From Globisporangium splendens (lineage: Eukaryota > Oomycota > Peronosporomycetes > Pythiales > Pythiaceae), in assembly GCA_006386115.1 (NCBI GenBank), contig VFIW01000034.1, positions 349,473 through 413,472 on the forward strand: DNA of 64,000 nucleotides. Direction: 5' to 3'. The notes under the pieces were generated by a model. The model had not been told where the DNA came from. It ran no database searches and worked only from the letters and a program-made list of their open reading frames with translations. Positions 1 through 64,000 of the stretch are shown here, in pieces. The position numbers and the translations under genes are program-made. Every line of letters starts with the position of its first letter. Within the stretch, counting starts at the first letter, position 1.

Positions 1-574
1 ATCGCCATCGCGTGTCGGGTTTCCCACTTGTGTGATACTCGCACTTGTGAGATTCGTGTTCGATCTTTGTCACCTGACTCTTAGGTTCGCAGCAGTCGAA
101 TTCAATCACTTTTTCCCTGAGATTGAATCGAGACAACAAGCACAGAACGCGAATGGCTCCACTCGTGTGGGTCTGTGTACGCAAGCTGACCAAGACACCA
201 CGGCACCCAACGCGTGTAGCCAACGCACGCAGACAGATCCAATGCGCTGAAGAGCGTGCTTGTGTCGCGATGCCGAGCGCCACAATGTGTGGCTTTGGTG
301 CGCATCATCACCACTTCGTCCAACCCTTTTGCTTGTCTAGTCGCACCAGTGTGGTATCCGGATGGCTTAACCCACAAATCTGGAGCGTGCCACACGAAAA
401 TGATGTGGGACGCTCTACATGCAAAGATCTGAGTGCGGTATCCATCCTTTTTGGAGCTTTTTTTTTTCGAAGCACAGGAGGCTGATGTGAGGCGACCTCA
501 TTTGAGTTTCTTCAACCCACGCGGCTCGCGAAGCGCAGGCTCAGGAGGAGAGAAAGAGGAAGCAATCTATCCGC
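1..574. other. Upstream region of the HECT gene, no gene recognised
   Basis: I see no convincing coding region here; the short open frames on both strands lack protein-like composition. A T-rich run lies near 461-471 and a purine-rich stretch (545-565) just precedes the ATG at 575. The region presumably holds the promoter and 5' UTR of the HECT gene, but I could not identify a specific core-promoter element. Confidence 0.5.
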
Positions 575-3500
575 ATGGGCGCGCAGGCTTCGCGCGAGGC
601 CGCTTCAGGTACCGATGCTACAAGCGACAGTCCTTTAGGAGCACTCCCCTCGGCGGACGCGGTGGCGGCGTTCCGTCGCGCGTGGCGCGAGGGCGTGCCG
701 TTCACGCTGCTGCACGACGAGTCGTTCGTGGCCGAGAAATATCAGGAACTCCCGACGACGTCCGTGCTGAACGAAGACCCCACGGCGGGGAATGAGACGC
801 AGTTTATCTCGGGTACGAACGGCGTCCCCATGGAAGAGCTGCAGCAGGTCGCGGATCTGGCGCGCATGAAGTTGCTCGGCAAGAAGCGGAAACCACCGCA
901 TGCTGCGAAGAGTGCTGGATCCGAAACAGTGGACAGCGATTCGGTGTCGCCTTTTGTTGCAGGCGAGTCGTCGGAAGCCAATCAGGCGTCGAATGTGCTG
1001 ACTGTGGATGCCGCCGACAAGATTCTGTTGCGCGATTCGGCGGAGAGGGTCGCGAGTGAGAAGCTACGTGGACAGCAGACAGAAATCGTGAAGCACTATT
1101 TCACCCAGCTGGCAGCTCGACTTCGATACCAAGACAGTGACGGTGAAGCGTCTTCCTCGTCAGAGAGTCGAGGTGACGCAGTCGCCGATGAATTGTCGTC
1201 GCCAGCATGTTTGAATGGAAACAATCTGCGCATCGCAAGCAGCTCTCCCGGCGGTGTATTTTCAGTGAGCGCTTTCCGCATGCAACTTGAAATGTTGAAG
1301 GAATTCCGAACGACGTTCCCTCGTCTCTTTGAGAGTGGCGTGCTCACGATTGTGCAGACGTTGTTGGATTTTCCTCCGTTTGCTCTACAAAGCGCCGATA
1401 TGACCGCCGTGGAGCAAGCTCTGATTTCCGATACGCATGAATTTTGTCGAGGCATTTTGGATTCTGAAGGCGACAGTGTGGCAGCTTCGCAACGCCAAGT
1501 GACGTTGCTGCTGCTGTTAGCGTTCGGTGTCAGCAGCGGTCGCATTAGCTTGCTGCTGGATTTTACGAATGGGATTCTACAAGACGCGGCTTCAGCAACT
1601 ACATCGAGCACCCAAGTGCTGCAAGGCCGTTCGTTTGCATCATGGGTTGAAGCCTTTGTGGTTCGATTGGAATCGTTCCGAATCGATTTTTCTCTCGGAA
1701 GGTTTGAGGAAACCAATCTGGTCAAGCATTTTCCGATAAAGTTGGTGAACAGCGATGAAGGCGAGTCGTCGGACCATAACAAGCTCCCGTCGACTCAGTC
1801 TGTGACAACCGACGGAAGCTTTGCGTATACATGGAGCTTGAAAACGGGGATTATGAAGATCGGCACGGGACTGAATTTTACGATTGCTGGTAGAATTTAT
1901 GCTGAAAGTGGTCCAGCGCAATATCTCGAGTCTCTCCAGCGTCAGCGAGTGTTCCGATTCGCACTCTACGGTTCGGGAAGGGACGTCTCAGAGATGGTAC
2001 GTGCAGAGGTATTAACAAGCACGACCGAGCCACGCACGTCCAGTGGCCGGACAGTTCGCGAGCTATGTAAAACAAGTGATCTGGACGACTTGCTTTCCAC
2101 GTTCTTTCCACGGAAACTGTGGCTTGTGCTGTTGGTCAACGGGGTGCAAAAGCAGCTGCTGTTCGGTGATGACGACGAACTTGACATATTTGCTTCGCTG
2201 AAAAATGGGGACGGTGAGGAAGCGGGGTATGTCGAGCGTCGAGTTTTGACAGCAGTTTACGGTGACTTTGAAGTTTTGCCAGACAAGGTTTTGCACTCAC
2301 TCAATGCGAGCATTTCTCAATCGACCAATTCTAGTGCAGAAAACGAAGGCAGCGGGATCACGTTGACATCAGAGTTGCTCGCGGAATGTCTAGCCGATTT
2401 TAATGGCGAAGATGTCGTCGTGTCCGAAAGTACGGAATTGATTCTCTTGTGTTCGATGGAAGGAGACGGAGATGCACTCGAATTGCGCAATTTTAAGGTC
2501 GGAGAGCACATCTCAGCTGTCGAAGACCCAGCGACCGACGTGTACCTTTCCAGCATGGTGTACTGTGGTGGCTTTCTCTTTCTCAGTGCATTGTGTTCGA
2601 GCCAGCAAGGAGCAGGTAGAGCACGCCGGTTGATTCGTGTTTCACCTCAAGACTTTTCCGTTCTCGGGGTTCACACTCTTGTCGGTGATGACACGCTTCC
2701 ACCGATCGAGTCGAAGCCTCTCTTTACATACATCACGGAAGGATTGTTTGTCTACGAGATTCAAATGAGCGCCGACCGTTTCCACGTCCAAGTGTATTTC
2801 CCGAAGAAGTGCGCTGATGGTTCGCTGAAGATGAATTTTGTGCGGTCGTTCCCAGTCCACATCGATCAAATCCACTGTCCGGGCTTCGGAGCCAGCTTGT
2901 TGAACATTCTGAAAGCGGAGATGGATATTGATGCTAGCAATTTTACTCCTCCAACGATGTACACGAACGGAGTATGGATTGGAATGGTTGTGCCATCCTC
3001 AACTCCTGGAGAACCGTCCCATTGCATCCAACTCGATTGTGAGACTGGAGCATTTATCGAAGAAGAGCCCTCTAAAGCAAAGTGCAGTGAACGAGTGATA
3101 CCTGGTCGGTTTGTGTGCTTCGATGCGAAAAACAATCTCCTGTGGGTGCTGGAGTCTACAAAGGGCGGTTTATCCTCCTTTCAAAATACAGGAAAGCGTA
3201 TCTCGCTTAGCCAAAAAGTAACTCCTGCGCAGGTACTGGATCGAGCAAACCAGTTCATTGGTGATTTTGATCGTGGAAGAAAAGCTGACGACTCAGCAGT
3301 CATGGAGCATGGAGTTGGATTCGAAGATGCGATCGCTGTTCGTGTGCTGGGTGTTTTGTCTCAGAATGCAGACGCTTGTGAACCAAGTGAGTCTTCTGCG
3401 CTGTTGAGTAGCAGTCAGGCAAACCATGGTTCTGCACTCATTCCATTTGCTGCAGACCTCCAAGAAACAAGCTTTTACGTCTTGACGAAACTCGTGAAAG

Positions 3501-6500
3501 AGTACACTGCCTCGTTCCAAGCGAACGCAGCGTCGCAGAGCCAAATGTTCTGCTTTCAAGCCAGTTTGCGTATATTCAAGGCAAATGTGAGTCTACTTCT
3601 TCTTCAAGCAAAAGGCAGTCTGACGTACCAGAAAGTTGTGAAAGTACTGCGCGAAGAGCTCTCAGTTCCGTTGACATCTTTGACGCAATATACGCACGCC
3701 AGCAATGAAGTACCCCGCCACCAAAATGGAGCACATGATGTTGCATATTCTACAGCGAAGTCAGTTGAACAGAGTCAGCGCGCAAAGCTGGAGGTTATTT
3801 CTAGCGCCTTTGATCTGTATGCAACCTGCATGCACATTTTCCATGCGGACGTTGTAAAACAACTGGATGGCGTGCTCAAGTACCTGAAGTCGTGGAAAAA
3901 TAGTGCCATAAGCGCCACCGAACTGAAGATCGCGTGTCGATTACTCAGCCATTTGAGCAATCGCGTTGACGACTTGCAGCAATCGATTTTTGATTCCAGT
4001 GACAATTTTGACCGGTTCAAGCAGCTTGTCGATGCTGCTGTGGTCATCCAAAAGCAAAAGCTCGAAGTGATTTTTGATCGCTCAGGTGCTGCGGCACACC
4101 CATTTGATGAAGACGCGTTTTTGGAATTGACAGCACTTGTCAACACTATTTCTCAGAGTATCTTCTTGGTGCTGGCAAAGAAAGCGGCTGGATCATCAAG
4201 TTCGCAGAAGAAAAGGGTTGTCGTGGTGTTTTCAGTGTTTCATCTTCTATGTGATGGCTGTGGAAATATTTGCGCAATGGTCGCGGAACGAGTTCAAAAT
4301 CAGTCTGTTTCACAGAATTCGTGGTTGCGCATTGAAAACGCACTTCGCCAAGGATTTGTGGGTCTCATCTCGCCGATGCTTTTCTCGAGCGGCTTAGCAT
4401 TCTTACGATTCCGAGACGATTTCGTGGCACAGATGCTGACAAAGAGAAGAGATTCGAAGGCATCGGTGGGTGCAGAGGAGGAGGATCATGATACCCGTGC
4501 TCGTCAGATCGCAGCGGATATGTTTGATTCTCTCAAAGAGAGCGCACAACGTATGATGCGTCTTTTGAAAACCATGGACGTACTTGTGAGCAACATTGAG
4601 CCAGACGCAAAAGAGAAGAGTGTCGAGAGTGTTGTCACGGCGGTAAAGATGGAATCAATGGAGTCAGCCCACGAGTATGCGAACAATCTCGACGAACTGA
4701 CTGAGCTGCACATCGCTGGAGCTACCCGAATGATCATCACTTTCGATTCTCGAAGCCGAACGGAGTACAATTATGACTACGTCACGTTTTTCAAGGACAA
4801 ATCGAAACGAGAATACTTTGGTGAAAAACACTATTCAGGCCGTGATGCAGAGTATAACTGGCCAGGTGTTGGCTCCAACCCGCCACTCGTGATTGAGAGT
4901 GATCGCTGCTTTGTGGCGTTCCATTCAGATCGCTCCAACACGGACTGGGGGTTCAAATTCACGGCAAAAGGACAGATTTTGCAGAAGAAGGTGTCGGTGA
5001 AACGCCACTGGATGATCTTCTTGGCAGAAAGCATTGCCCACGTGCTCGATGAATGCATCAAAATCTTTGTGGACGGTAGCTTGTTCTCTCCGTTGAATGA
5101 AGCCGAGTTCCTGAACGAGCGTTTTTTGCAGAGTGATTTGGTGAAAAACGGTATTTGCACCGAGCAAAATCAGAACGCGAACGTGCTTCAGCTATTGAAG
5201 GATTTTGTGAACCCGCCTGAAGATTCGCAAGCAGCGATGGTAATCCAGGCACTTCTCAAGCGCAGTGGAACGTTCCGTCAACGCTCAGTGTCTAATGGAG
5301 CATCCTCGTTCACGTCGACGACGACATCTGATACAAATCCAAATCACCGTATTGATAGTGCTGTGCGCGCGGTAGCGGCTGCGATTTTGCACCACAATAT
5401 GTGGGGCATGGATGCGTATGCATATGCTCGTAATCTGCGGACCGACGTGTCAGAGCAGTTGCTGAAAGGATGGAAAAATGCCCAGAAAATGAGGGACTGG
5501 TTCCATTTAGGCGATGCTGCTGATGCTAGCCTCCCAACCCGACGACACTCTCGAAACCTCCAGCGCCAACCGTCTGCTTTCAAGGGCATGTCGGAAGAAG
5601 CGCTCTTGATTTTGTGCACGAACGTGATTGAGCGCGCTCAATTTTTACTAGAGCTCACTCCAGCGTCATTTTCGTACGTGAGCGGTGCCAAACGTCGTTG
5701 GGGTTTACTCGCAAAATATGGTCATGCGATAGGCAAGAGTGGATCATCCGAGACGCCACTTGAGAAATGGTACAACTTGCTGGATGAGCTGCAAGCAGCC
5801 ACGGAGTTGCGGAGCTTATTCCAGTATCGCCGTAACTCGAGCGAGCGAATGCGAGGTAGCCAAGCGAAATCAGTGACAGAGCAAGTCTTAGAATTCATCC
5901 AAAGCGACGTGGATGTTGGCGAATTACGTCGCATTATTGACGCGCGCAATACGAGAGCGAGAAGCCGTGCTTTTGGGATAGAGCTGTTTGTTGGAGCTTG
6001 GCAATGCTGTTTCAGTGTACGGGTGCAGTCTGTACTCGCTGAATCGCTTGCTGCGACGATGAAGACCATGGGGCAGTCGTATACTTTTACAAGTATGACA
6101 TTGGCCACTCCATCTGACGCAATTTCCTCTCGAGTGCATTTTGCTCTGAAGCTAAGCGGGTGTCAGGAATCGCTGCGGCAGAGCGTTGTCGAAGCCTACG
6201 GGAAGTGCCTGGCCGAGTTTTCGTCTATTCTGAACTCCATCTCATCACTCGACCACCACCACTGTCCGCTGATCGTCGGAGTTCTCAAGGCCTGTGCTCT
6301 TGACTACGACCTCGAGGATTCGTATCTTCTTCACGAAAGTCGAATATTGACGCAGGCGCTACGACTCTTGTCATCCGACGTGATTCAAATTCGACGAGCA
6401 GCTCAATCGTTGCTGGGTGTTTTCCTGTCTCGGTTTGTGATCGGAAGAACAGGATCAAATCCTGAACGAAGCAGTGACCCATCGGATAGTGACGAAGTCT

Positions 6501-9500
6501 ACGATGCGACTACATTTCAGTGTCAACTTTTCACAACAGTTGGACTGCAACTGGAAGGAATTGTGTCCGTAGTAAACTCCCCTGCGGTACCAGATAAAGT
6601 TACGATTGATTCCCATGGCCGAGGAATGGAGTGCAGCAGTTCCCACCAGCGTTACTACTACCTTCCAGACCGCTCACCAGGTCTCACAGCTCCAAGCCTA
6701 CAAAGTACTGGGGTCAGGTGGAATCATTCCATCCTGATCTGGGTCTATGTGTACAGTGAAAACAGCGTCTACGCGCTCAAAGTTGGAGATGAAGTGCAGC
6801 GTGGACCAAATTGGAAAGAGGACAGCGAAGATGATGGCGGCGAAACAGAGACCGGTATGGTGATGGCAATTGTTCATCCTACACGAATCGAAGTACGCTG
6901 GAGCAAGACGAATGTTGTCGGTGAGTACACATTCGACCCTAAAACTGGGGTGTTTGAAGTCATCTTGGTGGGTGAAGGCGTCGGTGGTGTGATTTTCTTT
7001 AGTGGCAACAAAACGATGGCAAAAGACACTGCCTTCGCAGTTCCGTGGTCCAGTTTTGGATTGTTTCTGAACGACCAACGTCAGTTGAGTTACAAGATTG
7101 CAGCTGGTGCGGAACGAGAATGTGTGTACAATTGCAATTACGAGATTGGCATCAATGAATGGAGTCATATCGCAATTGTACAAGATGAAGATACTCTCCG
7201 TCTTCATGTCAATGGCACCATGGCGTCACAGCACGCTCTCGATCCGTTTTTGTTGATGCAAGGCAATGCAAACGCTGTGGAGTCCAAAATCATCGAGTCG
7301 GCACATCCGTTCCCGGATTCAGTGGACCAGTACTGGCCTGTGCACATTCCTGGTGCTGTGAAGATCCGCGTGACATTCGATCCGTTGTGTGAAATTGATC
7401 GGTCTACTGGCTTTGTTCGGTTCTACAAAAACGCGCGCTGCAATGACTTTTGGGGAGAAGAGAAGTACTCTGGTAAATATCACGACCCCGAGCGTAATTT
7501 TCCAGGTGCACAAAGCCAACGAGCGCGTGGACGTCGGGGTGCAGGGATGGGGATCAACACTTGTGCGCCGAACTCGATCGAGATTCCGTCGGACCGCTTT
7601 GTAGTGTATTTCCATAACGAAGAAGTGTCAAGTGGTTGGGGCTTTCGACTTCTAGCAGTGCCAGAGTTCCCTGCTGATGCGAGCCTGAGCGATCTGGATG
7701 ACGAAAAGGATCGATTGTTGACCCCTCTATTGAACCCATATCCATTTTACTTTGGTGAACCCCCTGGTCGAGTTCTCGACGAAGTAGCCGCGACGTGCAG
7801 CGTCTATCAGCCGAAAGTACTGCAGTATCCAGTTTCAGAGAGTGACATTATCGCTGAAATCCAAGCCACATGCCCAAGCTCCGAGACAGTGCCTGTTCCT
7901 CCACCAAGTGAACGACTGCTTCATATCTTGGGCTTGATGCAGACATGTTCCGATACGCCATTTGGTCGTTCTCTGATTGGAACACCTGAGAATATTGGCA
8001 ATTTGATGTCCTTGGCTCTCGATACTCGGAGAACCGCAGAGCTGCGCTGTGCAAGTCTGGGGATCCTCCGTGACTTGGTAACATTTTTATCTCCCGAGAT
8101 TGCTGCAGTTCAATTCAAACGAGTTATGCCTTCGTCGTCGCTGAACTCGGACTTTGCAGAACATTTGTTCGATGAGATCGCTGGCTATCTCAACATTTGG
8201 CGAATGTACTCGGAAGAGGAAAAATCGCTCACAGTGCACGCCGACAAGGCAGAAGCAGAGGGTGTCTTGGACTTGCGCGTGTCGGCACATGAAGCAAACA
8301 GTCTCGTCGCTGGGTACATATCATTACTGAGATGCATGGTGGCACACTTCAATTGGAGCGAGGCTATCTTCAAGTTGATTTCAGCGTCACTAGCTGAACT
8401 CAAATCCGTCGTAAACCGTGGCGACATTGGTACGTTCGGTCGTGTGCTTGCATCATGTGCACTGCTCGGTGGAAGTTACGATGGCATTACGATTGGTGGG
8501 CGTGTCAAGTGCTGCGTCAATATCGATGGAAAAGAAACCATTGAAACAGGATACTTGCTTCAGTTTCGACTGAAGCATGGTATCCGAACCGCGCAGGTTC
8601 TATTTGATTGCGATAAAAGCCGTCCAATTGAAGTGCCAGTGAGTGATATTGCCTACCTGGGCGATGAAGACAAGGACGAATTGGAAGCGTTTCTTGGTAG
8701 TTTGTCTCCTCCTTTTGTGGGCGAGATCAAGGATATGTTTACGACGATTCTCTCTCTGGATGCTAGTCAATTGCAGCGCGACCAAGAGAAGTACAAGGCA
8801 AAAATGATCAGGAAGGAAAACGTCGAAGTGCTTGAAAGCGAGCATCCGTACGCGAGTGGCGAAGAGGTGACGTATCCGCTGAATTTCCCTGGGGCTCACG
8901 AGATTGTGATTTACTTTGACAGCACGTCGTGCACTGCTGGTCCGAATGATTTTGTGAGATTCCTAAAGCGCAGCGACAACGGAAGTGACAACAAGCCGCA
9001 GGGATCCGAGAAACGAGAATATTGGGGCCAGCACAAATACTATGGCGACCAGTTCCCTGGCATCAGCAACATCCCACCCCTGCGTATTCCAGCGTCAAGT
9101 GTCGATGTGTATTTCAGTACCGATTCGTCATCGCCACCAGACAATTCAACTGAGTGGGGGTTTAAGCTCACCGCGCATGCATTTGAAGACACGCTATCGT
9201 ATCCACCCGAAATACCTCCAGCTGTCTTCGCAAGTGCTGTAAATGACGTTCAGGCACGGTGTCTCAAAGCAATTAGTTTGCTGTTCCGTCTCCAGCAGCA
9301 ATCCGAGGTTATTCCAATGTTTGCTCCATTGGTTTCTCCGCTCGCAAAACTTGCGAATGCACCAAGTGAAGGACGTCCAACGTGCCCAATGCCGAAGTCC
9401 CAAATCTTTGAATCCAAGCATCCGTATTCGAATTCTGTTATGGAGTACTTGGGAGTGACTTTCAGTGGTGCTTCTGTGCTCCATATCACCTTTGATGAAC

Positions 9501-12500
9501 AAAGTAATACCGAGCATGGATGCGACTACCTCTGCTTTTTCAAGGACAAATCACTGAGCGATCGGTGGGGTGCCCATCAATATTCTGGCGCAGGTGCCGC
9601 AGCGAATTGGCCAGGCTGCGGAGGTCGACCTCCACTCACAATTCCAGGGGATTCATTCACGCTGCTGTGGTGTACGGACATATCGAACGTCGAATGGGGC
9701 TGGAAGTTTACGGTCACCCCGGAATTCAAGCCAGCAGCCCCGCTATCATTATCACTTGATCAACTCGACAAGCGATCCTATCACTTGTTTGAGATTTTGT
9801 ATGAAAAAATGAGACCGCAAAGGTGCCCGTTTTCAGAAGAATTCGATGGGTTTGAAGTGATCTCGGATGGGATGGATGATGGGATGCAACATAAAGAACC
9901 GGTTCGTCAACTCTTCTTGTCCAGCAACACTACCGAGATCCAATGTCAGCCAAGGAACGTGAGAGAACCAAGGTTTTGCGTCGTTGACAAAGCAGGTGTC
10001 GTGATTTACAAGAAAAGAAGCAAAGAAGCAAGCATCGGAGAGCTCGCAGCCGGCGACGAATTTATCTCACTGAAGAGCAAGGATGGCTGGATAAAGCTAT
10101 CCTTCACCAACTCGGTAACTCAAGATTCTCAAACTGGATGGATTTGGCAAAGAACAGGAGATAAACTACATGTTGCAGCTGCTGACTGCTACACACGACA
10201 CGAAGACCTGCTTGTCTTGGGAGTGGACGACTTGCAAATGGAGGCACACCGCTCCGTACTGGAAATGGATGAGAGCAATCCAGAGCAGGATGTGATGTCA
10301 ACGTTCTTTTCCCAGTTCTCGTTCGAAAGCTTGAAGGGTCAGCATAATCGATTCCAGAGTTTCGCGTATGATTCACATCGAGCGTTCGCAATAAAGTGTG
10401 CACGAGAAGCACTTTTGTCATTTTTCTCATCTCAAGCTGCTGGCGGTGTGACCAAGCTATGTGCGTTTGGAGATGAGAACCAACTTCTGTTGCTGCTGTC
10501 TCATTTGCTGCCAGTCTCGAAACTTCCGTTCGCTTTCGAAAATTCAGGCGCAGAAGTGAAAGTGCTGGAAACTACGCTGCACCATTTTATCGAGGATGCG
10601 AAGAATGATGCCGCATTAAGCCAGGTTGTAGACCGCTGTCTGGACTTGCTGAACCGCAGCCCACAGTTGCTTCTAGCCAACCGAGGTGTGCTCCGAGTTG
10701 TCGAAAGCATGCACCCGTACGATAACGACATGAACAAGTACTGGCAGGTGTCTATCCCCGGCGCAAAGCGAATCATTGTTACGTTTGACCCACGATCGAA
10801 GTCCGAGTCTGGCAGCGACTGGTTGTGCTTGTACAAAGTGGGGTCGAGCAGAAGTGAATTTTTTGGAGAAGCTCAGTATGGCGGTCGAGAAGGCAGTGAG
10901 AATTGGCCGGGATTTGGAGGACGGCCACCGCTTGTCGTTGACGCAGATTGCTTCGAAGTGTATTTCCACTCCAATGAAAGCAACAATGATTGGGGGTTCA
11001 AGTTGTTTGCAGTCGGGGTATTTGAGGTTGGTGGCGCTCACGAGGACAGTACAAGAGACATTGACGTCGGATCGGCTGTGCGGATCTTAAAAATTTGCTG
11101 CTGGATCCTTGAGGTTCTCTCAGCAGCCCTCGCGAATCCAGACAAGAATCTAGCAGTGTCCAAGCTTCTTTACTCGTCCCACATGCTGCAAACGATGACC
11201 GTCTGCCTGGAGCAACTACCACAGCAGTTGAGGCCGAAAGTGTTGCAGATCCTGATCAACATGGCTCTGTGCCCATCGTTATTTCACACGCTATCACCTG
11301 TGCAGGTTGAAAAAGCGCGTGACCTAGTGCATTTGAAACTTCGTGCACAGTATCGGAGCGAGGAAGCGGTAGAATCAAAGTCCCATTATTTGCAGATGCT
11401 TGTCCAGTGCTCTATTGCCATTGATCTGGCCATTGAGAGTAGTAGATTCAAGCTTCTTCTCCAGTCACCGTCACAGATGCGAAAGCCTCAGCTGCTGTTG
11501 CCTTCAGAACACAAGAGCGGCGAGAATTCCTGTTTGTGGATCCTGGACGAGTTTCAAGCAGCGAAGACACATCAATACCAGATCCTACTAAAGAAGGTGA
11601 CGGCTCCTTTTGTCGTTGGTATGTGGGCTGCAGCACCGAACTCCAGTGATAAGTCCACGCGTTTTATCGGATGGAGTCATGTGGGCAGCCTCTCGGTTGT
11701 CGGCGGAAACGAAAGGAATGTCATTGAGCAAGGTTCATTTCGGATTCCCCTTCTGTCCGAGGGTGATACTGCAGGCTTTGAGCTTGATTTTGACAAACGC
11801 GTTTTGATCCTGCGGAAGAACAATGCGGTCGCAAGTGTGATTTCGGCCGACGAGTTTTTGGGTGGTTCAGCTCCGTGGAGTGCTATTGGACTCAGCAACT
11901 TTGAAAAGAGATGCCTGACTGTTGGAGCTGAATCCTCCGATTCAACAGACGAGGTTCTTGGTTGGAAGACATCGGCTTCCCCGTTAAGTCTACTTTCACC
12001 GCGCATTGAACCAAGTTGGTACGGTAAAGTCGTTGAGTCTGTTGGTGCGCTGATGGATCTTCGTGACAACCGTTCCGAGCAGGTCGTCGTGAAAGAAAGT
12101 TTGCACCCACTGAGACCAGAGAGCGTGAGCTCTGACGTCCTCGAAACTATTCGAATCCCTGGGGCGATTGGGCTTGAAGTCAAGTTTGACAAGGAGACCC
12201 GAATGCGAAAGAAGGATTGTCTTGAGTTCTATGCGCAACCCAGCGGCTATTCTGGCAAACAAGGAAGCCCACACGCTAGTCTGATTGGACTGAGTGGACA
12301 TGACGACCAGGTCCAAAATCCACTGCTTTTTGTCCAGGAGACGTACAAGCGTAACTCGACTTTGCTTCGTGTTGGTGATCAAGTCGTGCGCTCGTGCGAT
12401 TGGGAATATGGCGACGAAGACGGTGGAGTTGGGAGTGTTGGTGTTGTGGAAGAAATAGTGCCCTGGGAAGGCAGCACTGGCGCAGGTGTCCGAGTTTTAT

Positions 12501-15500
12501 GGCGCACCAGTGGGAAAGAACGGGTGTATCGCCATGGCTTTCGTGGGCATTTTGATGTTCAGCTGCATCCACACCGCAAGTATAGGGACTTGCCACTTGT
12601 GATTCCTGGTGACTCGCTCTCGTACGCCGTTCGATTCGGGGAAACTATCAAGTCGAGTCTTTCGTTCGCTAGTGAAGTTGATGCCTTTCAAGGAAGCTTG
12701 CACTTACGAGATACTTCGGCGTTGAAACTCGAACTGAGCGACGACGCGAATGCCAGCGACAAGCTTAACAGTGATCGAACCCTTGAAATGTGGGTCGATA
12801 TCGACTCGAAGTGGCGCGATCGTTTAGAAGACCACTTGAAAGATACACGTATGGAGCTGCTTTGCGTCGAAAGTGTCGACTCTACTGCTGTGCTTTGGAT
12901 TTCGGTAGATTACACGGGAGCGCTCGTCGTGATGAGTGATCCTGGACTCAAGAGCACTGTGTCAGAAGAAGGAGATGGCGCCGTTCTGGCAAATGAGATT
13001 GAAAATCCCAAGGCAACAGAATTTGGTGATTGGTTCCATTTCGCGCTTGTGATTGCTGGGTCGAGGATTTTGATTTACCAAAACGGAGACTTGCGCTACG
13101 CTGCTACGCAACGAGAACGCCAGAGATCGACACTCAACTCGGTGGTGTTTAATGGAAAGTATTACAAACACAGCTCCATAATGCCATTCTGCGGGCATCT
13201 TTATGATGTCCGTTTGTGGGATGTTGCGCTTAAGATGGAGCAGCTAAAAAGCCATTCCAAGGGTCTTGACAGCATCATGAACGGGAACGAAACACGATCC
13301 CGAAGCGGCTCCAGTCTTCCAGGAACACCACGAGCGTTGAAGCAGCCCCTGTCACCTTTCTTAGTACCGCCTTCCCCGCCGCGATCTCCTTCACGGTCCG
13401 CTGTGTTGATTCCAAACCACATGAAGAAATGGACGACAACGAATCGCACAGGCAAAGAAATGGTCTCTGTGAGATTAAACACATCGATCTTGGATGTGAG
13501 AACTTCAGGAGAAGGGGACAGTCTTCTTGATCTCAGTGTTGCGTACTACGAAGCGTATCCATTATCGAGTGGAAAAGTTTCAGTTGGATGGATGTGGAGT
13601 GATGCCAAACCCGATACTAGAGATTTCATGGTTGGTGAGAGTGCCACATCGTTTGGGATCGAGCTTCAGAGAAAACTCACCCATTTCAGAGGAGAAACCA
13701 TGGATCTGGAACCGCTCGCTGCTCTTCAAGGCAACAGTTTGAACAGCCCTCGTGAAGGTGGGATCAAGTCTTCGTTTTCCAGCGATTTCATTGTTGGCAG
13801 CGGAGACGTCCTTGGGTGCGCTTTTGTTCGCCGGACCAGCGAGTTGGTTTTCTTCATAAATGGTCAATACGTCGCGCGAGTTGGACTGCACGATACAGTC
13901 GCAGAAGGCGAAACAAATGCCATGGGAAGCGAGTCGACAGGTGTACAAGCTGAAGGCACCGGAGATGAATTTGATCAGTTGGTCAGCGAGATGTGCTCCA
14001 TGGGGTTCTCGCGTCAATCGTCAATGGAGGCACTTGCGTCGTCTGGTGCTGACAATTCACTCGCAGCAGTTGATTGGCTTCTTCAGAGAGATCAGCGAGA
14101 GCTGGCACCAGTCTCTCCTGCTTCGAGCACTACCAGCGGGCCATCGTTTGCTTCCCCACGTAAACGCTCTGCCAAGTCTCGTAGCAACTCAGAGTCATTC
14201 GCACTTGTAGAGGAGTCAAAACTAGCTACGGAGCGTGGGATCACACCAGCAGCTACCCTCGGACATCAAGGTGCTCAGGGGGTTGTATGGAATTTTGGCC
14301 AGAATGAGTTCAAGTATCGGCCAGCAATCGTGGAGGGGAACTTGGTTTCTGTCTTGGAGGCAACCGGTTGCGCAGAAGAGGAACTGAGCTTCGAGATCTT
14401 TGATCCGGTGGAGCATAACTGGGAGCAAATTGCTTATCGTCATAAAGTACAAGACATTGAACCGCGAATGATGGCTTGGTGGAAGCTTGACGAAGGAGAA
14501 GGGTTGACATTGGGAGATTCGAGTGGATACAGTAATGCTGCCAAAGCTATTCTTAAGGATGGCATCAGCGAACGTGCACTAGATGCCACAAGCTCATCAT
14601 CAGGCTCCAAAGAGCAAAACACGTCGCTTTTGTGGGACCAGAGCTGTTCGCCACCGTTCGCGGCACTGAAGCGGAAAAATGCCGAGTCAATGTCTCCATT
14701 CTTATCGACGTCGTCTCCAGAAGAAGCTGCACGCGAGCCAGGTGCATCAGCTTCGACTGAAAGTGCATGGGGATATCGCTTCTATGTCATCCCACATTTT
14801 TCGGTTGACTCGATCGGGCACGACCGGTTCCAAGAGGCTATCTTGCTCCAATGTGAGTCACCTCGCGGGGTTCTACTTCGCCATGACAAGCAACTCGTCA
14901 AATATGTGAACAAAGTTGCACAATCCAAGCATCTGAATGTTTCCCAGCTATTGCGCGTCACGTGGAATGAGATTGCGCCGCACGAAGAGGAATTGGTTCG
15001 TTGGCCAACGCTTATGGAGATCGCGACTGGAGTGGCATCTACAGATGACGCTACCACAGAAGATGCAGCTCCTTCGACCATCACAAAGACGAGCGGAGTG
15101 ATGCAAAAGCGTCTTGCGGCACGATTCAAAGTTATACAGGATTTCAATGCGTCAGTCCATCGGTTGCTCCCGTTTGTGGTCTTCCCAAGCCCATCTGTAT
15201 CGGAATCGGCATCATCTTCTCATGTGCTTCATTCCAAACGTCTTTGCGATCTTGTTTCGGAACAGAGACATCGCATTTTCAATCTCGTGAAGCGCGTTGT
15301 GTGGGATGACGCGCTTCGTCGCACAAACAAGAACAGCGTCGCTTTTGAGCTCACATTGAATCGCCCCAAGGCGATGCGTCACCGCGCGTTAGGAAAACCG
15401 GATTCGGACGGACGATACACACTATTTTCGCAGGCATTCCGACAGCTCAACTCACTGGACGGTACCTATTTCCGGCGGACGGACAACTTCTACCATGTCA

Positions 15501-16543
15501 ATTTCTTGGGTGAAAATGCAACGGATGCTGGTGGACCGTACCGTGAGACGTTGGCGCAGTACTGTGAAGAACTGCATAGCACCCAGCTGCCACTGCTTCT
15601 ACCGACGTCTAACTCGCAGCATAATGTTGGTGCTGGTCGTGAAAAGTGGATCTTGAACCCCGGCGCGAGAACAGCGACTTTACTGCAGATGTTCGAGTTC
15701 CTGGGCAAACTCATGGGTGTCGTACTGCGAAGTAAGCAGTACCTCTCACTGAATGTTGCGTCGATAATCTGGAAGAAACTCGTGGGCGAAAAGCTGCATA
15801 TCGATGATTTGGCCGCGGTCGACTCGATGATTGTAAACTCTATGACGAAAATGCGGACGATTGACACCTACGGCGTTACGGAAGAGATGTTTGAAGACAT
15901 CGTATTAGAAACGTTCACGACCCTCTCATCGGACAATCGCGTCGTCGCGCTCAAGCCACATGGCCAAAGCACCACAGTCACGTTCGCCAATCGGTGCGAA
16001 TATGCGGACTTGGTCGAACAGTACCGTCTTCAGGAATTTGATCTCCAGATTGCGGTACTGCTTCGTGGGATCTCAAAAGTCGTCCCGGCAAAGTTACTGT
16101 CATGCTTTACTGGCATCGAGCTCGAGTTGATGGTGTGCGGGACTCCAGAGATCGACGTGGACTTGCTGGCGAGATGCACCGAATATTCAAGCTGCAGCGC
16201 ACATGACGAACATATCGTGTGGTTTTGGCAAGTTTTGCGGAGCTTTTCCCATGAAGAGCGAAGTGCGTTCTTGCGATTTGTGTGGGGGAGATCCCGCTTA
16301 CCTGCCAACGAGAAGGAGTTTCCGCAGTTTTTCAAGCTGCAATCGTTCAGTAAGGCGCAGCCTGGCCGCTCCATGGATGCATACCTGCCGATTTCGCACA
16401 CATGCTTCTTCTCGGTCGAGATGCCAGTATACTCGAGCGAGCAAGTCCTGCGTGAGAAGTTGTTGTATGCGATTTACAATTGCCAAGAGATTGATGGTGA
16501 CGGAGACAGCGTCGCGGCAAACCAGCTGGGATGGGAAGAGTGA
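575..16543 (+). CDS. Giant HECT-type E3 ubiquitin ligase with UBA, MIB/HERC2, SPRY-like and repeated ESxHPY beta-domains
   Basis: A single uninterrupted frame encodes 5322 residues. The C-terminal ~400 residues are a HECT domain, which accepts ubiquitin from an E2 as a thioester and passes it to substrate. The catalytic cysteine is Cys5277, in 'PISHTCFFSVEMP'. A UBA domain lies near residues 4464-4506 ('MCSMGFSRQSSMEAL'). Five domains starting 'ES.HPY' and ending 'WGFK' or similar lie near 1359-1468, 2240-2366, 2754-2871, 2946-3052 and 3377-3484; I read these as CUB-like beta-sandwiches. A sixth, near 3842, is interrupted by a MIB/HERC2-like module. Another MIB/HERC2-like module lies near 2068-2135. 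SPRY-like and laminin-G-like stretches lie between about 3660 and 4440. The N-terminus MGAQASRE fits an N-myristoylation signal. The closest animal architecture I can think of is HECTD4/HERC-type giant ligases; substrate and orthology are not determinable here. Confidence 0.93.
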   Translation: MGAQASREAASGTDATSDSPLGALPSADAVAAFRRAWREGVPFTLLHDESFVAEKYQELPTTSVLNEDPTAGNETQFISGTNGVPMEELQQVADLARMKLLGKKRKPPHAAKSAGSETVDSDSVSPFVAGESSEANQASNVLTVDAADKILLRDSAERVASEKLRGQQTEIVKHYFTQLAARLRYQDSDGEASSSSESRGDAVADELSSPACLNGNNLRIASSSPGGVFSVSAFRMQLEMLKEFRTTFPRLFESGVLTIVQTLLDFPPFALQSADMTAVEQALISDTHEFCRGILDSEGDSVAASQRQVTLLLLLAFGVSSGRISLLLDFTNGILQDAASATTSSTQVLQGRSFASWVEAFVVRLESFRIDFSLGRFEETNLVKHFPIKLVNSDEGESSDHNKLPSTQSVTTDGSFAYTWSLKTGIMKIGTGLNFTIAGRIYAESGPAQYLESLQRQRVFRFALYGSGRDVSEMVRAEVLTSTTEPRTSSGRTVRELCKTSDLDDLLSTFFPRKLWLVLLVNGVQKQLLFGDDDELDIFASLKNGDGEEAGYVERRVLTAVYGDFEVLPDKVLHSLNASISQSTNSSAENEGSGITLTSELLAECLADFNGEDVVVSESTELILLCSMEGDGDALELRNFKVGEHISAVEDPATDVYLSSMVYCGGFLFLSALCSSQQGAGRARRLIRVSPQDFSVLGVHTLVGDDTLPPIESKPLFTYITEGLFVYEIQMSADRFHVQVYFPKKCADGSLKMNFVRSFPVHIDQIHCPGFGASLLNILKAEMDIDASNFTPPTMYTNGVWIGMVVPSSTPGEPSHCIQLDCETGAFIEEEPSKAKCSERVIPGRFVCFDAKNNLLWVLESTKGGLSSFQNTGKRISLSQKVTPAQVLDRANQFIGDFDRGRKADDSAVMEHGVGFEDAIAVRVLGVLSQNADACEPSESSALLSSSQANHGSALIPFAADLQETSFYVLTKLVKEYTASFQANAASQSQMFCFQASLRIFKANVSLLLLQAKGSLTYQKVVKVLREELSVPLTSLTQYTHASNEVPRHQNGAHDVAYSTAKSVEQSQRAKLEVISSAFDLYATCMHIFHADVVKQLDGVLKYLKSWKNSAISATELKIACRLLSHLSNRVDDLQQSIFDSSDNFDRFKQLVDAAVVIQKQKLEVIFDRSGAAAHPFDEDAFLELTALVNTISQSIFLVLAKKAAGSSSSQKKRVVVVFSVFHLLCDGCGNICAMVAERVQNQSVSQNSWLRIENALRQGFVGLISPMLFSSGLAFLRFRDDFVAQMLTKRRDSKASVGAEEEDHDTRARQIAADMFDSLKESAQRMMRLLKTMDVLVSNIEPDAKEKSVESVVTAVKMESMESAHEYANNLDELTELHIAGATRMIITFDSRSRTEYNYDYVTFFKDKSKREYFGEKHYSGRDAEYNWPGVGSNPPLVIESDRCFVAFHSDRSNTDWGFKFTAKGQILQKKVSVKRHWMIFLAESIAHVLDECIKIFVDGSLFSPLNEAEFLNERFLQSDLVKNGICTEQNQNANVLQLLKDFVNPPEDSQAAMVIQALLKRSGTFRQRSVSNGASSFTSTTTSDTNPNHRIDSAVRAVAAAILHHNMWGMDAYAYARNLRTDVSEQLLKGWKNAQKMRDWFHLGDAADASLPTRRHSRNLQRQPSAFKGMSEEALLILCTNVIERAQFLLELTPASFSYVSGAKRRWGLLAKYGHAIGKSGSSETPLEKWYNLLDELQAATELRSLFQYRRNSSERMRGSQAKSVTEQVLEFIQSDVDVGELRRIIDARNTRARSRAFGIELFVGAWQCCFSVRVQSVLAESLAATMKTMGQSYTFTSMTLATPSDAISSRVHFALKLSGCQESLRQSVVEAYGKCLAEFSSILNSISSLDHHHCPLIVGVLKACALDYDLEDSYLLHESRILTQALRLLSSDVIQIRRAAQSLLGVFLSRFVIGRTGSNPERSSDPSDSDEVYDATTFQCQLFTTVGLQLEGIVSVVNSPAVPDKVTIDSHGRGMECSSSHQRYYYLPDRSPGLTAPSLQSTGVRWNHSILIWVYVYSENSVYALKVGDEVQRGPNWKEDSEDDGGETETGMVMAIVHPTRIEVRWSKTNVVGEYTFDPKTGVFEVILVGEGVGGVIFFSGNKTMAKDTAFAVPWSSFGLFLNDQRQLSYKIAAGAERECVYNCNYEIGINEWSHIAIVQDEDTLRLHVNGTMASQHALDPFLLMQGNANAVESKIIESAHPFPDSVDQYWPVHIPGAVKIRVTFDPLCEIDRSTGFVRFYKNARCNDFWGEEKYSGKYHDPERNFPGAQSQRARGRRGAGMGINTCAPNSIEIPSDRFVVYFHNEEVSSGWGFRLLAVPEFPADASLSDLDDEKDRLLTPLLNPYPFYFGEPPGRVLDEVAATCSVYQPKVLQYPVSESDIIAEIQATCPSSETVPVPPPSERLLHILGLMQTCSDTPFGRSLIGTPENIGNLMSLALDTRRTAELRCASLGILRDLVTFLSPEIAAVQFKRVMPSSSLNSDFAEHLFDEIAGYLNIWRMYSEEEKSLTVHADKAEAEGVLDLRVSAHEANSLVAGYISLLRCMVAHFNWSEAIFKLISASLAELKSVVNRGDIGTFGRVLASCALLGGSYDGITIGGRVKCCVNIDGKETIETGYLLQFRLKHGIRTAQVLFDCDKSRPIEVPVSDIAYLGDEDKDELEAFLGSLSPPFVGEIKDMFTTILSLDASQLQRDQEKYKAKMIRKENVEVLESEHPYASGEEVTYPLNFPGAHEIVIYFDSTSCTAGPNDFVRFLKRSDNGSDNKPQGSEKREYWGQHKYYGDQFPGISNIPPLRIPASSVDVYFSTDSSSPPDNSTEWGFKLTAHAFEDTLSYPPEIPPAVFASAVNDVQARCLKAISLLFRLQQQSEVIPMFAPLVSPLAKLANAPSEGRPTCPMPKSQIFESKHPYSNSVMEYLGVTFSGASVLHITFDEQSNTEHGCDYLCFFKDKSLSDRWGAHQYSGAGAAANWPGCGGRPPLTIPGDSFTLLWCTDISNVEWGWKFTVTPEFKPAAPLSLSLDQLDKRSYHLFEILYEKMRPQRCPFSEEFDGFEVISDGMDDGMQHKEPVRQLFLSSNTTEIQCQPRNVREPRFCVVDKAGVVIYKKRSKEASIGELAAGDEFISLKSKDGWIKLSFTNSVTQDSQTGWIWQRTGDKLHVAAADCYTRHEDLLVLGVDDLQMEAHRSVLEMDESNPEQDVMSTFFSQFSFESLKGQHNRFQSFAYDSHRAFAIKCAREALLSFFSSQAAGGVTKLCAFGDENQLLLLLSHLLPVSKLPFAFENSGAEVKVLETTLHHFIEDAKNDAALSQVVDRCLDLLNRSPQLLLANRGVLRVVESMHPYDNDMNKYWQVSIPGAKRIIVTFDPRSKSESGSDWLCLYKVGSSRSEFFGEAQYGGREGSENWPGFGGRPPLVVDADCFEVYFHSNESNNDWGFKLFAVGVFEVGGAHEDSTRDIDVGSAVRILKICCWILEVLSAALANPDKNLAVSKLLYSSHMLQTMTVCLEQLPQQLRPKVLQILINMALCPSLFHTLSPVQVEKARDLVHLKLRAQYRSEEAVESKSHYLQMLVQCSIAIDLAIESSRFKLLLQSPSQMRKPQLLLPSEHKSGENSCLWILDEFQAAKTHQYQILLKKVTAPFVVGMWAAAPNSSDKSTRFIGWSHVGSLSVVGGNERNVIEQGSFRIPLLSEGDTAGFELDFDKRVLILRKNNAVASVISADEFLGGSAPWSAIGLSNFEKRCLTVGAESSDSTDEVLGWKTSASPLSLLSPRIEPSWYGKVVESVGALMDLRDNRSEQVVVKESLHPLRPESVSSDVLETIRIPGAIGLEVKFDKETRMRKKDCLEFYAQPSGYSGKQGSPHASLIGLSGHDDQVQNPLLFVQETYKRNSTLLRVGDQVVRSCDWEYGDEDGGVGSVGVVEEIVPWEGSTGAGVRVLWRTSGKERVYRHGFRGHFDVQLHPHRKYRDLPLVIPGDSLSYAVRFGETIKSSLSFASEVDAFQGSLHLRDTSALKLELSDDANASDKLNSDRTLEMWVDIDSKWRDRLEDHLKDTRMELLCVESVDSTAVLWISVDYTGALVVMSDPGLKSTVSEEGDGAVLANEIENPKATEFGDWFHFALVIAGSRILIYQNGDLRYAATQRERQRSTLNSVVFNGKYYKHSSIMPFCGHLYDVRLWDVALKMEQLKSHSKGLDSIMNGNETRSRSGSSLPGTPRALKQPLSPFLVPPSPPRSPSRSAVLIPNHMKKWTTTNRTGKEMVSVRLNTSILDVRTSGEGDSLLDLSVAYYEAYPLSSGKVSVGWMWSDAKPDTRDFMVGESATSFGIELQRKLTHFRGETMDLEPLAALQGNSLNSPREGGIKSSFSSDFIVGSGDVLGCAFVRRTSELVFFINGQYVARVGLHDTVAEGETNAMGSESTGVQAEGTGDEFDQLVSEMCSMGFSRQSSMEALASSGADNSLAAVDWLLQRDQRELAPVSPASSTTSGPSFASPRKRSAKSRSNSESFALVEESKLATERGITPAATLGHQGAQGVVWNFGQNEFKYRPAIVEGNLVSVLEATGCAEEELSFEIFDPVEHNWEQIAYRHKVQDIEPRMMAWWKLDEGEGLTLGDSSGYSNAAKAILKDGISERALDATSSSSGSKEQNTSLLWDQSCSPPFAALKRKNAESMSPFLSTSSPEEAAREPGASASTESAWGYRFYVIPHFSVDSIGHDRFQEAILLQCESPRGVLLRHDKQLVKYVNKVAQSKHLNVSQLLRVTWNEIAPHEEELVRWPTLMEIATGVASTDDATTEDAAPSTITKTSGVMQKRLAARFKVIQDFNASVHRLLPFVVFPSPSVSESASSSHVLHSKRLCDLVSEQRHRIFNLVKRVVWDDALRRTNKNSVAFELTLNRPKAMRHRALGKPDSDGRYTLFSQAFRQLNSLDGTYFRRTDNFYHVNFLGENATDAGGPYRETLAQYCEELHSTQLPLLLPTSNSQHNVGAGREKWILNPGARTATLLQMFEFLGKLMGVVLRSKQYLSLNVASIIWKKLVGEKLHIDDLAAVDSMIVNSMTKMRTIDTYGVTEEMFEDIVLETFTTLSSDNRVVALKPHGQSTTVTFANRCEYADLVEQYRLQEFDLQIAVLLRGISKVVPAKLLSCFTGIELELMVCGTPEIDVDLLARCTEYSSCSAHDEHIVWFWQVLRSFSHEERSAFLRFVWGRSRLPANEKEFPQFFKLQSFSKAQPGRSMDAYLPISHTCFFSVEMPVYSSEQVLREKLLYAIYNCQEIDGDGDSVAANQLGWEE

Positions 16544-16682
16544 GAATATAATCGGATGTTGCTTGGATATATGCACCTGCGACACAAGTGTGGTGTACTT
16601 CATGAAAATGTGAGCACAATGTTGCATAAATAATGAGAATAACGGTTGCTCTGAGCTTTGCCTCTTGTCTTGAATGCTCTAA

Positions 16683-17297
16683 ATGCTCATGTGGTTACTG
16701 CTTGCACTGATTTGCGTCGGGCTTTCTTCGTTTCATCGTTGTCATCTTGGTCAAAGTCATCATCGTACTCAGTATGCATTCTGCGCCGAGACGCAATCGA
16801 CGCGGAAACTCGGCGACTCGGTCGCGTGGCAGATTCAGCAGCTCGGCAAACAAGAGGTGCATGCTCTTCAATAAACTACTCATCATCGATGGCCCATGCA
16901 CGCAATGAGTCCTATGCAAACTTACGTGCTTTCTTTCCACCATGTGCGCGCATATGCAATGCAGTAGAAGGCGGAAAAGCGGTCGCGCAACTCGATCGAC
17001 GGCGTGCGCCAGGAGCTGCAGCGGAAGGACATCTCGGCGGTCGTGAAGCGGCAGCTCGAGGCCGAGCTCCTGGAACGCATGCGGACGCAGTACTTTGCGC
17101 AGGTGCAGCGCATGGTCATCGAGGAGATGCAGCGCGAGGTGCAACTGCGTCTGGAGGTGTCGAGTATCGCGCGCGAGCGGCTGTGCAAGCGCTTCGACGC
17201 CGAGCGCGCGTTCTCCAAGCAGCAGATCGAGCGCATCCGCGCCGAGTGCGAACTGAGCCTCACGGCCGCCATGGCACAGCACAACTTCCTGCGGTAG
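16683..17297 (+). CDS. Short coiled-coil protein, two-exon model
   Basis: Exon 2 (16968-17297) has strongly GC-rich third positions and encodes a charged helical protein, for example 'VKRQLEAELLERMRTQYFAQ', ending at the TAG 17295-17297. The frame has an in-frame TAG just before 16968, so an upstream exon is needed. A phase-0 junction fits: exon 1 ends at 16856 ('WQIQQLGKQE', then GTGCAT) and exon 2 starts after ..CAGTAG. This joins into continuous helical sequence and gives about 167 residues from the ATG at 16683. The first ~30 residues ('MLMWLLLALICVGLSS') resemble a signal peptide, but their codon use is less coding-like, so the true start may lie elsewhere or in another exon. The donor is weak. 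Function is unknown. Confidence 0.55.
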
Positions 17298-17896
17298 CCA
17301 CACACGGCAATAGAAGGGGAGCTGCATGGCGCCAACATGTGCATACACACACATATCCATACACTCAGCTGCACATATCGGCACATTAAGTGCCACTACT
17401 ACGCCATCTGGAGCCGTTTCCGCAGCACGTTTCTTTCTTTTTTCTTGCACGGCAACTTCAACGAAGGCAATAGCTACCTTGATTCTTCTTCATAGTTCTC
17501 CTTATATCAGATAATTACGCATTTTACACCTCATTTAGCCTGTTAAAATCGAAAATCGATGTTAACTGGGATCGCCTGGAGGGTTCTTGAAGTGCCACGT
17601 TCTGACGTCAGCGAGCGCATCAACGATCTGAAATGCCACCCCATGAACTGGTGTTTAACAGCGCAACATACTTGAAATTTGTATGGGAGTGGGTGGGTGG
17701 ATGTGGTGATGTCCAGTAGCTTTCGTCTGTGATTCGCTGCTGCTTCGAAATGGGAACGAATGGACGAAGATTCAGTGAATTCGTGGCGCCCTCTCTCTCT
17801 CTCTCTGTGGGAATGACTGATCAGAGGCGCGTTACAGAGAGAGCTCCACGCGTCGTCATTTCGGAATTCGCTCAGTAGGCGGCGTGAACGTGCCCG
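17298..17896. other. Intergenic region upstream of the phospholipase-B-like gene
   Basis: No gene is supported on either strand. A CT microsatellite lies at about 17791-17806. One palindromic TGACGTCA (CRE/bZIP-type) site lies near 17602 and could be part of the promoter of the gene starting at 17897. Confidence 0.5.
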
Positions 17897-19918
17897 ATGA
17901 CCTCGTCCACGACGCGCAATCAGCGCATTCACGATCGATATGGTACGTTCCAGGAAGACGATGCGCTGGCTCAGGACCCAGCAGCAAGACCGAGACGTGA
18001 GAAGCCACGTGGAGTCGTCCTGAGCTTTGTGGTTGGGTGCATGCTCGTGATCGCGATGTTTGCGTTCTCGTCTGAGAGTGCTGAAAAGATCTCGGTCTCC
18101 ACGAAGGACGCATTGATGAGTCATCATGCCCGGCTGCAACCGTCGGAGGGCAGTGCGATTGGAGGAGAAGTGAGATACGTGCGCGTGTTTTCACGCCTTC
18201 ACGATGGAATCGACGATGCGGATGCGTTGATCAGCACGCGGGAGGAACCTCATGATGGAGCCGATGCGTGGGCGACCTTCAACGACAGTCTGTACGCGAT
18301 CGGATGGTCTCAGCTCTGGGTCAATACGACGGACCTGCGTGAGACAGAGCTTCAAGACGCGAGCCTCGCTCGAAAGCGACGACGAGAGGTCATGTTTGCC
18401 GCGGGGTACGCCGAAGCAGCGCTCACGCACCACCGCATCGACGAGCACTTCCTGAATGTGTACCTGACGTTCTTCCCGAACGGCGACGCTGCTGATCTCG
18501 CGACCTTGCACAATCTCCAAGCGTTTCTGCGCGAGAACCTCGCGTGGGTGAGAGAGCAAGTCGCTTACTACGACAAGCACCCGACGCTCACGGACAACGA
18601 TGATGCGCAGTACTGGGACACCATCGGTTCGATCTTGTCCCAGTTCGACGGACTCGTCCAGGGCTACACGCATTTCTCAAGCAGCAAGCGTCCAGCGTCG
18701 GAAATCGATTTGTTTATGCTGAATGCCGACGGCGATCTGGAAGACCTGATCCCTGCGATCCAGCGACGAGCGAATGTGAAAGCTCAAAATGCTGCCACCA
18801 TTACCGCCAGTGACAAAATTACGCAGTCATTCTACAAGTTCCTCAAGAACCTGAAATGCTCGGCGTTGATCCGCATCCTCCCTGATTTCGCGGATGTCGT
18901 CTGGGGCCATGCGACATGGGACGTGTACAGCTCCATGAACCGCATTTTCAAGCACTACGAAGTGCCACTTCCACCATCATCGCCGTCATCGTTGCCGTCG
19001 CGATCAACTCCGAATCAAAACGTCTCTGGGAGACGTCGAAAGATCTCCATGTCGAGCAGCCCAGGGTACCTGTCCTCAGTGGACGATTGGTACTTGACGA
19101 ATGCAGGTCTCGGGATCCTGGAGACAACCCACGGTGTGTTCGACAACGAGCTGTACGAGTTCGTGAGCCCGAAGAGCGTATTGTGCTGGCTGCGGTCAAA
19201 AGCAGCAAATTTTCTCGCGGAAGACGGCATGAGCTGGGCCGCAACGTTTGCCAAATTCAACAGTGGCACGTACAACGACCAGTGGATGATCGTCGACACC
19301 AACAAATTTACGCCCGGCACGGGTTTCCACAAGAACGGTTTTACGGTGTTAGAGCAATTACCAGGCTTCATTCACGTAGAAGACATGTCGCCTGTGATCA
19401 ACAGTGTTGGGTATTGGGGCTCCTACAATGTGCCGTACTTTGCCAGCACCTACGAGCGCTCGGGCTTCCTGGCCGCGTACATATCCATGAACAGGAGCGC
19501 GTCGTGGTCGCACGCCAACTGCACCCGCGCCAAGATCTTCCAACGGGACGCACCGCAAGTCCAGTCTCTCGATGACCTCAAGCGCATCATGCGGTACAAC
19601 AACTGGCGCGAAGACCCATTGTCAAGTCACCACGCTTCTCATGCTGTCGCGTCCCGGTACGACCTGGAAGAGGACCCGCAGTGGTTCGCGCTCGACGGCG
19701 CGATTGACGCCAAAGTGACCTCGTGGTCCAGGCTGAGAGGACAGCAGAGCGAAGATGGTGGCAATGGACAGCGGCAACTCATATGTGAAGCTGTGAGCGG
19801 CCCGACATCCGACCAGAACCCGGTGTTTGAGTGGACTGACAAAATGGCGGCATTGAGTCCGCATTTCGGTCAACCGAAGCGCTTCAACTTTACGTTCCAC
19901 GAGATGGTGAGCCACTAG
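17897..19918 (+). CDS. Phospholipase B-like protein (PLBD/lamina-ancestor family Ntn hydrolase)
   Basis: The gene encodes 673 residues in one exon. Residues ~38-58 are one hydrophobic segment after a basic stretch, which fits a signal anchor or uncleaved signal peptide, so the protein should be lumenal, lysosome-like or secreted. The body matches the phospholipase B-like family along its length: 'KCSALIRILPDFADVVWGHA' contains the Cys (Cys321) at the position of the autocatalytic N-terminal nucleophile. It is followed by 'ETTHGVFDNELYEFVSP', 'FNSGTYNDQWMIVD', 'YWGSYNVPYF', 'RAKIFQRD' and 'MRYNNWREDPLS', all family signatures. Members are Ntn hydrolases with amidase or lipase activity on N-acyl or phospholipid substrates; the substrate cannot be told here. 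A Ser/Pro-rich insert lies near residues 356-395. It is neither truncated nor frameshifted. Confidence 0.93.
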   Translation: MTSSTTRNQRIHDRYGTFQEDDALAQDPAARPRREKPRGVVLSFVVGCMLVIAMFAFSSESAEKISVSTKDALMSHHARLQPSEGSAIGGEVRYVRVFSRLHDGIDDADALISTREEPHDGADAWATFNDSLYAIGWSQLWVNTTDLRETELQDASLARKRRREVMFAAGYAEAALTHHRIDEHFLNVYLTFFPNGDAADLATLHNLQAFLRENLAWVREQVAYYDKHPTLTDNDDAQYWDTIGSILSQFDGLVQGYTHFSSSKRPASEIDLFMLNADGDLEDLIPAIQRRANVKAQNAATITASDKITQSFYKFLKNLKCSALIRILPDFADVVWGHATWDVYSSMNRIFKHYEVPLPPSSPSSLPSRSTPNQNVSGRRRKISMSSSPGYLSSVDDWYLTNAGLGILETTHGVFDNELYEFVSPKSVLCWLRSKAANFLAEDGMSWAATFAKFNSGTYNDQWMIVDTNKFTPGTGFHKNGFTVLEQLPGFIHVEDMSPVINSVGYWGSYNVPYFASTYERSGFLAAYISMNRSASWSHANCTRAKIFQRDAPQVQSLDDLKRIMRYNNWREDPLSSHHASHAVASRYDLEEDPQWFALDGAIDAKVTSWSRLRGQQSEDGGNGQRQLICEAVSGPTSDQNPVFEWTDKMAALSPHFGQPKRFNFTFHEMVSH

Positions 19919-20781
19919 AGGAGGAGGAGCTGGAGATGCGTTGGGCTCTTTGGCGGGCGTGCCGATTGAGAGCGAACATTAGTGATGGCACAAGAACATG
20001 AGTCCCAGATTCATAGAAAACATAAAGGCGAGAGACCACAGACAGTCGACATACATTTACGTGTCATTTTCGCATTTTTTTCAGATCCCGTTAGTTAACT
20101 GGACTGCGTGTATTTGATATGGTTAAGTCGCTCTCTATAACCGGATGTGGGGTGTTTGCTTTCCAGAACATTCGCTCAAGTCCGCACTGAAGCGTTAAGT
20201 GCGCACGGAGGCTTTCCTGGAGTTGGAGTTCACTCCCTCAGATAGCAGTTGTAGAAAAACCTCGTTTTCCAGAATGAGGTCAGGAGACCTTTGCAAAGCC
20301 TTGCATTGGAGATACCTGCATAACTGTATTGTTTTGTTTCATCTCAAGTGGACAATCCTGCACCGAGAGTGTTATATTCTTGCCAGAAGTGTATTGTCTT
20401 CCGATAAATTATTCCCTTCACAAACTGGTTAACTGAGCATTTTCGACGTGCAGCAGAGGGTAGCCGTTGAGCTGTCCTTTTTCTAGCCGTCGCTTTGACT
20501 TTCTCACAGCCTGCTCGAAAAAACCTCGGTATCTTTTTTCTTCCATGCACTCAGGCGAGCGTTCGATGGACTTGGCTCCGTCTGCAAAATGCTGGTCAGT
20601 ACGGAATTGACGCCCAGCAAGACACAGCACTCGACGAGGTCAGCGCATGCGATTGTGTGTGTGCGTGTGTTTGAAGCCCTGCAGAGACATGTGTTGCTGA
20701 TATATTTCCCTGTTACGTCTCTCTCTCTCTATATATATGCATGCAACAGCTACATTACTTTAACAAACGACAGCAACAGCG
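19919..20781. other. Intergenic region between the PLB-like and immunophilin genes
   Basis: About 860 bp without a supported gene. It contains a CT/TA microsatellite at about 20718-20738 and AT-rich stretches. The 3' part presumably holds the promoter of the gene starting at 20782. Short open frames here lack coding-like codon use. Confidence 0.5.
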
Positions 20782-22359
20782 ATGGATCTCTCTGGCGACG
20801 GCGGCGTGTTGAAGGATATCTACCAAGAGGGATCGGGCGGCATCCCGCCAAACGGATACGAAGTGCGAGGTACGATTGAATGGTATGGAGGCTTTGTGGT
20901 TGCGATTGGTTAGTCAGGACTGACAAACGCGCTTGTTTTACGCTTGATAGCGCACTACACGGGCACGCTCTTGGACGGCACCAAGTTTGACAGCTCCCGC
21001 GACCGCAACACGGAGTTCAAGGTGCGTTTATGCAGCTCAGCCTCAAATTCCTGCATTCTGCATCAACTGATTTGGTATTTGCATATGAATTTCTGTTAGT
21101 TTGTGCTCGGCAAGGGCAACGTGATCAAGGCGTGGGATCTGGCGTTTGCGACGATGAAGGTGGGCGAGAAAGCCGTGCTGACGTGCAAGCCCGAGTACGC
21201 GTACGGCGAGAACGGCTCGCCTCCGAAGATCCCGCCGAACGCGACGCTCAAGTTCGACGTTGAGCTCCTGGGCTACAACGCCAAGAAGAAGGAGATCTGG
21301 GAGATGGACACGGAGGAGAAGATCGCCGAGTGCACGTCGCTCAAGGACCAGGGCAACGCGCTCTTCAAGGAAAAGAAGTACTGGGACGCTGTCCACAAGT
21401 ACAACGAAGCCGCGAGCTACATGGAGGACCTGTACGATGTGGCCGAGGACGACAAGAAGGTCATGAAGGAGCTGCAGACGACGTGCTACCTGAACGGCGC
21501 GATGTCCTACCTGAAGATCGAGGACTACGCGGAAGCCGTGTCGCTCGCGACGAAGGCGCTCAAGAACGACGCGAAGAGCGTTAAGGCGCTGTTCCGTCGT
21601 GGTGTCGGCCGCATGAACCTGAACGAGTTGGACCGCGCCAAGGAAGACTTTGTCGCGGCGGGCAAACTCGACCCAGCGAACCGTGAAGTGCGTCGTGAGC
21701 TCGAAGTGCTGAAGAAGAAGATGAAGGAGGCCCGCGAGAAGGAGAAGTCGGTCTTTGGCGGCTTGTTCAACAAGGTGTCGATGTACGACGACAAGTCGGC
21801 GGTCGAAGGCGAACCTGTTTTGGACCCAAACAACCCAAAGGTGTTCTTTGACATCAAGATTGGCGAAGAGGACGCGGGTCGCGTCGTCATGCAGTTGTTC
21901 AAGGACATCACCCCGAAGACCGCGGAGAACTTCCGCGCACTGTGCACGGGCGAAAAGGGCAACTGCTCGACGGGCCAACCGTTGCACTACAAGGGCAGTA
22001 CTTTCCACCGCGTGATCAGGAACTTTATGATCCAAGGTGGCGACTTCACGCGCGGCGACGGCACGGGCGGCGAGAGCATCTACGGTGAGAAGTTCCCCGA
22101 CGAGAACTTCCGCTTGAAGCACACGGAGGCGGGTCTGCTGTCGATGGCGAACGCGGGTCCAGGCACGAACGGCTCGCAGTTCTTCATCACGACGGTGCCG
22201 ACGCCGCACCTCGACGGCAAGCACGTGGTGTTCGGCAAGGTGGTCGAAGGGCTCGATATCATCACGCGCATTGAAAATTTGGAGACGGACAAGGGCGACA
22301 AGCCTGTGCTTCCAGTGGTGATCGCGGACTCGGGCATGGTCGAGTCCCAATCGCCATAG
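20782..22359 (+). CDS. Dual-family immunophilin: FKBP - TPR - cyclophilin fusion (FCBP type)
   Basis: Three exons: 20782-20869, 20951-21021 and 21100-22359, with introns GT..AG of 81 and 78 bp and matching phases, giving 472 residues. Exons 1-2 and the start of exon 3 form an FKBP peptidyl-prolyl isomerase domain with the pocket motifs '[16 protein letters not shown]', '[13 protein letters not shown]' and '[20 protein letters not shown]'. The middle (about residues 115-240) is a tetratricopeptide region that in related proteins binds partners such as Hsp90. The C-terminal third is a cyclophilin with '[15 protein letters not shown]' (Arg and Gln of the active site) and '[12 protein letters not shown]'. 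The Trp that packs on cyclosporin in cyclophilin A is His423 here, as in Cyp40-type proteins, so cyclosporin binding may be weak. The same domain order is known for the Toxoplasma FK506/cyclosporin-binding protein. It is a predicted cytosolic chaperone. Confidence 0.95.
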
Positions 22360-23093
22360 GCTCAGAAAAGTAGGAGAAAGTGAGACCAACCACCATACAT
22401 GAAGGGATCTGCAACCAAATGGAAGGTGAACACTGATTTTTTTATAAGTGTACCCAGCAATGCGTGGAGAATGAGAACGAGAAGGTGTAGTTTTCTGTTT
22501 TTCTATTGAGTTGACGATGTTCGAGGGGACGTTGTGGCAAAAACGCAATGTCCTGGAGACTGGTGGATCGGGTATTGTCCCATTGAGCATTGGCCACAAG
22601 CGCACACCACAGACAAGCACTCACACTCCCAACGGATGGATCACATCCAGAAGAAGACGGAGAGCGCGCGGTTGACGGGCTGACGTAAGAAGGAATCCTT
22701 CCACGATCCTGCGCGCGTCCCCCACCCACCCATCTTCGTTTCACTGCTCACCCTCCCTCTCAGAAAGTGCAGCCATGTCGCTTCATTTTAGTGACTAGAT
22801 GGTCGCAAACACTCTCAATTACATATTTTCCACCAATATAAATGCATATTTTAAAGCATCCATACATTATTGGATAATATTAATAGATACAGTCTGTTAT
22901 TGGTGGAAATGGGGATCCACCAGTTGATTGGTTACAGAACTGGTCGCGTTGCCATTCCAAAGGCGCAACCACAGGCGCGGCGCACACCATTGGATTTCCG
23001 CGCAAAGAGGCACACGACGGACGCTTGAAGCTCGTGCAAGCGCTCTCTCTCCTTCTCCAGTGACGAGCGCATACACCCAGCTAGTGCAGCGCC
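22360..23093. other. Intergenic region upstream of the Pol I gene
   Basis: No coding region is supported. It includes the 3' UTR of the immunophilin, an AT-rich tract around 22800-22900 bounded by a 12-bp inverted repeat, and a CT-rich stretch at 23040-23060 just upstream of the ATG at 23094. Confidence 0.5.
22827..22909. repeat. 83-bp AT-rich segment with 12-bp terminal inverted repeats
   Basis: TTTCCACCAATA at 22827-22838 is perfectly complementary to TATTGGTGGAAA at 22898-22909, flanking an AT-rich core. It could be a tiny MITE-like relic or a hairpin in the promoter region of the downstream gene. I find no clear target duplication. Confidence 0.45.
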
Positions 23094-26000
23094 ATGGAGT
23101 CGGCGACGGACCAGACGATTCTGCGCTATGAGGTGTCGGAGGTCGGCTTCGGCTTCTACAGCGACGCCGAGATCCGCGACCTGAGTGTCAAGCAGATCAC
23201 GAGCCGCATGTCCTTCGACTCGCTCAACAACCCGGTCATCGGCGGTCTCTACGACCCGGCCATGGGCCCCGTGGACTTCAACATGATCTGTCCGACGTGT
23301 CACCAGACACAGAAGGAGTGCCCGGGCCACTTGGGCCACATTGAGCTCCCCGTGCCCGTGTACAACCCTGTTTTGTTTGGCCACATGCTCAACTTGCTCA
23401 AGCGCAAGTGCTTCACGTGCCACAAGTTCCGCATCGCGTCGGCGCGCTCGCGTGTGCTGCGCGTCAAGATCCTCTTGATCGACAATGGCTTTGACGAGGA
23501 AGCGCGCTCGCTCTCGGAGCTCCTGGAGCAGCGCAACGGCGTCGAAGACGAACCTCCACAGCGCACGTTCCAACGTCAGCAAGCGATTCTCGATGAATTT
23601 GAACGCCTCGCGCTCTCGCAGGTGAATGCGGGGAACGGCGGCAAGATCCGTCCGCTCCCACGCTCTTCGGAAGTGATGCGTGAGAAACTCGCGACGGAAT
23701 TTTTCAAGGGCGTCAAGGCCAAGTGTGAAAACTGTGGCGCCATCTCGCCAGGCATCCGTCAGGATTCCAACTCCAAGATCTTCCTCAAGGGTCTCAGTGC
23801 GCGCTCGCGCAAGGTGAACCGCTCCAAGAATCTCACGGTCGCGTCGGCGCTCGATACGATGAACGGCAACGTGTCGGACAATGACGCCCGCATGGGCAGC
23901 GACGACTCGGACGATTCCGACTCGGAGGACGACAGCAACCGCAAGAGCAAGTACGCTGCGACAGAAGACACGTCGTCGCGCGCCAAGTACCTCCCTCCAT
24001 TGGAAGTGCAGTCGCAATTGCAATTGATGTGGAAGAACGAAGACGGGCTCATGGAATTGCTCTTTGGTGACCGCAACGTTGCGAGCGGCCGCATCCCACA
24101 GGTCAAGGCCGATGGATGGAGAAAGTTTTTCCTGAACGTGATCCCGGTCGCGCCATCGCGCTTCCGTCCACCAGTGTTCCTTGGTGACAAGCAGTTTGAA
24201 CACGCGCAGAACTCGTACTTGTCCAAGATCCTCACGCTCAGTGAGAGCATCGTGCACGGCAACTACTACGACCAGCAGCAACAGCAAAAGGCGCAAACGA
24301 CCGACGAGGACGACGACACGGCTGACGAGAAGAAGCAGATCAACCTCGCGCGCAAGCTCGCGGTGTGGACCGAGCTGCAGAACAACGTCAACATGCTTGT
24401 CGACAGCAGCAAGGGCAACCAGGACGCCGCGCAGGGTATCAAGCAAGTGATTGAGAAGAAGGAAGGTCTCTTCCGTAAGCACATGATGGGCAAGCGTGTC
24501 AACTACGCCGCGCGTTCCGTCATCTCGCCAGATCCGTACATCAGTACGAGCCAAATCGGTGTGCCGCTGCGTTTCGCCAAGACGCTGACATACCCACAGC
24601 CGGTGACGCCATGGAACGTCGAAGAGATGCGCCAGTTGGTGATCAACGGACCTGATGTGCACCCAGGCGCGAACTTTGTCGAGTCTGAGACTGGTCGTTT
24701 GATCGACTTGAAGAAACGCACGCTGCACCAGCGTGAAGCAATCAGTAAGACGCTGCTGACGCGCTCGGCGAGTGCACAGGGCACGAGCAAGAACCGCGTC
24801 AAGCGCGTGTGGCGTCACTTGAAGACCGGCGATGTCGTGCTCATGAACCGTCAGCCGACGCTGCACAAGCCGAGTATGATGGCACACGTCACGCGTGTGC
24901 TCACGAACCCCAAGATGCAGACGATCCGCATGCACTACGCCAACTGTAACACGTTCAACGCCGATTTCGATGGTGATGAGATGAACATGCACTTCCCACA
25001 GAACGAACTCGCGCGTTCTGAGGCGTACACCATCGCGGCCAACGACCACCAGTACTTGGTGCCGACCGATGGCTCGCCTCTGCGTGGTCTGATCCAGGAT
25101 CACGTCGACTCTGGTGTCAAACTCAGTCAGCGCGACACGTTCCTGACCAAGGAGATGTACATGCAGCTGCTCTACTCTGCCTGGGCGAGCATGGAGGACG
25201 CAGGCGTCGAGAAGGCGCATATCGAGATCGTGCCGCCAGCGATCCTCAAGCCAAAGCAATTGTGGACGGGCAAGCAGGTGATCACGTCGGTGCTCAAGCT
25301 CCTCACCAAGGGCTTGCCACCGCTCAACCTCGACAGTAAGGCCAAGATCAAGGGCGACCTGTACGGCAACGGCAACGCCGAGCACATTGTCGTGTTCCGG
25401 GATGGCGAATTGCTCCAGGGTGTGCTCGACAAGAGTCAATTCGGTGCGTCCATGCACGGTTTCGTGCACGCGTGTTACGAAATCTATGGCGCGCGCATCG
25501 CTGCCGACTTGCTCACGACGCTCGGTCGCCTGTTTACCTGCTACCTGCAGTTTGCTGGGCACACGTGCGCATTGGAAGATCTGACGCTGAACAAGGACGC
25601 CGAGAAGCGTCGTCGCAAGTTGGTCAACGACTCGGTGTTCAACGGCGAAGAAGCATACGCTGAGTTCGCTGGACTCACGGAGTTGCTCGCAGCGAAGCGC
25701 GAGTCGGAAGAGAAGGAACACGGTGGAAAGAAGCGCCGCATGAACGAGCAGGAGCGCAAACAGATCCGCGAGCGCATGCGCGAGTTGCTCTCTGGTCCGG
25801 ACGCCGAAAACAACGCCAAGGCGCTCGATGCGCACATGATGGGCACGGTGCATGGATCCAACAGTGACATCATCAAGACGTGTCTCCCATCGGGCCAGAC
25901 TAAGTCGTTCCCAGCAAACTGCTTCTCGCTCATGGTGCTGACGGGCGCCAAGGGTTCCATGGTGAATCACTCGCAGATCTCGTGTGGTCTTGGCCAGCAG

Positions 26001-28568
26001 GCTCTTGAAGGCCGTCGTGTGCCGATTTTGTGCAGTGGCCGATCGCTGCCGTCGTATGAGCCATTCGACCCAGCCCCACGTGCCGGTGGGTACATTACTG
26101 ATCGTTTCTTGACGGGCTTGCGTCCACAGGAGTACTACCACCACTGTATGGCCGGCCGTGAAGGTCTCGTTGATACAGCCGTCAAGACGAGTCGAAGTGG
26201 GTACCTCCAGCGTTGTCTGATGAAGCACTTGGAGGATCTCCAGGTGAACTACGACCACACGGTGCGTGGCTGTGAAGGCAATGTCGTGCAGTTCCTGTAC
26301 GGCGAAGACGGTGTCGACCCGGTGCTGAGCGCGATGCTCTCGGGTAAGGACTCGGAGTTCAACTTCCAGGCCATGAACCACCGCAGTATCTCGCACAAGT
26401 ACGGCATCGACGCCAAGTTCTTCGCGCACACCAAGCTAGACATCATGAAGCCGCTCAAGCTCCACGCTGAGGCGCGCGAGGCTACGTCCAAGAACTACTT
26501 CGAGTCGACGTCGATCTTGACGCCTGGTCTGCACGTGCAGGCGCGTCGCCTGAAGCAGGGCGAGACCAAGTGGAAGCGCGGCAACATTGAAAAGGGTTTC
26601 TTTGACGCTGAGATTCTCGCGCTGTCACAGGAATACGAAGACGGCCGCGACTCGACGTACGATATCCAGTACCTGGACACGGGTCTCAAGGCGTTCGCCG
26701 TGCCACGCACAACGGTTTTCAAGTCGCGCAAGCCCACGAACAACACGCGTGCCATGTCGGGCCGCGTCGACCTGATCAAGGTCGTGCGTGCTGATCCAGT
26801 CATGCAAGAGCTCGAGCTCAACCAGCACGTGGGCTGCGTTTCAGAGCGCATCCAGGATAAGCTCTGGCAGTACAACCAGCGCAACCCTGCGAACTGCCTG
26901 GACCTGAAGAAGAAGAGCAAGAGCAAGAAGAGCAAAAAGTCCAAGAAGCACGGCGGTGACGCTGATGTTGAGGAGATTGATCGCGAAAAGATGATGACAA
27001 AGCACACGGTGAGCCCCGACGCGTTCCAGCTGCTCGTGTGGGTCAACTACCTGCGCAGCATGGCGAACCCTGGTGAGAACGTCGGTGTGCTCTGCGCGCA
27101 GTCTATTGGTGAGCCATCGACGCAGATGACGCTGAACACGTTCCACTTGGCTGGTCACGGTGCCGCCAACGTCACGCTCGGTATCCCGCGTCTGCGTGAG
27201 ATCATTATGACGGCGAGTGAGAAGATGTCGACGCCGATGATGACGATCCCGTTGCTGAAGAACGACAAGGCTCAAGCGCGTGCCCAGGAAGTCGAGCAGC
27301 GGTTGAACCAGGTCGCGCTTTCGGAACTCATCAGCAACCAGCGCGGTGTGTCGGTCAAGGACGAGTTCCTAAAGAGTGAGAACGGCATCCTCTGGGTACG
27401 TGACTACACGATTCGCTTGACGCTGTTCAAGCTCAAGTACATCAAGAAAGCCTTTGGTCTGAGCTCGGATGACGTGTACAACTCCATCGGCAAGGGTTTC
27501 ATCCAGAAATTGCTGTCTGTGTTGTCGCGCGAGATGAAGAAGAGCGGCGTGTCGGTGACGGCTGCCGAGACCAACAACTTTGCTGGCTTCGGCGCTTCGT
27601 CTGGTGCTTCCAAGAAGAAGAGCGGCGACGACGACGACGAGGATGATGACGATGAGCAAGGCACGCTGCGCTTTGGCAGTCGTGGCGAAGTCAACGGTTA
27701 CGAGATGGACGAAGAAGACAAGAAGATCCAGAACGCCCAGGACTCGGACTCGGACTCGGATTCTGACGATGACAAGAAGAAGAAGAAGAGCAAGACCGTG
27801 GGTGATAACACCAGTGGCGACGAAGGCGATGCCGTGGACGATAGCAACGTGTCGGGTAGCAAGAAGACCAAGTCGTTTGTTGCCGACGGTCTCGAGTCGC
27901 TCAACGTGCCGATCAGTGTGCGCAAGAATAAGTACTTCATGTACGCCGGCCGCAACACGAAGGAACACTTTGTGGAGTTCCGCCTTCGCTTCCCGACGCA
28001 CTCGAAGACGCTGTTGATGGTGCCAATCGTCGAGCGTGTGGCCAAGCAGGTGCTCGTTCAGCACTGCCCTGGTATCTCGCGATGCTACCTGATCAACCAG
28101 CGCATTGGCGATGCGCAGGAGGAGACGCCATGCATCCAGACTGAAGGTCTCAACTTCCAGGAGATCTGGGCGTTTGACGACATCTTGGACGTGAACCAGC
28201 TGGCGACGAACGATATTTACCAAGTGCTGCAAACGTATGGTGTCGAAGCCGCGCGCGCATCGATCTCCAAGCAGATCAACGACGTGTTCGGCGTGTACGG
28301 TATCAGTGTCGACCCGCGCCACTTGAGTTTGTTGGCCGATTACATGACGGCCCAGGGTGGCTACATGCCGCTGAACCGCATGGGCATGAACAACAAGGGC
28401 TCGTCCATGCAGCAGATCACGTTCGAGACGTCGATGAAGTTCCTGACGCAGGCTGCGCTCGGCGGGCTCTCGGACAACCTCGAGTCGCCGTCGGCGCGCA
28501 TCATCCTGGGGCAACCGCCACGCGTGGGCACGGGCAGCTTCTCGCTGCTGCAGCCAATTGCATTATAA
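23094..28568 (+). CDS. RPA1: DNA-directed RNA polymerase I subunit RPA1 (largest subunit)
   Basis: An intronless gene of 1824 residues. The N-terminal clamp zinc site 'CPTCHQTQKECPGHLGHI' is near residue 67, and a second CxxC pair 'CENCG' follows. The catalytic metal-A loop 'NADFDGDEMN' starts at residue 622, with Asp624, Asp626 and Asp628 as magnesium ligands. The trigger loop and bridge helix region 'SIGEPSTQMTLNTFH' precedes 'NVTLGIPRLREI'. Assignment to Pol I rather than Pol II or III rests on the absence of a heptapeptide tail, the Pol I-like 'TLNTFHLAGHGAANVTLGIP' stretch, and acidic inserts, including a long Asp/Glu/Ser-rich one at about residues 1504-1586 in the jaw. The enzyme transcribes ribosomal RNA in the nucleolus. 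Codon third positions are strongly GC-biased, which produces a 1165-codon antisense open frame that I treat as an artefact. Confidence 0.95.
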   Translation: MESATDQTILRYEVSEVGFGFYSDAEIRDLSVKQITSRMSFDSLNNPVIGGLYDPAMGPVDFNMICPTCHQTQKECPGHLGHIELPVPVYNPVLFGHMLNLLKRKCFTCHKFRIASARSRVLRVKILLIDNGFDEEARSLSELLEQRNGVEDEPPQRTFQRQQAILDEFERLALSQVNAGNGGKIRPLPRSSEVMREKLATEFFKGVKAKCENCGAISPGIRQDSNSKIFLKGLSARSRKVNRSKNLTVASALDTMNGNVSDNDARMGSDDSDDSDSEDDSNRKSKYAATEDTSSRAKYLPPLEVQSQLQLMWKNEDGLMELLFGDRNVASGRIPQVKADGWRKFFLNVIPVAPSRFRPPVFLGDKQFEHAQNSYLSKILTLSESIVHGNYYDQQQQQKAQTTDEDDDTADEKKQINLARKLAVWTELQNNVNMLVDSSKGNQDAAQGIKQVIEKKEGLFRKHMMGKRVNYAARSVISPDPYISTSQIGVPLRFAKTLTYPQPVTPWNVEEMRQLVINGPDVHPGANFVESETGRLIDLKKRTLHQREAISKTLLTRSASAQGTSKNRVKRVWRHLKTGDVVLMNRQPTLHKPSMMAHVTRVLTNPKMQTIRMHYANCNTFNADFDGDEMNMHFPQNELARSEAYTIAANDHQYLVPTDGSPLRGLIQDHVDSGVKLSQRDTFLTKEMYMQLLYSAWASMEDAGVEKAHIEIVPPAILKPKQLWTGKQVITSVLKLLTKGLPPLNLDSKAKIKGDLYGNGNAEHIVVFRDGELLQGVLDKSQFGASMHGFVHACYEIYGARIAADLLTTLGRLFTCYLQFAGHTCALEDLTLNKDAEKRRRKLVNDSVFNGEEAYAEFAGLTELLAAKRESEEKEHGGKKRRMNEQERKQIRERMRELLSGPDAENNAKALDAHMMGTVHGSNSDIIKTCLPSGQTKSFPANCFSLMVLTGAKGSMVNHSQISCGLGQQALEGRRVPILCSGRSLPSYEPFDPAPRAGGYITDRFLTGLRPQEYYHHCMAGREGLVDTAVKTSRSGYLQRCLMKHLEDLQVNYDHTVRGCEGNVVQFLYGEDGVDPVLSAMLSGKDSEFNFQAMNHRSISHKYGIDAKFFAHTKLDIMKPLKLHAEAREATSKNYFESTSILTPGLHVQARRLKQGETKWKRGNIEKGFFDAEILALSQEYEDGRDSTYDIQYLDTGLKAFAVPRTTVFKSRKPTNNTRAMSGRVDLIKVVRADPVMQELELNQHVGCVSERIQDKLWQYNQRNPANCLDLKKKSKSKKSKKSKKHGGDADVEEIDREKMMTKHTVSPDAFQLLVWVNYLRSMANPGENVGVLCAQSIGEPSTQMTLNTFHLAGHGAANVTLGIPRLREIIMTASEKMSTPMMTIPLLKNDKAQARAQEVEQRLNQVALSELISNQRGVSVKDEFLKSENGILWVRDYTIRLTLFKLKYIKKAFGLSSDDVYNSIGKGFIQKLLSVLSREMKKSGVSVTAAETNNFAGFGASSGASKKKSGDDDDEDDDDEQGTLRFGSRGEVNGYEMDEEDKKIQNAQDSDSDSDSDDDKKKKKSKTVGDNTSGDEGDAVDDSNVSGSKKTKSFVADGLESLNVPISVRKNKYFMYAGRNTKEHFVEFRLRFPTHSKTLLMVPIVERVAKQVLVQHCPGISRCYLINQRIGDAQEETPCIQTEGLNFQEIWAFDDILDVNQLATNDIYQVLQTYGVEAARASISKQINDVFGVYGISVDPRHLSLLADYMTAQGGYMPLNRMGMNNKGSSMQQITFETSMKFLTQAALGGLSDNLESPSARIILGQPPRVGTGSFSLLQPIAL

Positions 28569-28661
28569 GTTTGTCCACTAGCGAGAGACACTTTTTAACC
28601 AGCTTACCAGTTTATAATAGAACCACAAATACATTGCTAGCCCTTCCTTGTCATATTGCTG

Positions 28662-29721
28662 TTACTTGGTATGCTCTGCTTCTCTCTCAACGACGGATGC
28701 TGGCGTATTAGGCTTCTGTTTCGTCGCCATTGGAGGCGATGCCGGTGGTGACGTCGGCGTCGGCTGCATGCTGAATCGCCGTTGCAGTGTCCTCTTGGCG
28801 TCCGGATTCTTGGCACTGGGCGACGTCTGCACGCACAGACTCAGTCTGCGCGGCATCGGTGGACGACTCGAGGACGTAGGCGAAGGTGGAGGCGACAGCC
28901 TGCTGCTGGCAGTGGCACTGGTACTTGCATTGATACTAGCGGCATCTACGCTTGCACTGGCGGTATTGCCGAATGCATCGGGATTCGTGCGATTCCCCAC
29001 GTAATTTCTAGAATACCACCACCACAAACACAAGAGTTTTGAGTCTCAGAAATTGCCACCAGACATTAATGTGATAAAATCGTACTCGTAGTGCTCTTTT
29101 CTCCAGAACTTCTCAAAATACAGCAGAAACACCTTCATGACGTCGACACGGTCGGTCTTGAGCACGTCCGTGATCTTAAGCGCACGCGGCGAATTCGACG
29201 CACACGCGAGCCACATGAGCTGGAACAGACCTCTAAGCACGCCAGAACAATCCCATCGTGAGTCCTTTGGTACTTGCAGAAGCATCGTTGCCCTGGCGCA
29301 TTTAACGTACTGTAGTTTCTTGCCGCTGGCCACGTTTGCGTCTGGGCACGCCTTTTGTGAAAGCCGCACGAGGAGCTCACAGAAGCTCGGGTAAGTCATC
29401 ACGCGGTCGTACCCGGTCAGAGGTGCCTTGGGCAGGCTGTCGATGCAGATCGTCGCAAACTCGGTCGTCGTGAGCACTCCCAGGGCGATGAGCCCGTACA
29501 TGCGGCCAAAGGTGACGCTCTCAGCGTATCCCATGTGCAGTGGGCTCGCGAGCGCCGTCTTTGGCTCGAGCTTCTCCAGTTTCGCATGCGCCACACTCGC
29601 GTAGAATCCAAAGATCTTCCATTATCGCAACACGGATGTGTAGATCCGCGAATAATGCATCAGGACGTTACGTGGATGGAGCTCAGCAAGACAAATTCGT
29701 ATCACGTACTTTGGTCAGTGG
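28662..29721 (-). pseudogene. 3' part of a host gene split by retrotransposon A
   Basis: This is the downstream portion of the minus-strand gene whose 5' part is at 52268-53052. From the insertion point it holds the last bases of exon 3 (29710-29721, including one copy of the AGTGG duplication), a donor GTACGT, an intron to 29616, and exon 4 from 29615. Exon 4 is an open, protein-like frame (for example 'MYGLIALGVLTTTEFATICI') ending at a TGA at 29046-29048. Alternatively, a 57-bp intron (29008-29064, donor GTCTGG, acceptor CTAG) removes that TGA in phase and joins a Ser/Pro-rich tail ending at 28662, with basophilic kinase-like sites 'RRLSL' and 'RRFSM'. The whole gene would then encode 394 or 503 residues. 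I do not recognise the family. No inactivating change other than the insertion is visible, so the insertion is recent or this allele is heterozygous. Confidence 0.8.
29717..29721. repeat. Target-site duplication of element A, left copy (AGTGG)
   Basis: AGTGG directly precedes the left LTR and recurs at 52268-52272 directly after the right LTR. On the minus strand it falls inside codons of host exon 3. Confidence 0.88.
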
Positions 29722-30167
29722 TGTAAGGACCAGATGTATACGGTCCAGCTGCTAAGTGCGACAGGTATGTCGCCAGAAAAAGAAGTATATACGTAGTATA
29801 CAAAAGTCTATATAAATCTAGATAAGGCATGTATGAGGCCAGTGTGAGGCCAGTAAGAACCCATTGAAGTAGTGAATTAGTTGAAGAACAATGCAAAGAA
29901 AAGAAGAAAAATCCAGTAAGAGAAAAAGGAGAAAAAGGAGAAAAAGGAGAAAAAGAGGCGTAGGACACTAGGAGAAGTAAGAGGGAGCCCCTAGGGTAGC
30001 CCAGAGTAGCTAGCTGCGCGAGCAGCGCATTCTAACTCACTTCTCAATCTACTCTCCAACTGCCAAACGCCCATCCAGACCACACCAACCCTCCTATCTT
30101 CCTTCCTCTCGTTAAGTGCGCACCTCGTTAAGTTCGTCTCCGGAAAAGTACGACCCCAGTCTTTACA
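29722..30167 (+). repeat. 5' LTR of element A
   Basis: 446 bp with TG..CA ends. It contains four tandem copies of a GAGAAAAAG-like unit at about 29930-29957. The right LTR at 51822-52267 has the same length and differs at four positions by eye. Confidence 0.93.
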
Positions 30168-30458
30168 AGTGGTAGCACTTGTTGGTGCTGCTCAGCCCTC
30201 GTCTCTCGGTCTTGGTTCCTTGTCCCTTTGAAAGTCTCCGTCGGTTCCGTCCGGTAGAGCTTTGCTTGTCACGACTGCGTGCTGCAACCCGCATCACATC
30301 GAGAGCTCCTAGCCGGGTGTTGAGTGGTCTAGTGCCTTTGTGCCTGTCCCTACCGGCTGCCAAGGGAGGATAACGTCTCGATAGCGGTTTAAAGTTGCTG
30401 GCTAAACGGTCTGTGGTTACAAAAGCTCACTGTTGATAGAGCCTGGATAGAGCCGTGG
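30168..30458 (+). promoter_or_regulatory. Primer-binding site and leader of element A
   Basis: TGGTAGCAC begins at 30170, two bases after the LTR, at the position of a tRNA primer-binding site; its start TGG pairs with a tRNA CCA end. The same nine bases follow the 5' LTRs of B, C and D. The rest of the leader to the ORF0 ATG at 30459 holds no other supported feature. Confidence 0.7.
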
Positions 30459-30842
30459 ATGCCACGAAAGAAGACTCCCGCCGTCGATCGCTACACCTTC
30501 GCTCAGCCTCTCTCTGCTCTCTATTCCGACGATCCCGCCGTCGACAAACTCCGTGCAAACCTCTACGCTACGACTGAGAAGCTCTCAAGTCAACTCATCG
30601 CCCTTCGCAACACGATCCCGGTTGCTGACGACTCGGACGCTCGTAATTACGTCCACGAGATCGTCGTAAGGGCCCAAGTCCACGTAAACGACCTCCAGTC
30701 CATCCTTGGCATCTTCACTGATCGCAAGGTCAAAGAGCACAAGAAGACGAGAGAGCAGAAGGCCAGAGAACGTGCTGAGTTGAAGCGCAAGGCCCAAGAC
30801 TCCCAGGAAGCCAAGAAGAAGCGTAAGAAGACCCTACAGTAG
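30459..30842 (+). CDS. ORF0: small basic protein upstream of gag in element A
   Basis: This intact frame of 127 residues lies between the leader and gag, an uncommon position for an extra gene in Ty3/gypsy elements. The first ~90 residues look like a globular helical region ('KLRANLYATTEKLSSQLIAL'), followed by a strongly basic, probably helical tail rich in Lys, Arg and Glu ending 'KKKRKKTLQ', which could bind nucleic acid or serve as a nuclear localisation signal. Codon use resembles the downstream gag. A pyrimidine-rich CCTTTTAG (30873-30880) between ORF0 and gag resembles a 3' splice site, so gag might be expressed from a spliced RNA; this is inference. I recognise no family. It could also be an acquired host fragment. 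Confidence 0.65.
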   Translation: MPRKKTPAVDRYTFAQPLSALYSDDPAVDKLRANLYATTEKLSSQLIALRNTIPVADDSDARNYVHEIVVRAQVHVNDLQSILGIFTDRKVKEHKKTREQKARERAELKRKAQDSQEAKKKRKKTLQ

Positions 30843-30889
30843 CTCTTCCTTAAGTTTAAATCAGAACTTTTGCCTTTTAGCTAAGTACG

Positions 30890-31891
30890 ATGTTCTCCAA
30901 GTCCTCCACGTCCACAAATGCCGATATGAACACTCTCCTGACCCAGATGACCCGGTTGATGACTCGCAACCAGGATCTACTCGACCGGCTCTGTGCTAGA
31001 CCCATAGAGTACAAAGTCGAAGGCATCAACATGCCGCAGTATCAAGGGAAGATCGGAGAGTCCGTGGAGTTGTACTTTGACCAAGCCATTCGCTACATGG
31101 AGGCAAAGGGCATTCAGTGGCAGAATCAAGAAGAAGAGAAGCGTGTATTGGCTTTGCTTTCAGCCAATCTCAAGGGCGCCGCCGCTGCGTGGTTCATGGT
31201 GAACAAGGACAGCATCAAGGATGTGCAGACATTCATGCAGCGTTTGCATGCAGAGTTCACGCCGGTGGACTTGCAAGAACGCTTGCGCGATCAGCTGTAT
31301 CAGCTCAAGCAGCACGAATGCAAGAACTTAGAAGAGTACTTGTGGAAGTTCCGCCAGCTCATCATGCAAGTCAAGAGCATGGATGAACTCGACAAGATCA
31401 CGTACTTTGTGCGCGGATTGCGCAGAGAAATCAGGGAAGAAGTACAGTACTGCCGTTGCGATTCACTTTCGCAGGCTATGTCCAAAGCATTGTAATATGA
31501 TCGAGCTCATGACCTTGACCATCGCCGACAACGTCGTTCGCAGACTCTGCCCACGTACATGGATCAAAGAACACCGACGCCAGCTGAGCCAGACACTGCC
31601 GAGCCAATGGAAATCGACCATGCTCGTCCCTTTCAACATCGTAATCGCTTCCAACAACGCCGTGAGTGGAAGCCAAAGTGTCGCTACTGTAAGAAGATTG
31701 GCCACACCATTGAGCAGTGTTATAAGAAGAAGAACCATAACAACAGTCGGCCTCGTCGTAACAATGGACGAAACAACTTTCAGCGAACTGCCGTGAACTA
31801 CTTCGAAGATATGCCGGCAGAAGAAGAAGATGAAGAAGAAGAAGAGATCTCAATGATGCGTCACGAAATCGTCACGAACTTGGATCAGCTC
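30890..31891 (+). pseudogene. gag: gag of element A, with an in-frame stop
   Basis: The frame starts at ATG 30890 and shows a retrotransposon gag core ('LKGAAAAWFMVNKDSIKDVQ', 'LRDQLYQLKQHECKNLEEYL'). It stops at TAA 31493-31495 in 'QAMSKAL'. The same reading frame then continues without interruption through a CCHC zinc knuckle ('CRYCKKIGHTIEQC') and on into pol. Gag and pol are therefore in one frame in this element, unlike B, C and D. Related gags suggest a sense codon at this place (a GAA to TAA change is simplest). Programmed readthrough is possible but less likely, because the stop lies before the zinc knuckle. The gag/protease border is approximate. Confidence 0.8.
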
Positions 31892-34721
31892 CAACTTGAC
31901 AACTACTCTGGCAGAGATCTCGTGGTAAAGCAAGGCACCTGTGAAGGTGACAATGCCACCATCATGCTCGACTCCGGTGCTACGTGCAATGTCGTCAAAC
32001 CCGGTTTCTTGAAGCAAGTCACGAACACAGCTACGATCCAAGTCACTCGTTTTGATGGTACGAACACCGTGAAGAAGAAGGTGAACAAAGGCTTTGTGAA
32101 TGTTGCGTTTGGAGAACGTACGTTCCGCAATGTGCCTGTAATTGAATGGCCAATGAACAACACCCATGACATTATCTTGGGGAAGCCATGGTTCACCAAG
32201 TATCAGCCTCTCGTCAATTGGCGAACGCATGATGTCGAGATTCCGGACACTGAAAGAAAACTCATGGAACGTGTTACCGTGTCCTTTGCAGAATTCAGCA
32301 AAAAGTTGAAATGTTCGCAGTACGAAGAAGTGTACCGCATCAAGGTCAACAGTATGGCTAAGCAAGAAGACAAACACATCGTTATTGATCCTCGCGTTGA
32401 GCAGCTATTGAACGAGTACTCGGATGTATTTCCCGAGAAGTTGCCGAATGAACTACCGCCGAATCGTCGCGTCGAGTTCGAAATGAACATGAAGGCTGAC
32501 GCCCAGCCGAGCAATAGACCTCCGTTTCGTCTTTCACAGACAGAGCAAGAAGCTCTGCGTGCTTTTGTCGAAGAAAACCTGGCAAAGCAATGGATCGAAG
32601 TCTCCGACTCACCTTGGGTCTCGAACATTTTTGGGATCCCGAAGAAGGATCTAAAGACTGGCGAAGCGCCATCTCGAGCCGAATGGATCCAATCCGGAAA
32701 TTCGTCAATTCCTATTCGGTGGGTGATCGATTATCGCCATGTGAACACACAAACGATTGTGCCGAAGATACCGTTGCCGCGGATTGATGAACTGTTTGAC
32801 AGAATGGTCGGCAACAAGTATTTTACTGTGATTGATCTCGCACAAGGTTATCATCAAATGCGCGTGCATCCCAACTCAGCCAAGTACACTGCATTCCGCA
32901 CGCAAGATGAGACTTACCAATGGTGTGTTGCACCTATGGGACTTGCTGGAATGCCTGGGGTTTGGTCCAGGTTGATGCGTGTACTGTTTGGCAAGTTTCC
33001 GTTCGTTGTGGTTTACTTAGACGACATCTGTGTGTTCTCAGCTACGTTGGAGGAGCATCTGAAGTACCTGGAGATATTGTTCAAGGTACTCCGTGAAGAA
33101 AAGTTGTATGCACATCGCGCCAAGTGTAAGTTTGCTGTACAAGAAGTCAGTTTTCTTGGTCACACAGTCACTAAGAATGGTCTTGCTGTTGACAAACTGA
33201 AGACGACCGCCATCGAAAATTGGCCAACTCCGACGACGGTGAAAGAACTGCAAAGTTTTCTTGGACTTGCAGGTTACTACCGCCGATTCATCTATCAGTT
33301 TGCACACATTGTATTGCCGCTAAGTCAGCTAATCAAGAAAGATTCAGTATGGACTTGGGTAATGATCAAGATCATGCTTATGCGCAACTCAAGCATGCAT
33401 TGCAGACTGCTCCAGTGTTGAAGCTCGCAGATTTCTCCAAGCCGTTCGTCTTAACAACTGATGCATCTGGCGAATGTGTTGGTGGTGTCCTATCGCAGTT
33501 CCACGACGGGCATGACCATCCAATTGCGTTCTACTCGAAGAAGCTTGGTCCGCATGAGATCAACTGGCCCATTCATGAGAAAGAGCTGCTTGCAATCAAG
33601 ACGGGCCTCGAGAAGTGGCGTCATTACCTCTATGGTCGTGAATTTGACATCTACACCGACAACAGTGCGCGTTCGTGGTTGCTAAAGCATCCGAAAGTTT
33701 CGGCGAAACTTGCGCGGTATTTGACGTTCTTCGCGCAGTTTACATTCACGATCCATCATGTCAATGGGAAGTTGAACGTAGTTGCTGATGCATTATCTCG
33801 TCGACCTGGTGATGACAACTCTAATCTCGCTCAGATGAAGTTCCACCGCTGTGATCAAGCGTGTGTATCTCGTGGATCGCGTTTCCGCACTTGTTCTTCT
33901 GACTCCTCGGATCCAGCTCTGCCGGGGGAGGAGGCTATGTTCCAAGTTCATGCTGTGGTTGGATTCGCTGAATCTCGTGTCGATCTGGCTCCGGAAGCAA
34001 AGAAAGAGTTTCAGCAAGGGTACCTAGCTGATCCAGAGTTCAAAGCAGTTTGGTCTGATGAAGACAACAAATCGAACTTTACGAAAACCGACGAGTTACT
34101 CTTCGTCAAGTCCTCGAACAAAATGAAGCGACTCTGCGTCCCAGACAATGACCGCTTGCGCACACGAATCATTTCCGAGTACCACGACTCGCCAATTGCC
34201 GCGTATCCCGGCAGCCGCCGTACTTTCCTGCGTACCGCTCAATGGTACTATTGGAAAACGATGCAACAAGACGTGAAAGAGTATGTAAAGACTTGTGAAA
34301 CGTGCACTCGTTGGAAGCATGATAGTCAGCGCAAGAATGGACGTCTGATGCCAATTCCGATTCCTGAACAATGTTGGCAAGTGGTGTCAATGGACTTCAT
34401 CACTGGCTTACCTGTGTCAGAAGGTTACGATGCAATCCTGACAGTTGTTGACAAGCTCTCGAAACGAGCGAAGTATGCGCCGACTCACGCCAAGGACGGT
34501 GCTCCCGATGTAGCCAAAGTGTTCTTCGACACAATTGTACGTCGTCACGGCTTGCCGGAAGTCGTCATCAGTGATCGTGATAGCAAGTTTACGTCGAAGT
34601 TCTGGACTTCTTTGATGAAGCTTATGGGTATCAAACTCAGTATGACAACATCGCACCGACCTAAAGCAGATGGTCAGACCGAACGCCAGAACTTGGTTGT
34701 AGAAGATGCGCTAAGAGGTAT
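31892..34721 (+). pseudogene. pol: pol of element A (protease, reverse transcriptase, RNase H, integrase N-part), frameshifted and truncated by B
   Basis: The protease active site is 'MLDSGATCNVV'. Reverse transcriptase shows 'FTVIDLAQGYHQMRVH' and the YxDD-type 'VVYLDDICVFS'. A one-base deletion near 33357 ('TWG' then 'NDQ' read across two frames) shifts the frame; RNase H ('FVLTTDASGECVGGVLSQ') and integrase follow in the new frame. Integrase has the HHCC region ('YVKTCETCTRWKHD') and the DDE residues in 'SMDFITGLP', 'VVISDRDSKF' and 'ADGQTERQNLVVEDALR'. The frame is cut at 34721 by element B and resumes at 51037. The end of the open frame at 34896 is read-through into the LTR of B. Confidence 0.9.
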
Positions 34722-35269
34722 TGTAACGGGGTCACACGCTAAGTTGCACCGCAGCAACTTAGCTCAATCTGTTGGCATTGGACTAAGTCCGCATGCAACT
34801 AAAGTTTCCGTACCTAGCTACGAGAAACACCAAAGCAGCCGAGCCATTAGGTTCGCCGCACTTACTCGAACCGCAAAGATAGCCAAGCTACTCTGATTAG
34901 AGGTCGGTCACAGACACGACTCTCATAGGCTAAAACTATATGCTTTTAGACCAATTGAATAACACGGCAATTCAGAGCCATTCACTTATGTCCACATTGA
35001 AATAAGCGGAAGTTCACTATGCTAGATAGTGAACTAAAGATAACTCAGGGTGTCCTGTAGAGGGCAACCCCCAACAAATAAACAGTTCCATTTTTACCTC
35101 TGACTAAGCCTTTAGTTATTGACAGTTACTCTATAGAGATCTATAGGTAACCGATCGTTGCGCTGCAGGAAGCAGGCAACAGCTCTCGGAACAGAGTCCT
35201 TGAGAGAAGCGTTGCATACGCTTCCTCACACACGTACCGTGCTGCGTAACTCGGGAGTGTCCGGTTACA
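34722..35269 (+). repeat. 5' LTR of element B
   Basis: 548 bp, TG..CA ends. It contains a perfect 10-bp hairpin, AGTTCACTAT at 35011-35020 and ATAGTGAACT at 35026-35035 with a 5-base loop. The hairpin is conserved in the other LTR at 50773-50797. Confidence 0.93.
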
Positions 35270-35341
35270 ACTGGTAGCACTCGTAGTCAATCTACGACCC
35301 GGCAGAGGTGACTGCCTGAATCGCTTCCTCAAGGATTCACC
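35270..35341 (+). promoter_or_regulatory. Primer-binding site and short leader of element B
   Basis: TGGTAGCACTC starts at 35272, two bases after the LTR. The leader is only about 70 bp before the gag ATG at 35342. Confidence 0.7.
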
Positions 35342-35410
35342 ATGGCGTCAATTGACCCTGCGCAGTTCCCGCACCTCTCGGCTGAACACCGGAGTGTGCT
35401 GACCCGAATG
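35342..35410 (+). pseudogene. gag: First 23 codons of element B gag, cut off by element C
   Basis: ATG at 35342 opens a frame 'MASIDPAQFPHLSAEHRSVL' that reaches 35410, where element C starts. The last five bases are the GAATG duplication. The frame resumes in phase at 43060 (ATG 43057-43059 is the duplicated codon), so gag of B was intact before C landed and had 386 residues. Confidence 0.88.
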
Positions 35411-36058
35411 TGTAAAAGGGCACTGTTCCAAACAGTCCCTTAAACACGGCACACACGCTTGTGCCAGAGGAAGCGTCTCCCGACTTGGAGGGAGGAAGGA
35501 AGACTTGAGGGCTTGGTGGTAAAATTGCAACTGAGTTGAAATGCTTATGGTTCCTGACACTACATGTAAAACACCACTAGGGCTCCTAGAGGTTTTATAA
35601 CTAAAACCTAAACATACACAATAAAACCTATGAATATGATATATAAACCTTGGGTACACTGAGGTTGAACCCACGAGATCTTCGAGAAGCTTGAACTTGA
35701 AGTCCCGTGGAAAATTCCCTGCAAAGTGATTGGCTACAGCCACTCACTTCAGGTGGAAGAGACACGTTGGCCTCATCACCAGTGCAGTTTCCCAAGTAGG
35801 AACCATCACTCAGTACTTGATTAGTACATGGATGTAATCACTCTGTACTGATTAGTACATGTGAACAACATTCTGCACTGATCAGCACAGAGAGCGCTCG
35901 TGACGTCATGGGATGACGTCACATGTGCATGTGGGGATTGTCGTACCGTAATCCCTTTGTTATTTGTCTCTCCACAATGCACACTGAAGGTGGTGTGTGG
36001 CACACTAGATCTGAGAACAGATCCACCTTCATGTAATGGCTAAGTATAGCCCATTACA
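35411..36058 (-). repeat. 3' LTR of element C
   Basis: 648 bp. It contains paired TGACGTCA palindromes at 35901-35908 and 35914-35921, and several GTACTGATTAGTAC-type palindromes at about 35814-35890. It differs from the partner LTR mostly in clustered patches. Confidence 0.92.
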
Positions 36059-36134
36059 TCATCCCCTCCTTAAAGTCACAAGTACCTTGCGTACTTTTGC
36101 AGACCTTTCGGAGCAGTTCACTTTCCAATCGGCC

Positions 36135-37205
36135 ATGAAGCGACCAAGTGACCAAGTAAACCAAGGTGAAGAACGTCCGTTGTCCAAGCGACAGCAGACA
36201 GCTCCAGAACTCTTCGACGTATCCTCCATTCTGAAGAAGAAGGGGGATCTCGAGTTCTACAAGGAGCGGTTCTTCAGTTGGCGTCGGATCAACGATCGCG
36301 ATGATCCGAACCAACACATCGCAGCCCAGAGAGACTCATGGCGAACATTCGTTCGTCTTGAGAACGAGAACAAGATGGAGCGTCTTCTTCGTCGCGGCAA
36401 TGCTCGTGCCGAAAGAAGAACTCCTGCTGACGACAGAGCGAATCCCAGCTCTGGTCGTCGTAGTGTCGCCCCTGGCGACGCTACAAGTGGTTCTCGTAGC
36501 TGCGGACCACGTCGGGAACATCAGACTCCATCGTCTGCCGTGGTTCCCACGTGTCCGAGCTCGGTGGATATCCACGCCACCGAACTCTGTAGAAGCGTTG
36601 ATGGTTCAACCGCTTCTTTCCTCGACGATGAGTCGGTCGATCTTCGTGATCAACAATCGACTCAACCACCCAGCGATGCTCTCCCTGAGAGTCTAACAAC
36701 GGGGGTGGGGCTGAACGAGAAAACCATTGAGCGACTCTGGAAGTGGAAGAGTGCTCATCGTGGGCAAATCGAGGCTTTGCAGCAGCGTTGTTCGACACTT
36801 GAGGAACGCTGCGAGAGTCTCGAGAACCTTGCCGCCGATCATGAGTCGAAGATCGATGTCCCGACAGAAGGTTGTGCCCAGTGTTCGGCTTTGGAGTCCC
36901 GTTTCGAGGAACGGTTCCAGCAAGTTCAGGGCGAACTTGTCCGACTCCGGAAGAACGAGAAGTCTCGTGAGTTGGCTCACGATCGCCTTTTGCGCTCTGT
37001 GGAAGAGGCAGGTTCAGCTCTCGAGGTACTTCGTGGTGAGTACCATTCTCGTCTTCAAGCGCTGGAGTCGGTGAAGGACCAATCCTTCGACGTCCTGCAA
37101 CTCTTGTACGCCGAGAAGAACCTCCAGAGCGATGAGCTGTTTGCTCTTCGCAATCAAGTGGAGAAGCTTCACGATCAGCTCGATCGTTTGCGGAAGATCT
37201 CGTAG
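36135..37205 (+). CDS. Antisense ORF of element C: coiled-coil protein overlapping pol on the other strand
   Basis: This frame of 356 residues runs opposite to the gag-pol of C. It starts 77 bp inside the 3' LTR and overlaps the last 725 bp of pol (integrase tail and chromodomain). The N-terminus is basic ('MKRPSDQVNQ', 'LSKRQQ'), a possible nuclear signal. A block with 'FFSWRRI' and 'WRTFVRLENEN' follows, then a Ser-rich middle. About 165 C-terminal residues predict a coiled coil ('TIERLWKWKSAHRGQIEALQ', 'LLRSVEEAGSALEVLR'). A homologue of 349 residues lies at 58665-59714 in element E with the same layout, and a longer relative is in B. The 3' LTR upstream would have to supply its promoter. 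Function unknown; antisense accessory genes are known in some plant gypsy elements and retroviruses, but I recognise no family. Confidence 0.75.
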   Translation: MKRPSDQVNQGEERPLSKRQQTAPELFDVSSILKKKGDLEFYKERFFSWRRINDRDDPNQHIAAQRDSWRTFVRLENENKMERLLRRGNARAERRTPADDRANPSSGRRSVAPGDATSGSRSCGPRREHQTPSSAVVPTCPSSVDIHATELCRSVDGSTASFLDDESVDLRDQQSTQPPSDALPESLTTGVGLNEKTIERLWKWKSAHRGQIEALQQRCSTLEERCESLENLAADHESKIDVPTEGCAQCSALESRFEERFQQVQGELVRLRKNEKSRELAHDRLLRSVEEAGSALEVLRGEYHSRLQALESVKDQSFDVLQLLYAEKNLQSDELFALRNQVEKLHDQLDRLRKIS

Positions 37206-40200
37206 GATCCGCAGATCCACTCGGAAGGTAAGGCTTTAGTCTACCCACATAAAATGTCGGGTGTAGACGCATGCGTATAGGTATGTCTAGCGTGTAGGCA
37301 TCACCACTGCATTTCACTACCTTGAGCGGTCCAATGAACCTTGGCAGAAGCCTCGAGCTTCCCAAGTTGGACACTGCATGTTCAGGCAGGTTCGCCGTGC
37401 TAGGTAATACAAGATCATTGATCTTATAAACTTGCTTGTTCTTCCTTCCGCTCTTGTCTGCTTGTTCCTTTTGCAGATCCTGAGCCTTCGCGATTGCGTC
37501 TCGAACAAACCTCACAACGGCTTGTCTCCTCACAACAAAGTCATCGACTTGCTGTTCTTCACGACTTGTTAGGTCGTTGAGGGGTTTCATCGAGTCAAAA
37601 TTGGCTTTTAACTCGGCAACAGCATTCAGGTCATACGACGACTGCGGCTTGTTTCCATGAGCCGTAGTCCCTCCCCCACTTAAGGTAGAGACCTCACCCA
37701 TTATGGAAGCAGGCACTCGAGGATGAATGCCGTAGTTCACATAAAATGGAGAGTGACCTGTCGAGACATGCGTGGAGTTGTTCAACGCAAACTCGGCAAG
37801 AGGGAGAAACTCACTCCACTCTTTGAAAGACGTCGCATAACTGCGCAACACGTCTTCAAGGACACGATTCACTCGTTCAGTTTGACCATCCGTTTCAGGA
37901 TGTGCCGCTGTTGACATGGCCAACTTGGTGTCCAGAAGTCCAAAGAGTGCACGCCAAAACTTGGACGTGAAACGGGTGTCACGGTCAGACACGATCTCAA
38001 CGGGCAGGCCATGCAGACGGAATACGGCGTCTACAAAGACCTTGGCAGTCATTTCGGCTGAGATCTTGTCCGACACCGGCGCAAGATGGACCATCTTTCT
38101 GAATCGGTCCACAAACACAAGGATGCCATTGCGTCCGTGTTTGTCTCGAGGAAGTCCGAATATGAAATCCATACTCACAGACTTCCAACTGTCCGATGGG
38201 ACAGCCAATGAACGAAGTGGTGCCTGAGTGGAACCAGAGGGTTTCACTCGTTGGCAGATCTCGCAAGTCCTCACATACTTGCGAACCCACTTGTACATGT
38301 GTGGCCAGTAGTAATCTCGGGAAAGACTGAGAAATGTTTTCTCACGTCCGAGATGGCCACCCGAAGGACTGTCATGGTACTCATACAAGAGTCGATGACG
38401 CAGACCTTCGTCGTTGGGAACAACAACCCTTGCTGTATCCCCTTGTTCAACCGCATAGTACAACAATCCATTGTGTACTCGGAAGCGGTGAACTCGCGAC
38501 CTTGTGCGCGACGGAAGACCTTGCAGTGCTTTGTCCGAAGGGTCCTTGAAGTACTTCAACAAGTCCTGACATGTTTCGTCAGACTTGTACCTTTCGACGA
38601 TCTCTTCTCGCACTGTAGTCGCAGCTCGCACCGCGATCGCTTGAACATCTTCACAGAGTCGACACGCTCCGTCCGTGTCTTCACTCTTGGTCTTCGGATC
38701 GTAATCCGGACGTCTTGACAGCGCATCGGCTAAGATGTTCGTCTTGACTGGCTTGTAGTGTACAACAAAGTTGTACTCTGCAAAGAAGGAGAACCATCTC
38801 GCCATTCTTTGCGACAAATGAGGAGTCTTCACTGCCGTACGCAGCGACGCATGATCTGTGTAGATCGCAAAGCGCTCCTCGCCAAGCAGATACACACGGA
38901 ACTTGACCAAAGAATACTTCATCGCCAGAAGTTCTTTGTCATGGACTGGGTAGTTCCGTTCTGCGGGTCGGAGTTGTCGTGACTGATACGACACAACTCG
39001 CTCATGACCCTCATCATCGTGTTGCATCAAGGCGCAACCGATGGCATAGTCGCTTGCATCGCAAACCACATGAAAAGGCTTGTCGTGGTTTGCGATTGCC
39101 AGCACGGGAGCTTCTCGCAAACTCCTCTTCACTTCGGCAAACGCTGCTTGGTGGTCACTGGACCACTCCCACTCAATGTCCTTCTTCAGGAGCTGTGTGA
39201 GCGGTTGCACCAACGCTACATAATTGCGCGTGTACTTGTGCAAGTAGTTGGCCGGACCCAGCCATTGTCTCAGCTGTTTGACGTTCTGAGGCACAGGCCA
39301 ATCGTCAATAGCTTTGACCTTCTCCGGATCGACTCGAACGCCATGCTTTCCCACAAAGCAGCCGAGAACGGGGATCTCTGGTGCAAAGAATATGCACTTC
39401 TTCAGGTTAGCGTAGAGTTTATTCTCTCGCATGACCTGAAAGACTTGACGGAGATGGTCAAGATGAACATCAACGTCAGACTTTTCACCCGTGGTTTTAC
39501 TATGAACGAATATATCGTCAAAGTAACTCGGTGCAAACCCTCTCAATGGACGAAGTAAATTCGTGACCATCCTATTGAAAGTCGCAGGAGCGTTCTTCAG
39601 TCCCTGTGGCATCACTAACCATTCCCACAGCATACCACTCGGGGTACTCACTGCAGTTAGTGGTACATCATCTTCGCGCATTCGAATCTGATAGAACCCA
39701 TCTTTCAGATCGATAGCACTAAAGAGAGTGCTGCCAACCATTCCATCAAGGATCATATCCTTGCGTGGAACCGGAGTTTGGGCTGGAATGGTAGCGTCGT
39801 TCAGCTTGTTGAAAGCGTGAACGATGCGCCAACCACCAGTTGCCTTCTTCACACAGAAGGTTGGGCTACAATGTGGAGACTTGCTCTCTCGCACATGCCC
39901 AGCCTCAGCACGTTGCGCAAAGAACTCGTCGATCGCAACGACTTGTTCTCTTGGCAACGGCCACTGCCGTGTGATACAATACTTCGTGCCAGGAAGTATG
40001 TCAATCTCATGACGAATGCCTCTATCGAATGGCAGTTCGTCCGGCACCTTGTCTGGGAATATGTCCTCATATTCCTTGACAAGTTCATACACGGGGTTCG
40101 TTTTGAGAGCGTCCCATGACTGCTCCTCGAACCTTTCCTTCCGTGTCTTCTCATCGAACACTTCAGCCTCCGTTGCTGATACCGTGTTGATGTCTTCTGC

Positions 40201-41255
40201 GTCGTCAACATCGACGATCATGCAGACCTGCGAAATTTCGCCTTTCGCTAGGCTACGCTTCAGCGTCTTCTTGCTCATCCACGGCAAGGAAACCAAATCT
40301 TCAACAGAGCTTGGAGGATTTTCAATCTTCACGTGACGGATTATATCCACGTCACCATCTTCATTGTAGACCGCGATATTCGCAAACTCGCTTGAAATGT
40401 CTTGTGCTTGGACACTTCCTTCGTCACCGTAACTTGTACCTTGATCAGGGGCACACGGGACACTCTTCTTGCTGGTCTTCTTCTTCTTCTCTCGGGATGG
40501 CTCTTCGGCTCTTTTCCCATTCGTTTCTTCCACGCACATCGCCTCATCCATGGGATCGATGGCAAAGGAGACAGTCTTTTTCTGGCGCCTGACTGCTCCA
40601 CCTCCAGTAGTCTTCTTCAAGATGGGTACCGCTCGTGAACATGGGGGGCCATCGCACACCGCAATATCACGAGGGTCATCTGGGATCTCCTCCACAGATG
40701 TATACACCCACACCACTTCATCCGTTGTCACACAGCTCAAGTCAGCATCGTGTGACTTGTCAACGGAGATCTTCATCTTCATCCAGTCAATGCTAGGTTG
40801 ATAACGCTTCAACCATGGCATTCCCAGGATGATGTCAAACTTGTCATCGAGGTCGAGTAAAATGAACTCGTCTTCACCTCGGAAATCTTCACACTTCATC
40901 GCCAAGCGCACCACGCGCTTTGGCATCTTCACAGTTGACCCGTTGGCCAACCGGATAATCATCGTCTTCTCTTCATTCGCATCAGGCATTGATACTTTAT
41001 GCCTGACGATCACTTCATTTCGAACAAAGTTGTTCGACGCACCAGTGTCGACCAAAGCACGTAGAGGCGTTGCAATACCGTCTACATGAACTTTGAGAAC
41101 GATCAAACTTGACGTTTGACTGACACTGTTCTCCCTCGTGGAAACTGCATGTGCATCATGCACATTGGGGCCAGAGTCCTGTGTATCCACAACATCCACA
41201 GTCCTCTTTTCGAGCCCAGTAGGAGGCCCCGCCCCTACTGGTCGTTCCCGTGTTT
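36481..41255 (-). CDS. pol: pol of element C: protease, reverse transcriptase, RNase H, integrase, chromodomain
   Basis: The open frame runs from 41388 to 36481 and overlaps the end of gag in the -1 frame, so Pol would be made by frameshifting near 41250-41256. Protease has 'LVDTGASNNFV'. A charged linker follows. Reverse transcriptase has 'FSAIDLKDGFYQIRM' and 'YFDDIFVHS'; RNase H has 'FHVVCDASDYAIGCAL'. Integrase shows 'HDSPSGGHLGREKTF', 'CEICQRVK' and the acidic residues in 'SMDFIFGLP', 'EIVSDRDTRF' and 'DGQTERVNRVLED'. The tail contains a low-complexity linker and a chromodomain ('RFYRVRWRGYPPSSDTWEP') that in such elements targets chromatin. No stop or frameshift interrupts the frame. 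The last 725 bp are shared with the antisense ORF. Confidence 0.93.
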
Positions 41256-42278
41256 TGAACGTTGGGAACGATCGAACCCACGGCCGCGACCGTAGTTGTT
41301 CGAGCGCGAACCCTGTGTCGTTTGCCGACCCGGCAAAGACACTTTGCAGTTCCGAGCGAAGTGACCCGGCTTCCCGCAACGGAAACACTTCCCATCGTTG
41401 CGAGGACGCTCATTTCCAGGCGTGGAAATGTACGAGATGTCCATAGGCTCGGGACCATCATGCGCAACATTCGATTGCCGAATTGGTCTCGACGCAAACA
41501 CGTGGAACTTCGCTTGCTTCATGCTGAACTCTTCTTGCATGGCACGTTCAATGGCTTCGTCCAGCGTCTTGGGATACTCGCGGAACAGTTGGCTCCGAAT
41601 CGGACCATCGTTCAGACCCGCCATGAACGTCACAACTTGCGTCGGAACGTCAATCGGCTCGTCAACGATGCTCGACACCAAGTAGCGAGCACGTTGTGCA
41701 TACGAGTGAAGGTCGAAACGGCCTTGACGAAGCTTGAGGAACTCGGCGCGCGCACGGAACTCACTCTGCGGAGGTTCAAACGCCTTCTTGAGTTCGGTCT
41801 TGAAGTGGTCGTAGCTGGGGAAGCAGTTTAGATCAGCTTAACGCTTGCCATACGCCCAGCTCTTCGCACGACCCGCAAGGTTGGACATCGCGAACAACAC
41901 TTGCTGTGAAGGGTCTCGCAGTTGTCTTGCAGTGATGGCTGCATCCAACTCGACGAACCATCGCGAGAGGGGTTCGTTCTCTCCGCCGCGATACGGAGAG
42001 ACGTCAAGCTTCAATGGCACCGTCCTAAATGAGGAAACAGGGGTTGCGACCTGCTTCCGGGAGGACATGATCTCGTGGTGCATGAAGCTGACCACCGCGC
42101 TCTTCTGGTCTTCCGGAGACGCCGACCGAAGCAGACTGACCACAGCAGCCTCTCCGATGACATCTCGCATGCGCTCAAGCGCCATCCACTCATGAGAAGA
42201 CAAGTGAGGGAAACCCTCAATAGTCAACTCGACAGTTTCCGGTACTGCTGGACCGAGTGGGGTTCCTGTAGCATCCAT
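41235..42278 (-). pseudogene. gag: gag of element C, with an in-frame stop
   Basis: The frame begins at ATG 42278 and shows the same gag as element D ('LSRWFVELDAAITARQLRDP'). A TAA at 41838-41840 interrupts it after 'SWAYGKR', where D has a Leu codon. The frame then continues to TAG 41235-41237 with a CCHC knuckle 'CFRCGKPGHFARNC'. Element C therefore could not make full-length Gag or Gag-Pol itself and would need help from a related copy. Confidence 0.88.
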
Positions 42279-42384
42279 GTCCACGACAAGGATGCTCGCA
42301 GGGTCTTCAGTCTTGGACAGGAATGCGCGACGTGCTCAAAGCCGCGTCGTCAAACCTTTTCGCTTCACTGGGTCGCTGGAAGGA

Positions 42385-42404
42385 CCGCTCGAAGTGCTAC
42401 CAGG
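42385..42404 (-). promoter_or_regulatory. Primer-binding site of element C
   Basis: On the minus strand, TGGTAGCACTTCGAGCGG follows the LTR end after two C residues. It is nearly identical to the site of element D at 60470. Confidence 0.72.
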
Positions 42405-43054
42405 TGTAATGGGCGCTGTTCCAAACAGTCCCTTAAACACGGCACACACGCTTGTGCCAGAGGAAGCGTCTCCCGACTTGGAGGGAGGAAGGAAGACTTG
42501 AGGGCTTGGTGGTAAAATTGCAACTGAATTAAAAATGCTTATGGTTCCTGTCGCTACTTGTAAATGAACCCCAAGGGCTCCTAGAGGTTTTATAACTAAA
42601 ACCTAAACATACACAATAAAACCTATGAATCTGATATGTAAAACCTTGGGTACACTGAGGTTGAACCCACGAGATCTTCGAGAAGCTTGAACTTGAAGTC
42701 CCGTGGAAAATTCCCTGCAAAGTGATTGGCTACAGCCACTCACTTTAGGTGGCAGAGACACGTCGGTCTCATCACCAGTGCAGTTTCCCAAGCAGGAACC
42801 ATCACTCAGTACTTGGTTAGCACATGGATGTCATCACTCTGTACTGATTAGTACATGTGAACAACATTCTGCACTGATCAGCACAGAGAGCGCTCGTGAC
42901 GTCATCTTATGACGTCACATGTGCATGTGGGGACTGTCGTACCGTAATCCCTTTGTTATTTGTCTCTCCACAATGCACACTGAAGGTGGTGTGTGGCACA
43001 CTAGATCTGAGAACAGATCCACCTTCATGTAATGGCTAAGTATAGCCCATTACA
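42405..43054 (-). repeat. 5' LTR of element C
   Basis: 650 bp, with TGACGTCA at 42897-42904 and 42910-42917. Patches such as the sequence around 42550-42580 resemble the LTR of E, whereas the same patch in the other LTR of C resembles D. Confidence 0.92.
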
Positions 43055-43056
43055 GA

Positions 43057-44151
43057 ATGGCACAAGCTCTAGGCGACCAAGTCGCGCTAGAGTTGCTCTC
43101 GGCGTCGCCGGAGCAGCAAATCTTTCGACTCGAGCAGTTCGAGAACTTCTCGAACGCTCAGCGCCTCGAAGGAGAGCGAAGTGCGCAAGCACAAATGCAA
43201 GCCACCGCAAGCTTGACCGCAGAGATGCTGCGCTCAGCTGCTGAGTCGCGTGAAGCGCTCGAGCGAGTGGTATCTGTGGTTGCTGGTGCAGCCACGTCTT
43301 TGTCGAGTGCGGCTGCTGCGCCTCAGACACCCACGTCCCAAACTCCCCGCCCAAGAGCTGTCAAGATTGACGCTCCGAAATTCGATGGTGCGGATGGCGA
43401 CAAGCTCATCCACTGGCTACTCGCCGTGGAGCGTTGCGCCAAGGCTCAGCTCATCGACAGCAACGAGCAGATGGTGTCTTTCGCCATCTCGAACCTGCGC
43501 GGTCGAGCGTCGGAATGGGCATTCTCGACGTTGCTCGCCGATGAGTGTGCGTTCGACACGTGGGATATTTTCCGTGCGAAAATCACCGCCATGTATCAGC
43601 CTCCGAACAACGAAGTGCTGTTGCAAGGTCGTTTCTTCTCCTTGAGACAAGGGAAGCTCTCGCTGGAACGATACATCCAGGAGATGAGAAGTCTATGCGC
43701 GGCGATCACGACCAGCCCTTTGCCTGAGTCTGTGAAAGTGCCTGCGTTTCTCAACGGCCTCAACAGTGGACCAGCGCGTCAGGAGCTGTACCGACGCTTG
43801 CCGGCCACGATGGAAGATGCGATCCGCATTGCGCTCGTTGAGCAGCAATCATTCAGAGTCAGTCGACCTGATTGGAACGCTGGCCGCCACAATGGTGCGC
43901 ATACCAGCCACCGAGCAGTCACGAACGGACAGCGCTTCCATGGCCCGATGCCAATGGATCTTAGCAGCGCCGAAGTGGTCTGCTTCAATTGTGGCAAGCG
44001 AGGACACTATCAGTCGAAGTGTCCCGCTCCAAGGCAGTCCGCTCCTCGCACTGGAAATCAGGCGAGAGACTACCAACCGCCGCGCGGTAACCACGCTCAT
44101 CGAGGTGGCAGATCCGCTGCGGCAAGAAAGGGAAACGGAACGTCTCAGTAG
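43057..44151 (+). CDS. gag: gag of element B (main part)
   Basis: This is the remainder of B gag after element C, open to TAG 44149-44151. It has a helical N-region, a gag core ('FDGADGDKLIHWLLAVERC', 'LRGRASEWAFSTLL', 'GRFFSLRQGKLSLERYIQEM') and one CCHC zinc knuckle 'CFNCGKRGHYQSKC'. The true start is the ATG at 35342. The gag stop is embedded in a strong hairpin just after a slippery heptamer, so a fraction of ribosomes should move to the -1 frame into pol. Confidence 0.9.
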   Translation: MAQALGDQVALELLSASPEQQIFRLEQFENFSNAQRLEGERSAQAQMQATASLTAEMLRSAAESREALERVVSVVAGAATSLSSAAAAPQTPTSQTPRPRAVKIDAPKFDGADGDKLIHWLLAVERCAKAQLIDSNEQMVSFAISNLRGRASEWAFSTLLADECAFDTWDIFRAKITAMYQPPNNEVLLQGRFFSLRQGKLSLERYIQEMRSLCAAITTSPLPESVKVPAFLNGLNSGPARQELYRRLPATMEDAIRIALVEQQSFRVSRPDWNAGRHNGAHTSHRAVTNGQRFHGPMPMDLSSAEVVCFNCGKRGHYQSKCPAPRQSAPRTGNQARDYQPPRGNHAHRGGRSAAARKGNGTSQ

Positions 44152-44174
44152 AAGCGGGACGCTCTACTGAGACG
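44130..44174 (+). promoter_or_regulatory. -1 programmed ribosomal frameshift signal in element B
   Basis: GGGAAAC at 44130-44136 sits in the gag frame as G GGA AAC, a classic slippery heptamer. After four bases a hairpin follows: CGTCTCAGTAGA (44141-44152) pairs perfectly with TCTACTGAGACG (44163-44174), and inside it GCG (44154-44156) pairs with CGC (44160-44162) around a GGA loop, with one bulged A. The gag stop TAG lies in the stem. The pol frame is exactly -1 and open across this point. Confidence 0.85.
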
Positions 44175-44687
44175 GACTCTATAGCTTCGGCGTCGCCGAC
44201 TACTAGAGTCGTGCAGATGGGAAGCTTAGTCCCAGGAGCTCTTGACAACAAGGCTCCGAGTGAGATGTTGGTATATAGCGCCGATGTGAAGGGCTATGAG
44301 AAGAAAATGACGGTTCTTGTTGACTGCGGTGCGTCACAGAACTTCGTCTCTAAGTCAGCTCTGAAACAGAGTCTGCAAGCGTATGAGCGACTTGTCCACA
44401 CTGGCAAGCGCGAGAAGATGATCGTACGCCTGGCCGATGGGTCGACAGTACACACTGAAGGAGTTCGAGTTGAACTCTCTTTCAGGTTTTGCGACTTTGT
44501 CTGCAAAGAAACATTCGTAGTACTAGCGATGGGGTCGAAGTACGACCTCATCCTAGGAATGCCTTGGCTGGCGAAACATCAGCCTTGGATCGATTGGCGA
44601 GCACGCACAATCGGGAGCTCCACCCCTTCCTCTGATGAAGAGCGAAGATTGCGGGAATATTTCCACGCTATGGATGTGAGCATTGAA

Positions 44688-44900
44688 CACGCTGCGGCAG
44701 GGAGCCCAGCTGGAAGACACGCGGCGGCAGGTAGCCCCGCTTCAAGCGCACACGCTGCGGCAGGGAGCCCGGCTGGAAGACACGCGGCGGCAGGTAGCCC
44801 CGCTTCAAACACACACGCTGCGGCAGAGAGCCGAGCAAGAAGATACGCTGAGGCAGGTAGCCCAGCGAAGCGATACACTGTGGCAGGTAGCCCAGTTTGT
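44688..44900 (+). repeat. 63-bp tandem repeat in the protease-RT linker of element B
   Basis: Two nearly identical 63-bp units, 44688-44750 and 44751-44813, are followed by degenerate copies to about 44900. They encode Ala/Gly/Ser/Pro-rich repeats such as 'HAAAGSPAGRHAAAGSPAS'. The repeats keep the frame open. Confidence 0.88.
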
Positions 44901-47900
44901 GCGGAAGCGCCAGAAAGTCCAGACGTGGACACTGGTGCGCAAGTGTGCGGCTCCAGAGCATCCGAGCCAGCCCCCGCAAGTGACAGCGACAGTACAGGTG
45001 TACACGCGTCAGCCAGCTCGTACCACCCTGACGGTGCAGTACTGGAGCTCAGAACCGCGAGGTCGCGTGTTCGCATCAACCGACGAGGGCGACGCAAGTT
45101 GTCAGCTCGCAAGAGAGACAGTGCATTGGCATCTGTTGCTGAGGAAACGGCCGCCTCGCACACGATTGCCCCATCTCTCGACGCAGCTGCAGCTTCGCTG
45201 CGCGCCTTTGACAGGATCTCGGATCCGTCGATAGATCGCGCTCACGTTGACGTGGCACTCAGACGCGCAAAGCGCAGTCCGGAAGCAAACGCATCAGACG
45301 AAGTGTTCTTCGCTGAATTTGCGGCGCTCCATGGGCTGCCGAGTACCTTTGAGGCGATCGTATCCCTCGAAGAAATGAGCTTCGAGCTCTTTCTTACGGA
45401 GCTAGAGCGTGATCAGATCCGCGAGATCGTCGTTCCTACCGCGTTTACGCGTAGCGAACTGTGCACCTCGTCCACTGCGGATGAGAGTGTTTTGGAGTCA
45501 GACAAACAGAGGCGGTTTGCTGCTCAGGACTGGGACGCCGTGAAAGGCAGTCCATACTTTGACTTGTTGTGGGAGTTCAAAGATGTGTTCCCCGACAAAG
45601 TGCCAAGTGCCCTGCCCGTTGACCGTGGCGTACGGCACGAGATCGATCTCGAGCCCGGGAGCAAATATTGCGTGACCAGACAATGGCCGCTGCCCCGCGA
45701 GCAGGTTGAGGCTATCGACGAGTTCTTCGCGAAACGAGCCCTCGCCGGTCATGTGAGAGAAAGCAAGTCTCCACATAGCTCACCCACGTTTTGTGTGCGG
45801 AAAGCGACTGGTGGCTGGCGCATTGTTCACGCTTTCAACAAGCTGAACGCCGCCACCATTCCAGCACAAACACCGATCCCAAGAAAGGATGTCTTGATCG
45901 ACTCCATGGGCGGCTCAACTGTGTTCTCAGCATTGGATCTGATGGATGGGTTCTATCAGATCCTCATGCGAGAGAGTGACGTTCCCTTGACGGCAGTAAG
46001 CACACCCAGCGGAATGCTGTGGGAGTGGCTCGTTATGCCGCAAGGTCTGAAGAATGCACCAGCGACGTTCAATCGTCTGGTAACGCATCTTCTGCGTCCT
46101 CATCGTGCGTACGCACCGAGCTACTTCGATGACATCTTCGTGCACAGTCGTGCCGAAGGAGATCTCAGTGCCGTTGACGTGCACAAGAGACATTTGCGCT
46201 CAGTGTTGCAGTGCTTACGAGACAACAGTCTGTATTGCAACCTGAAGAAGTGCATCTTTGGCGCCTCAGAGATTCCGATCCTGGGCTGCTATGTTGGCAA
46301 AGCTGGAGTCCGCGCGGACCCAGAGAAGATCAAGGCGATCGCCGACTGGCCGATCCCAAAGAACGTCAAGGATTTGCGCAAGTGGCTTGGCTTGGCAAAC
46401 TATTTGCACAAGTACAGCCACAACTACGCGGCGAGAGTCCGTCCGCTCACGCATCTCTTGAAAAAGGATGTCGAATGGGACTGGACCAACGATGTCATGA
46501 ATGCATTCATTGACGTGAAGGAGTCGCTTGTTCGCGCTCCTGTCCTGGCGTTGCCGGACCACACGAAAGCTTTCAGTGTCGTGTGCGATGCCAGCGATTT
46601 TGCAATCGGCTGTGCGCTGATGCAGAAGGATGATGACGGCCATGAGCGCGTCGTATCATACCAAAGCAGACTGCTTAAAGCAGCTGAAAAGAACTATCCT
46701 GTGCACGACAAGGAGCTGCTTGCGATCAAGTACGCTCTCTTGAAGTTCAGGGTCCACCTTTTGGGTGCGACACCGTTTGTTGTGTACACGGATCACGCGT
46801 CCTTGCGGACCGCGATTAATTCTCCCCATCTGTCGCAGCGAATGGCGCGATGGCTTGCATTCTTCTCCGAGTTCAACTTTCGGGTCGAATACAAGCCGGA
46901 AAAGGAAAATGTTCTGGCGGACGCGCTTTCGCGCCGTCCAGATTACGAGTCGAGCGTTGACAACAGCGCCGACGCTCTGTGTTCGGAGCGCGCTCCTGAT
47001 CTCATGCATCTGAGCATCAGTCGAGTGCAAACAAAGCTCAAGGACAATATTCAGTCGCTTTATCCAAAGGACGATGAATGTCGCTTGTTGATTGCTCACT
47101 TTGACGGCTCGTCGAAAGAGTCATTGCCTGCCAAACTCGAGTCAAAGCTTGCTCGGTTTAGTTATCACGACGGGTTATTGTGGCATCAACTGTCCAACTT
47201 CGATTACCCGCGTGTGTATGTACCGCATGACCAGGATCTGAAACTTTCGATCCTTCATGAGTTTCACGATGCGCCAGCGAGTGGGCATCTGGGGCGTGAA
47301 AAGACCTTCTTGCAAGTGTCCAATGTGTTTTGGTGGCCACACCAGTACAAATGGGTGGCCAATTATGTACGTTCATGCGAACAGTGCCAGCGCGTGAAGC
47401 CTGCGGGCAAGAACAAAGCGCCGCTGCATCCGCTGCCGATTCCGCAAGATTGCTGGAAGTCGGTCAGCATGGATTTCGTCTTCGGTTTCCCGGAAGACAA
47501 GGCGCGCAACACAGGCGTCGTCGTGTTCGTCGACCGACTGAGCAAAATGGTGCATGTTGCGCCTGTGCGCAAGCATGTCACTGCCCAAGAGACGGCATGC
47601 CTATTTTTAGAGCACGTGTTCCGCTATCACGGCTTGCCCGAGTCTATTGTATCAGACCGGGACCCGCGTTTCACCGCTGCCTTTTGGCGCGAACTCTTCC
47701 GCCTGCTCGGCACAGATCTGGCGATGTCCACTGCCGATCATCCCGAGACAGACGGGCAAACCGAGCGCGTAAACCGTGTCGTCGAGGATATTCTTCGCAG
47801 CATCGCTGTCGATCATCCCCGCGACTGGAGCCGCTGGCTGCCGTACGCCGAGTTTGCTATAAATAGCAGCGAGCACGCCTCTACGGCCGTGACTCCGTTC

Positions 47901-48131
47901 TATTTTAACTCGCTGCGGCACCCGCGCGTACCCGCCACTCTGTTTGAGGGCGTCGAATATTCTGCGGTGGGAGGGCAACTCGCTGCGCTCGATGCGAGCG
48001 CGCGACCTCCGTCACCAGACGTGGCGTTAACCGCTCACGTGGACGCGCGCGATGCGCCGCCTGTGCGGTCGCACTTCGAATCTGTCACGGTCTTACCGGA
48101 CGGCACGCGTTCCACATTTGGAGAGAAAAAC

Positions 48132-48291
48132 ACGGTACTGAGTTACGGTACTCGTGTCCCTATAGATCGATCTTCCACGGTACTGAGTTACGGTACTCGT
48201 GTCCCTATAGATCGATCTCCCACGGTACCGAGTTACGGTACTCGTGTCCCTATAGATCGATCTTCCCACGGTACCGAGTTACGGTACTCAT
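48132..48291 (+). repeat. 45-bp tandem repeat in pol of element B
   Basis: Units at 48132-48176, 48177-48221 and 48222-48267 plus a partial fourth to about 48291. Units 1 and 2 are 45 bp. Unit 3 has one extra C, which shifts the frame and leads to the stop at 48294. The unit encodes '..SYGTRVPIDRS..'. Confidence 0.9.
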
Positions 48292-48783
48292 GCTAAAAAT
48301 AGCCAGTCTCAGACAGAATCAGGCGACTGCTCGTGCGAGCGTCAGCCACGAAAGGGAGAGCGCGCGGTGTCACCCACCGGCGCAGAAATAGATCTCTCTG
48401 CAGCACGCGCTGCGAGAGCAACGAAAAGCAAGACAAAGCCGTCGCGGCAGCGCGGCAATTTGTCGATGAGCGCGCAGCATTGTTGCGTCGCGTACGCGAC
48501 CAACTAGCTGCTGCGCAAGACAAGCAGAAGCTCTACGCCGATAAATCGGGTAGAAAGAACAAACAAACGTTTTGTGTGGGTGATAAAGTGCTATTGAGCA
48601 TTAAAAACCTACCAAACGATGCAGTCACAACGCTCCCCAGCGGGAGTAAGTTGTTGCCACGATTCATCGGGCCGTACACTGTTGTGGAGAAGATTGGAGA
48701 CTTGAATTACAAGCTCGATCTCCCAACGCGAATGGCAACGCACCCCGTGTTTTACGTGGGTTTGCTGAAACGCTACCATGACG

Positions 48784-50319
48784 CTACTGCGGATTCTTAT
48801 CCCAGTGCGGGAGCACGTCGATCTCGTCAGGGGGCTCAGACGCCGCCCATCGAGACACGAGCGCGTTGTGCCTCTCCCAAAGCGTCTTCACTCGCGGAGC
48901 GTACCTCGCGTGGAAGTTCTTCCCGCGGACATGGTACTCCTCCTGCATCTGACGAGCTTCCCTCTGCTCCGTCTCAAGCGCCGTCACCCTCTGCTTTAAC
49001 AGCGAGGTCTCGTCCAGATATTGCTGGCGAAGGGCACGGACGTCTTGCTGTAGCGCCCCCAAAGACGATGCGTTCGCGTGAACCATCTGAACCATCGCAT
49101 CAGGTGCAACCACCGATGCTGAAGCGCGGTAGGGCGCCACCGGTCCCGCTGATTGATAAGCAGGGACAGCGCCACTACCATGTCGAGCGCCTGCTGCGTG
49201 TGCAGCGGCGCAAGGGGAACACCCACTACCTTGTGAAGTGGCGTGGATACGATTTGTCGCAGAGCTCATGGGAGCCTGCTGAGCGCCTCCTCGAGGACGT
49301 TCCCGACATGGTCGCCGCTTTTGAGCGTGCGTTGATGGCGAGTGAGACTCGTCCATCTGTCGCTTGTTAATACCGAGACTCGTGCGAGCACGGTCATCAC
49401 TCTTTGTTGCTTCGCGGTACTTTTGTACGCGCTGCACAGCGAATTGCATGCGCTGGCTACGTTGTGCCCCAGGATCGGTGGCCAATGTACGCGCAGCCCC
49501 AAAGCGTTTCACACCGGTTCTTGATGCCAAGAACGCGGTTTCGTATTGATCCTCGGTCTCACCTTCGTAAAGGATAACCGGGATCGGGTGCACGCGCAGT
49601 GCCCCATCACGTCCTCGCAGATCGGCTTCGCGCCATCGTGCGAACTCGGAGTCATACCTCTCGAGTGGAACCCGCGCCCGTGCAAGTAAATTTGCCGGGG
49701 TTTTCGCTGTCGGCCATTCCTTTGGCGGCGGCATAACGGGAAGCGAAAAATGGACGGAACCTTTTGGTGGTGGTTCCAGTCCGGTCTCATTGTTGGTAAT
49801 GATGACCTCCTCCTTCTCCCTTTCATTGACAGTCTTTGCGACGTCATTCTCTTCCTCCGTCCGATAAATCGAGACGTCTGCCGAGGGATTTCGCTCCAAC
49901 TCGTGCAGTTCGGGGCTACCGCTCCCGTAACGCAGCTCCTCATACTCGACCCACTCGTCGATGGAGTCGCGCCTCACGGTGATGCCTTCCTCTTCCTCCC
50001 CTTCCTCGGGTGAGTACTCTTGGTAGTCGACTGCCGTGTCGTCATCGGCGTCGCTTGCCCTGCTCATCGGCTTGATGGCAGGGAGATCGCCAAATTGCAG
50101 CTCACTGACACCGTCAGGAGCAGTCTTCGATTGAGCCGACTCGTCGTCGCTCATGCTCACGTCTTCCGTGGCAGACGTGACCGCAGCGGCAGCGCGTTGT
50201 TTTGCGCTTGCCGCCTCGCGCTTCTCAGCGCCGAGCTTCTGCAGTCTTTGAACGAGTCCTTCTGCAGGACCGCTCGCGCTTCGGGCGATCTTTTCGCGCA
50301 CCGATTTGTTCGTCGCCAT
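48784..50319 (-). CDS. Antisense ORF of element B: acidic and coiled-coil protein
   Basis: This frame of 511 residues runs opposite to pol from ATG 50319. It overlaps the last ~590 bp of pol (linker and chromodomain) and fills the space between pol and the 3' LTR. The first ~200 residues are charged, with an acidic patch ('EYSPEEGEEEEG'). The middle is Pro-rich and then basic ('KRFGAARTLA'). An Ala/Gly/Ser-rich stretch leads to a C-terminal coiled coil ('LGALQQDVRALRQQYLDETS', 'VTALETEQREARQMQEEY') ending 'PPDEIDVLPHWDKNPQ'. Position, strand and C-terminal coiled coil match the antisense ORFs of C and E, though overall sequence similarity is low by eye. It has no homology I recognise. It is intact although pol of the same element is broken. 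Confidence 0.7.
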   Translation of the reverse strand: MATNKSVREKIARSASGPAEGLVQRLQKLGAEKREAASAKQRAAAAVTSATEDVSMSDDESAQSKTAPDGVSELQFGDLPAIKPMSRASDADDDTAVDYQEYSPEEGEEEEGITVRRDSIDEWVEYEELRYGSGSPELHELERNPSADVSIYRTEEENDVAKTVNEREKEEVIITNNETGLEPPPKGSVHFSLPVMPPPKEWPTAKTPANLLARARVPLERYDSEFARWREADLRGRDGALRVHPIPVILYEGETEDQYETAFLASRTGVKRFGAARTLATDPGAQRSQRMQFAVQRVQKYREATKSDDRARTSLGINKRQMDESHSPSTHAQKRRPCRERPRGGAQQAPMSSATNRIHATSQGSGCSPCAAAHAAGARHGSGAVPAYQSAGPVAPYRASASVVAPDAMVQMVHANASSLGALQQDVRALRQQYLDETSLLKQRVTALETEQREARQMQEEYHVRGKNFHARYAPRVKTLWERHNALVSRWAASEPPDEIDVLPHWDKNPQ

Positions 50320-50484
50320 CACGTGTGCGTTCACACTTGTGATGTTGCGATGCTTTTCGGAGAGATTTGCACGCGTGTTCGCAGTGCCTCTCCCGAAGAA
50401 TTCTGACCACGACTTCGTGCGTCGTAGCGTGGCCACCACTCTTTCGAAACCACTCCCGTGTTTCGCACTTTAGGTGGGGGGTGG

Positions 50485-51031
50485 TGTAACGGGGTCACAC
50501 GCTAAGTTGCACCGCAGTAACTTAGCTCAATCTGTTGGCATTGGACTAAGTCCGCATGCAACTAAAGTTTCCGTACTTAGCTACGAGAAACACCAAAGCA
50601 GCCGATCCATTAGGTTCGCCGCACTTAATCGAACCACAAAGGTAGCCAAGCTACTCTGATTAGAGGTCGGTCACAGACACGACTCTCATAGGCTAAAACT
50701 ATATGCTTTTAGACCAATTGAATAACACGGCAATTCAGACCATTCACTTATGTCCACATTGAAATAAGCGGAAGTTCACTATGCTAGATAGTGAACTAAA
50801 GATAACTCAGGGTGTCCTGTAGAGGGCAACCCCCAACAAATAAACAGTTCCATTTTTACCTCTGACTAAGTCTTTAGTTATTGACGGTTACTCTATAGAG
50901 ATCTATAGGTAACCGATCGTTGCACTGCAGGAAGCAGGCAACAGCTCTTGGAACAGAGTCCTTGAGAGAAGTCGTGCACACGCTTCCTCACACACGTACC
51001 GTGCTGCGTAACTCGGAAGTGTCCGGTTACA
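50485..51031 (+). repeat. 3' LTR of element B
   Basis: 547 bp, preceded by a G-rich polypurine tract and followed by the GGTAT duplication at 51032-51036. It differs from the 5' LTR at about 16 positions by eye, including one 1-bp indel. Confidence 0.93.
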
Positions 51032-51826
51032 GGTATGATCTCGTATCAAGGAACCGACTGGGTTCAACACCTTGGAATGATCGAATACGCGCACGCAACC
51101 TTGATCAGTGCCTCGACAGGATTCTCTCCCTTCGAGATCGATACAGGACGTAAAGAGCGAAACGTTTGGGAACAGACAATCAACTCGAAAGCAGAAGTAA
51201 GAGGCATTGCTGAGTACGCAAAGATCTTTGCCAAGGAACGGCAGAAGATAGTGGAACTTGCCCGCAAGAACTTGATAAAGGCGCAAGAAACGCAGAAGAA
51301 ATACTATGACCGCAAACGCCGTGTCCATCAAGTTGAGTTCAAAGCAGGCGACCTTGTGATGCTAGATACTAGTCGAGTATCGCTGAAACATGCTGCAAGC
51401 GAAACAGATATGAAACGTGCAAAGTTCGCTGCAAGAAAAATTGGTCCCTTGGAGATCATTCGAATGATAAACCCGAATGTTGCAAAGTTGAAACTTCCTG
51501 CCCACATGATGCGAATCAACCCAACGTTCAACGTGGATGTTCTCTCGCACTACGTGCCAACGCCAGACAAGTTTCTGAGTCGTCCCATTCCAAAGTCGTC
51601 GAAGTTCGTCATGAACGATTCAGCGAACAATCTTCAGATCGTGGAGAAGTTGCTGAAGAAACGTCAGTTCAATCGACAACCAGAATGGCTTGTCCAGTGG
51701 CATGGTGAGACGGAACACGAAGCCACATGGAAAAGAGAACGAAACATCCGTCATGTTGCCCACTGGACCGAACTCGTTGCCGACTTCAAAGAACGACAAC
51801 GAGAACTCAAATCGAGGAGGATGTAA
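51032..51826 (+). pseudogene. pol: Integrase C-terminal part and chromodomain of element A
   Basis: This continues the integrase frame that stops at 34721; after removing B and one GGTAT copy the reading is in phase ('EDALRG' to 'MISYQG'). It covers the end of the integrase core, the integrase C-terminal beta region ('VHQVEFKAGDLVMLDTSRVS') and a chromodomain-like end ('PEWLVQWHGETEHEATW'). The stop TAA at 51824-51826 lies within the first five bases of the 3' LTR (TGTAA), so pol runs directly into the LTR through a purine-rich ATCGAGGAGGA that would be the polypurine tract. Confidence 0.9.
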
Positions 51827-52267
51827 GGACCAGATGTATACGGTCCAGCTGCTAAGTGCGACAGGTATGTCGCCAGAAAAAGAAATATATACGTAGTATA
51901 CAAAAGTCTATATAAATCTAGATAAGGCATGTATGAGGCCAGTGTGAGGCCAGTAAGAACCCATTGAAGTAGTGAATTAGTTGAAGAACAATGCAAAGAA
52001 AAGAAGAAAAATCCAGTAAGAGAAAAAGGAGAAAAAGGAGAAAAAGGAGAAAAAGAGGCGTAGGACACTAGGAGAAGTAAGAGGGAGCCCCTAGGGTAGC
52101 CCAGAGTAGCTAGCTGCGCGAGCAGTGCATTCTAACTCACTTCTCAATCTACTCTCCAACTGCCAAGCGCCCATCCAGACCAGACCAACCCTCCTATCTT
52201 CCTTCCTCTCGTTAAGTGCGCACCTCGTTAAGTTCGTCTCCGGAAAAGTACGACCCCAGTCTTTACA
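51822..52267 (+). repeat. 3' LTR of element A
   Basis: 446 bp, four differences by eye from the left LTR. It is followed by the AGTGG duplication and host exon 3. Confidence 0.93.
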
Positions 52268-52272
52268 AGTGG
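52268..52272. repeat. Target-site duplication of element A, right copy (AGTGG)
   Basis: It matches 29717-29721. AGTGG also happens to follow the left LTR at 30168-30172 as the start of the primer-site region, so the exact LTR end was settled by the TG..CA rule. Confidence 0.85.
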
Positions 52273-53052
52273 CTCGTCAAAGCTTGTCAGCACCTTCTTG
52301 CATTCCTGAATCTCCTTTGTCAACGCCACACGGACTCTGCCAACATCATAAGATCAGTTAGAAGCATTCGTTGGCACGCGATCAGCCCAACAACACTGTT
52401 AAAAGCAAAAGATGCGGCTTCTCTCCCCCTCATACCTTGGCTTGAGCTGCCGCTCAATGCACGTTCGCACGAGGGAATCGTACGCGCGACTCGGGTCTTT
52501 CTCATCCGACTAACAGAGCAGAACAAACAAGCGCATTAAACGGAGTCTTAGACATTTCAACACTAGCATTGACTTCAATCTCTTTACCATTCTTGCAAAA
52601 TGACTCAGCAGCGCCAAGAACGCGGCAAAGTTGAGTTTCTTGGACGTGCCATCGTTGCGATCGCTCGGGTGGCTTTTGAGAAACGACTCGCACACGATCG
52701 ACACCTCTTTTTCGATCATATTGGCTTCGTCGGTGCTCGAGCCGTCGATGACGTCGCAGTCCTGGAGAAGCTTGATCACGTTGGCAACACAGACCCGCGT
52801 CGGATCTTCGCTCGAGAGCTGCAGCGCGTACATCGCGAAGAGGTCCCAGAGTTTCTCGTGCTGCGTACGTTTGCGCGCAGACGCGAGACTCGCATCGAAA
52901 GGGGAGTCGTACTTCTGCTTGCTGACCTCGATAATGCCGATTTGAGACTCGGAGCCACGGTGTTTGATCCGAGACGGCGACGTTGACGACAAAGCTCGAT
53001 GGTGACTGGTAGAGTCGTCTACTCGCGGCTTCACAGGTATGGGATCCGTCAT
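52268..53052 (-). pseudogene. 5' part of the host gene split by retrotransposon A
   Basis: Read on the minus strand: exon 1 from ATG 53052 to 52588 (155 codons; donor GTAAAG), exon 2 from 52509 to 52436 (acceptor TTAG, donor GTATGA), then exon 3 from 52336 (acceptor GGCAG) into the LTR of A at 52268. Phases 0 and 2 match at the junctions, and the frame continues in phase in the part at 29721. Exon 1 starts with a Ser-rich segment and then helical sequence ('KLWDLFAMYALQLSSED', 'NFAAFLALLSHFARM'). Exon 3 has 'VALTKEIQECKKVLTSFDEP'. The family is not recognised. The start was chosen because CAAAATGA is the first ATG and no upstream in-frame ATG is present. Confidence 0.83.
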
Positions 53053-53388
53053 TTTGGTGTTAAGTCTTCCGCCGAACCGAGGGTACTCTGAGGCACGATG
53101 CCTGCAACTTGGGAGGTGCTGTGATGACTTGCTTCGACTTCTGCTGAGCTGCAAGGATCGTAAATATAAAACCAGGTCTCCTCTTGGGTTTCAGTTAGCC
53201 ATGTCCATTGAGATGTGCGCTCCATGTCTGTAAATGGGCAGTGGGTGGGACGACAAGACCAAGTCATGAAGCCTCGTCAAATATGACAACGTCACTAAGA
53301 GACAGAGCCACAAAGTGCGACAAGAAGGAAACAACAGACAATAACACAGACGCCGGATTGGCACGATAGGTAAGCAGTAAACACCTCA
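53053..53388. promoter_or_regulatory. Shared divergent promoter region
   Basis: 336 bp separate the start of the split minus-strand gene (53052) from the start of the membrane-protein gene (53389, + strand). Both genes must draw their promoters from here. I see no specific motif that I can name with confidence. Confidence 0.5.
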
Positions 53389-56300
53389 ATGGCACGCGGC
53401 AAGAACACGGCAACAGCCATCGCGCCTCTCACCACAGAAACGCCGCAAAGTACGCAAAGCAGGACGCTTTCGAGCGCGATCCCGGTCACCGTCACAGCAG
53501 TCTCCTGGGAGCGACACCTCGCGATCGTCATCGTGGTCGCGCAAGCGATCTGGGCGATCGCTGTCCCCATCAAGAACGTCGCAGTAATCAGCAACCCAAC
53601 GTTCCGCGTTGACAGTGTCGAGACCGAGACACATGCGCATTGGGACCCACAGTACCATGGCGTCAACAGCTCAGCATCGTTTGTGATACCTGGAGATGCT
53701 ATAGTGCCGACTCTGGAGCAGGTGCTCGACATCGTGATCGGGCAGCGCGAGATCCGCTCAAATTTCGAAACCATTGGGTCCTTTGATCTTGATACGGCGT
53801 ACCAATTGCTTGTGCCAACAGACTTCCACGTCGTCTCAAAGTACTACACGATGCTCTTCCAGGCGACAGAGTTTCCAGGTGGCGTCATGACGCCGCGCAC
53901 GAGGTACTTTGGTAATGACGTGGGAGCGATACCAGACGATGCGCTCGGAGTCTGGGTGCAGCCCAAGAATGCATCGGGACAAGGAGGTAGTGACTGGCTG
54001 CTTCAATTGTCGTGTTCTCAAGAGAACGCGAAACTGCAAGGCACGTGCTGTTTCCAGGGCAACACAACGCACGTGTGCTATGATTTCCCAAAGAAAGACG
54101 ACGACCCGCGCCGCTACGAAGCCGCCGACCTGCATGAAATGATGCGTGGCTCAACAACGAATCCTCCCACTGCTGGCTTTGCCAACAACATTGGACAACT
54201 GCACCTGATCAATATCTTCCACGAGACGATGACGGCGCTGTTTAACACGAAAAGCTGGAAAAAGACGCTCGAGATCATGCAGTACGTCGCCAGCGACGAT
54301 GAAGCTCTCGCGAACGCGTTCCCGAGTGTGCTTAACAAAGACGATGGTCATCCGATTATATTGGAGTCAAATGCCGACAACTTCGAGTTGCGCGTTGACA
54401 TGTTAAAGACCCGGAATATTGAGTCGTGCTTGCTGAGCGAAACTCTGAGCAGCCGCTTCTACACCAGAGCGTTTGTGCTGGAGCTGATCCAGTCCAAGCT
54501 GCTCGAGTACGAGCAATATGCACCAAGTGAGATGAGCGTGACACCCCAAAACAAACCGAGAAGATCGTGAGCTCCGTGCTTCAGTTTGACTTGGTGATCA
54601 CGTCAGGGGCACGGTACGAACCCGTGTCCGACGCTGGGACGAAGCGAATCGGTGGTATGACCCTCGCAAGCGTCACGACGGCATCCATGCAGCTCAAACT
54701 CGACAAGAAACTGAATGGCGAGCAAGTCTACGGCTCGTCCCTGCGGATGCTCGAGTACATGGCGTACTATCCAGAGTACTATAGCTACTTGCAGCATGAC
54801 GTCCATGCAAGCACTCAAGCTCACGCAGCGTATGACTCGTTCACGTTTTCAATTCTCGGCAGCGCGACGTCGGGGCTCAATACGTTTAAAGATGATTGGT
54901 GGGGAAACACGATGGGTGTGTTTCGACTTTGTGAGCTGCCAAAGAGCACAGGAATGGACCCATGGTGGGACGATGAGCTCCAGATCGCCGCGTGGTTTCA
55001 GAGACTCGAAGCCAGCATCAACGCGTCGTTCTACATTTTCGATCGGCACCTCGATATCCAACCGGCCAATCTCGTGCTCAATGATGACCTAAAGACATGT
55101 TGCCATCGCGCGTTTTTCAAAGCGCTTACGAAACTCGCGTTCCTGAGCCTCCTCGGTGTCTCGCAGTTGCCGACTTATTTGGTGTTCATGAGCAACATCA
55201 ATGGCGGCGCGCGGCCGTGGTTTCTCACGACAATGCTGCGGTATGCACTCACGGGGGAGACGATCGCTGGGACCCGATATGAGTTCAGCTACAGCCGCGA
55301 TTCCGCGTCTCGTATGTTGACTACTACTAGCTGTTCCTTGTACCATTTTCTTCTAACATCCCTCTCTGTGTTACAGGCAGAGATGATGGCAGCGCCTGGG
55401 TCGCTGTGCCCTTACTGCATGCGATGCTGCGCAACTTTGGAGCGACAAAGAGTCTAGGCATGATTGTGAAAGAGTTCAATCAGACATTCCCGACGCTTGT
55501 CGCGACCGAGTACGGCCAGGTGCACTTTACCGACCAAGCGCACTGCAAACTCGGGTTCCTGACCCAGAACGTGAGCGAAGAGACGAACACGATCCAGAAA
55601 GTCATGGATAAGATCTACCCAAGCGTCGTAGGCTCCGTCCGAGACATCCTCGATGCGATCCCAGAGCTGCATGAGCGGATGACCCGGGAAGTGGCCGAGA
55701 AGCATGGCATCACAATTGCGGACCTCCGAAACGAAATGGTACGTAGAATGCGAAGGATAATGGCGTTATTCCTCCCTGGGCTCGGGTTCAACACACTAAG
55801 GACGCTCTCTGTTGTCGCTGCTGAATAGTTCACCGGCTCACCAAGTGGTCCAATAAATGCCCCGGCGATCGGTTCACCAGTGTTCTGGACGCCGACGGCG
55901 TTCACCGCGGGGATGCTCAAGATGTGGCCTGGCGCAACTCCGCCACCGCGGACCATCGAGACGTTCCGCAATGTCACGGCGTGCTACCGTACCTTGGAGA
56001 TGCGGTACCTTAATCAGAGCGTGCGCTGCTGGGTCGAGCCTGGTGATATCCGTGTGAGCCGCGTGGAGCACAGCGCCAACTTGGTGCGCAACATCATCTT
56101 CAGCAACTGGTCCATCAGCTTGGCGCTCAATGCGATCGCGATCTTTATCACCGCCGAATTCATTTCGCGGCTCTGGTACGCATGGCGTATCACGCGCTTT
56201 CAGGACATCAACGTCTGGGTCGCGCTGCAGCTCAATTTCCAGGGGCTCGGTGTACTCTCGTTCCTGCAGATCGTGCTGCTTGCGGTGTCGACGATCCCGC

Positions 56301-56995
56301 TGTTGCTTGGGTTTCGCTTGCCTGTCGACAATGTGTTTATCGTCGACAGTCCCATGCAGCACTGGCCGAAAGCCATCAAAGATATCTTCGTGACACTCAG
56401 CGTATCCTGGTTCAATCACTTGGGGTATGAGATCGTCAACCACTTTATCTTCTTGCGTCAAGTCTCGATATGGTTCAGTCACTTTCGCATGCGGGCGTTG
56501 AGTATGAGTCTGATCTTGATCTTGCGGATTGCGACGCCCGATAAGATGCAAGAGGCCGAGTATGAGCTGCTGAAACTGATTCTCGCGATCCTCATTGCCG
56601 TGCTTCTCGGAGCTTTAAGTGCACTAATGCCATTACACCGCCAGCGGCACCAGCAGCACAGCCAACGGGGCAATAGCATCCACTGTTTAGGCTGTTCCGT
56701 CGCACCGTCTGGCTCAAGGAACTCGAAACGCGACAACATTGTCGTCGCGTGCCTCCAAAAGCACGGTATGCCGCTGAACAAGCACGGTCTCCTCGGGTTT
56801 TCGTACAGGCAACATGGCTGGGCACTCGTGGGGCTTCTCGTCGAAGGCTGGGAGCTCACCGAGCGGGCAAAGCGACCGCAGCAAAAACCATCAGCAACTG
56901 GGGAAAGAAGTCAGTATGTAATCTGCAAGGGTATGTGCCGTATTCCAGTGCCAACAGACGACTCGGGTCATATCAAATGCATCTTGTACAGCTGA
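53389..56995 (+). pseudogene. Multi-exon membrane protein gene, with one frameshift
   Basis: Exon 1 runs from ATG 53389. After a Ser/Thr-rich N-terminus, one hydrophobic segment ('HLAIVIVVAQAIWAIAVPI') is followed by a large, Cys-containing, probably extracellular domain. At about 54530 the frame shifts. The simplest reading is a 2-bp GA duplication in AGTGAGATGAG, after which coding-like sequence continues ('TEKIVSSVLQFDLVITSG'). Clear introns follow at 55312-55376 (GTATGT..ACAG, phase 1) and 55739-55828 (GTACGT..ATAG, phase 0). A possible 72-bp intron at 56619-56690 is in phase either way. The last exon has several hydrophobic segments from about 56090 ('NLVRNIIFSNWSISLALNAI', 'VLLAVSTIPLLLGF', 'LLKLILAILIAVLLGAL'). 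The family is not recognised; the layout suggests a surface receptor- or transporter-like protein. A sequencing error instead of a real frameshift cannot be excluded. Confidence 0.72.
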
Positions 56996-57078
56996 TGCTA
57001 AACAAGACTACACAACAGACAGCTGCTCACATTAACTTCAGAAACTTTGACGCAATCACAAGTTCGATCGGTCGCTCT

Positions 57079-57438
57079 TTATCCAATGCCACGCAAGGTG
57101 ATAGAGCCTTGGCCATCGTAGTGGCTGTGGTCGGCCATGCCGCCCGTGTGGCGTCCAAAGTCGATCGCTGCTACTTTTCCGATGCCGTTGTCCACTCTGT
57201 TGCAGTAAGGTTCTTGGAGCCACTCGGCATGGCGCGCCACAAAGTCCGCAAACCGTCGCATTGGGCCGCCGTTCACACTGACACCGTCAATATACCTCGC
57301 TCGCATCTCCACGCCTGTGTCCAGAGTCAAGAGCAGATCGTCACCACCGAGCAAGGTTGGGAGGTGCCAGTGCACGATCGTCGCGCCTTCGATCTTGCGG
57401 AGCGCGGCCTCAGGTGGAATCACCGGTTGATCCGCCAT
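57079..57438 (-). CDS. Small protein of unknown function, 119 residues
   Basis: ATG at 57438 and stop at 57079. The frame has GC-rich third positions and a normal, globular amino-acid composition ('VIPPEAALRKIEGATIVHWH', 'FADFVARHAEWLQEPYC', 'KVAAIDFGRHTGGM'). It is convergent with the membrane-protein gene, 83 bp away. About 200 bp upstream of its start lies the truncated retrotransposon E, which may have replaced part of its promoter. I do not recognise the family. Confidence 0.68.
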   Translation of the reverse strand: MADQPVIPPEAALRKIEGATIVHWHLPTLLGGDDLLLTLDTGVEMRARYIDGVSVNGGPMRRFADFVARHAEWLQEPYCNRVDNGIGKVAAIDFGRHTGGMADHSHYDGQGSITLRGIG

Positions 57439-57645
57439 TGTGTCTGCCCATTGTGGACCTGGAAATCGCTCTTAGAGATCGGCAAACTGCGTGATTAAGC
57501 AGAGCGAAGGAGATAAACACACATAGTCGCAACGGTATCATTTGGGCTGTGAGACATCTATCAATCCTCCGCCGGGTCCCTCACGCTCCAGCAGATTGAA
57601 GCTGCTCACCTTAATTTGTCGACCACGATGCAGGGTGACACAGCG

Positions 57646-57883
57646 TGGCGTTCTTCTGGTTTTCAGGAGACGCCGATCGTAGCAGGCTGATTACAGCAGC
57701 CTCTCCGATGACATCTCGCATCCGCTCCAGCGCCGACCACTCATGAGAAGACAAATGAGGAAAATACTCATTCGTCAACTCGACAGTTTCCGGTACTGCT
57801 GGACCGAGTGGCACATCTACTCCTTCCATGTTCTCAGACATAGACGGAAGTAGGTCTTGGACAGGAATGCGCGAAGTGCTCAA
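57646..57883 (-). pseudogene. gag: Truncated gag fragment of element E
   Basis: The start of the C/D-type gag ('VPETVELTNEYFPHLSSHEW', 'VIGEAAVISLLRSASPENQK') breaks off at about 57646 into unrelated sequence. Only about 80 codons remain. Confidence 0.85.
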
Positions 57884-57945
57884 AGCCGCTTCGTCAAACC
57901 TTTCTTGGCTTGGTCGTTGGAAGGACCGCTCGAAGTGCTACCAGG

Positions 57946-58588
57946 TGTAATGGGGTGCTGTTCACACCAATCCCCGAAACGCGGCACACACGCTTGTGCG
58001 ACTTGAGGAAGCGATCTCCCGACTTGGAGGGAGAGAAGACGACTTGAGTACTTGAGGGTAAAATTGCAACTGAATTAAAATGCTTATGGTTCCTGTCGCT
58101 ACTTACAAATGAACCCCAAGGGATCCTAGAGGTTTTATAACTAAAACCTAAACATGCACAATAAAACCTATGAATCTGATATATAAAACCTTGGCTACAC
58201 TGAGGTTGAACCCAGGGGATCTTCGAGAAACTTGAACTTGAAGTCCCGTGGAAAATTCCCTGCAAAGTGAATGGCTCGCGCCACCCACTTCAGATGGTAG
58301 AGACACGTCGGTCTCATCACCAGTGCAGTTTCCCAAGTAGGAACCATCACTCACGTGTATAGAGTACTGTTGTGCGTAATCACGCCGAATCTCAATGATT
58401 GCGAGCGACCAACACTCAACTCAGACACAGATTGCTCTGACGTCAGACGATGACGTCACCTGTGCATGTGGGGATCACTCTTATGTGTTTCACCCAATAT
58501 CTTCGCACCCACAATGCACTTCCACAAGGTGGTGTGTGACACACACAAAGAGCCACCTTGCATGTAATGGCAGCCTTAGCCCATTACA
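57946..58588 (-). repeat. LTR of element E
   Basis: About 643 bp, clearly related to the LTRs of C and D but more diverged. It keeps the paired TGACGTCA sites at 58438-58445 and 58451-58458. PBS sequence (CTGGTAGCAC on the minus strand) adjoins it at 57935-57945. Confidence 0.9.
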
Positions 58589-58664
58589 TCATCCCTCCCT
58601 TAAAGTTCCATCACGGACTTTACTTCTTTCGGAAGAGGTACCCGCTCTTACTTTCCAATTGACC

Positions 58665-59714
58665 ATGAAGCGATCAAGCGACCAAGTGAAGCGCGAAGAA
58701 CGGCCCGAGCCAAAGCGGCAGCGGATGACTCCCGGCTTGTACGACATCTCCGCTATTCGCAAGAAGCGTGGAGGGCGTCGGTTCTACAAGGAGTTGTTCT
58801 TCCTCTGGCGCAAGATGTCCGGCAGCGACGATCCTGGCCAGTCCAGCACAGCGAAGCTCGAGTCGTGGAAGACGTTTGTCCGACTCGAGAACGAGAATCT
58901 TGTCGAGCGTTTGCTAGGGAACCTAGGAGGCACGCTCGAGAACGACCATAAAGAGCTTGGCTCTCGTCGTTCTAGTGCTCGCGAGAGCACTACAAGTTCT
59001 GTTCGTAACTGTGAACCACGTCGGGAACATCAGACTGAAGAGTCTCTCGAGGTTCCCACGTGTCCGAGTCCGGCGGACAGCCAAGCCACCGTACTCTGTA
59101 GAAGCGTTGACGGTTCAACGACTTCTCTCCTCGACGACGAGTCGATCGATCCTCGTGATCGACTATCGACTCAACGATCCAACGACGCTCTCCCTGATGA
59201 TCGATCAGAGGAGGTGGGGCTGAACGCGAAAACGATTGAGCGACTCTGGAAGTGGAAGAGTGCTCACCACGCTCAGATCGAGGCTCTTGAAGTTCGCAAC
59301 GCGGTACTCGAAGACCGGTGCGAAAGCCTCGAAGACCGGTTGAAGGAGCAGGAGTCGAAGATCGACTTGCTCTTCGATGGTCTTGCCCAGCGTTCGGCAA
59401 TGGAGTCACATTTCGAACAGAGGTTCGAGAAGATTCAAGCCGAGCTTGAACGACTCCAGAAGGCTGAGAGGGCTCGTGAGATGTATCACGAACGTCTACT
59501 GCGCTCTGTGGAAGAGGCAGGGACTTCTCTTGAGATACTTCGGAAGGAGTATCATGGTCGCCTTCTCGCGTTGGAGACAATAAAGGACGAGTCCTTTGAT
59601 GTGCTTCAGCGCCTTTATGCCGAGAAGAAGCTCCATGACGATGAGTTGCAGACTCTTCGCGAGCTGGTGGAGCGACTTCAGGATCGACTTGATCGTCTGC
59701 CAAAGGCTCTGTAG
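58665..59714 (+). CDS. Antisense ORF of element E: coiled-coil protein overlapping pol
   Basis: This intact frame of 349 residues is homologous to the antisense ORF of C along its length and without gaps in the coiled coil. It has the basic start 'MKRSSDQVKR', 'WKTFVRLENEN', the conserved block 'LCRSVDGST' and the C-terminal coil ('TIERLWKWKSAHHAQIEALE', 'SFDVLQRLYAEKKL'). In the last ~163 residues about 104 positions match C by eye (about 64%). It overlaps the pol tail (58990-59811) on the opposite strand. The frame also extends upstream to 58395 without a stop, through LTR sequence; I chose ATG 58665 because it matches C. Its survival in a broken element supports selection or recent activity. 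Confidence 0.75.
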   Translation: MKRSSDQVKREERPEPKRQRMTPGLYDISAIRKKRGGRRFYKELFFLWRKMSGSDDPGQSSTAKLESWKTFVRLENENLVERLLGNLGGTLENDHKELGSRRSSARESTTSSVRNCEPRREHQTEESLEVPTCPSPADSQATVLCRSVDGSTTSLLDDESIDPRDRLSTQRSNDALPDDRSEEVGLNAKTIERLWKWKSAHHAQIEALEVRNAVLEDRCESLEDRLKEQESKIDLLFDGLAQRSAMESHFEQRFEKIQAELERLQKAERAREMYHERLLRSVEEAGTSLEILRKEYHGRLLALETIKDESFDVLQRLYAEKKLHDDELQTLRELVERLQDRLDRLPKAL

Positions 59715-59811
59715 GGTTCGCTGACCCACTTGGAAGGTAAGGCTTTAGTCTACCTACGTAGAACGTAGGGTGTAGTCGCATGCGTTTAGGAATGTCTAGT
59801 GTGTAGGCATC
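58990..59811 (-). pseudogene. pol: pol tail of element E (integrase C-terminus, linker, chromodomain), truncated by D
   Basis: The frame ends at 58990 with a chromodomain ('RFYRVRWLGCPPDSDTWEP', then 'SDVPDVVHSYEQNL'). It starts at the D insertion point. The end of integrase ('MRLHPTFYVGRLKPYLPSGS') and the chromodomain match C closely, while the linker between them differs strongly. Confidence 0.88.
59807..59811. repeat. Presumed left target-site duplication of element D (GCATC)
   Basis: In element C the homologous pol sequence runs on past this point (GTAGGCATCACCACTGC at about 37291), so D interrupts E right after GCATC. The right copy would lie beyond the window. Confidence 0.6.
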
Positions 59812-60467
59812 TGTAATGGGCTATACCTAGCCATTACATGAAGGTGGATCTGTTCCCAGATCTAGTGTGCCACACACCACCTTCAGTGTGCACTGTGGAG
59901 AGACAAATAACAAAGGGATTACAGTACGACAGTCCCCACATGCACATGTGACGTCATCCCATGACGTCACGAGCGCTCTCTGTGCTGATCACTGCAGAAT
60001 GTTGTTCACATGTACTAATCAGTACAGAGCGATGACATCCATGTACTAATCAAGTACTGAGTGATGGTTCCTACTTGGGAAACTGCACTGGTGATGAGGC
60101 CAACGTGTCTCTGCCACCTAAAGTGAGTGGCTGTAGCCAATCACTTTGCAGGGAAATTTTCCACGGGACTTCAAGTTCAAGCTTCTCGAAGATCTCGTGG
60201 GTTCAACCTCAGTGTACCCAAGGTTTTATATATCAGATTCATAGGTTTTATTGTGCATGTTTAGGTTTTATTTATAAAACCTCTAGGAGCCCTAGTGGTG
60301 TTTTACATGTAGTGTCAGGAACCATAAGCTCATTTCAATTCAGTTGCAATTTCACCCTCAAGTACTCAAGTCGTCTTCTCTCCCTCCAAGTCGGGAGATC
60401 GCTTCCTCAAGTCGCACAAGCGTGTGTGCCGTGTTTTGGGGACTGTTTGGAACAGCGCCCCATTACA
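59812..60467 (+). repeat. 5' LTR of element D
   Basis: 656 bp with TG..CA ends, in inverted orientation to the LTR of E next to it. It holds TGACGTCA at 59949-59956 and 59962-59969. Confidence 0.92.
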
Positions 60468-60490
60468 CCTGGTAGCACTTCGAGCGGTCC
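60468..60490 (+). promoter_or_regulatory. Primer-binding site of element D
   Basis: TGGTAGCACTTCGAGCGG starts at 60470, two bases after the LTR. Confidence 0.72.
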
Positions 60491-60571
60491 TTCCAGCGAC
60501 CAAGCCAAGAAAGGTTTGACGAAGCGGCTTTGAGCACTTCGCGCATTCCTGTCCAAGACCTACTTCTGTCT

Positions 60572-61633
60572 ATGTCTGAGAACATGGAAGGAGTAGATGT
60601 GCCACTCGGTCCAGCAGTACCGGAAACTGTCGAGTTGACGAATGAGTATTTTCCTCATTTGTCTTCTTATGAGTGGTCGGCGCTGGAGCGGATGCGAAAC
60701 GTCATCGGGGAGGCTGCTGTAATCAGCCTGCTACGATCGGCGTCTCCTGAAGACCAGAAGAACGCCGCGGTCAGTTTCATGCACCACGAGATTATTGAAT
60801 CTCGAAAGCAGGTCGCAACCCCTGTTTCGTCCTTCAGGACGGTGCCGCTGAAGCTGGATGTCTCTCCGTATCGTGGCGGAGAGAACGAACCTCTTTCGAG
60901 ATGGTTCGTCGAGTTGGATGCAGCTATCACTGCAAGACAACTGCGAGACCCAATGCAGCGAGTGTTGTTCGCGATGTCCAACCTTGCGGGTCGTGCAAAG
61001 AGCTGGGCTTATGGGAAGCGTTTGTCGGATCCAAACTGCTTCTACAGCTACGAAGACTTCAAGGCGGAGCTCAAGGCAGCGTTTGAACCACCGCAGAGCG
61101 AGTTCCGTGCGCGTGCCGAGTTCCTCAAGCTTCGCCAAGGCCGTTTCGATCTGCATTCGTATGCACAACGAGCGCGCTTCTTGGTCTCAAGCATCGTGGA
61201 CGAGCCGATTGACGTTCCAACGCAAGTTGTGACGTTCGTGACGGGTCTGAACGACGGGCCAATCCGGAACCAATTGTTCCGTGAGTATCCCAAGACGCTG
61301 GACGAAGCCATCAGCCGCGCGATGCAAGAAGAGTTCAGCATCAAGCAAGCCAAGTTCCAAGGGTTTCCGTCAAGGCCACCAAGACAAGCGAATGTCGCGC
61401 ACGATGGCCCAGAGCCGATGGACATCTCGTACATTTCCACGCCTGGAAATGGACGTCCTCGCAACGATGGAAAATGTTTCCGTTGCGGGAAGTCGGGTCA
61501 CTTCGCTCGGAACTGCAAAGTGTCTTTGCCGGGTCGGCAAACGACACAGGGTTCGCGCTCGAACAACCACGATCGTTCTTACGGTCGTCGGTTCGATCGG
61601 TCACCTGGGCCAAAAAACGGGAATGGACAGTAG
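60572..61633 (+). CDS. gag: gag of element D, intact
   Basis: 353 residues from ATG 60572 to TAG 61631-61633. The core has 'LSRWFVELDAAITARQLRDP', 'LAGRAKSWAYGKRLSDPNCF' and 'FRARAEFLKLRQGRFDLHSY', followed by a CCHC knuckle 'CFRCGKSGHFARNC'. It is the intact reference for the broken gag of C. An open frame continues upstream to 60530 without an ATG, so the ATG at 60572 is the likely start. The end overlaps pol in the -1 frame. Confidence 0.92.
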   Translation: MSENMEGVDVPLGPAVPETVELTNEYFPHLSSYEWSALERMRNVIGEAAVISLLRSASPEDQKNAAVSFMHHEIIESRKQVATPVSSFRTVPLKLDVSPYRGGENEPLSRWFVELDAAITARQLRDPMQRVLFAMSNLAGRAKSWAYGKRLSDPNCFYSYEDFKAELKAAFEPPQSEFRARAEFLKLRQGRFDLHSYAQRARFLVSSIVDEPIDVPTQVVTFVTGLNDGPIRNQLFREYPKTLDEAISRAMQEEFSIKQAKFQGFPSRPPRQANVAHDGPEPMDISYISTPGNGRPRNDGKCFRCGKSGHFARNCKVSLPGRQTTQGSRSNNHDRSYGRRFDRSPGPKNGNGQ

Positions 61634-61651
61634 GGGCGGGGCCTCCTACTG
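61612..61651 (+). promoter_or_regulatory. -1 programmed ribosomal frameshift signal in element D
   Basis: AAAAAAC at 61612-61618 is in the gag frame as A AAA AAC. Nine bases downstream, 61628-61636 (CAGTAGGGG) pairs with 61643-61651 (CTCCTACTG) around a six-base loop, with one G-U pair. The gag stop TAG lies in the stem. Pol is open in the -1 frame across this site. Confidence 0.8.
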
Positions 61652-64000
61652 GCCCGGAAGAGAGGACTGTGGATGTTGTGGATACACAGGACTCTGGCCC
61701 CAATGTGCATGGTGCACATGCAGTTTCCACGAGGGAGAACAGTGTCAGTCAAACGTCAAGTTTGATCGTTCTCAAAGTTCATGTAGACGGTATTGCAACA
61801 CCTCTGCGTGCTTTGGTTGACACTGGTGCATCGAACAATTTTGTTCGAAATGAAGTGATCGTCAGGCATGGTGTCTTCGTGCCTGATGCGAACGAAGAGA
61901 AGACGATGGTTATACGGTTGGCCAACGGGTCAACTGTGAAGATGCCAAAGCGCGTGGTGCGCTTGGCAATGAAGTGTGAAGATTTCCGAGGTGAAGACGA
62001 GTTCATTTTACTCGACCTCGATGACAAGTTTGATCTGATTCTGGGAATGCCATGGTTGAAGCGTTTCCAACCTAGCATTGACTGGATGAAGATGAAGATC
62101 TCCGTTGACAAGTCACGCGATGTTGACTTGAGCTGTGTGACAACGGATGAAGTGGTGTGGGTTTACACATCTGTGGAAGAGATCCCAGATGACCCTCGTG
62201 ATATTGCGGTGTGCGATGGCCCCCCATGTTCACGAGCGGTACCCATCTTGAAGAAGACTACTGGAGGTGGAGCAGTCAGGCGCCAACAAAAGACTGTCTC
62301 CTTTGCCATCGACCCCATGGGTGAGGCGATGTGCGTGGAAGAAACGAATGGGAAAAGAGCCGAAGAGCCATCCCGAGAGAAGAAGAAGAAGACCAGCAAG
62401 AAGAGTGTCCCATGTGCCCCTGATCAAGGTACAAGTTACGGTGACGAAGGAAGTGTCCAAGCACAAGACATTTCAAGCGAGTTTGCGAATATCGCGGTCT
62501 ACAATGAAGATGGTGACGTGGATATAATCCGTCACGTGAAGATTGAAAATCCTCCAAGCTCTGTTGAAGATTTGGTTTCCTTGCCGTGGATGAGCAAGAA
62601 GACGCTGAAGCGTAGCCTAGCGAAAGGCGAAATTTCGCAGGTCTGCATGATCGTCGATGAAGTTGCAGACGATGTCATCAACACTGCGGAAGTGTTCGAT
62701 GAGAAGACACGGAAGGAAAGGTTTGATGAGCAGTCGTGGGACGCTCTCAAAACGAACCCCGTGTATGAACTTGTCAAGGAATATGAGGACATATTCCCTG
62801 ACAAGGTGCCGGACGAACTGCCATTCGATAGAGGCGTTCGTCATGAGATTGACATACTTCCTGGCACGAAGTATTGTATCACACGGCAGTGGCCGTTGCC
62901 AAGAGAACAAGTCGTTGCGATCGACGAGTTCTTTGCGCAACGCGCTAAGGCTGGGCATGTGCGAGAGAGCAAGTCTCCACATTGTAGCCCAACTTTCTGT
63001 GTGAAGAAGGCAACTGGTGGTTGGCGCATCGTTCACGCTTTCAACAAGCTGAACGACGCTACCATTCCAGCCCAAACTCCGGTTCCACGCAAGGATATGA
63101 TCCTTGATGGAATGGTTGGCAGTACTGTCTTCAGTGCTATCGATCTGAAAGATGGGTTCTATCAGATTCGAATGCGCGAAGATGATGTTCCACTAACTGC
63201 AGTGAGTACCCCGAGTGGTATGCTGTGGGAATGGTTAGTGATGCCACAGGGTTTGAAGAATGCTCCTGCGACTTTCAATAGGATGGTCACGAATTTACTT
63301 CGTCCATTGAGAGGGTTTGCACCGAGTTACTTTGACGATATATTCGTTCATAGTAAAACGACGGGTGAAAAGTCTGACGTTGATGCTCATCTTGACCATC
63401 TTCGCCAAGTCTTTCAGGTCATGCGTGAGAACAAGCTCTACGCTAACCTGAAGAAGTGCATATTCTTTGCACCAGAGATCCCCGTTCTCGGTTGCTTTGT
63501 GGGAAAGCACGGCGTTCGAGTTGATCCGGAGAAGGTCAAAGCTATTGACGATTGGCCTGTGCCTCAGAATGTCAAACAGCTACGACAATGGTTGGGTCTG
63601 GCCAATTACTTGCACAAGTACACGCGCAATTATGCAGCGTTGGTGCAACCCCTCACACAGCTCCTGAAGAAGGACATTGAGTGGGAGTGGTCCAGTGACC
63701 ATCAAATGGCATTTGCCGAAGTGAAGAGGAGTCTGCGAGAAGCTCCCGTGCTGGCAATTGCAAACCACGACAAGCCTTTTCATGTGGTTTGCGATGCAAG
63801 CGACTATGCCATCGGTTGCGCCTTGATGCAACACGATGATGAGGGTCATGAGCGAGTTGTGTCGTATCAGTCACGACAACTCCGACCCGCAGAACGGAAC
63901 TACCCAGTTCACGACAAAGAATTCTGGCGATGAAGTATTCTTTGGTCAAGTTCGTGGTTATCTGCTTTGGCGAGGAGCGCTTTGCGATCTACACTGACCA
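61619..64000 (+). pseudogene. pol: pol of element D, frameshifted in RNase H and cut by the window end
   Basis: The -1 frame holds protease ('LVDTGASNNFV'), the same charged linker as C, reverse transcriptase ('FSAIDLKDGFYQIRM', 'YFDDIFVHS') and the start of RNase H ('FHVVCDASDYAIGCAL'). At about 63921 one base is missing relative to C (GAATTCTGG against GAACTTCTGG), giving a stop at 63931-63933. RNase H coding continues in the shifted frame to the window end ('GEERFAIYTD'). Confidence 0.9.

Follow-up and report, generated by a model that had tools for sequence, protein, structure and literature searches.

Antisense accessory genes are known from plant and fungal LTR elements and from HTLV (PMC7264820, PMC11963269, PMC8365987, PMC3185765); a preliminary description of the locus studied here had mentioned a few plant gypsy elements and some retroviruses. 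Plant Ty3/gypsy elements with antisense open reading frames (ORFs) include maize Grande (gene23), rice RIRE2, Silene Retand (TRP28), and PvRetro13 (SMC-like domain). The plant ORFs are reported to adjoin the 3′ LTR in most copies, some of their products to be nuclear or SMC-like, gene23 is said to have an upstream promoter of its own, and action directed at the element has been proposed for them (PMC7264820, PMC11963269). Boty / BcGypsy1 of Botrytis cinerea carries the antisense gene brtn (PMC7264820, PMC8365987). HBZ of HTLV-1 is an antisense, nuclear protein with a C-terminal zipper that damps sense transcription, and HTLV-2 to -4 are described as encoding antisense proteins too (PMC3185765). 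For the overlapping HIV-1 genes Env and Rev, each nucleotide is reported to serve mainly one gene, with structured parts lying opposite tolerant ones (PMC9119678).

Antisense ORFs in nested Ty3/gypsy elements

We analyzed a 64-kb stretch of Globisporangium splendens DNA (the window), which holds nested Ty3/gypsy elements A, B, C, and E. Element B (plus strand; LTRs at 34722-35269 and 50485-51031) is inserted in an element A. Element C lies on the minus strand in gag of element B, flanked by a GAATG duplication. Its 5′ LTR is at 42404-43056 and its 3′ LTR at 35410-36058; a polypurine tract was read from the sequence at 36059-36069. The pol ORF of C (36481-41388, minus strand) encodes protease, RT, RNase H, integrase, an SH3 part (residues 1342 to 1387; 37228-37365; Pfam PF24626), and a chromodomain (residues 1573 to 1634; 36487-36672; PF00385). 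In the pol tail of B (48333-49370, plus strand), Pfam places SH3 at 48579-48779 and the chromodomain at 49176-49328. The Pfam order in both C and B (gag, protease, RT, RNase H, integrase, C-terminal chromodomain) is the layout of a Ty3/gypsy chromovirus. Element E is cut at ~59810 by a further C-type element, which interrupts its chromodomain-containing pol tail (58990-59781, minus strand; Pfam). The pol proteins of B and C are 60.5% identical over 904 aa, and that of A is 32 to 38% identical to B or C. The pol of B also has short internal duplications (48131-48289 and 44687-44895). Elsewhere in the window, one plus-strand frame is open for 5322 aa (575-16543), and three ORFs of 296 to 393 aa (53389-56995, plus strand) have no Pfam match at E 0.001.

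Each of C, E, and B carries one long ORF opposite gag-pol, as the preliminary description had stated: 36135-37205 in C (plus strand, 356 aa, P0001), 58665-59714 in E (plus strand, 349 aa, P0002), and 48784-50319 in B (minus strand, 511 aa, P0003). None contains an internal stop, and the ATG and frame of the C ORF are common to its homologues. The position claimed for them, from beside the 3′ LTR into the pol tail, also held: all three are located between the 3′ LTR and the pol SH3 part and overlap the chromodomain, and in C the SH3 part starts 22 nt past the antisense stop. The C and E proteins were correctly called homologues (61% identity). The B protein, described as longer, more diverged, and of another family, matched the C profile with a probability of only 12%, and the match was confined to the stretch opposite the chromodomain. 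It had further been said that the frames are intact in damaged elements. All three frames are open, but pol of C is likewise a single open 1635-aa ORF, so the damage is mainly nesting.

We searched the G. splendens genome (53.3 Mb, 195 contigs) for further copies. Among the best candidates, which were the ones scored, 89 of 114 matches to P0001, 100 of 116 to P0002 (a list that overlaps that of P0001), and 71 of 86 to P0003 were stop-free. Random stops in this frame among the copies, one of two observations that had been named beforehand as jointly refuting a gene, were thus not seen. The scored lists favor the best-scoring copies, and "most copies" is not a full census; among these scored copies, the ORF is present in most and is conserved like other element proteins. 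As an additional ORF of an LTR element, it is antisense and adjoins the 3′ LTR, yet it overlaps the last part of pol. In distinct C/E/F loci, chosen by homology from the best-scoring lists, the other strand carries a pol SH3 motif past the end of the ORF in 66 of 66, and an LTR/polypurine junction precedes the ORF in 58 of 66. Loci L001, L002, L005, L006, L011, and L012 were left out as duplicates, and L047, L068, and L071, with frames truncated or broken near the start, were excluded from the codon alignment. Protein alignments comprised 25 of 81 database matches plus two window proteins for the C/E type (A1) and 10 of 34 plus P0003 for the B type (A2). Full-length homologues with conserved motifs, down to 44% identity, occur among metagenome proteins. 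We conclude that, by genome sequence, more than 100 copies of a retrotransposon family in G. splendens carry the antisense frame.

In public gene models, many of these ORFs appear as "hypothetical protein," some of them joined to gag. Models P0100, P0109, and P0119 fuse a B-type antisense ORF to gag (P0119 also to protease); such fusions probably span nested elements.

Element A provides a comparison without the feature. In its pol-tail region (51035-51826, plus strand), the longest antisense open stretch is 126 codons. The Pfam matches to SH3 and chromodomain are 27 residues apart in A (where the chromodomain match is slightly below the cutoff, 24.2 versus 25.1 bits), 132 in B, and 185 in C. 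Hence, the antisense coiled coil accompanies a longer pol linker.

Constraint alternates between strands

The main result, absent from the preliminary description, is that selective constraint switches between the two strands. In C, the pol stop faces codon 116 of the antisense ORF; its position ranges from codon 101 to codon 116 among 63 distinct copies. Codons 1 to 112 of the C ORF (36135-36470, plus strand) are therefore free of pol. They are followed by a linker opposite the chromodomain (codons 118 to 180; 36486-36674, plus strand) and by a predicted coiled coil (residues 185 to 355; 36687-37199, plus strand) opposite the pol linker between SH3 and chromodomain. We determined dN/dS for 10 pairs among six representatives of the 63 copies, using nearest-neighbor comparison, a simple method for overlapping frames. 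The antisense frame was constrained over codons 1 to 112 in 10 of 10 pairs (dN/dS, 0.19 to 0.39). Opposite the chromodomain, values were 0.65 to 2.09 for the antisense frame versus 0.08 to 0.40 for pol. Opposite the pol linker (codons 181 to 356) the relation was reversed, with 0.27 to 0.34 for the antisense frame versus 0.70 to 2.12 for pol. On the SH3 side, pol dN/dS was 0.13 to 0.26 in five pairs over 450 nt, a sixth pair being saturated in synonymous change; the window's E is interrupted there, and its two pairs are accordingly weak. Bootstrap intervals of the constrained frame were below 1 in 9 of 9 tests (three pairs in each of three regions), and those of the unconstrained frame mostly included 1. 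Sliding windows of 40 codons, pooled over seven non-independent pairs, located the strand switches at about codon 112 and codon 190 and showed the pol linker evolving like the pol frame past the pol stop, where that frame is noncoding.

We also compared singletons, taken as mostly postinsertion changes, with shared variants, defined as those in three or more copies. In 42 copies of C1 and C2, singletons were under weaker constraint than shared variants: pN/pS was 0.88 for singletons versus 0.26 for shared variants in the antisense N terminus (P = 0.007), 0.51 versus 0.27 in the antisense coiled coil (P = 0.04), 1.01 versus 0.24 in the pol chromodomain (P = 0.054), and 1.06 versus 1.45 in the pol linker (P = 0.37). 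The coiled coil of family E, with few changes among 17 copies, did not show the C1 and C2 pattern (shared variants, 0.69 antisense and 0.46 pol).

Two loci, L069 and L070, are mosaic copies of the antisense ORF. L069 combines an E-type N-terminal part (dS of 0.04 to the window's E) with a C-like coiled coil (dS of 0.16 to the window's C and 0.85 to its E), indicating that families recombine within the antisense ORF.

We conclude that the antisense protein of C and E is under purifying selection, both beyond pol and opposite the pol linker. Constraint on this protein covers its N-terminal part and its coiled coil but is lifted where it faces the chromodomain. Pol is constrained on its SH3 side and in its chromodomain, and its linker, which faces the antisense coiled coil, is free.

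The layout recurs in family B

Family B, compared in ten pairs, offered less power than C/E/F. The antisense N terminus had dN/dS of 0.24 to 0.63 across them. Opposite the chromodomain, pol values were 0 to 0.21, and antisense values were 1.66 to 3.62 in the 7 of 10 pairs that yielded one. Close pairs differ at few sites in the C-terminal part and fail to distinguish the two frames there. The window's B gave 0.33 to 0.39 (antisense) versus 0.69 to 0.78 (pol) with L077, L079, and L082, similar values with L075 (0.60 antisense, 0.54 pol), and the opposite direction with L074 (0.75 antisense, 0.39 pol). In far pairs with L081, antisense dS was saturated (dN, 0.70 to 0.76), and pol dN (0.96 to 1.04) exceeded dS (0.67 to 0.74). 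We conclude that family B shows the C/E layout again, with weaker data for the coiled coil and a protein without clear similarity. The earlier suggestion of a candidate new retroelement gene gains support from the selection tests in both C/E/F and B. From the shared layout we infer one origin followed by fast divergence of the antisense protein, although the two layouts may be convergent.

Predicted proteins and a candidate promoter

All three antisense ORFs had been described as ending in a predicted coiled coil, which agrees with the AlphaFold helices of C and B and with a hydrophobic period of 3.52 to 3.54 residues in C, E, and B. Over four proteins the period was 3.48 to 3.54 residues, matched by 0 of 500 shuffles for each. 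For the C protein, AlphaFold (27 sequences) predicted helices at residues 39 to 94, disorder at 95 to 184 (pLDDT below 50), and one helix at 185 to 355. The B prediction (11 sequences, lower confidence) was mixed at approximately 190 to 308, disordered at 309 to 403, and helical at 406 to 494. The part facing the chromodomain is predicted to be disordered in both proteins. By a loose rule, 25 of 27 rows contain a bipartite-NLS-like pattern. More than 150 residues lie between a basic N-terminal patch and the heptad coiled coil, and Pfam gave no match to a bZIP family. Neither P0001 to P0003 nor the 11 rows of A2 matched any Pfam family above the cutoff; TRP28 (PF04195) was not among the matches of P0001 to P0003 up to E 0.1 or of those 11 rows. 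No fold match indicated a function, and weak bHLHZip-type rows reflect long helices only.

In oomycetes, the initiator (INR) is described as YCAYTYY and the flanking FPR element as MWTTTNC, with a usual gap of 2 nt (PMC3599244). The region upstream of the C ORF contains a candidate core promoter (36118-36133, plus strand), in which an initiator-like TCACTTT, 17 nt before the ATG, is followed after 2 nt by an FPR-like AATCGGC (5 of 7 positions). An INR is located exactly 17 nt 5′ of the ATG in 60 of 66 C/E/F copies, accompanied by an FPR that agrees with the 7-nt consensus in 5 or 6 bases. The other six comprise two copies with shifted starts (motif at −25), two with a changed base (the window's E and L065), and two that are truncated. 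By chance, an INR and FPR pair occurs in 4 to 7% of shuffled versions of each upstream region. A separate promoter, 17 nt 5′ of the ATG, is thus predicted for the antisense ORF in C/E/F. With the polypurine tract on one side and the ORF on the other, the candidate initiator lies outside the LTR. The preliminary description had envisaged antisense transcripts starting in the 3′ LTR; motif prediction instead puts the best promoter candidate outside it, and in the C/E/F families only. At B loci, an INR was absent within 190 nt in 12 of 13, and L081 has two, neither within 80 nt of the ATG. In B-type copies (50319, minus strand, and L073 to L082), the place of the C/E/F initiator is taken by a GCACACGTG or GCGCACGTGAG box immediately 5′ of the antisense ATG.

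Proposed function and alternative explanations

The preliminary description had suggested that the product could regulate or package the element. Cautiously, we favor the reading that the selected antisense frame, which interlocks with the pol tail, specifies a self-associating nuclear protein with a coiled coil and that this protein regulates the element's expression. Transcription, translation, nuclear location, and action on the element are the steps that we infer in this best explanation. The ORF would be transcribed from its candidate promoter (in C/E/F) and then translated. The predicted parts of the product, from a nuclear signal and helical N-terminal domain through a flexible linker to a long coiled coil, would suit a small nuclear oligomer. 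By analogy with HBZ in HTLV-1, such an oligomer might act on its own element, with lowered sense transcription as the probable effect.

Thanks to the interleaving, coding on the two strands probably causes little conflict, since whole domains of one gene face linkers of the other. We consider it reasonably likely that this domain-wise arrangement (pol SH3, antisense coiled coil, chromodomain, and antisense N-terminal domain, with disordered linkers opposite) arose in the common ancestor of B and C/E. It would then mark an oomycete chromovirus clade whose nuclear antisense regulator evolves at a much higher rate than pol.

The main rival to a regulator is an antisense accessory protein that partners the integrase-chromodomain tail or Gag, in targeting or assembly, rather than regulating transcription. 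The evidence of selection fits such a partner equally, and long coiled coils often serve assembly. The nuclear-signal-like N terminus and the possible separate promoter suit a regulator at least as well, and we regard a partner role as possible but rather unlikely.

A captured host gene, carried antisense and retaining a host-type function, is improbable. The lack of a Pfam family above the cutoff would suit it, but every one of the homology-chosen C/E/F loci adjoins the pol SH3 motif, and in two families the antisense coding parts bracket the chromodomain.

Slightly less probable still is that the ORF is a by-product of pol codon bias and that any antisense RNA works at the RNA level, for instance by giving rise to small RNAs. 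Long antisense ORFs without evident function do occur here: the Rpb1-type RNA polymerase gene at 23094-28568 (plus strand) has a 1165-aa antisense ORF (22932-26429, minus strand) without a Pfam match, so antisense length alone proves little in this window. When the pol protein was held fixed and synonymous codons were randomized, the antisense frame over the chromodomain alone was open in 18 to 39% of trials (six sequences); openness there is thus no evidence. However, the C antisense frame was open over all 240 overlapping codons in just 0.13% of trials. The low dN/dS of the antisense frame in stretches without pol, or with pol free to vary, also speaks against a by-product, as do the heptad pattern and the conserved motifs of distant homologues. 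We conclude that the C/E antisense ORF is not a codon-bias shadow of pol.

Least probable of all is a real antisense gene facing a decayed extension of pol (linker and chromodomain). The unconstrained linker would fit this view, but the pol chromodomain is constrained in C/E/F and B alike, and the pol frame stays open through the linker. When codons were shuffled without altering the antisense coiled coil, the pol frame remained open in only 2.4% of trials for C, 0.7% for E, and 3.9% for B.

Comparison with known systems

Approximately 0.7 kb of DNA is common to two opposite-strand genes with little conflict, and this makes the question of how antisense overlaps become stable a testable one. 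The window contains a natural comparison, with element A lacking the feature and B and C having it, and the ORF antisense to the RNA polymerase gene is a comparison case for selection tests. The antisense ORFs also define an apparently undescribed protein family of an abundant mobile element, and annotation of "hypothetical protein" models would improve.

Antisense accessory genes and segregated overlapping genes were known already. The preliminary description knew of no family like the C/E/B antisense proteins, and we found none in open-license papers, nor did we find there opposite-strand genes alternating domain by domain across a chromodomain or such a gene in oomycetes. As far as the plant ORFs are described in the sources used, the likeness is in being antisense, adjoining the 3′ LTR, and occurring in most copies of Ty3/gypsy families. 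They are placed between pol and the LTR, whereas here two-thirds of the ORF overlaps pol, with the chromodomain inside the overlap. The TRP28 domain of Retand was not among the Pfam matches of the C, E, and B proteins up to E 0.1. The brtn gene, compared by description, is similarly an additional antisense gene of an LTR element in a filamentous microbe. HBZ, also compared by description, differs in being retroviral and spliced, in starting in the 3′ LTR, and in lying near env/tax rather than being woven into an integrase tail. In its bZIP domain the zipper follows the basic region; the proteins here have a basic patch and a coiled coil, widely separated. The segregation described for HIV-1 Env and Rev resembles the alternation; in these oomycete elements, it operates between opposite strands, by whole domains, and in a retrotransposon.
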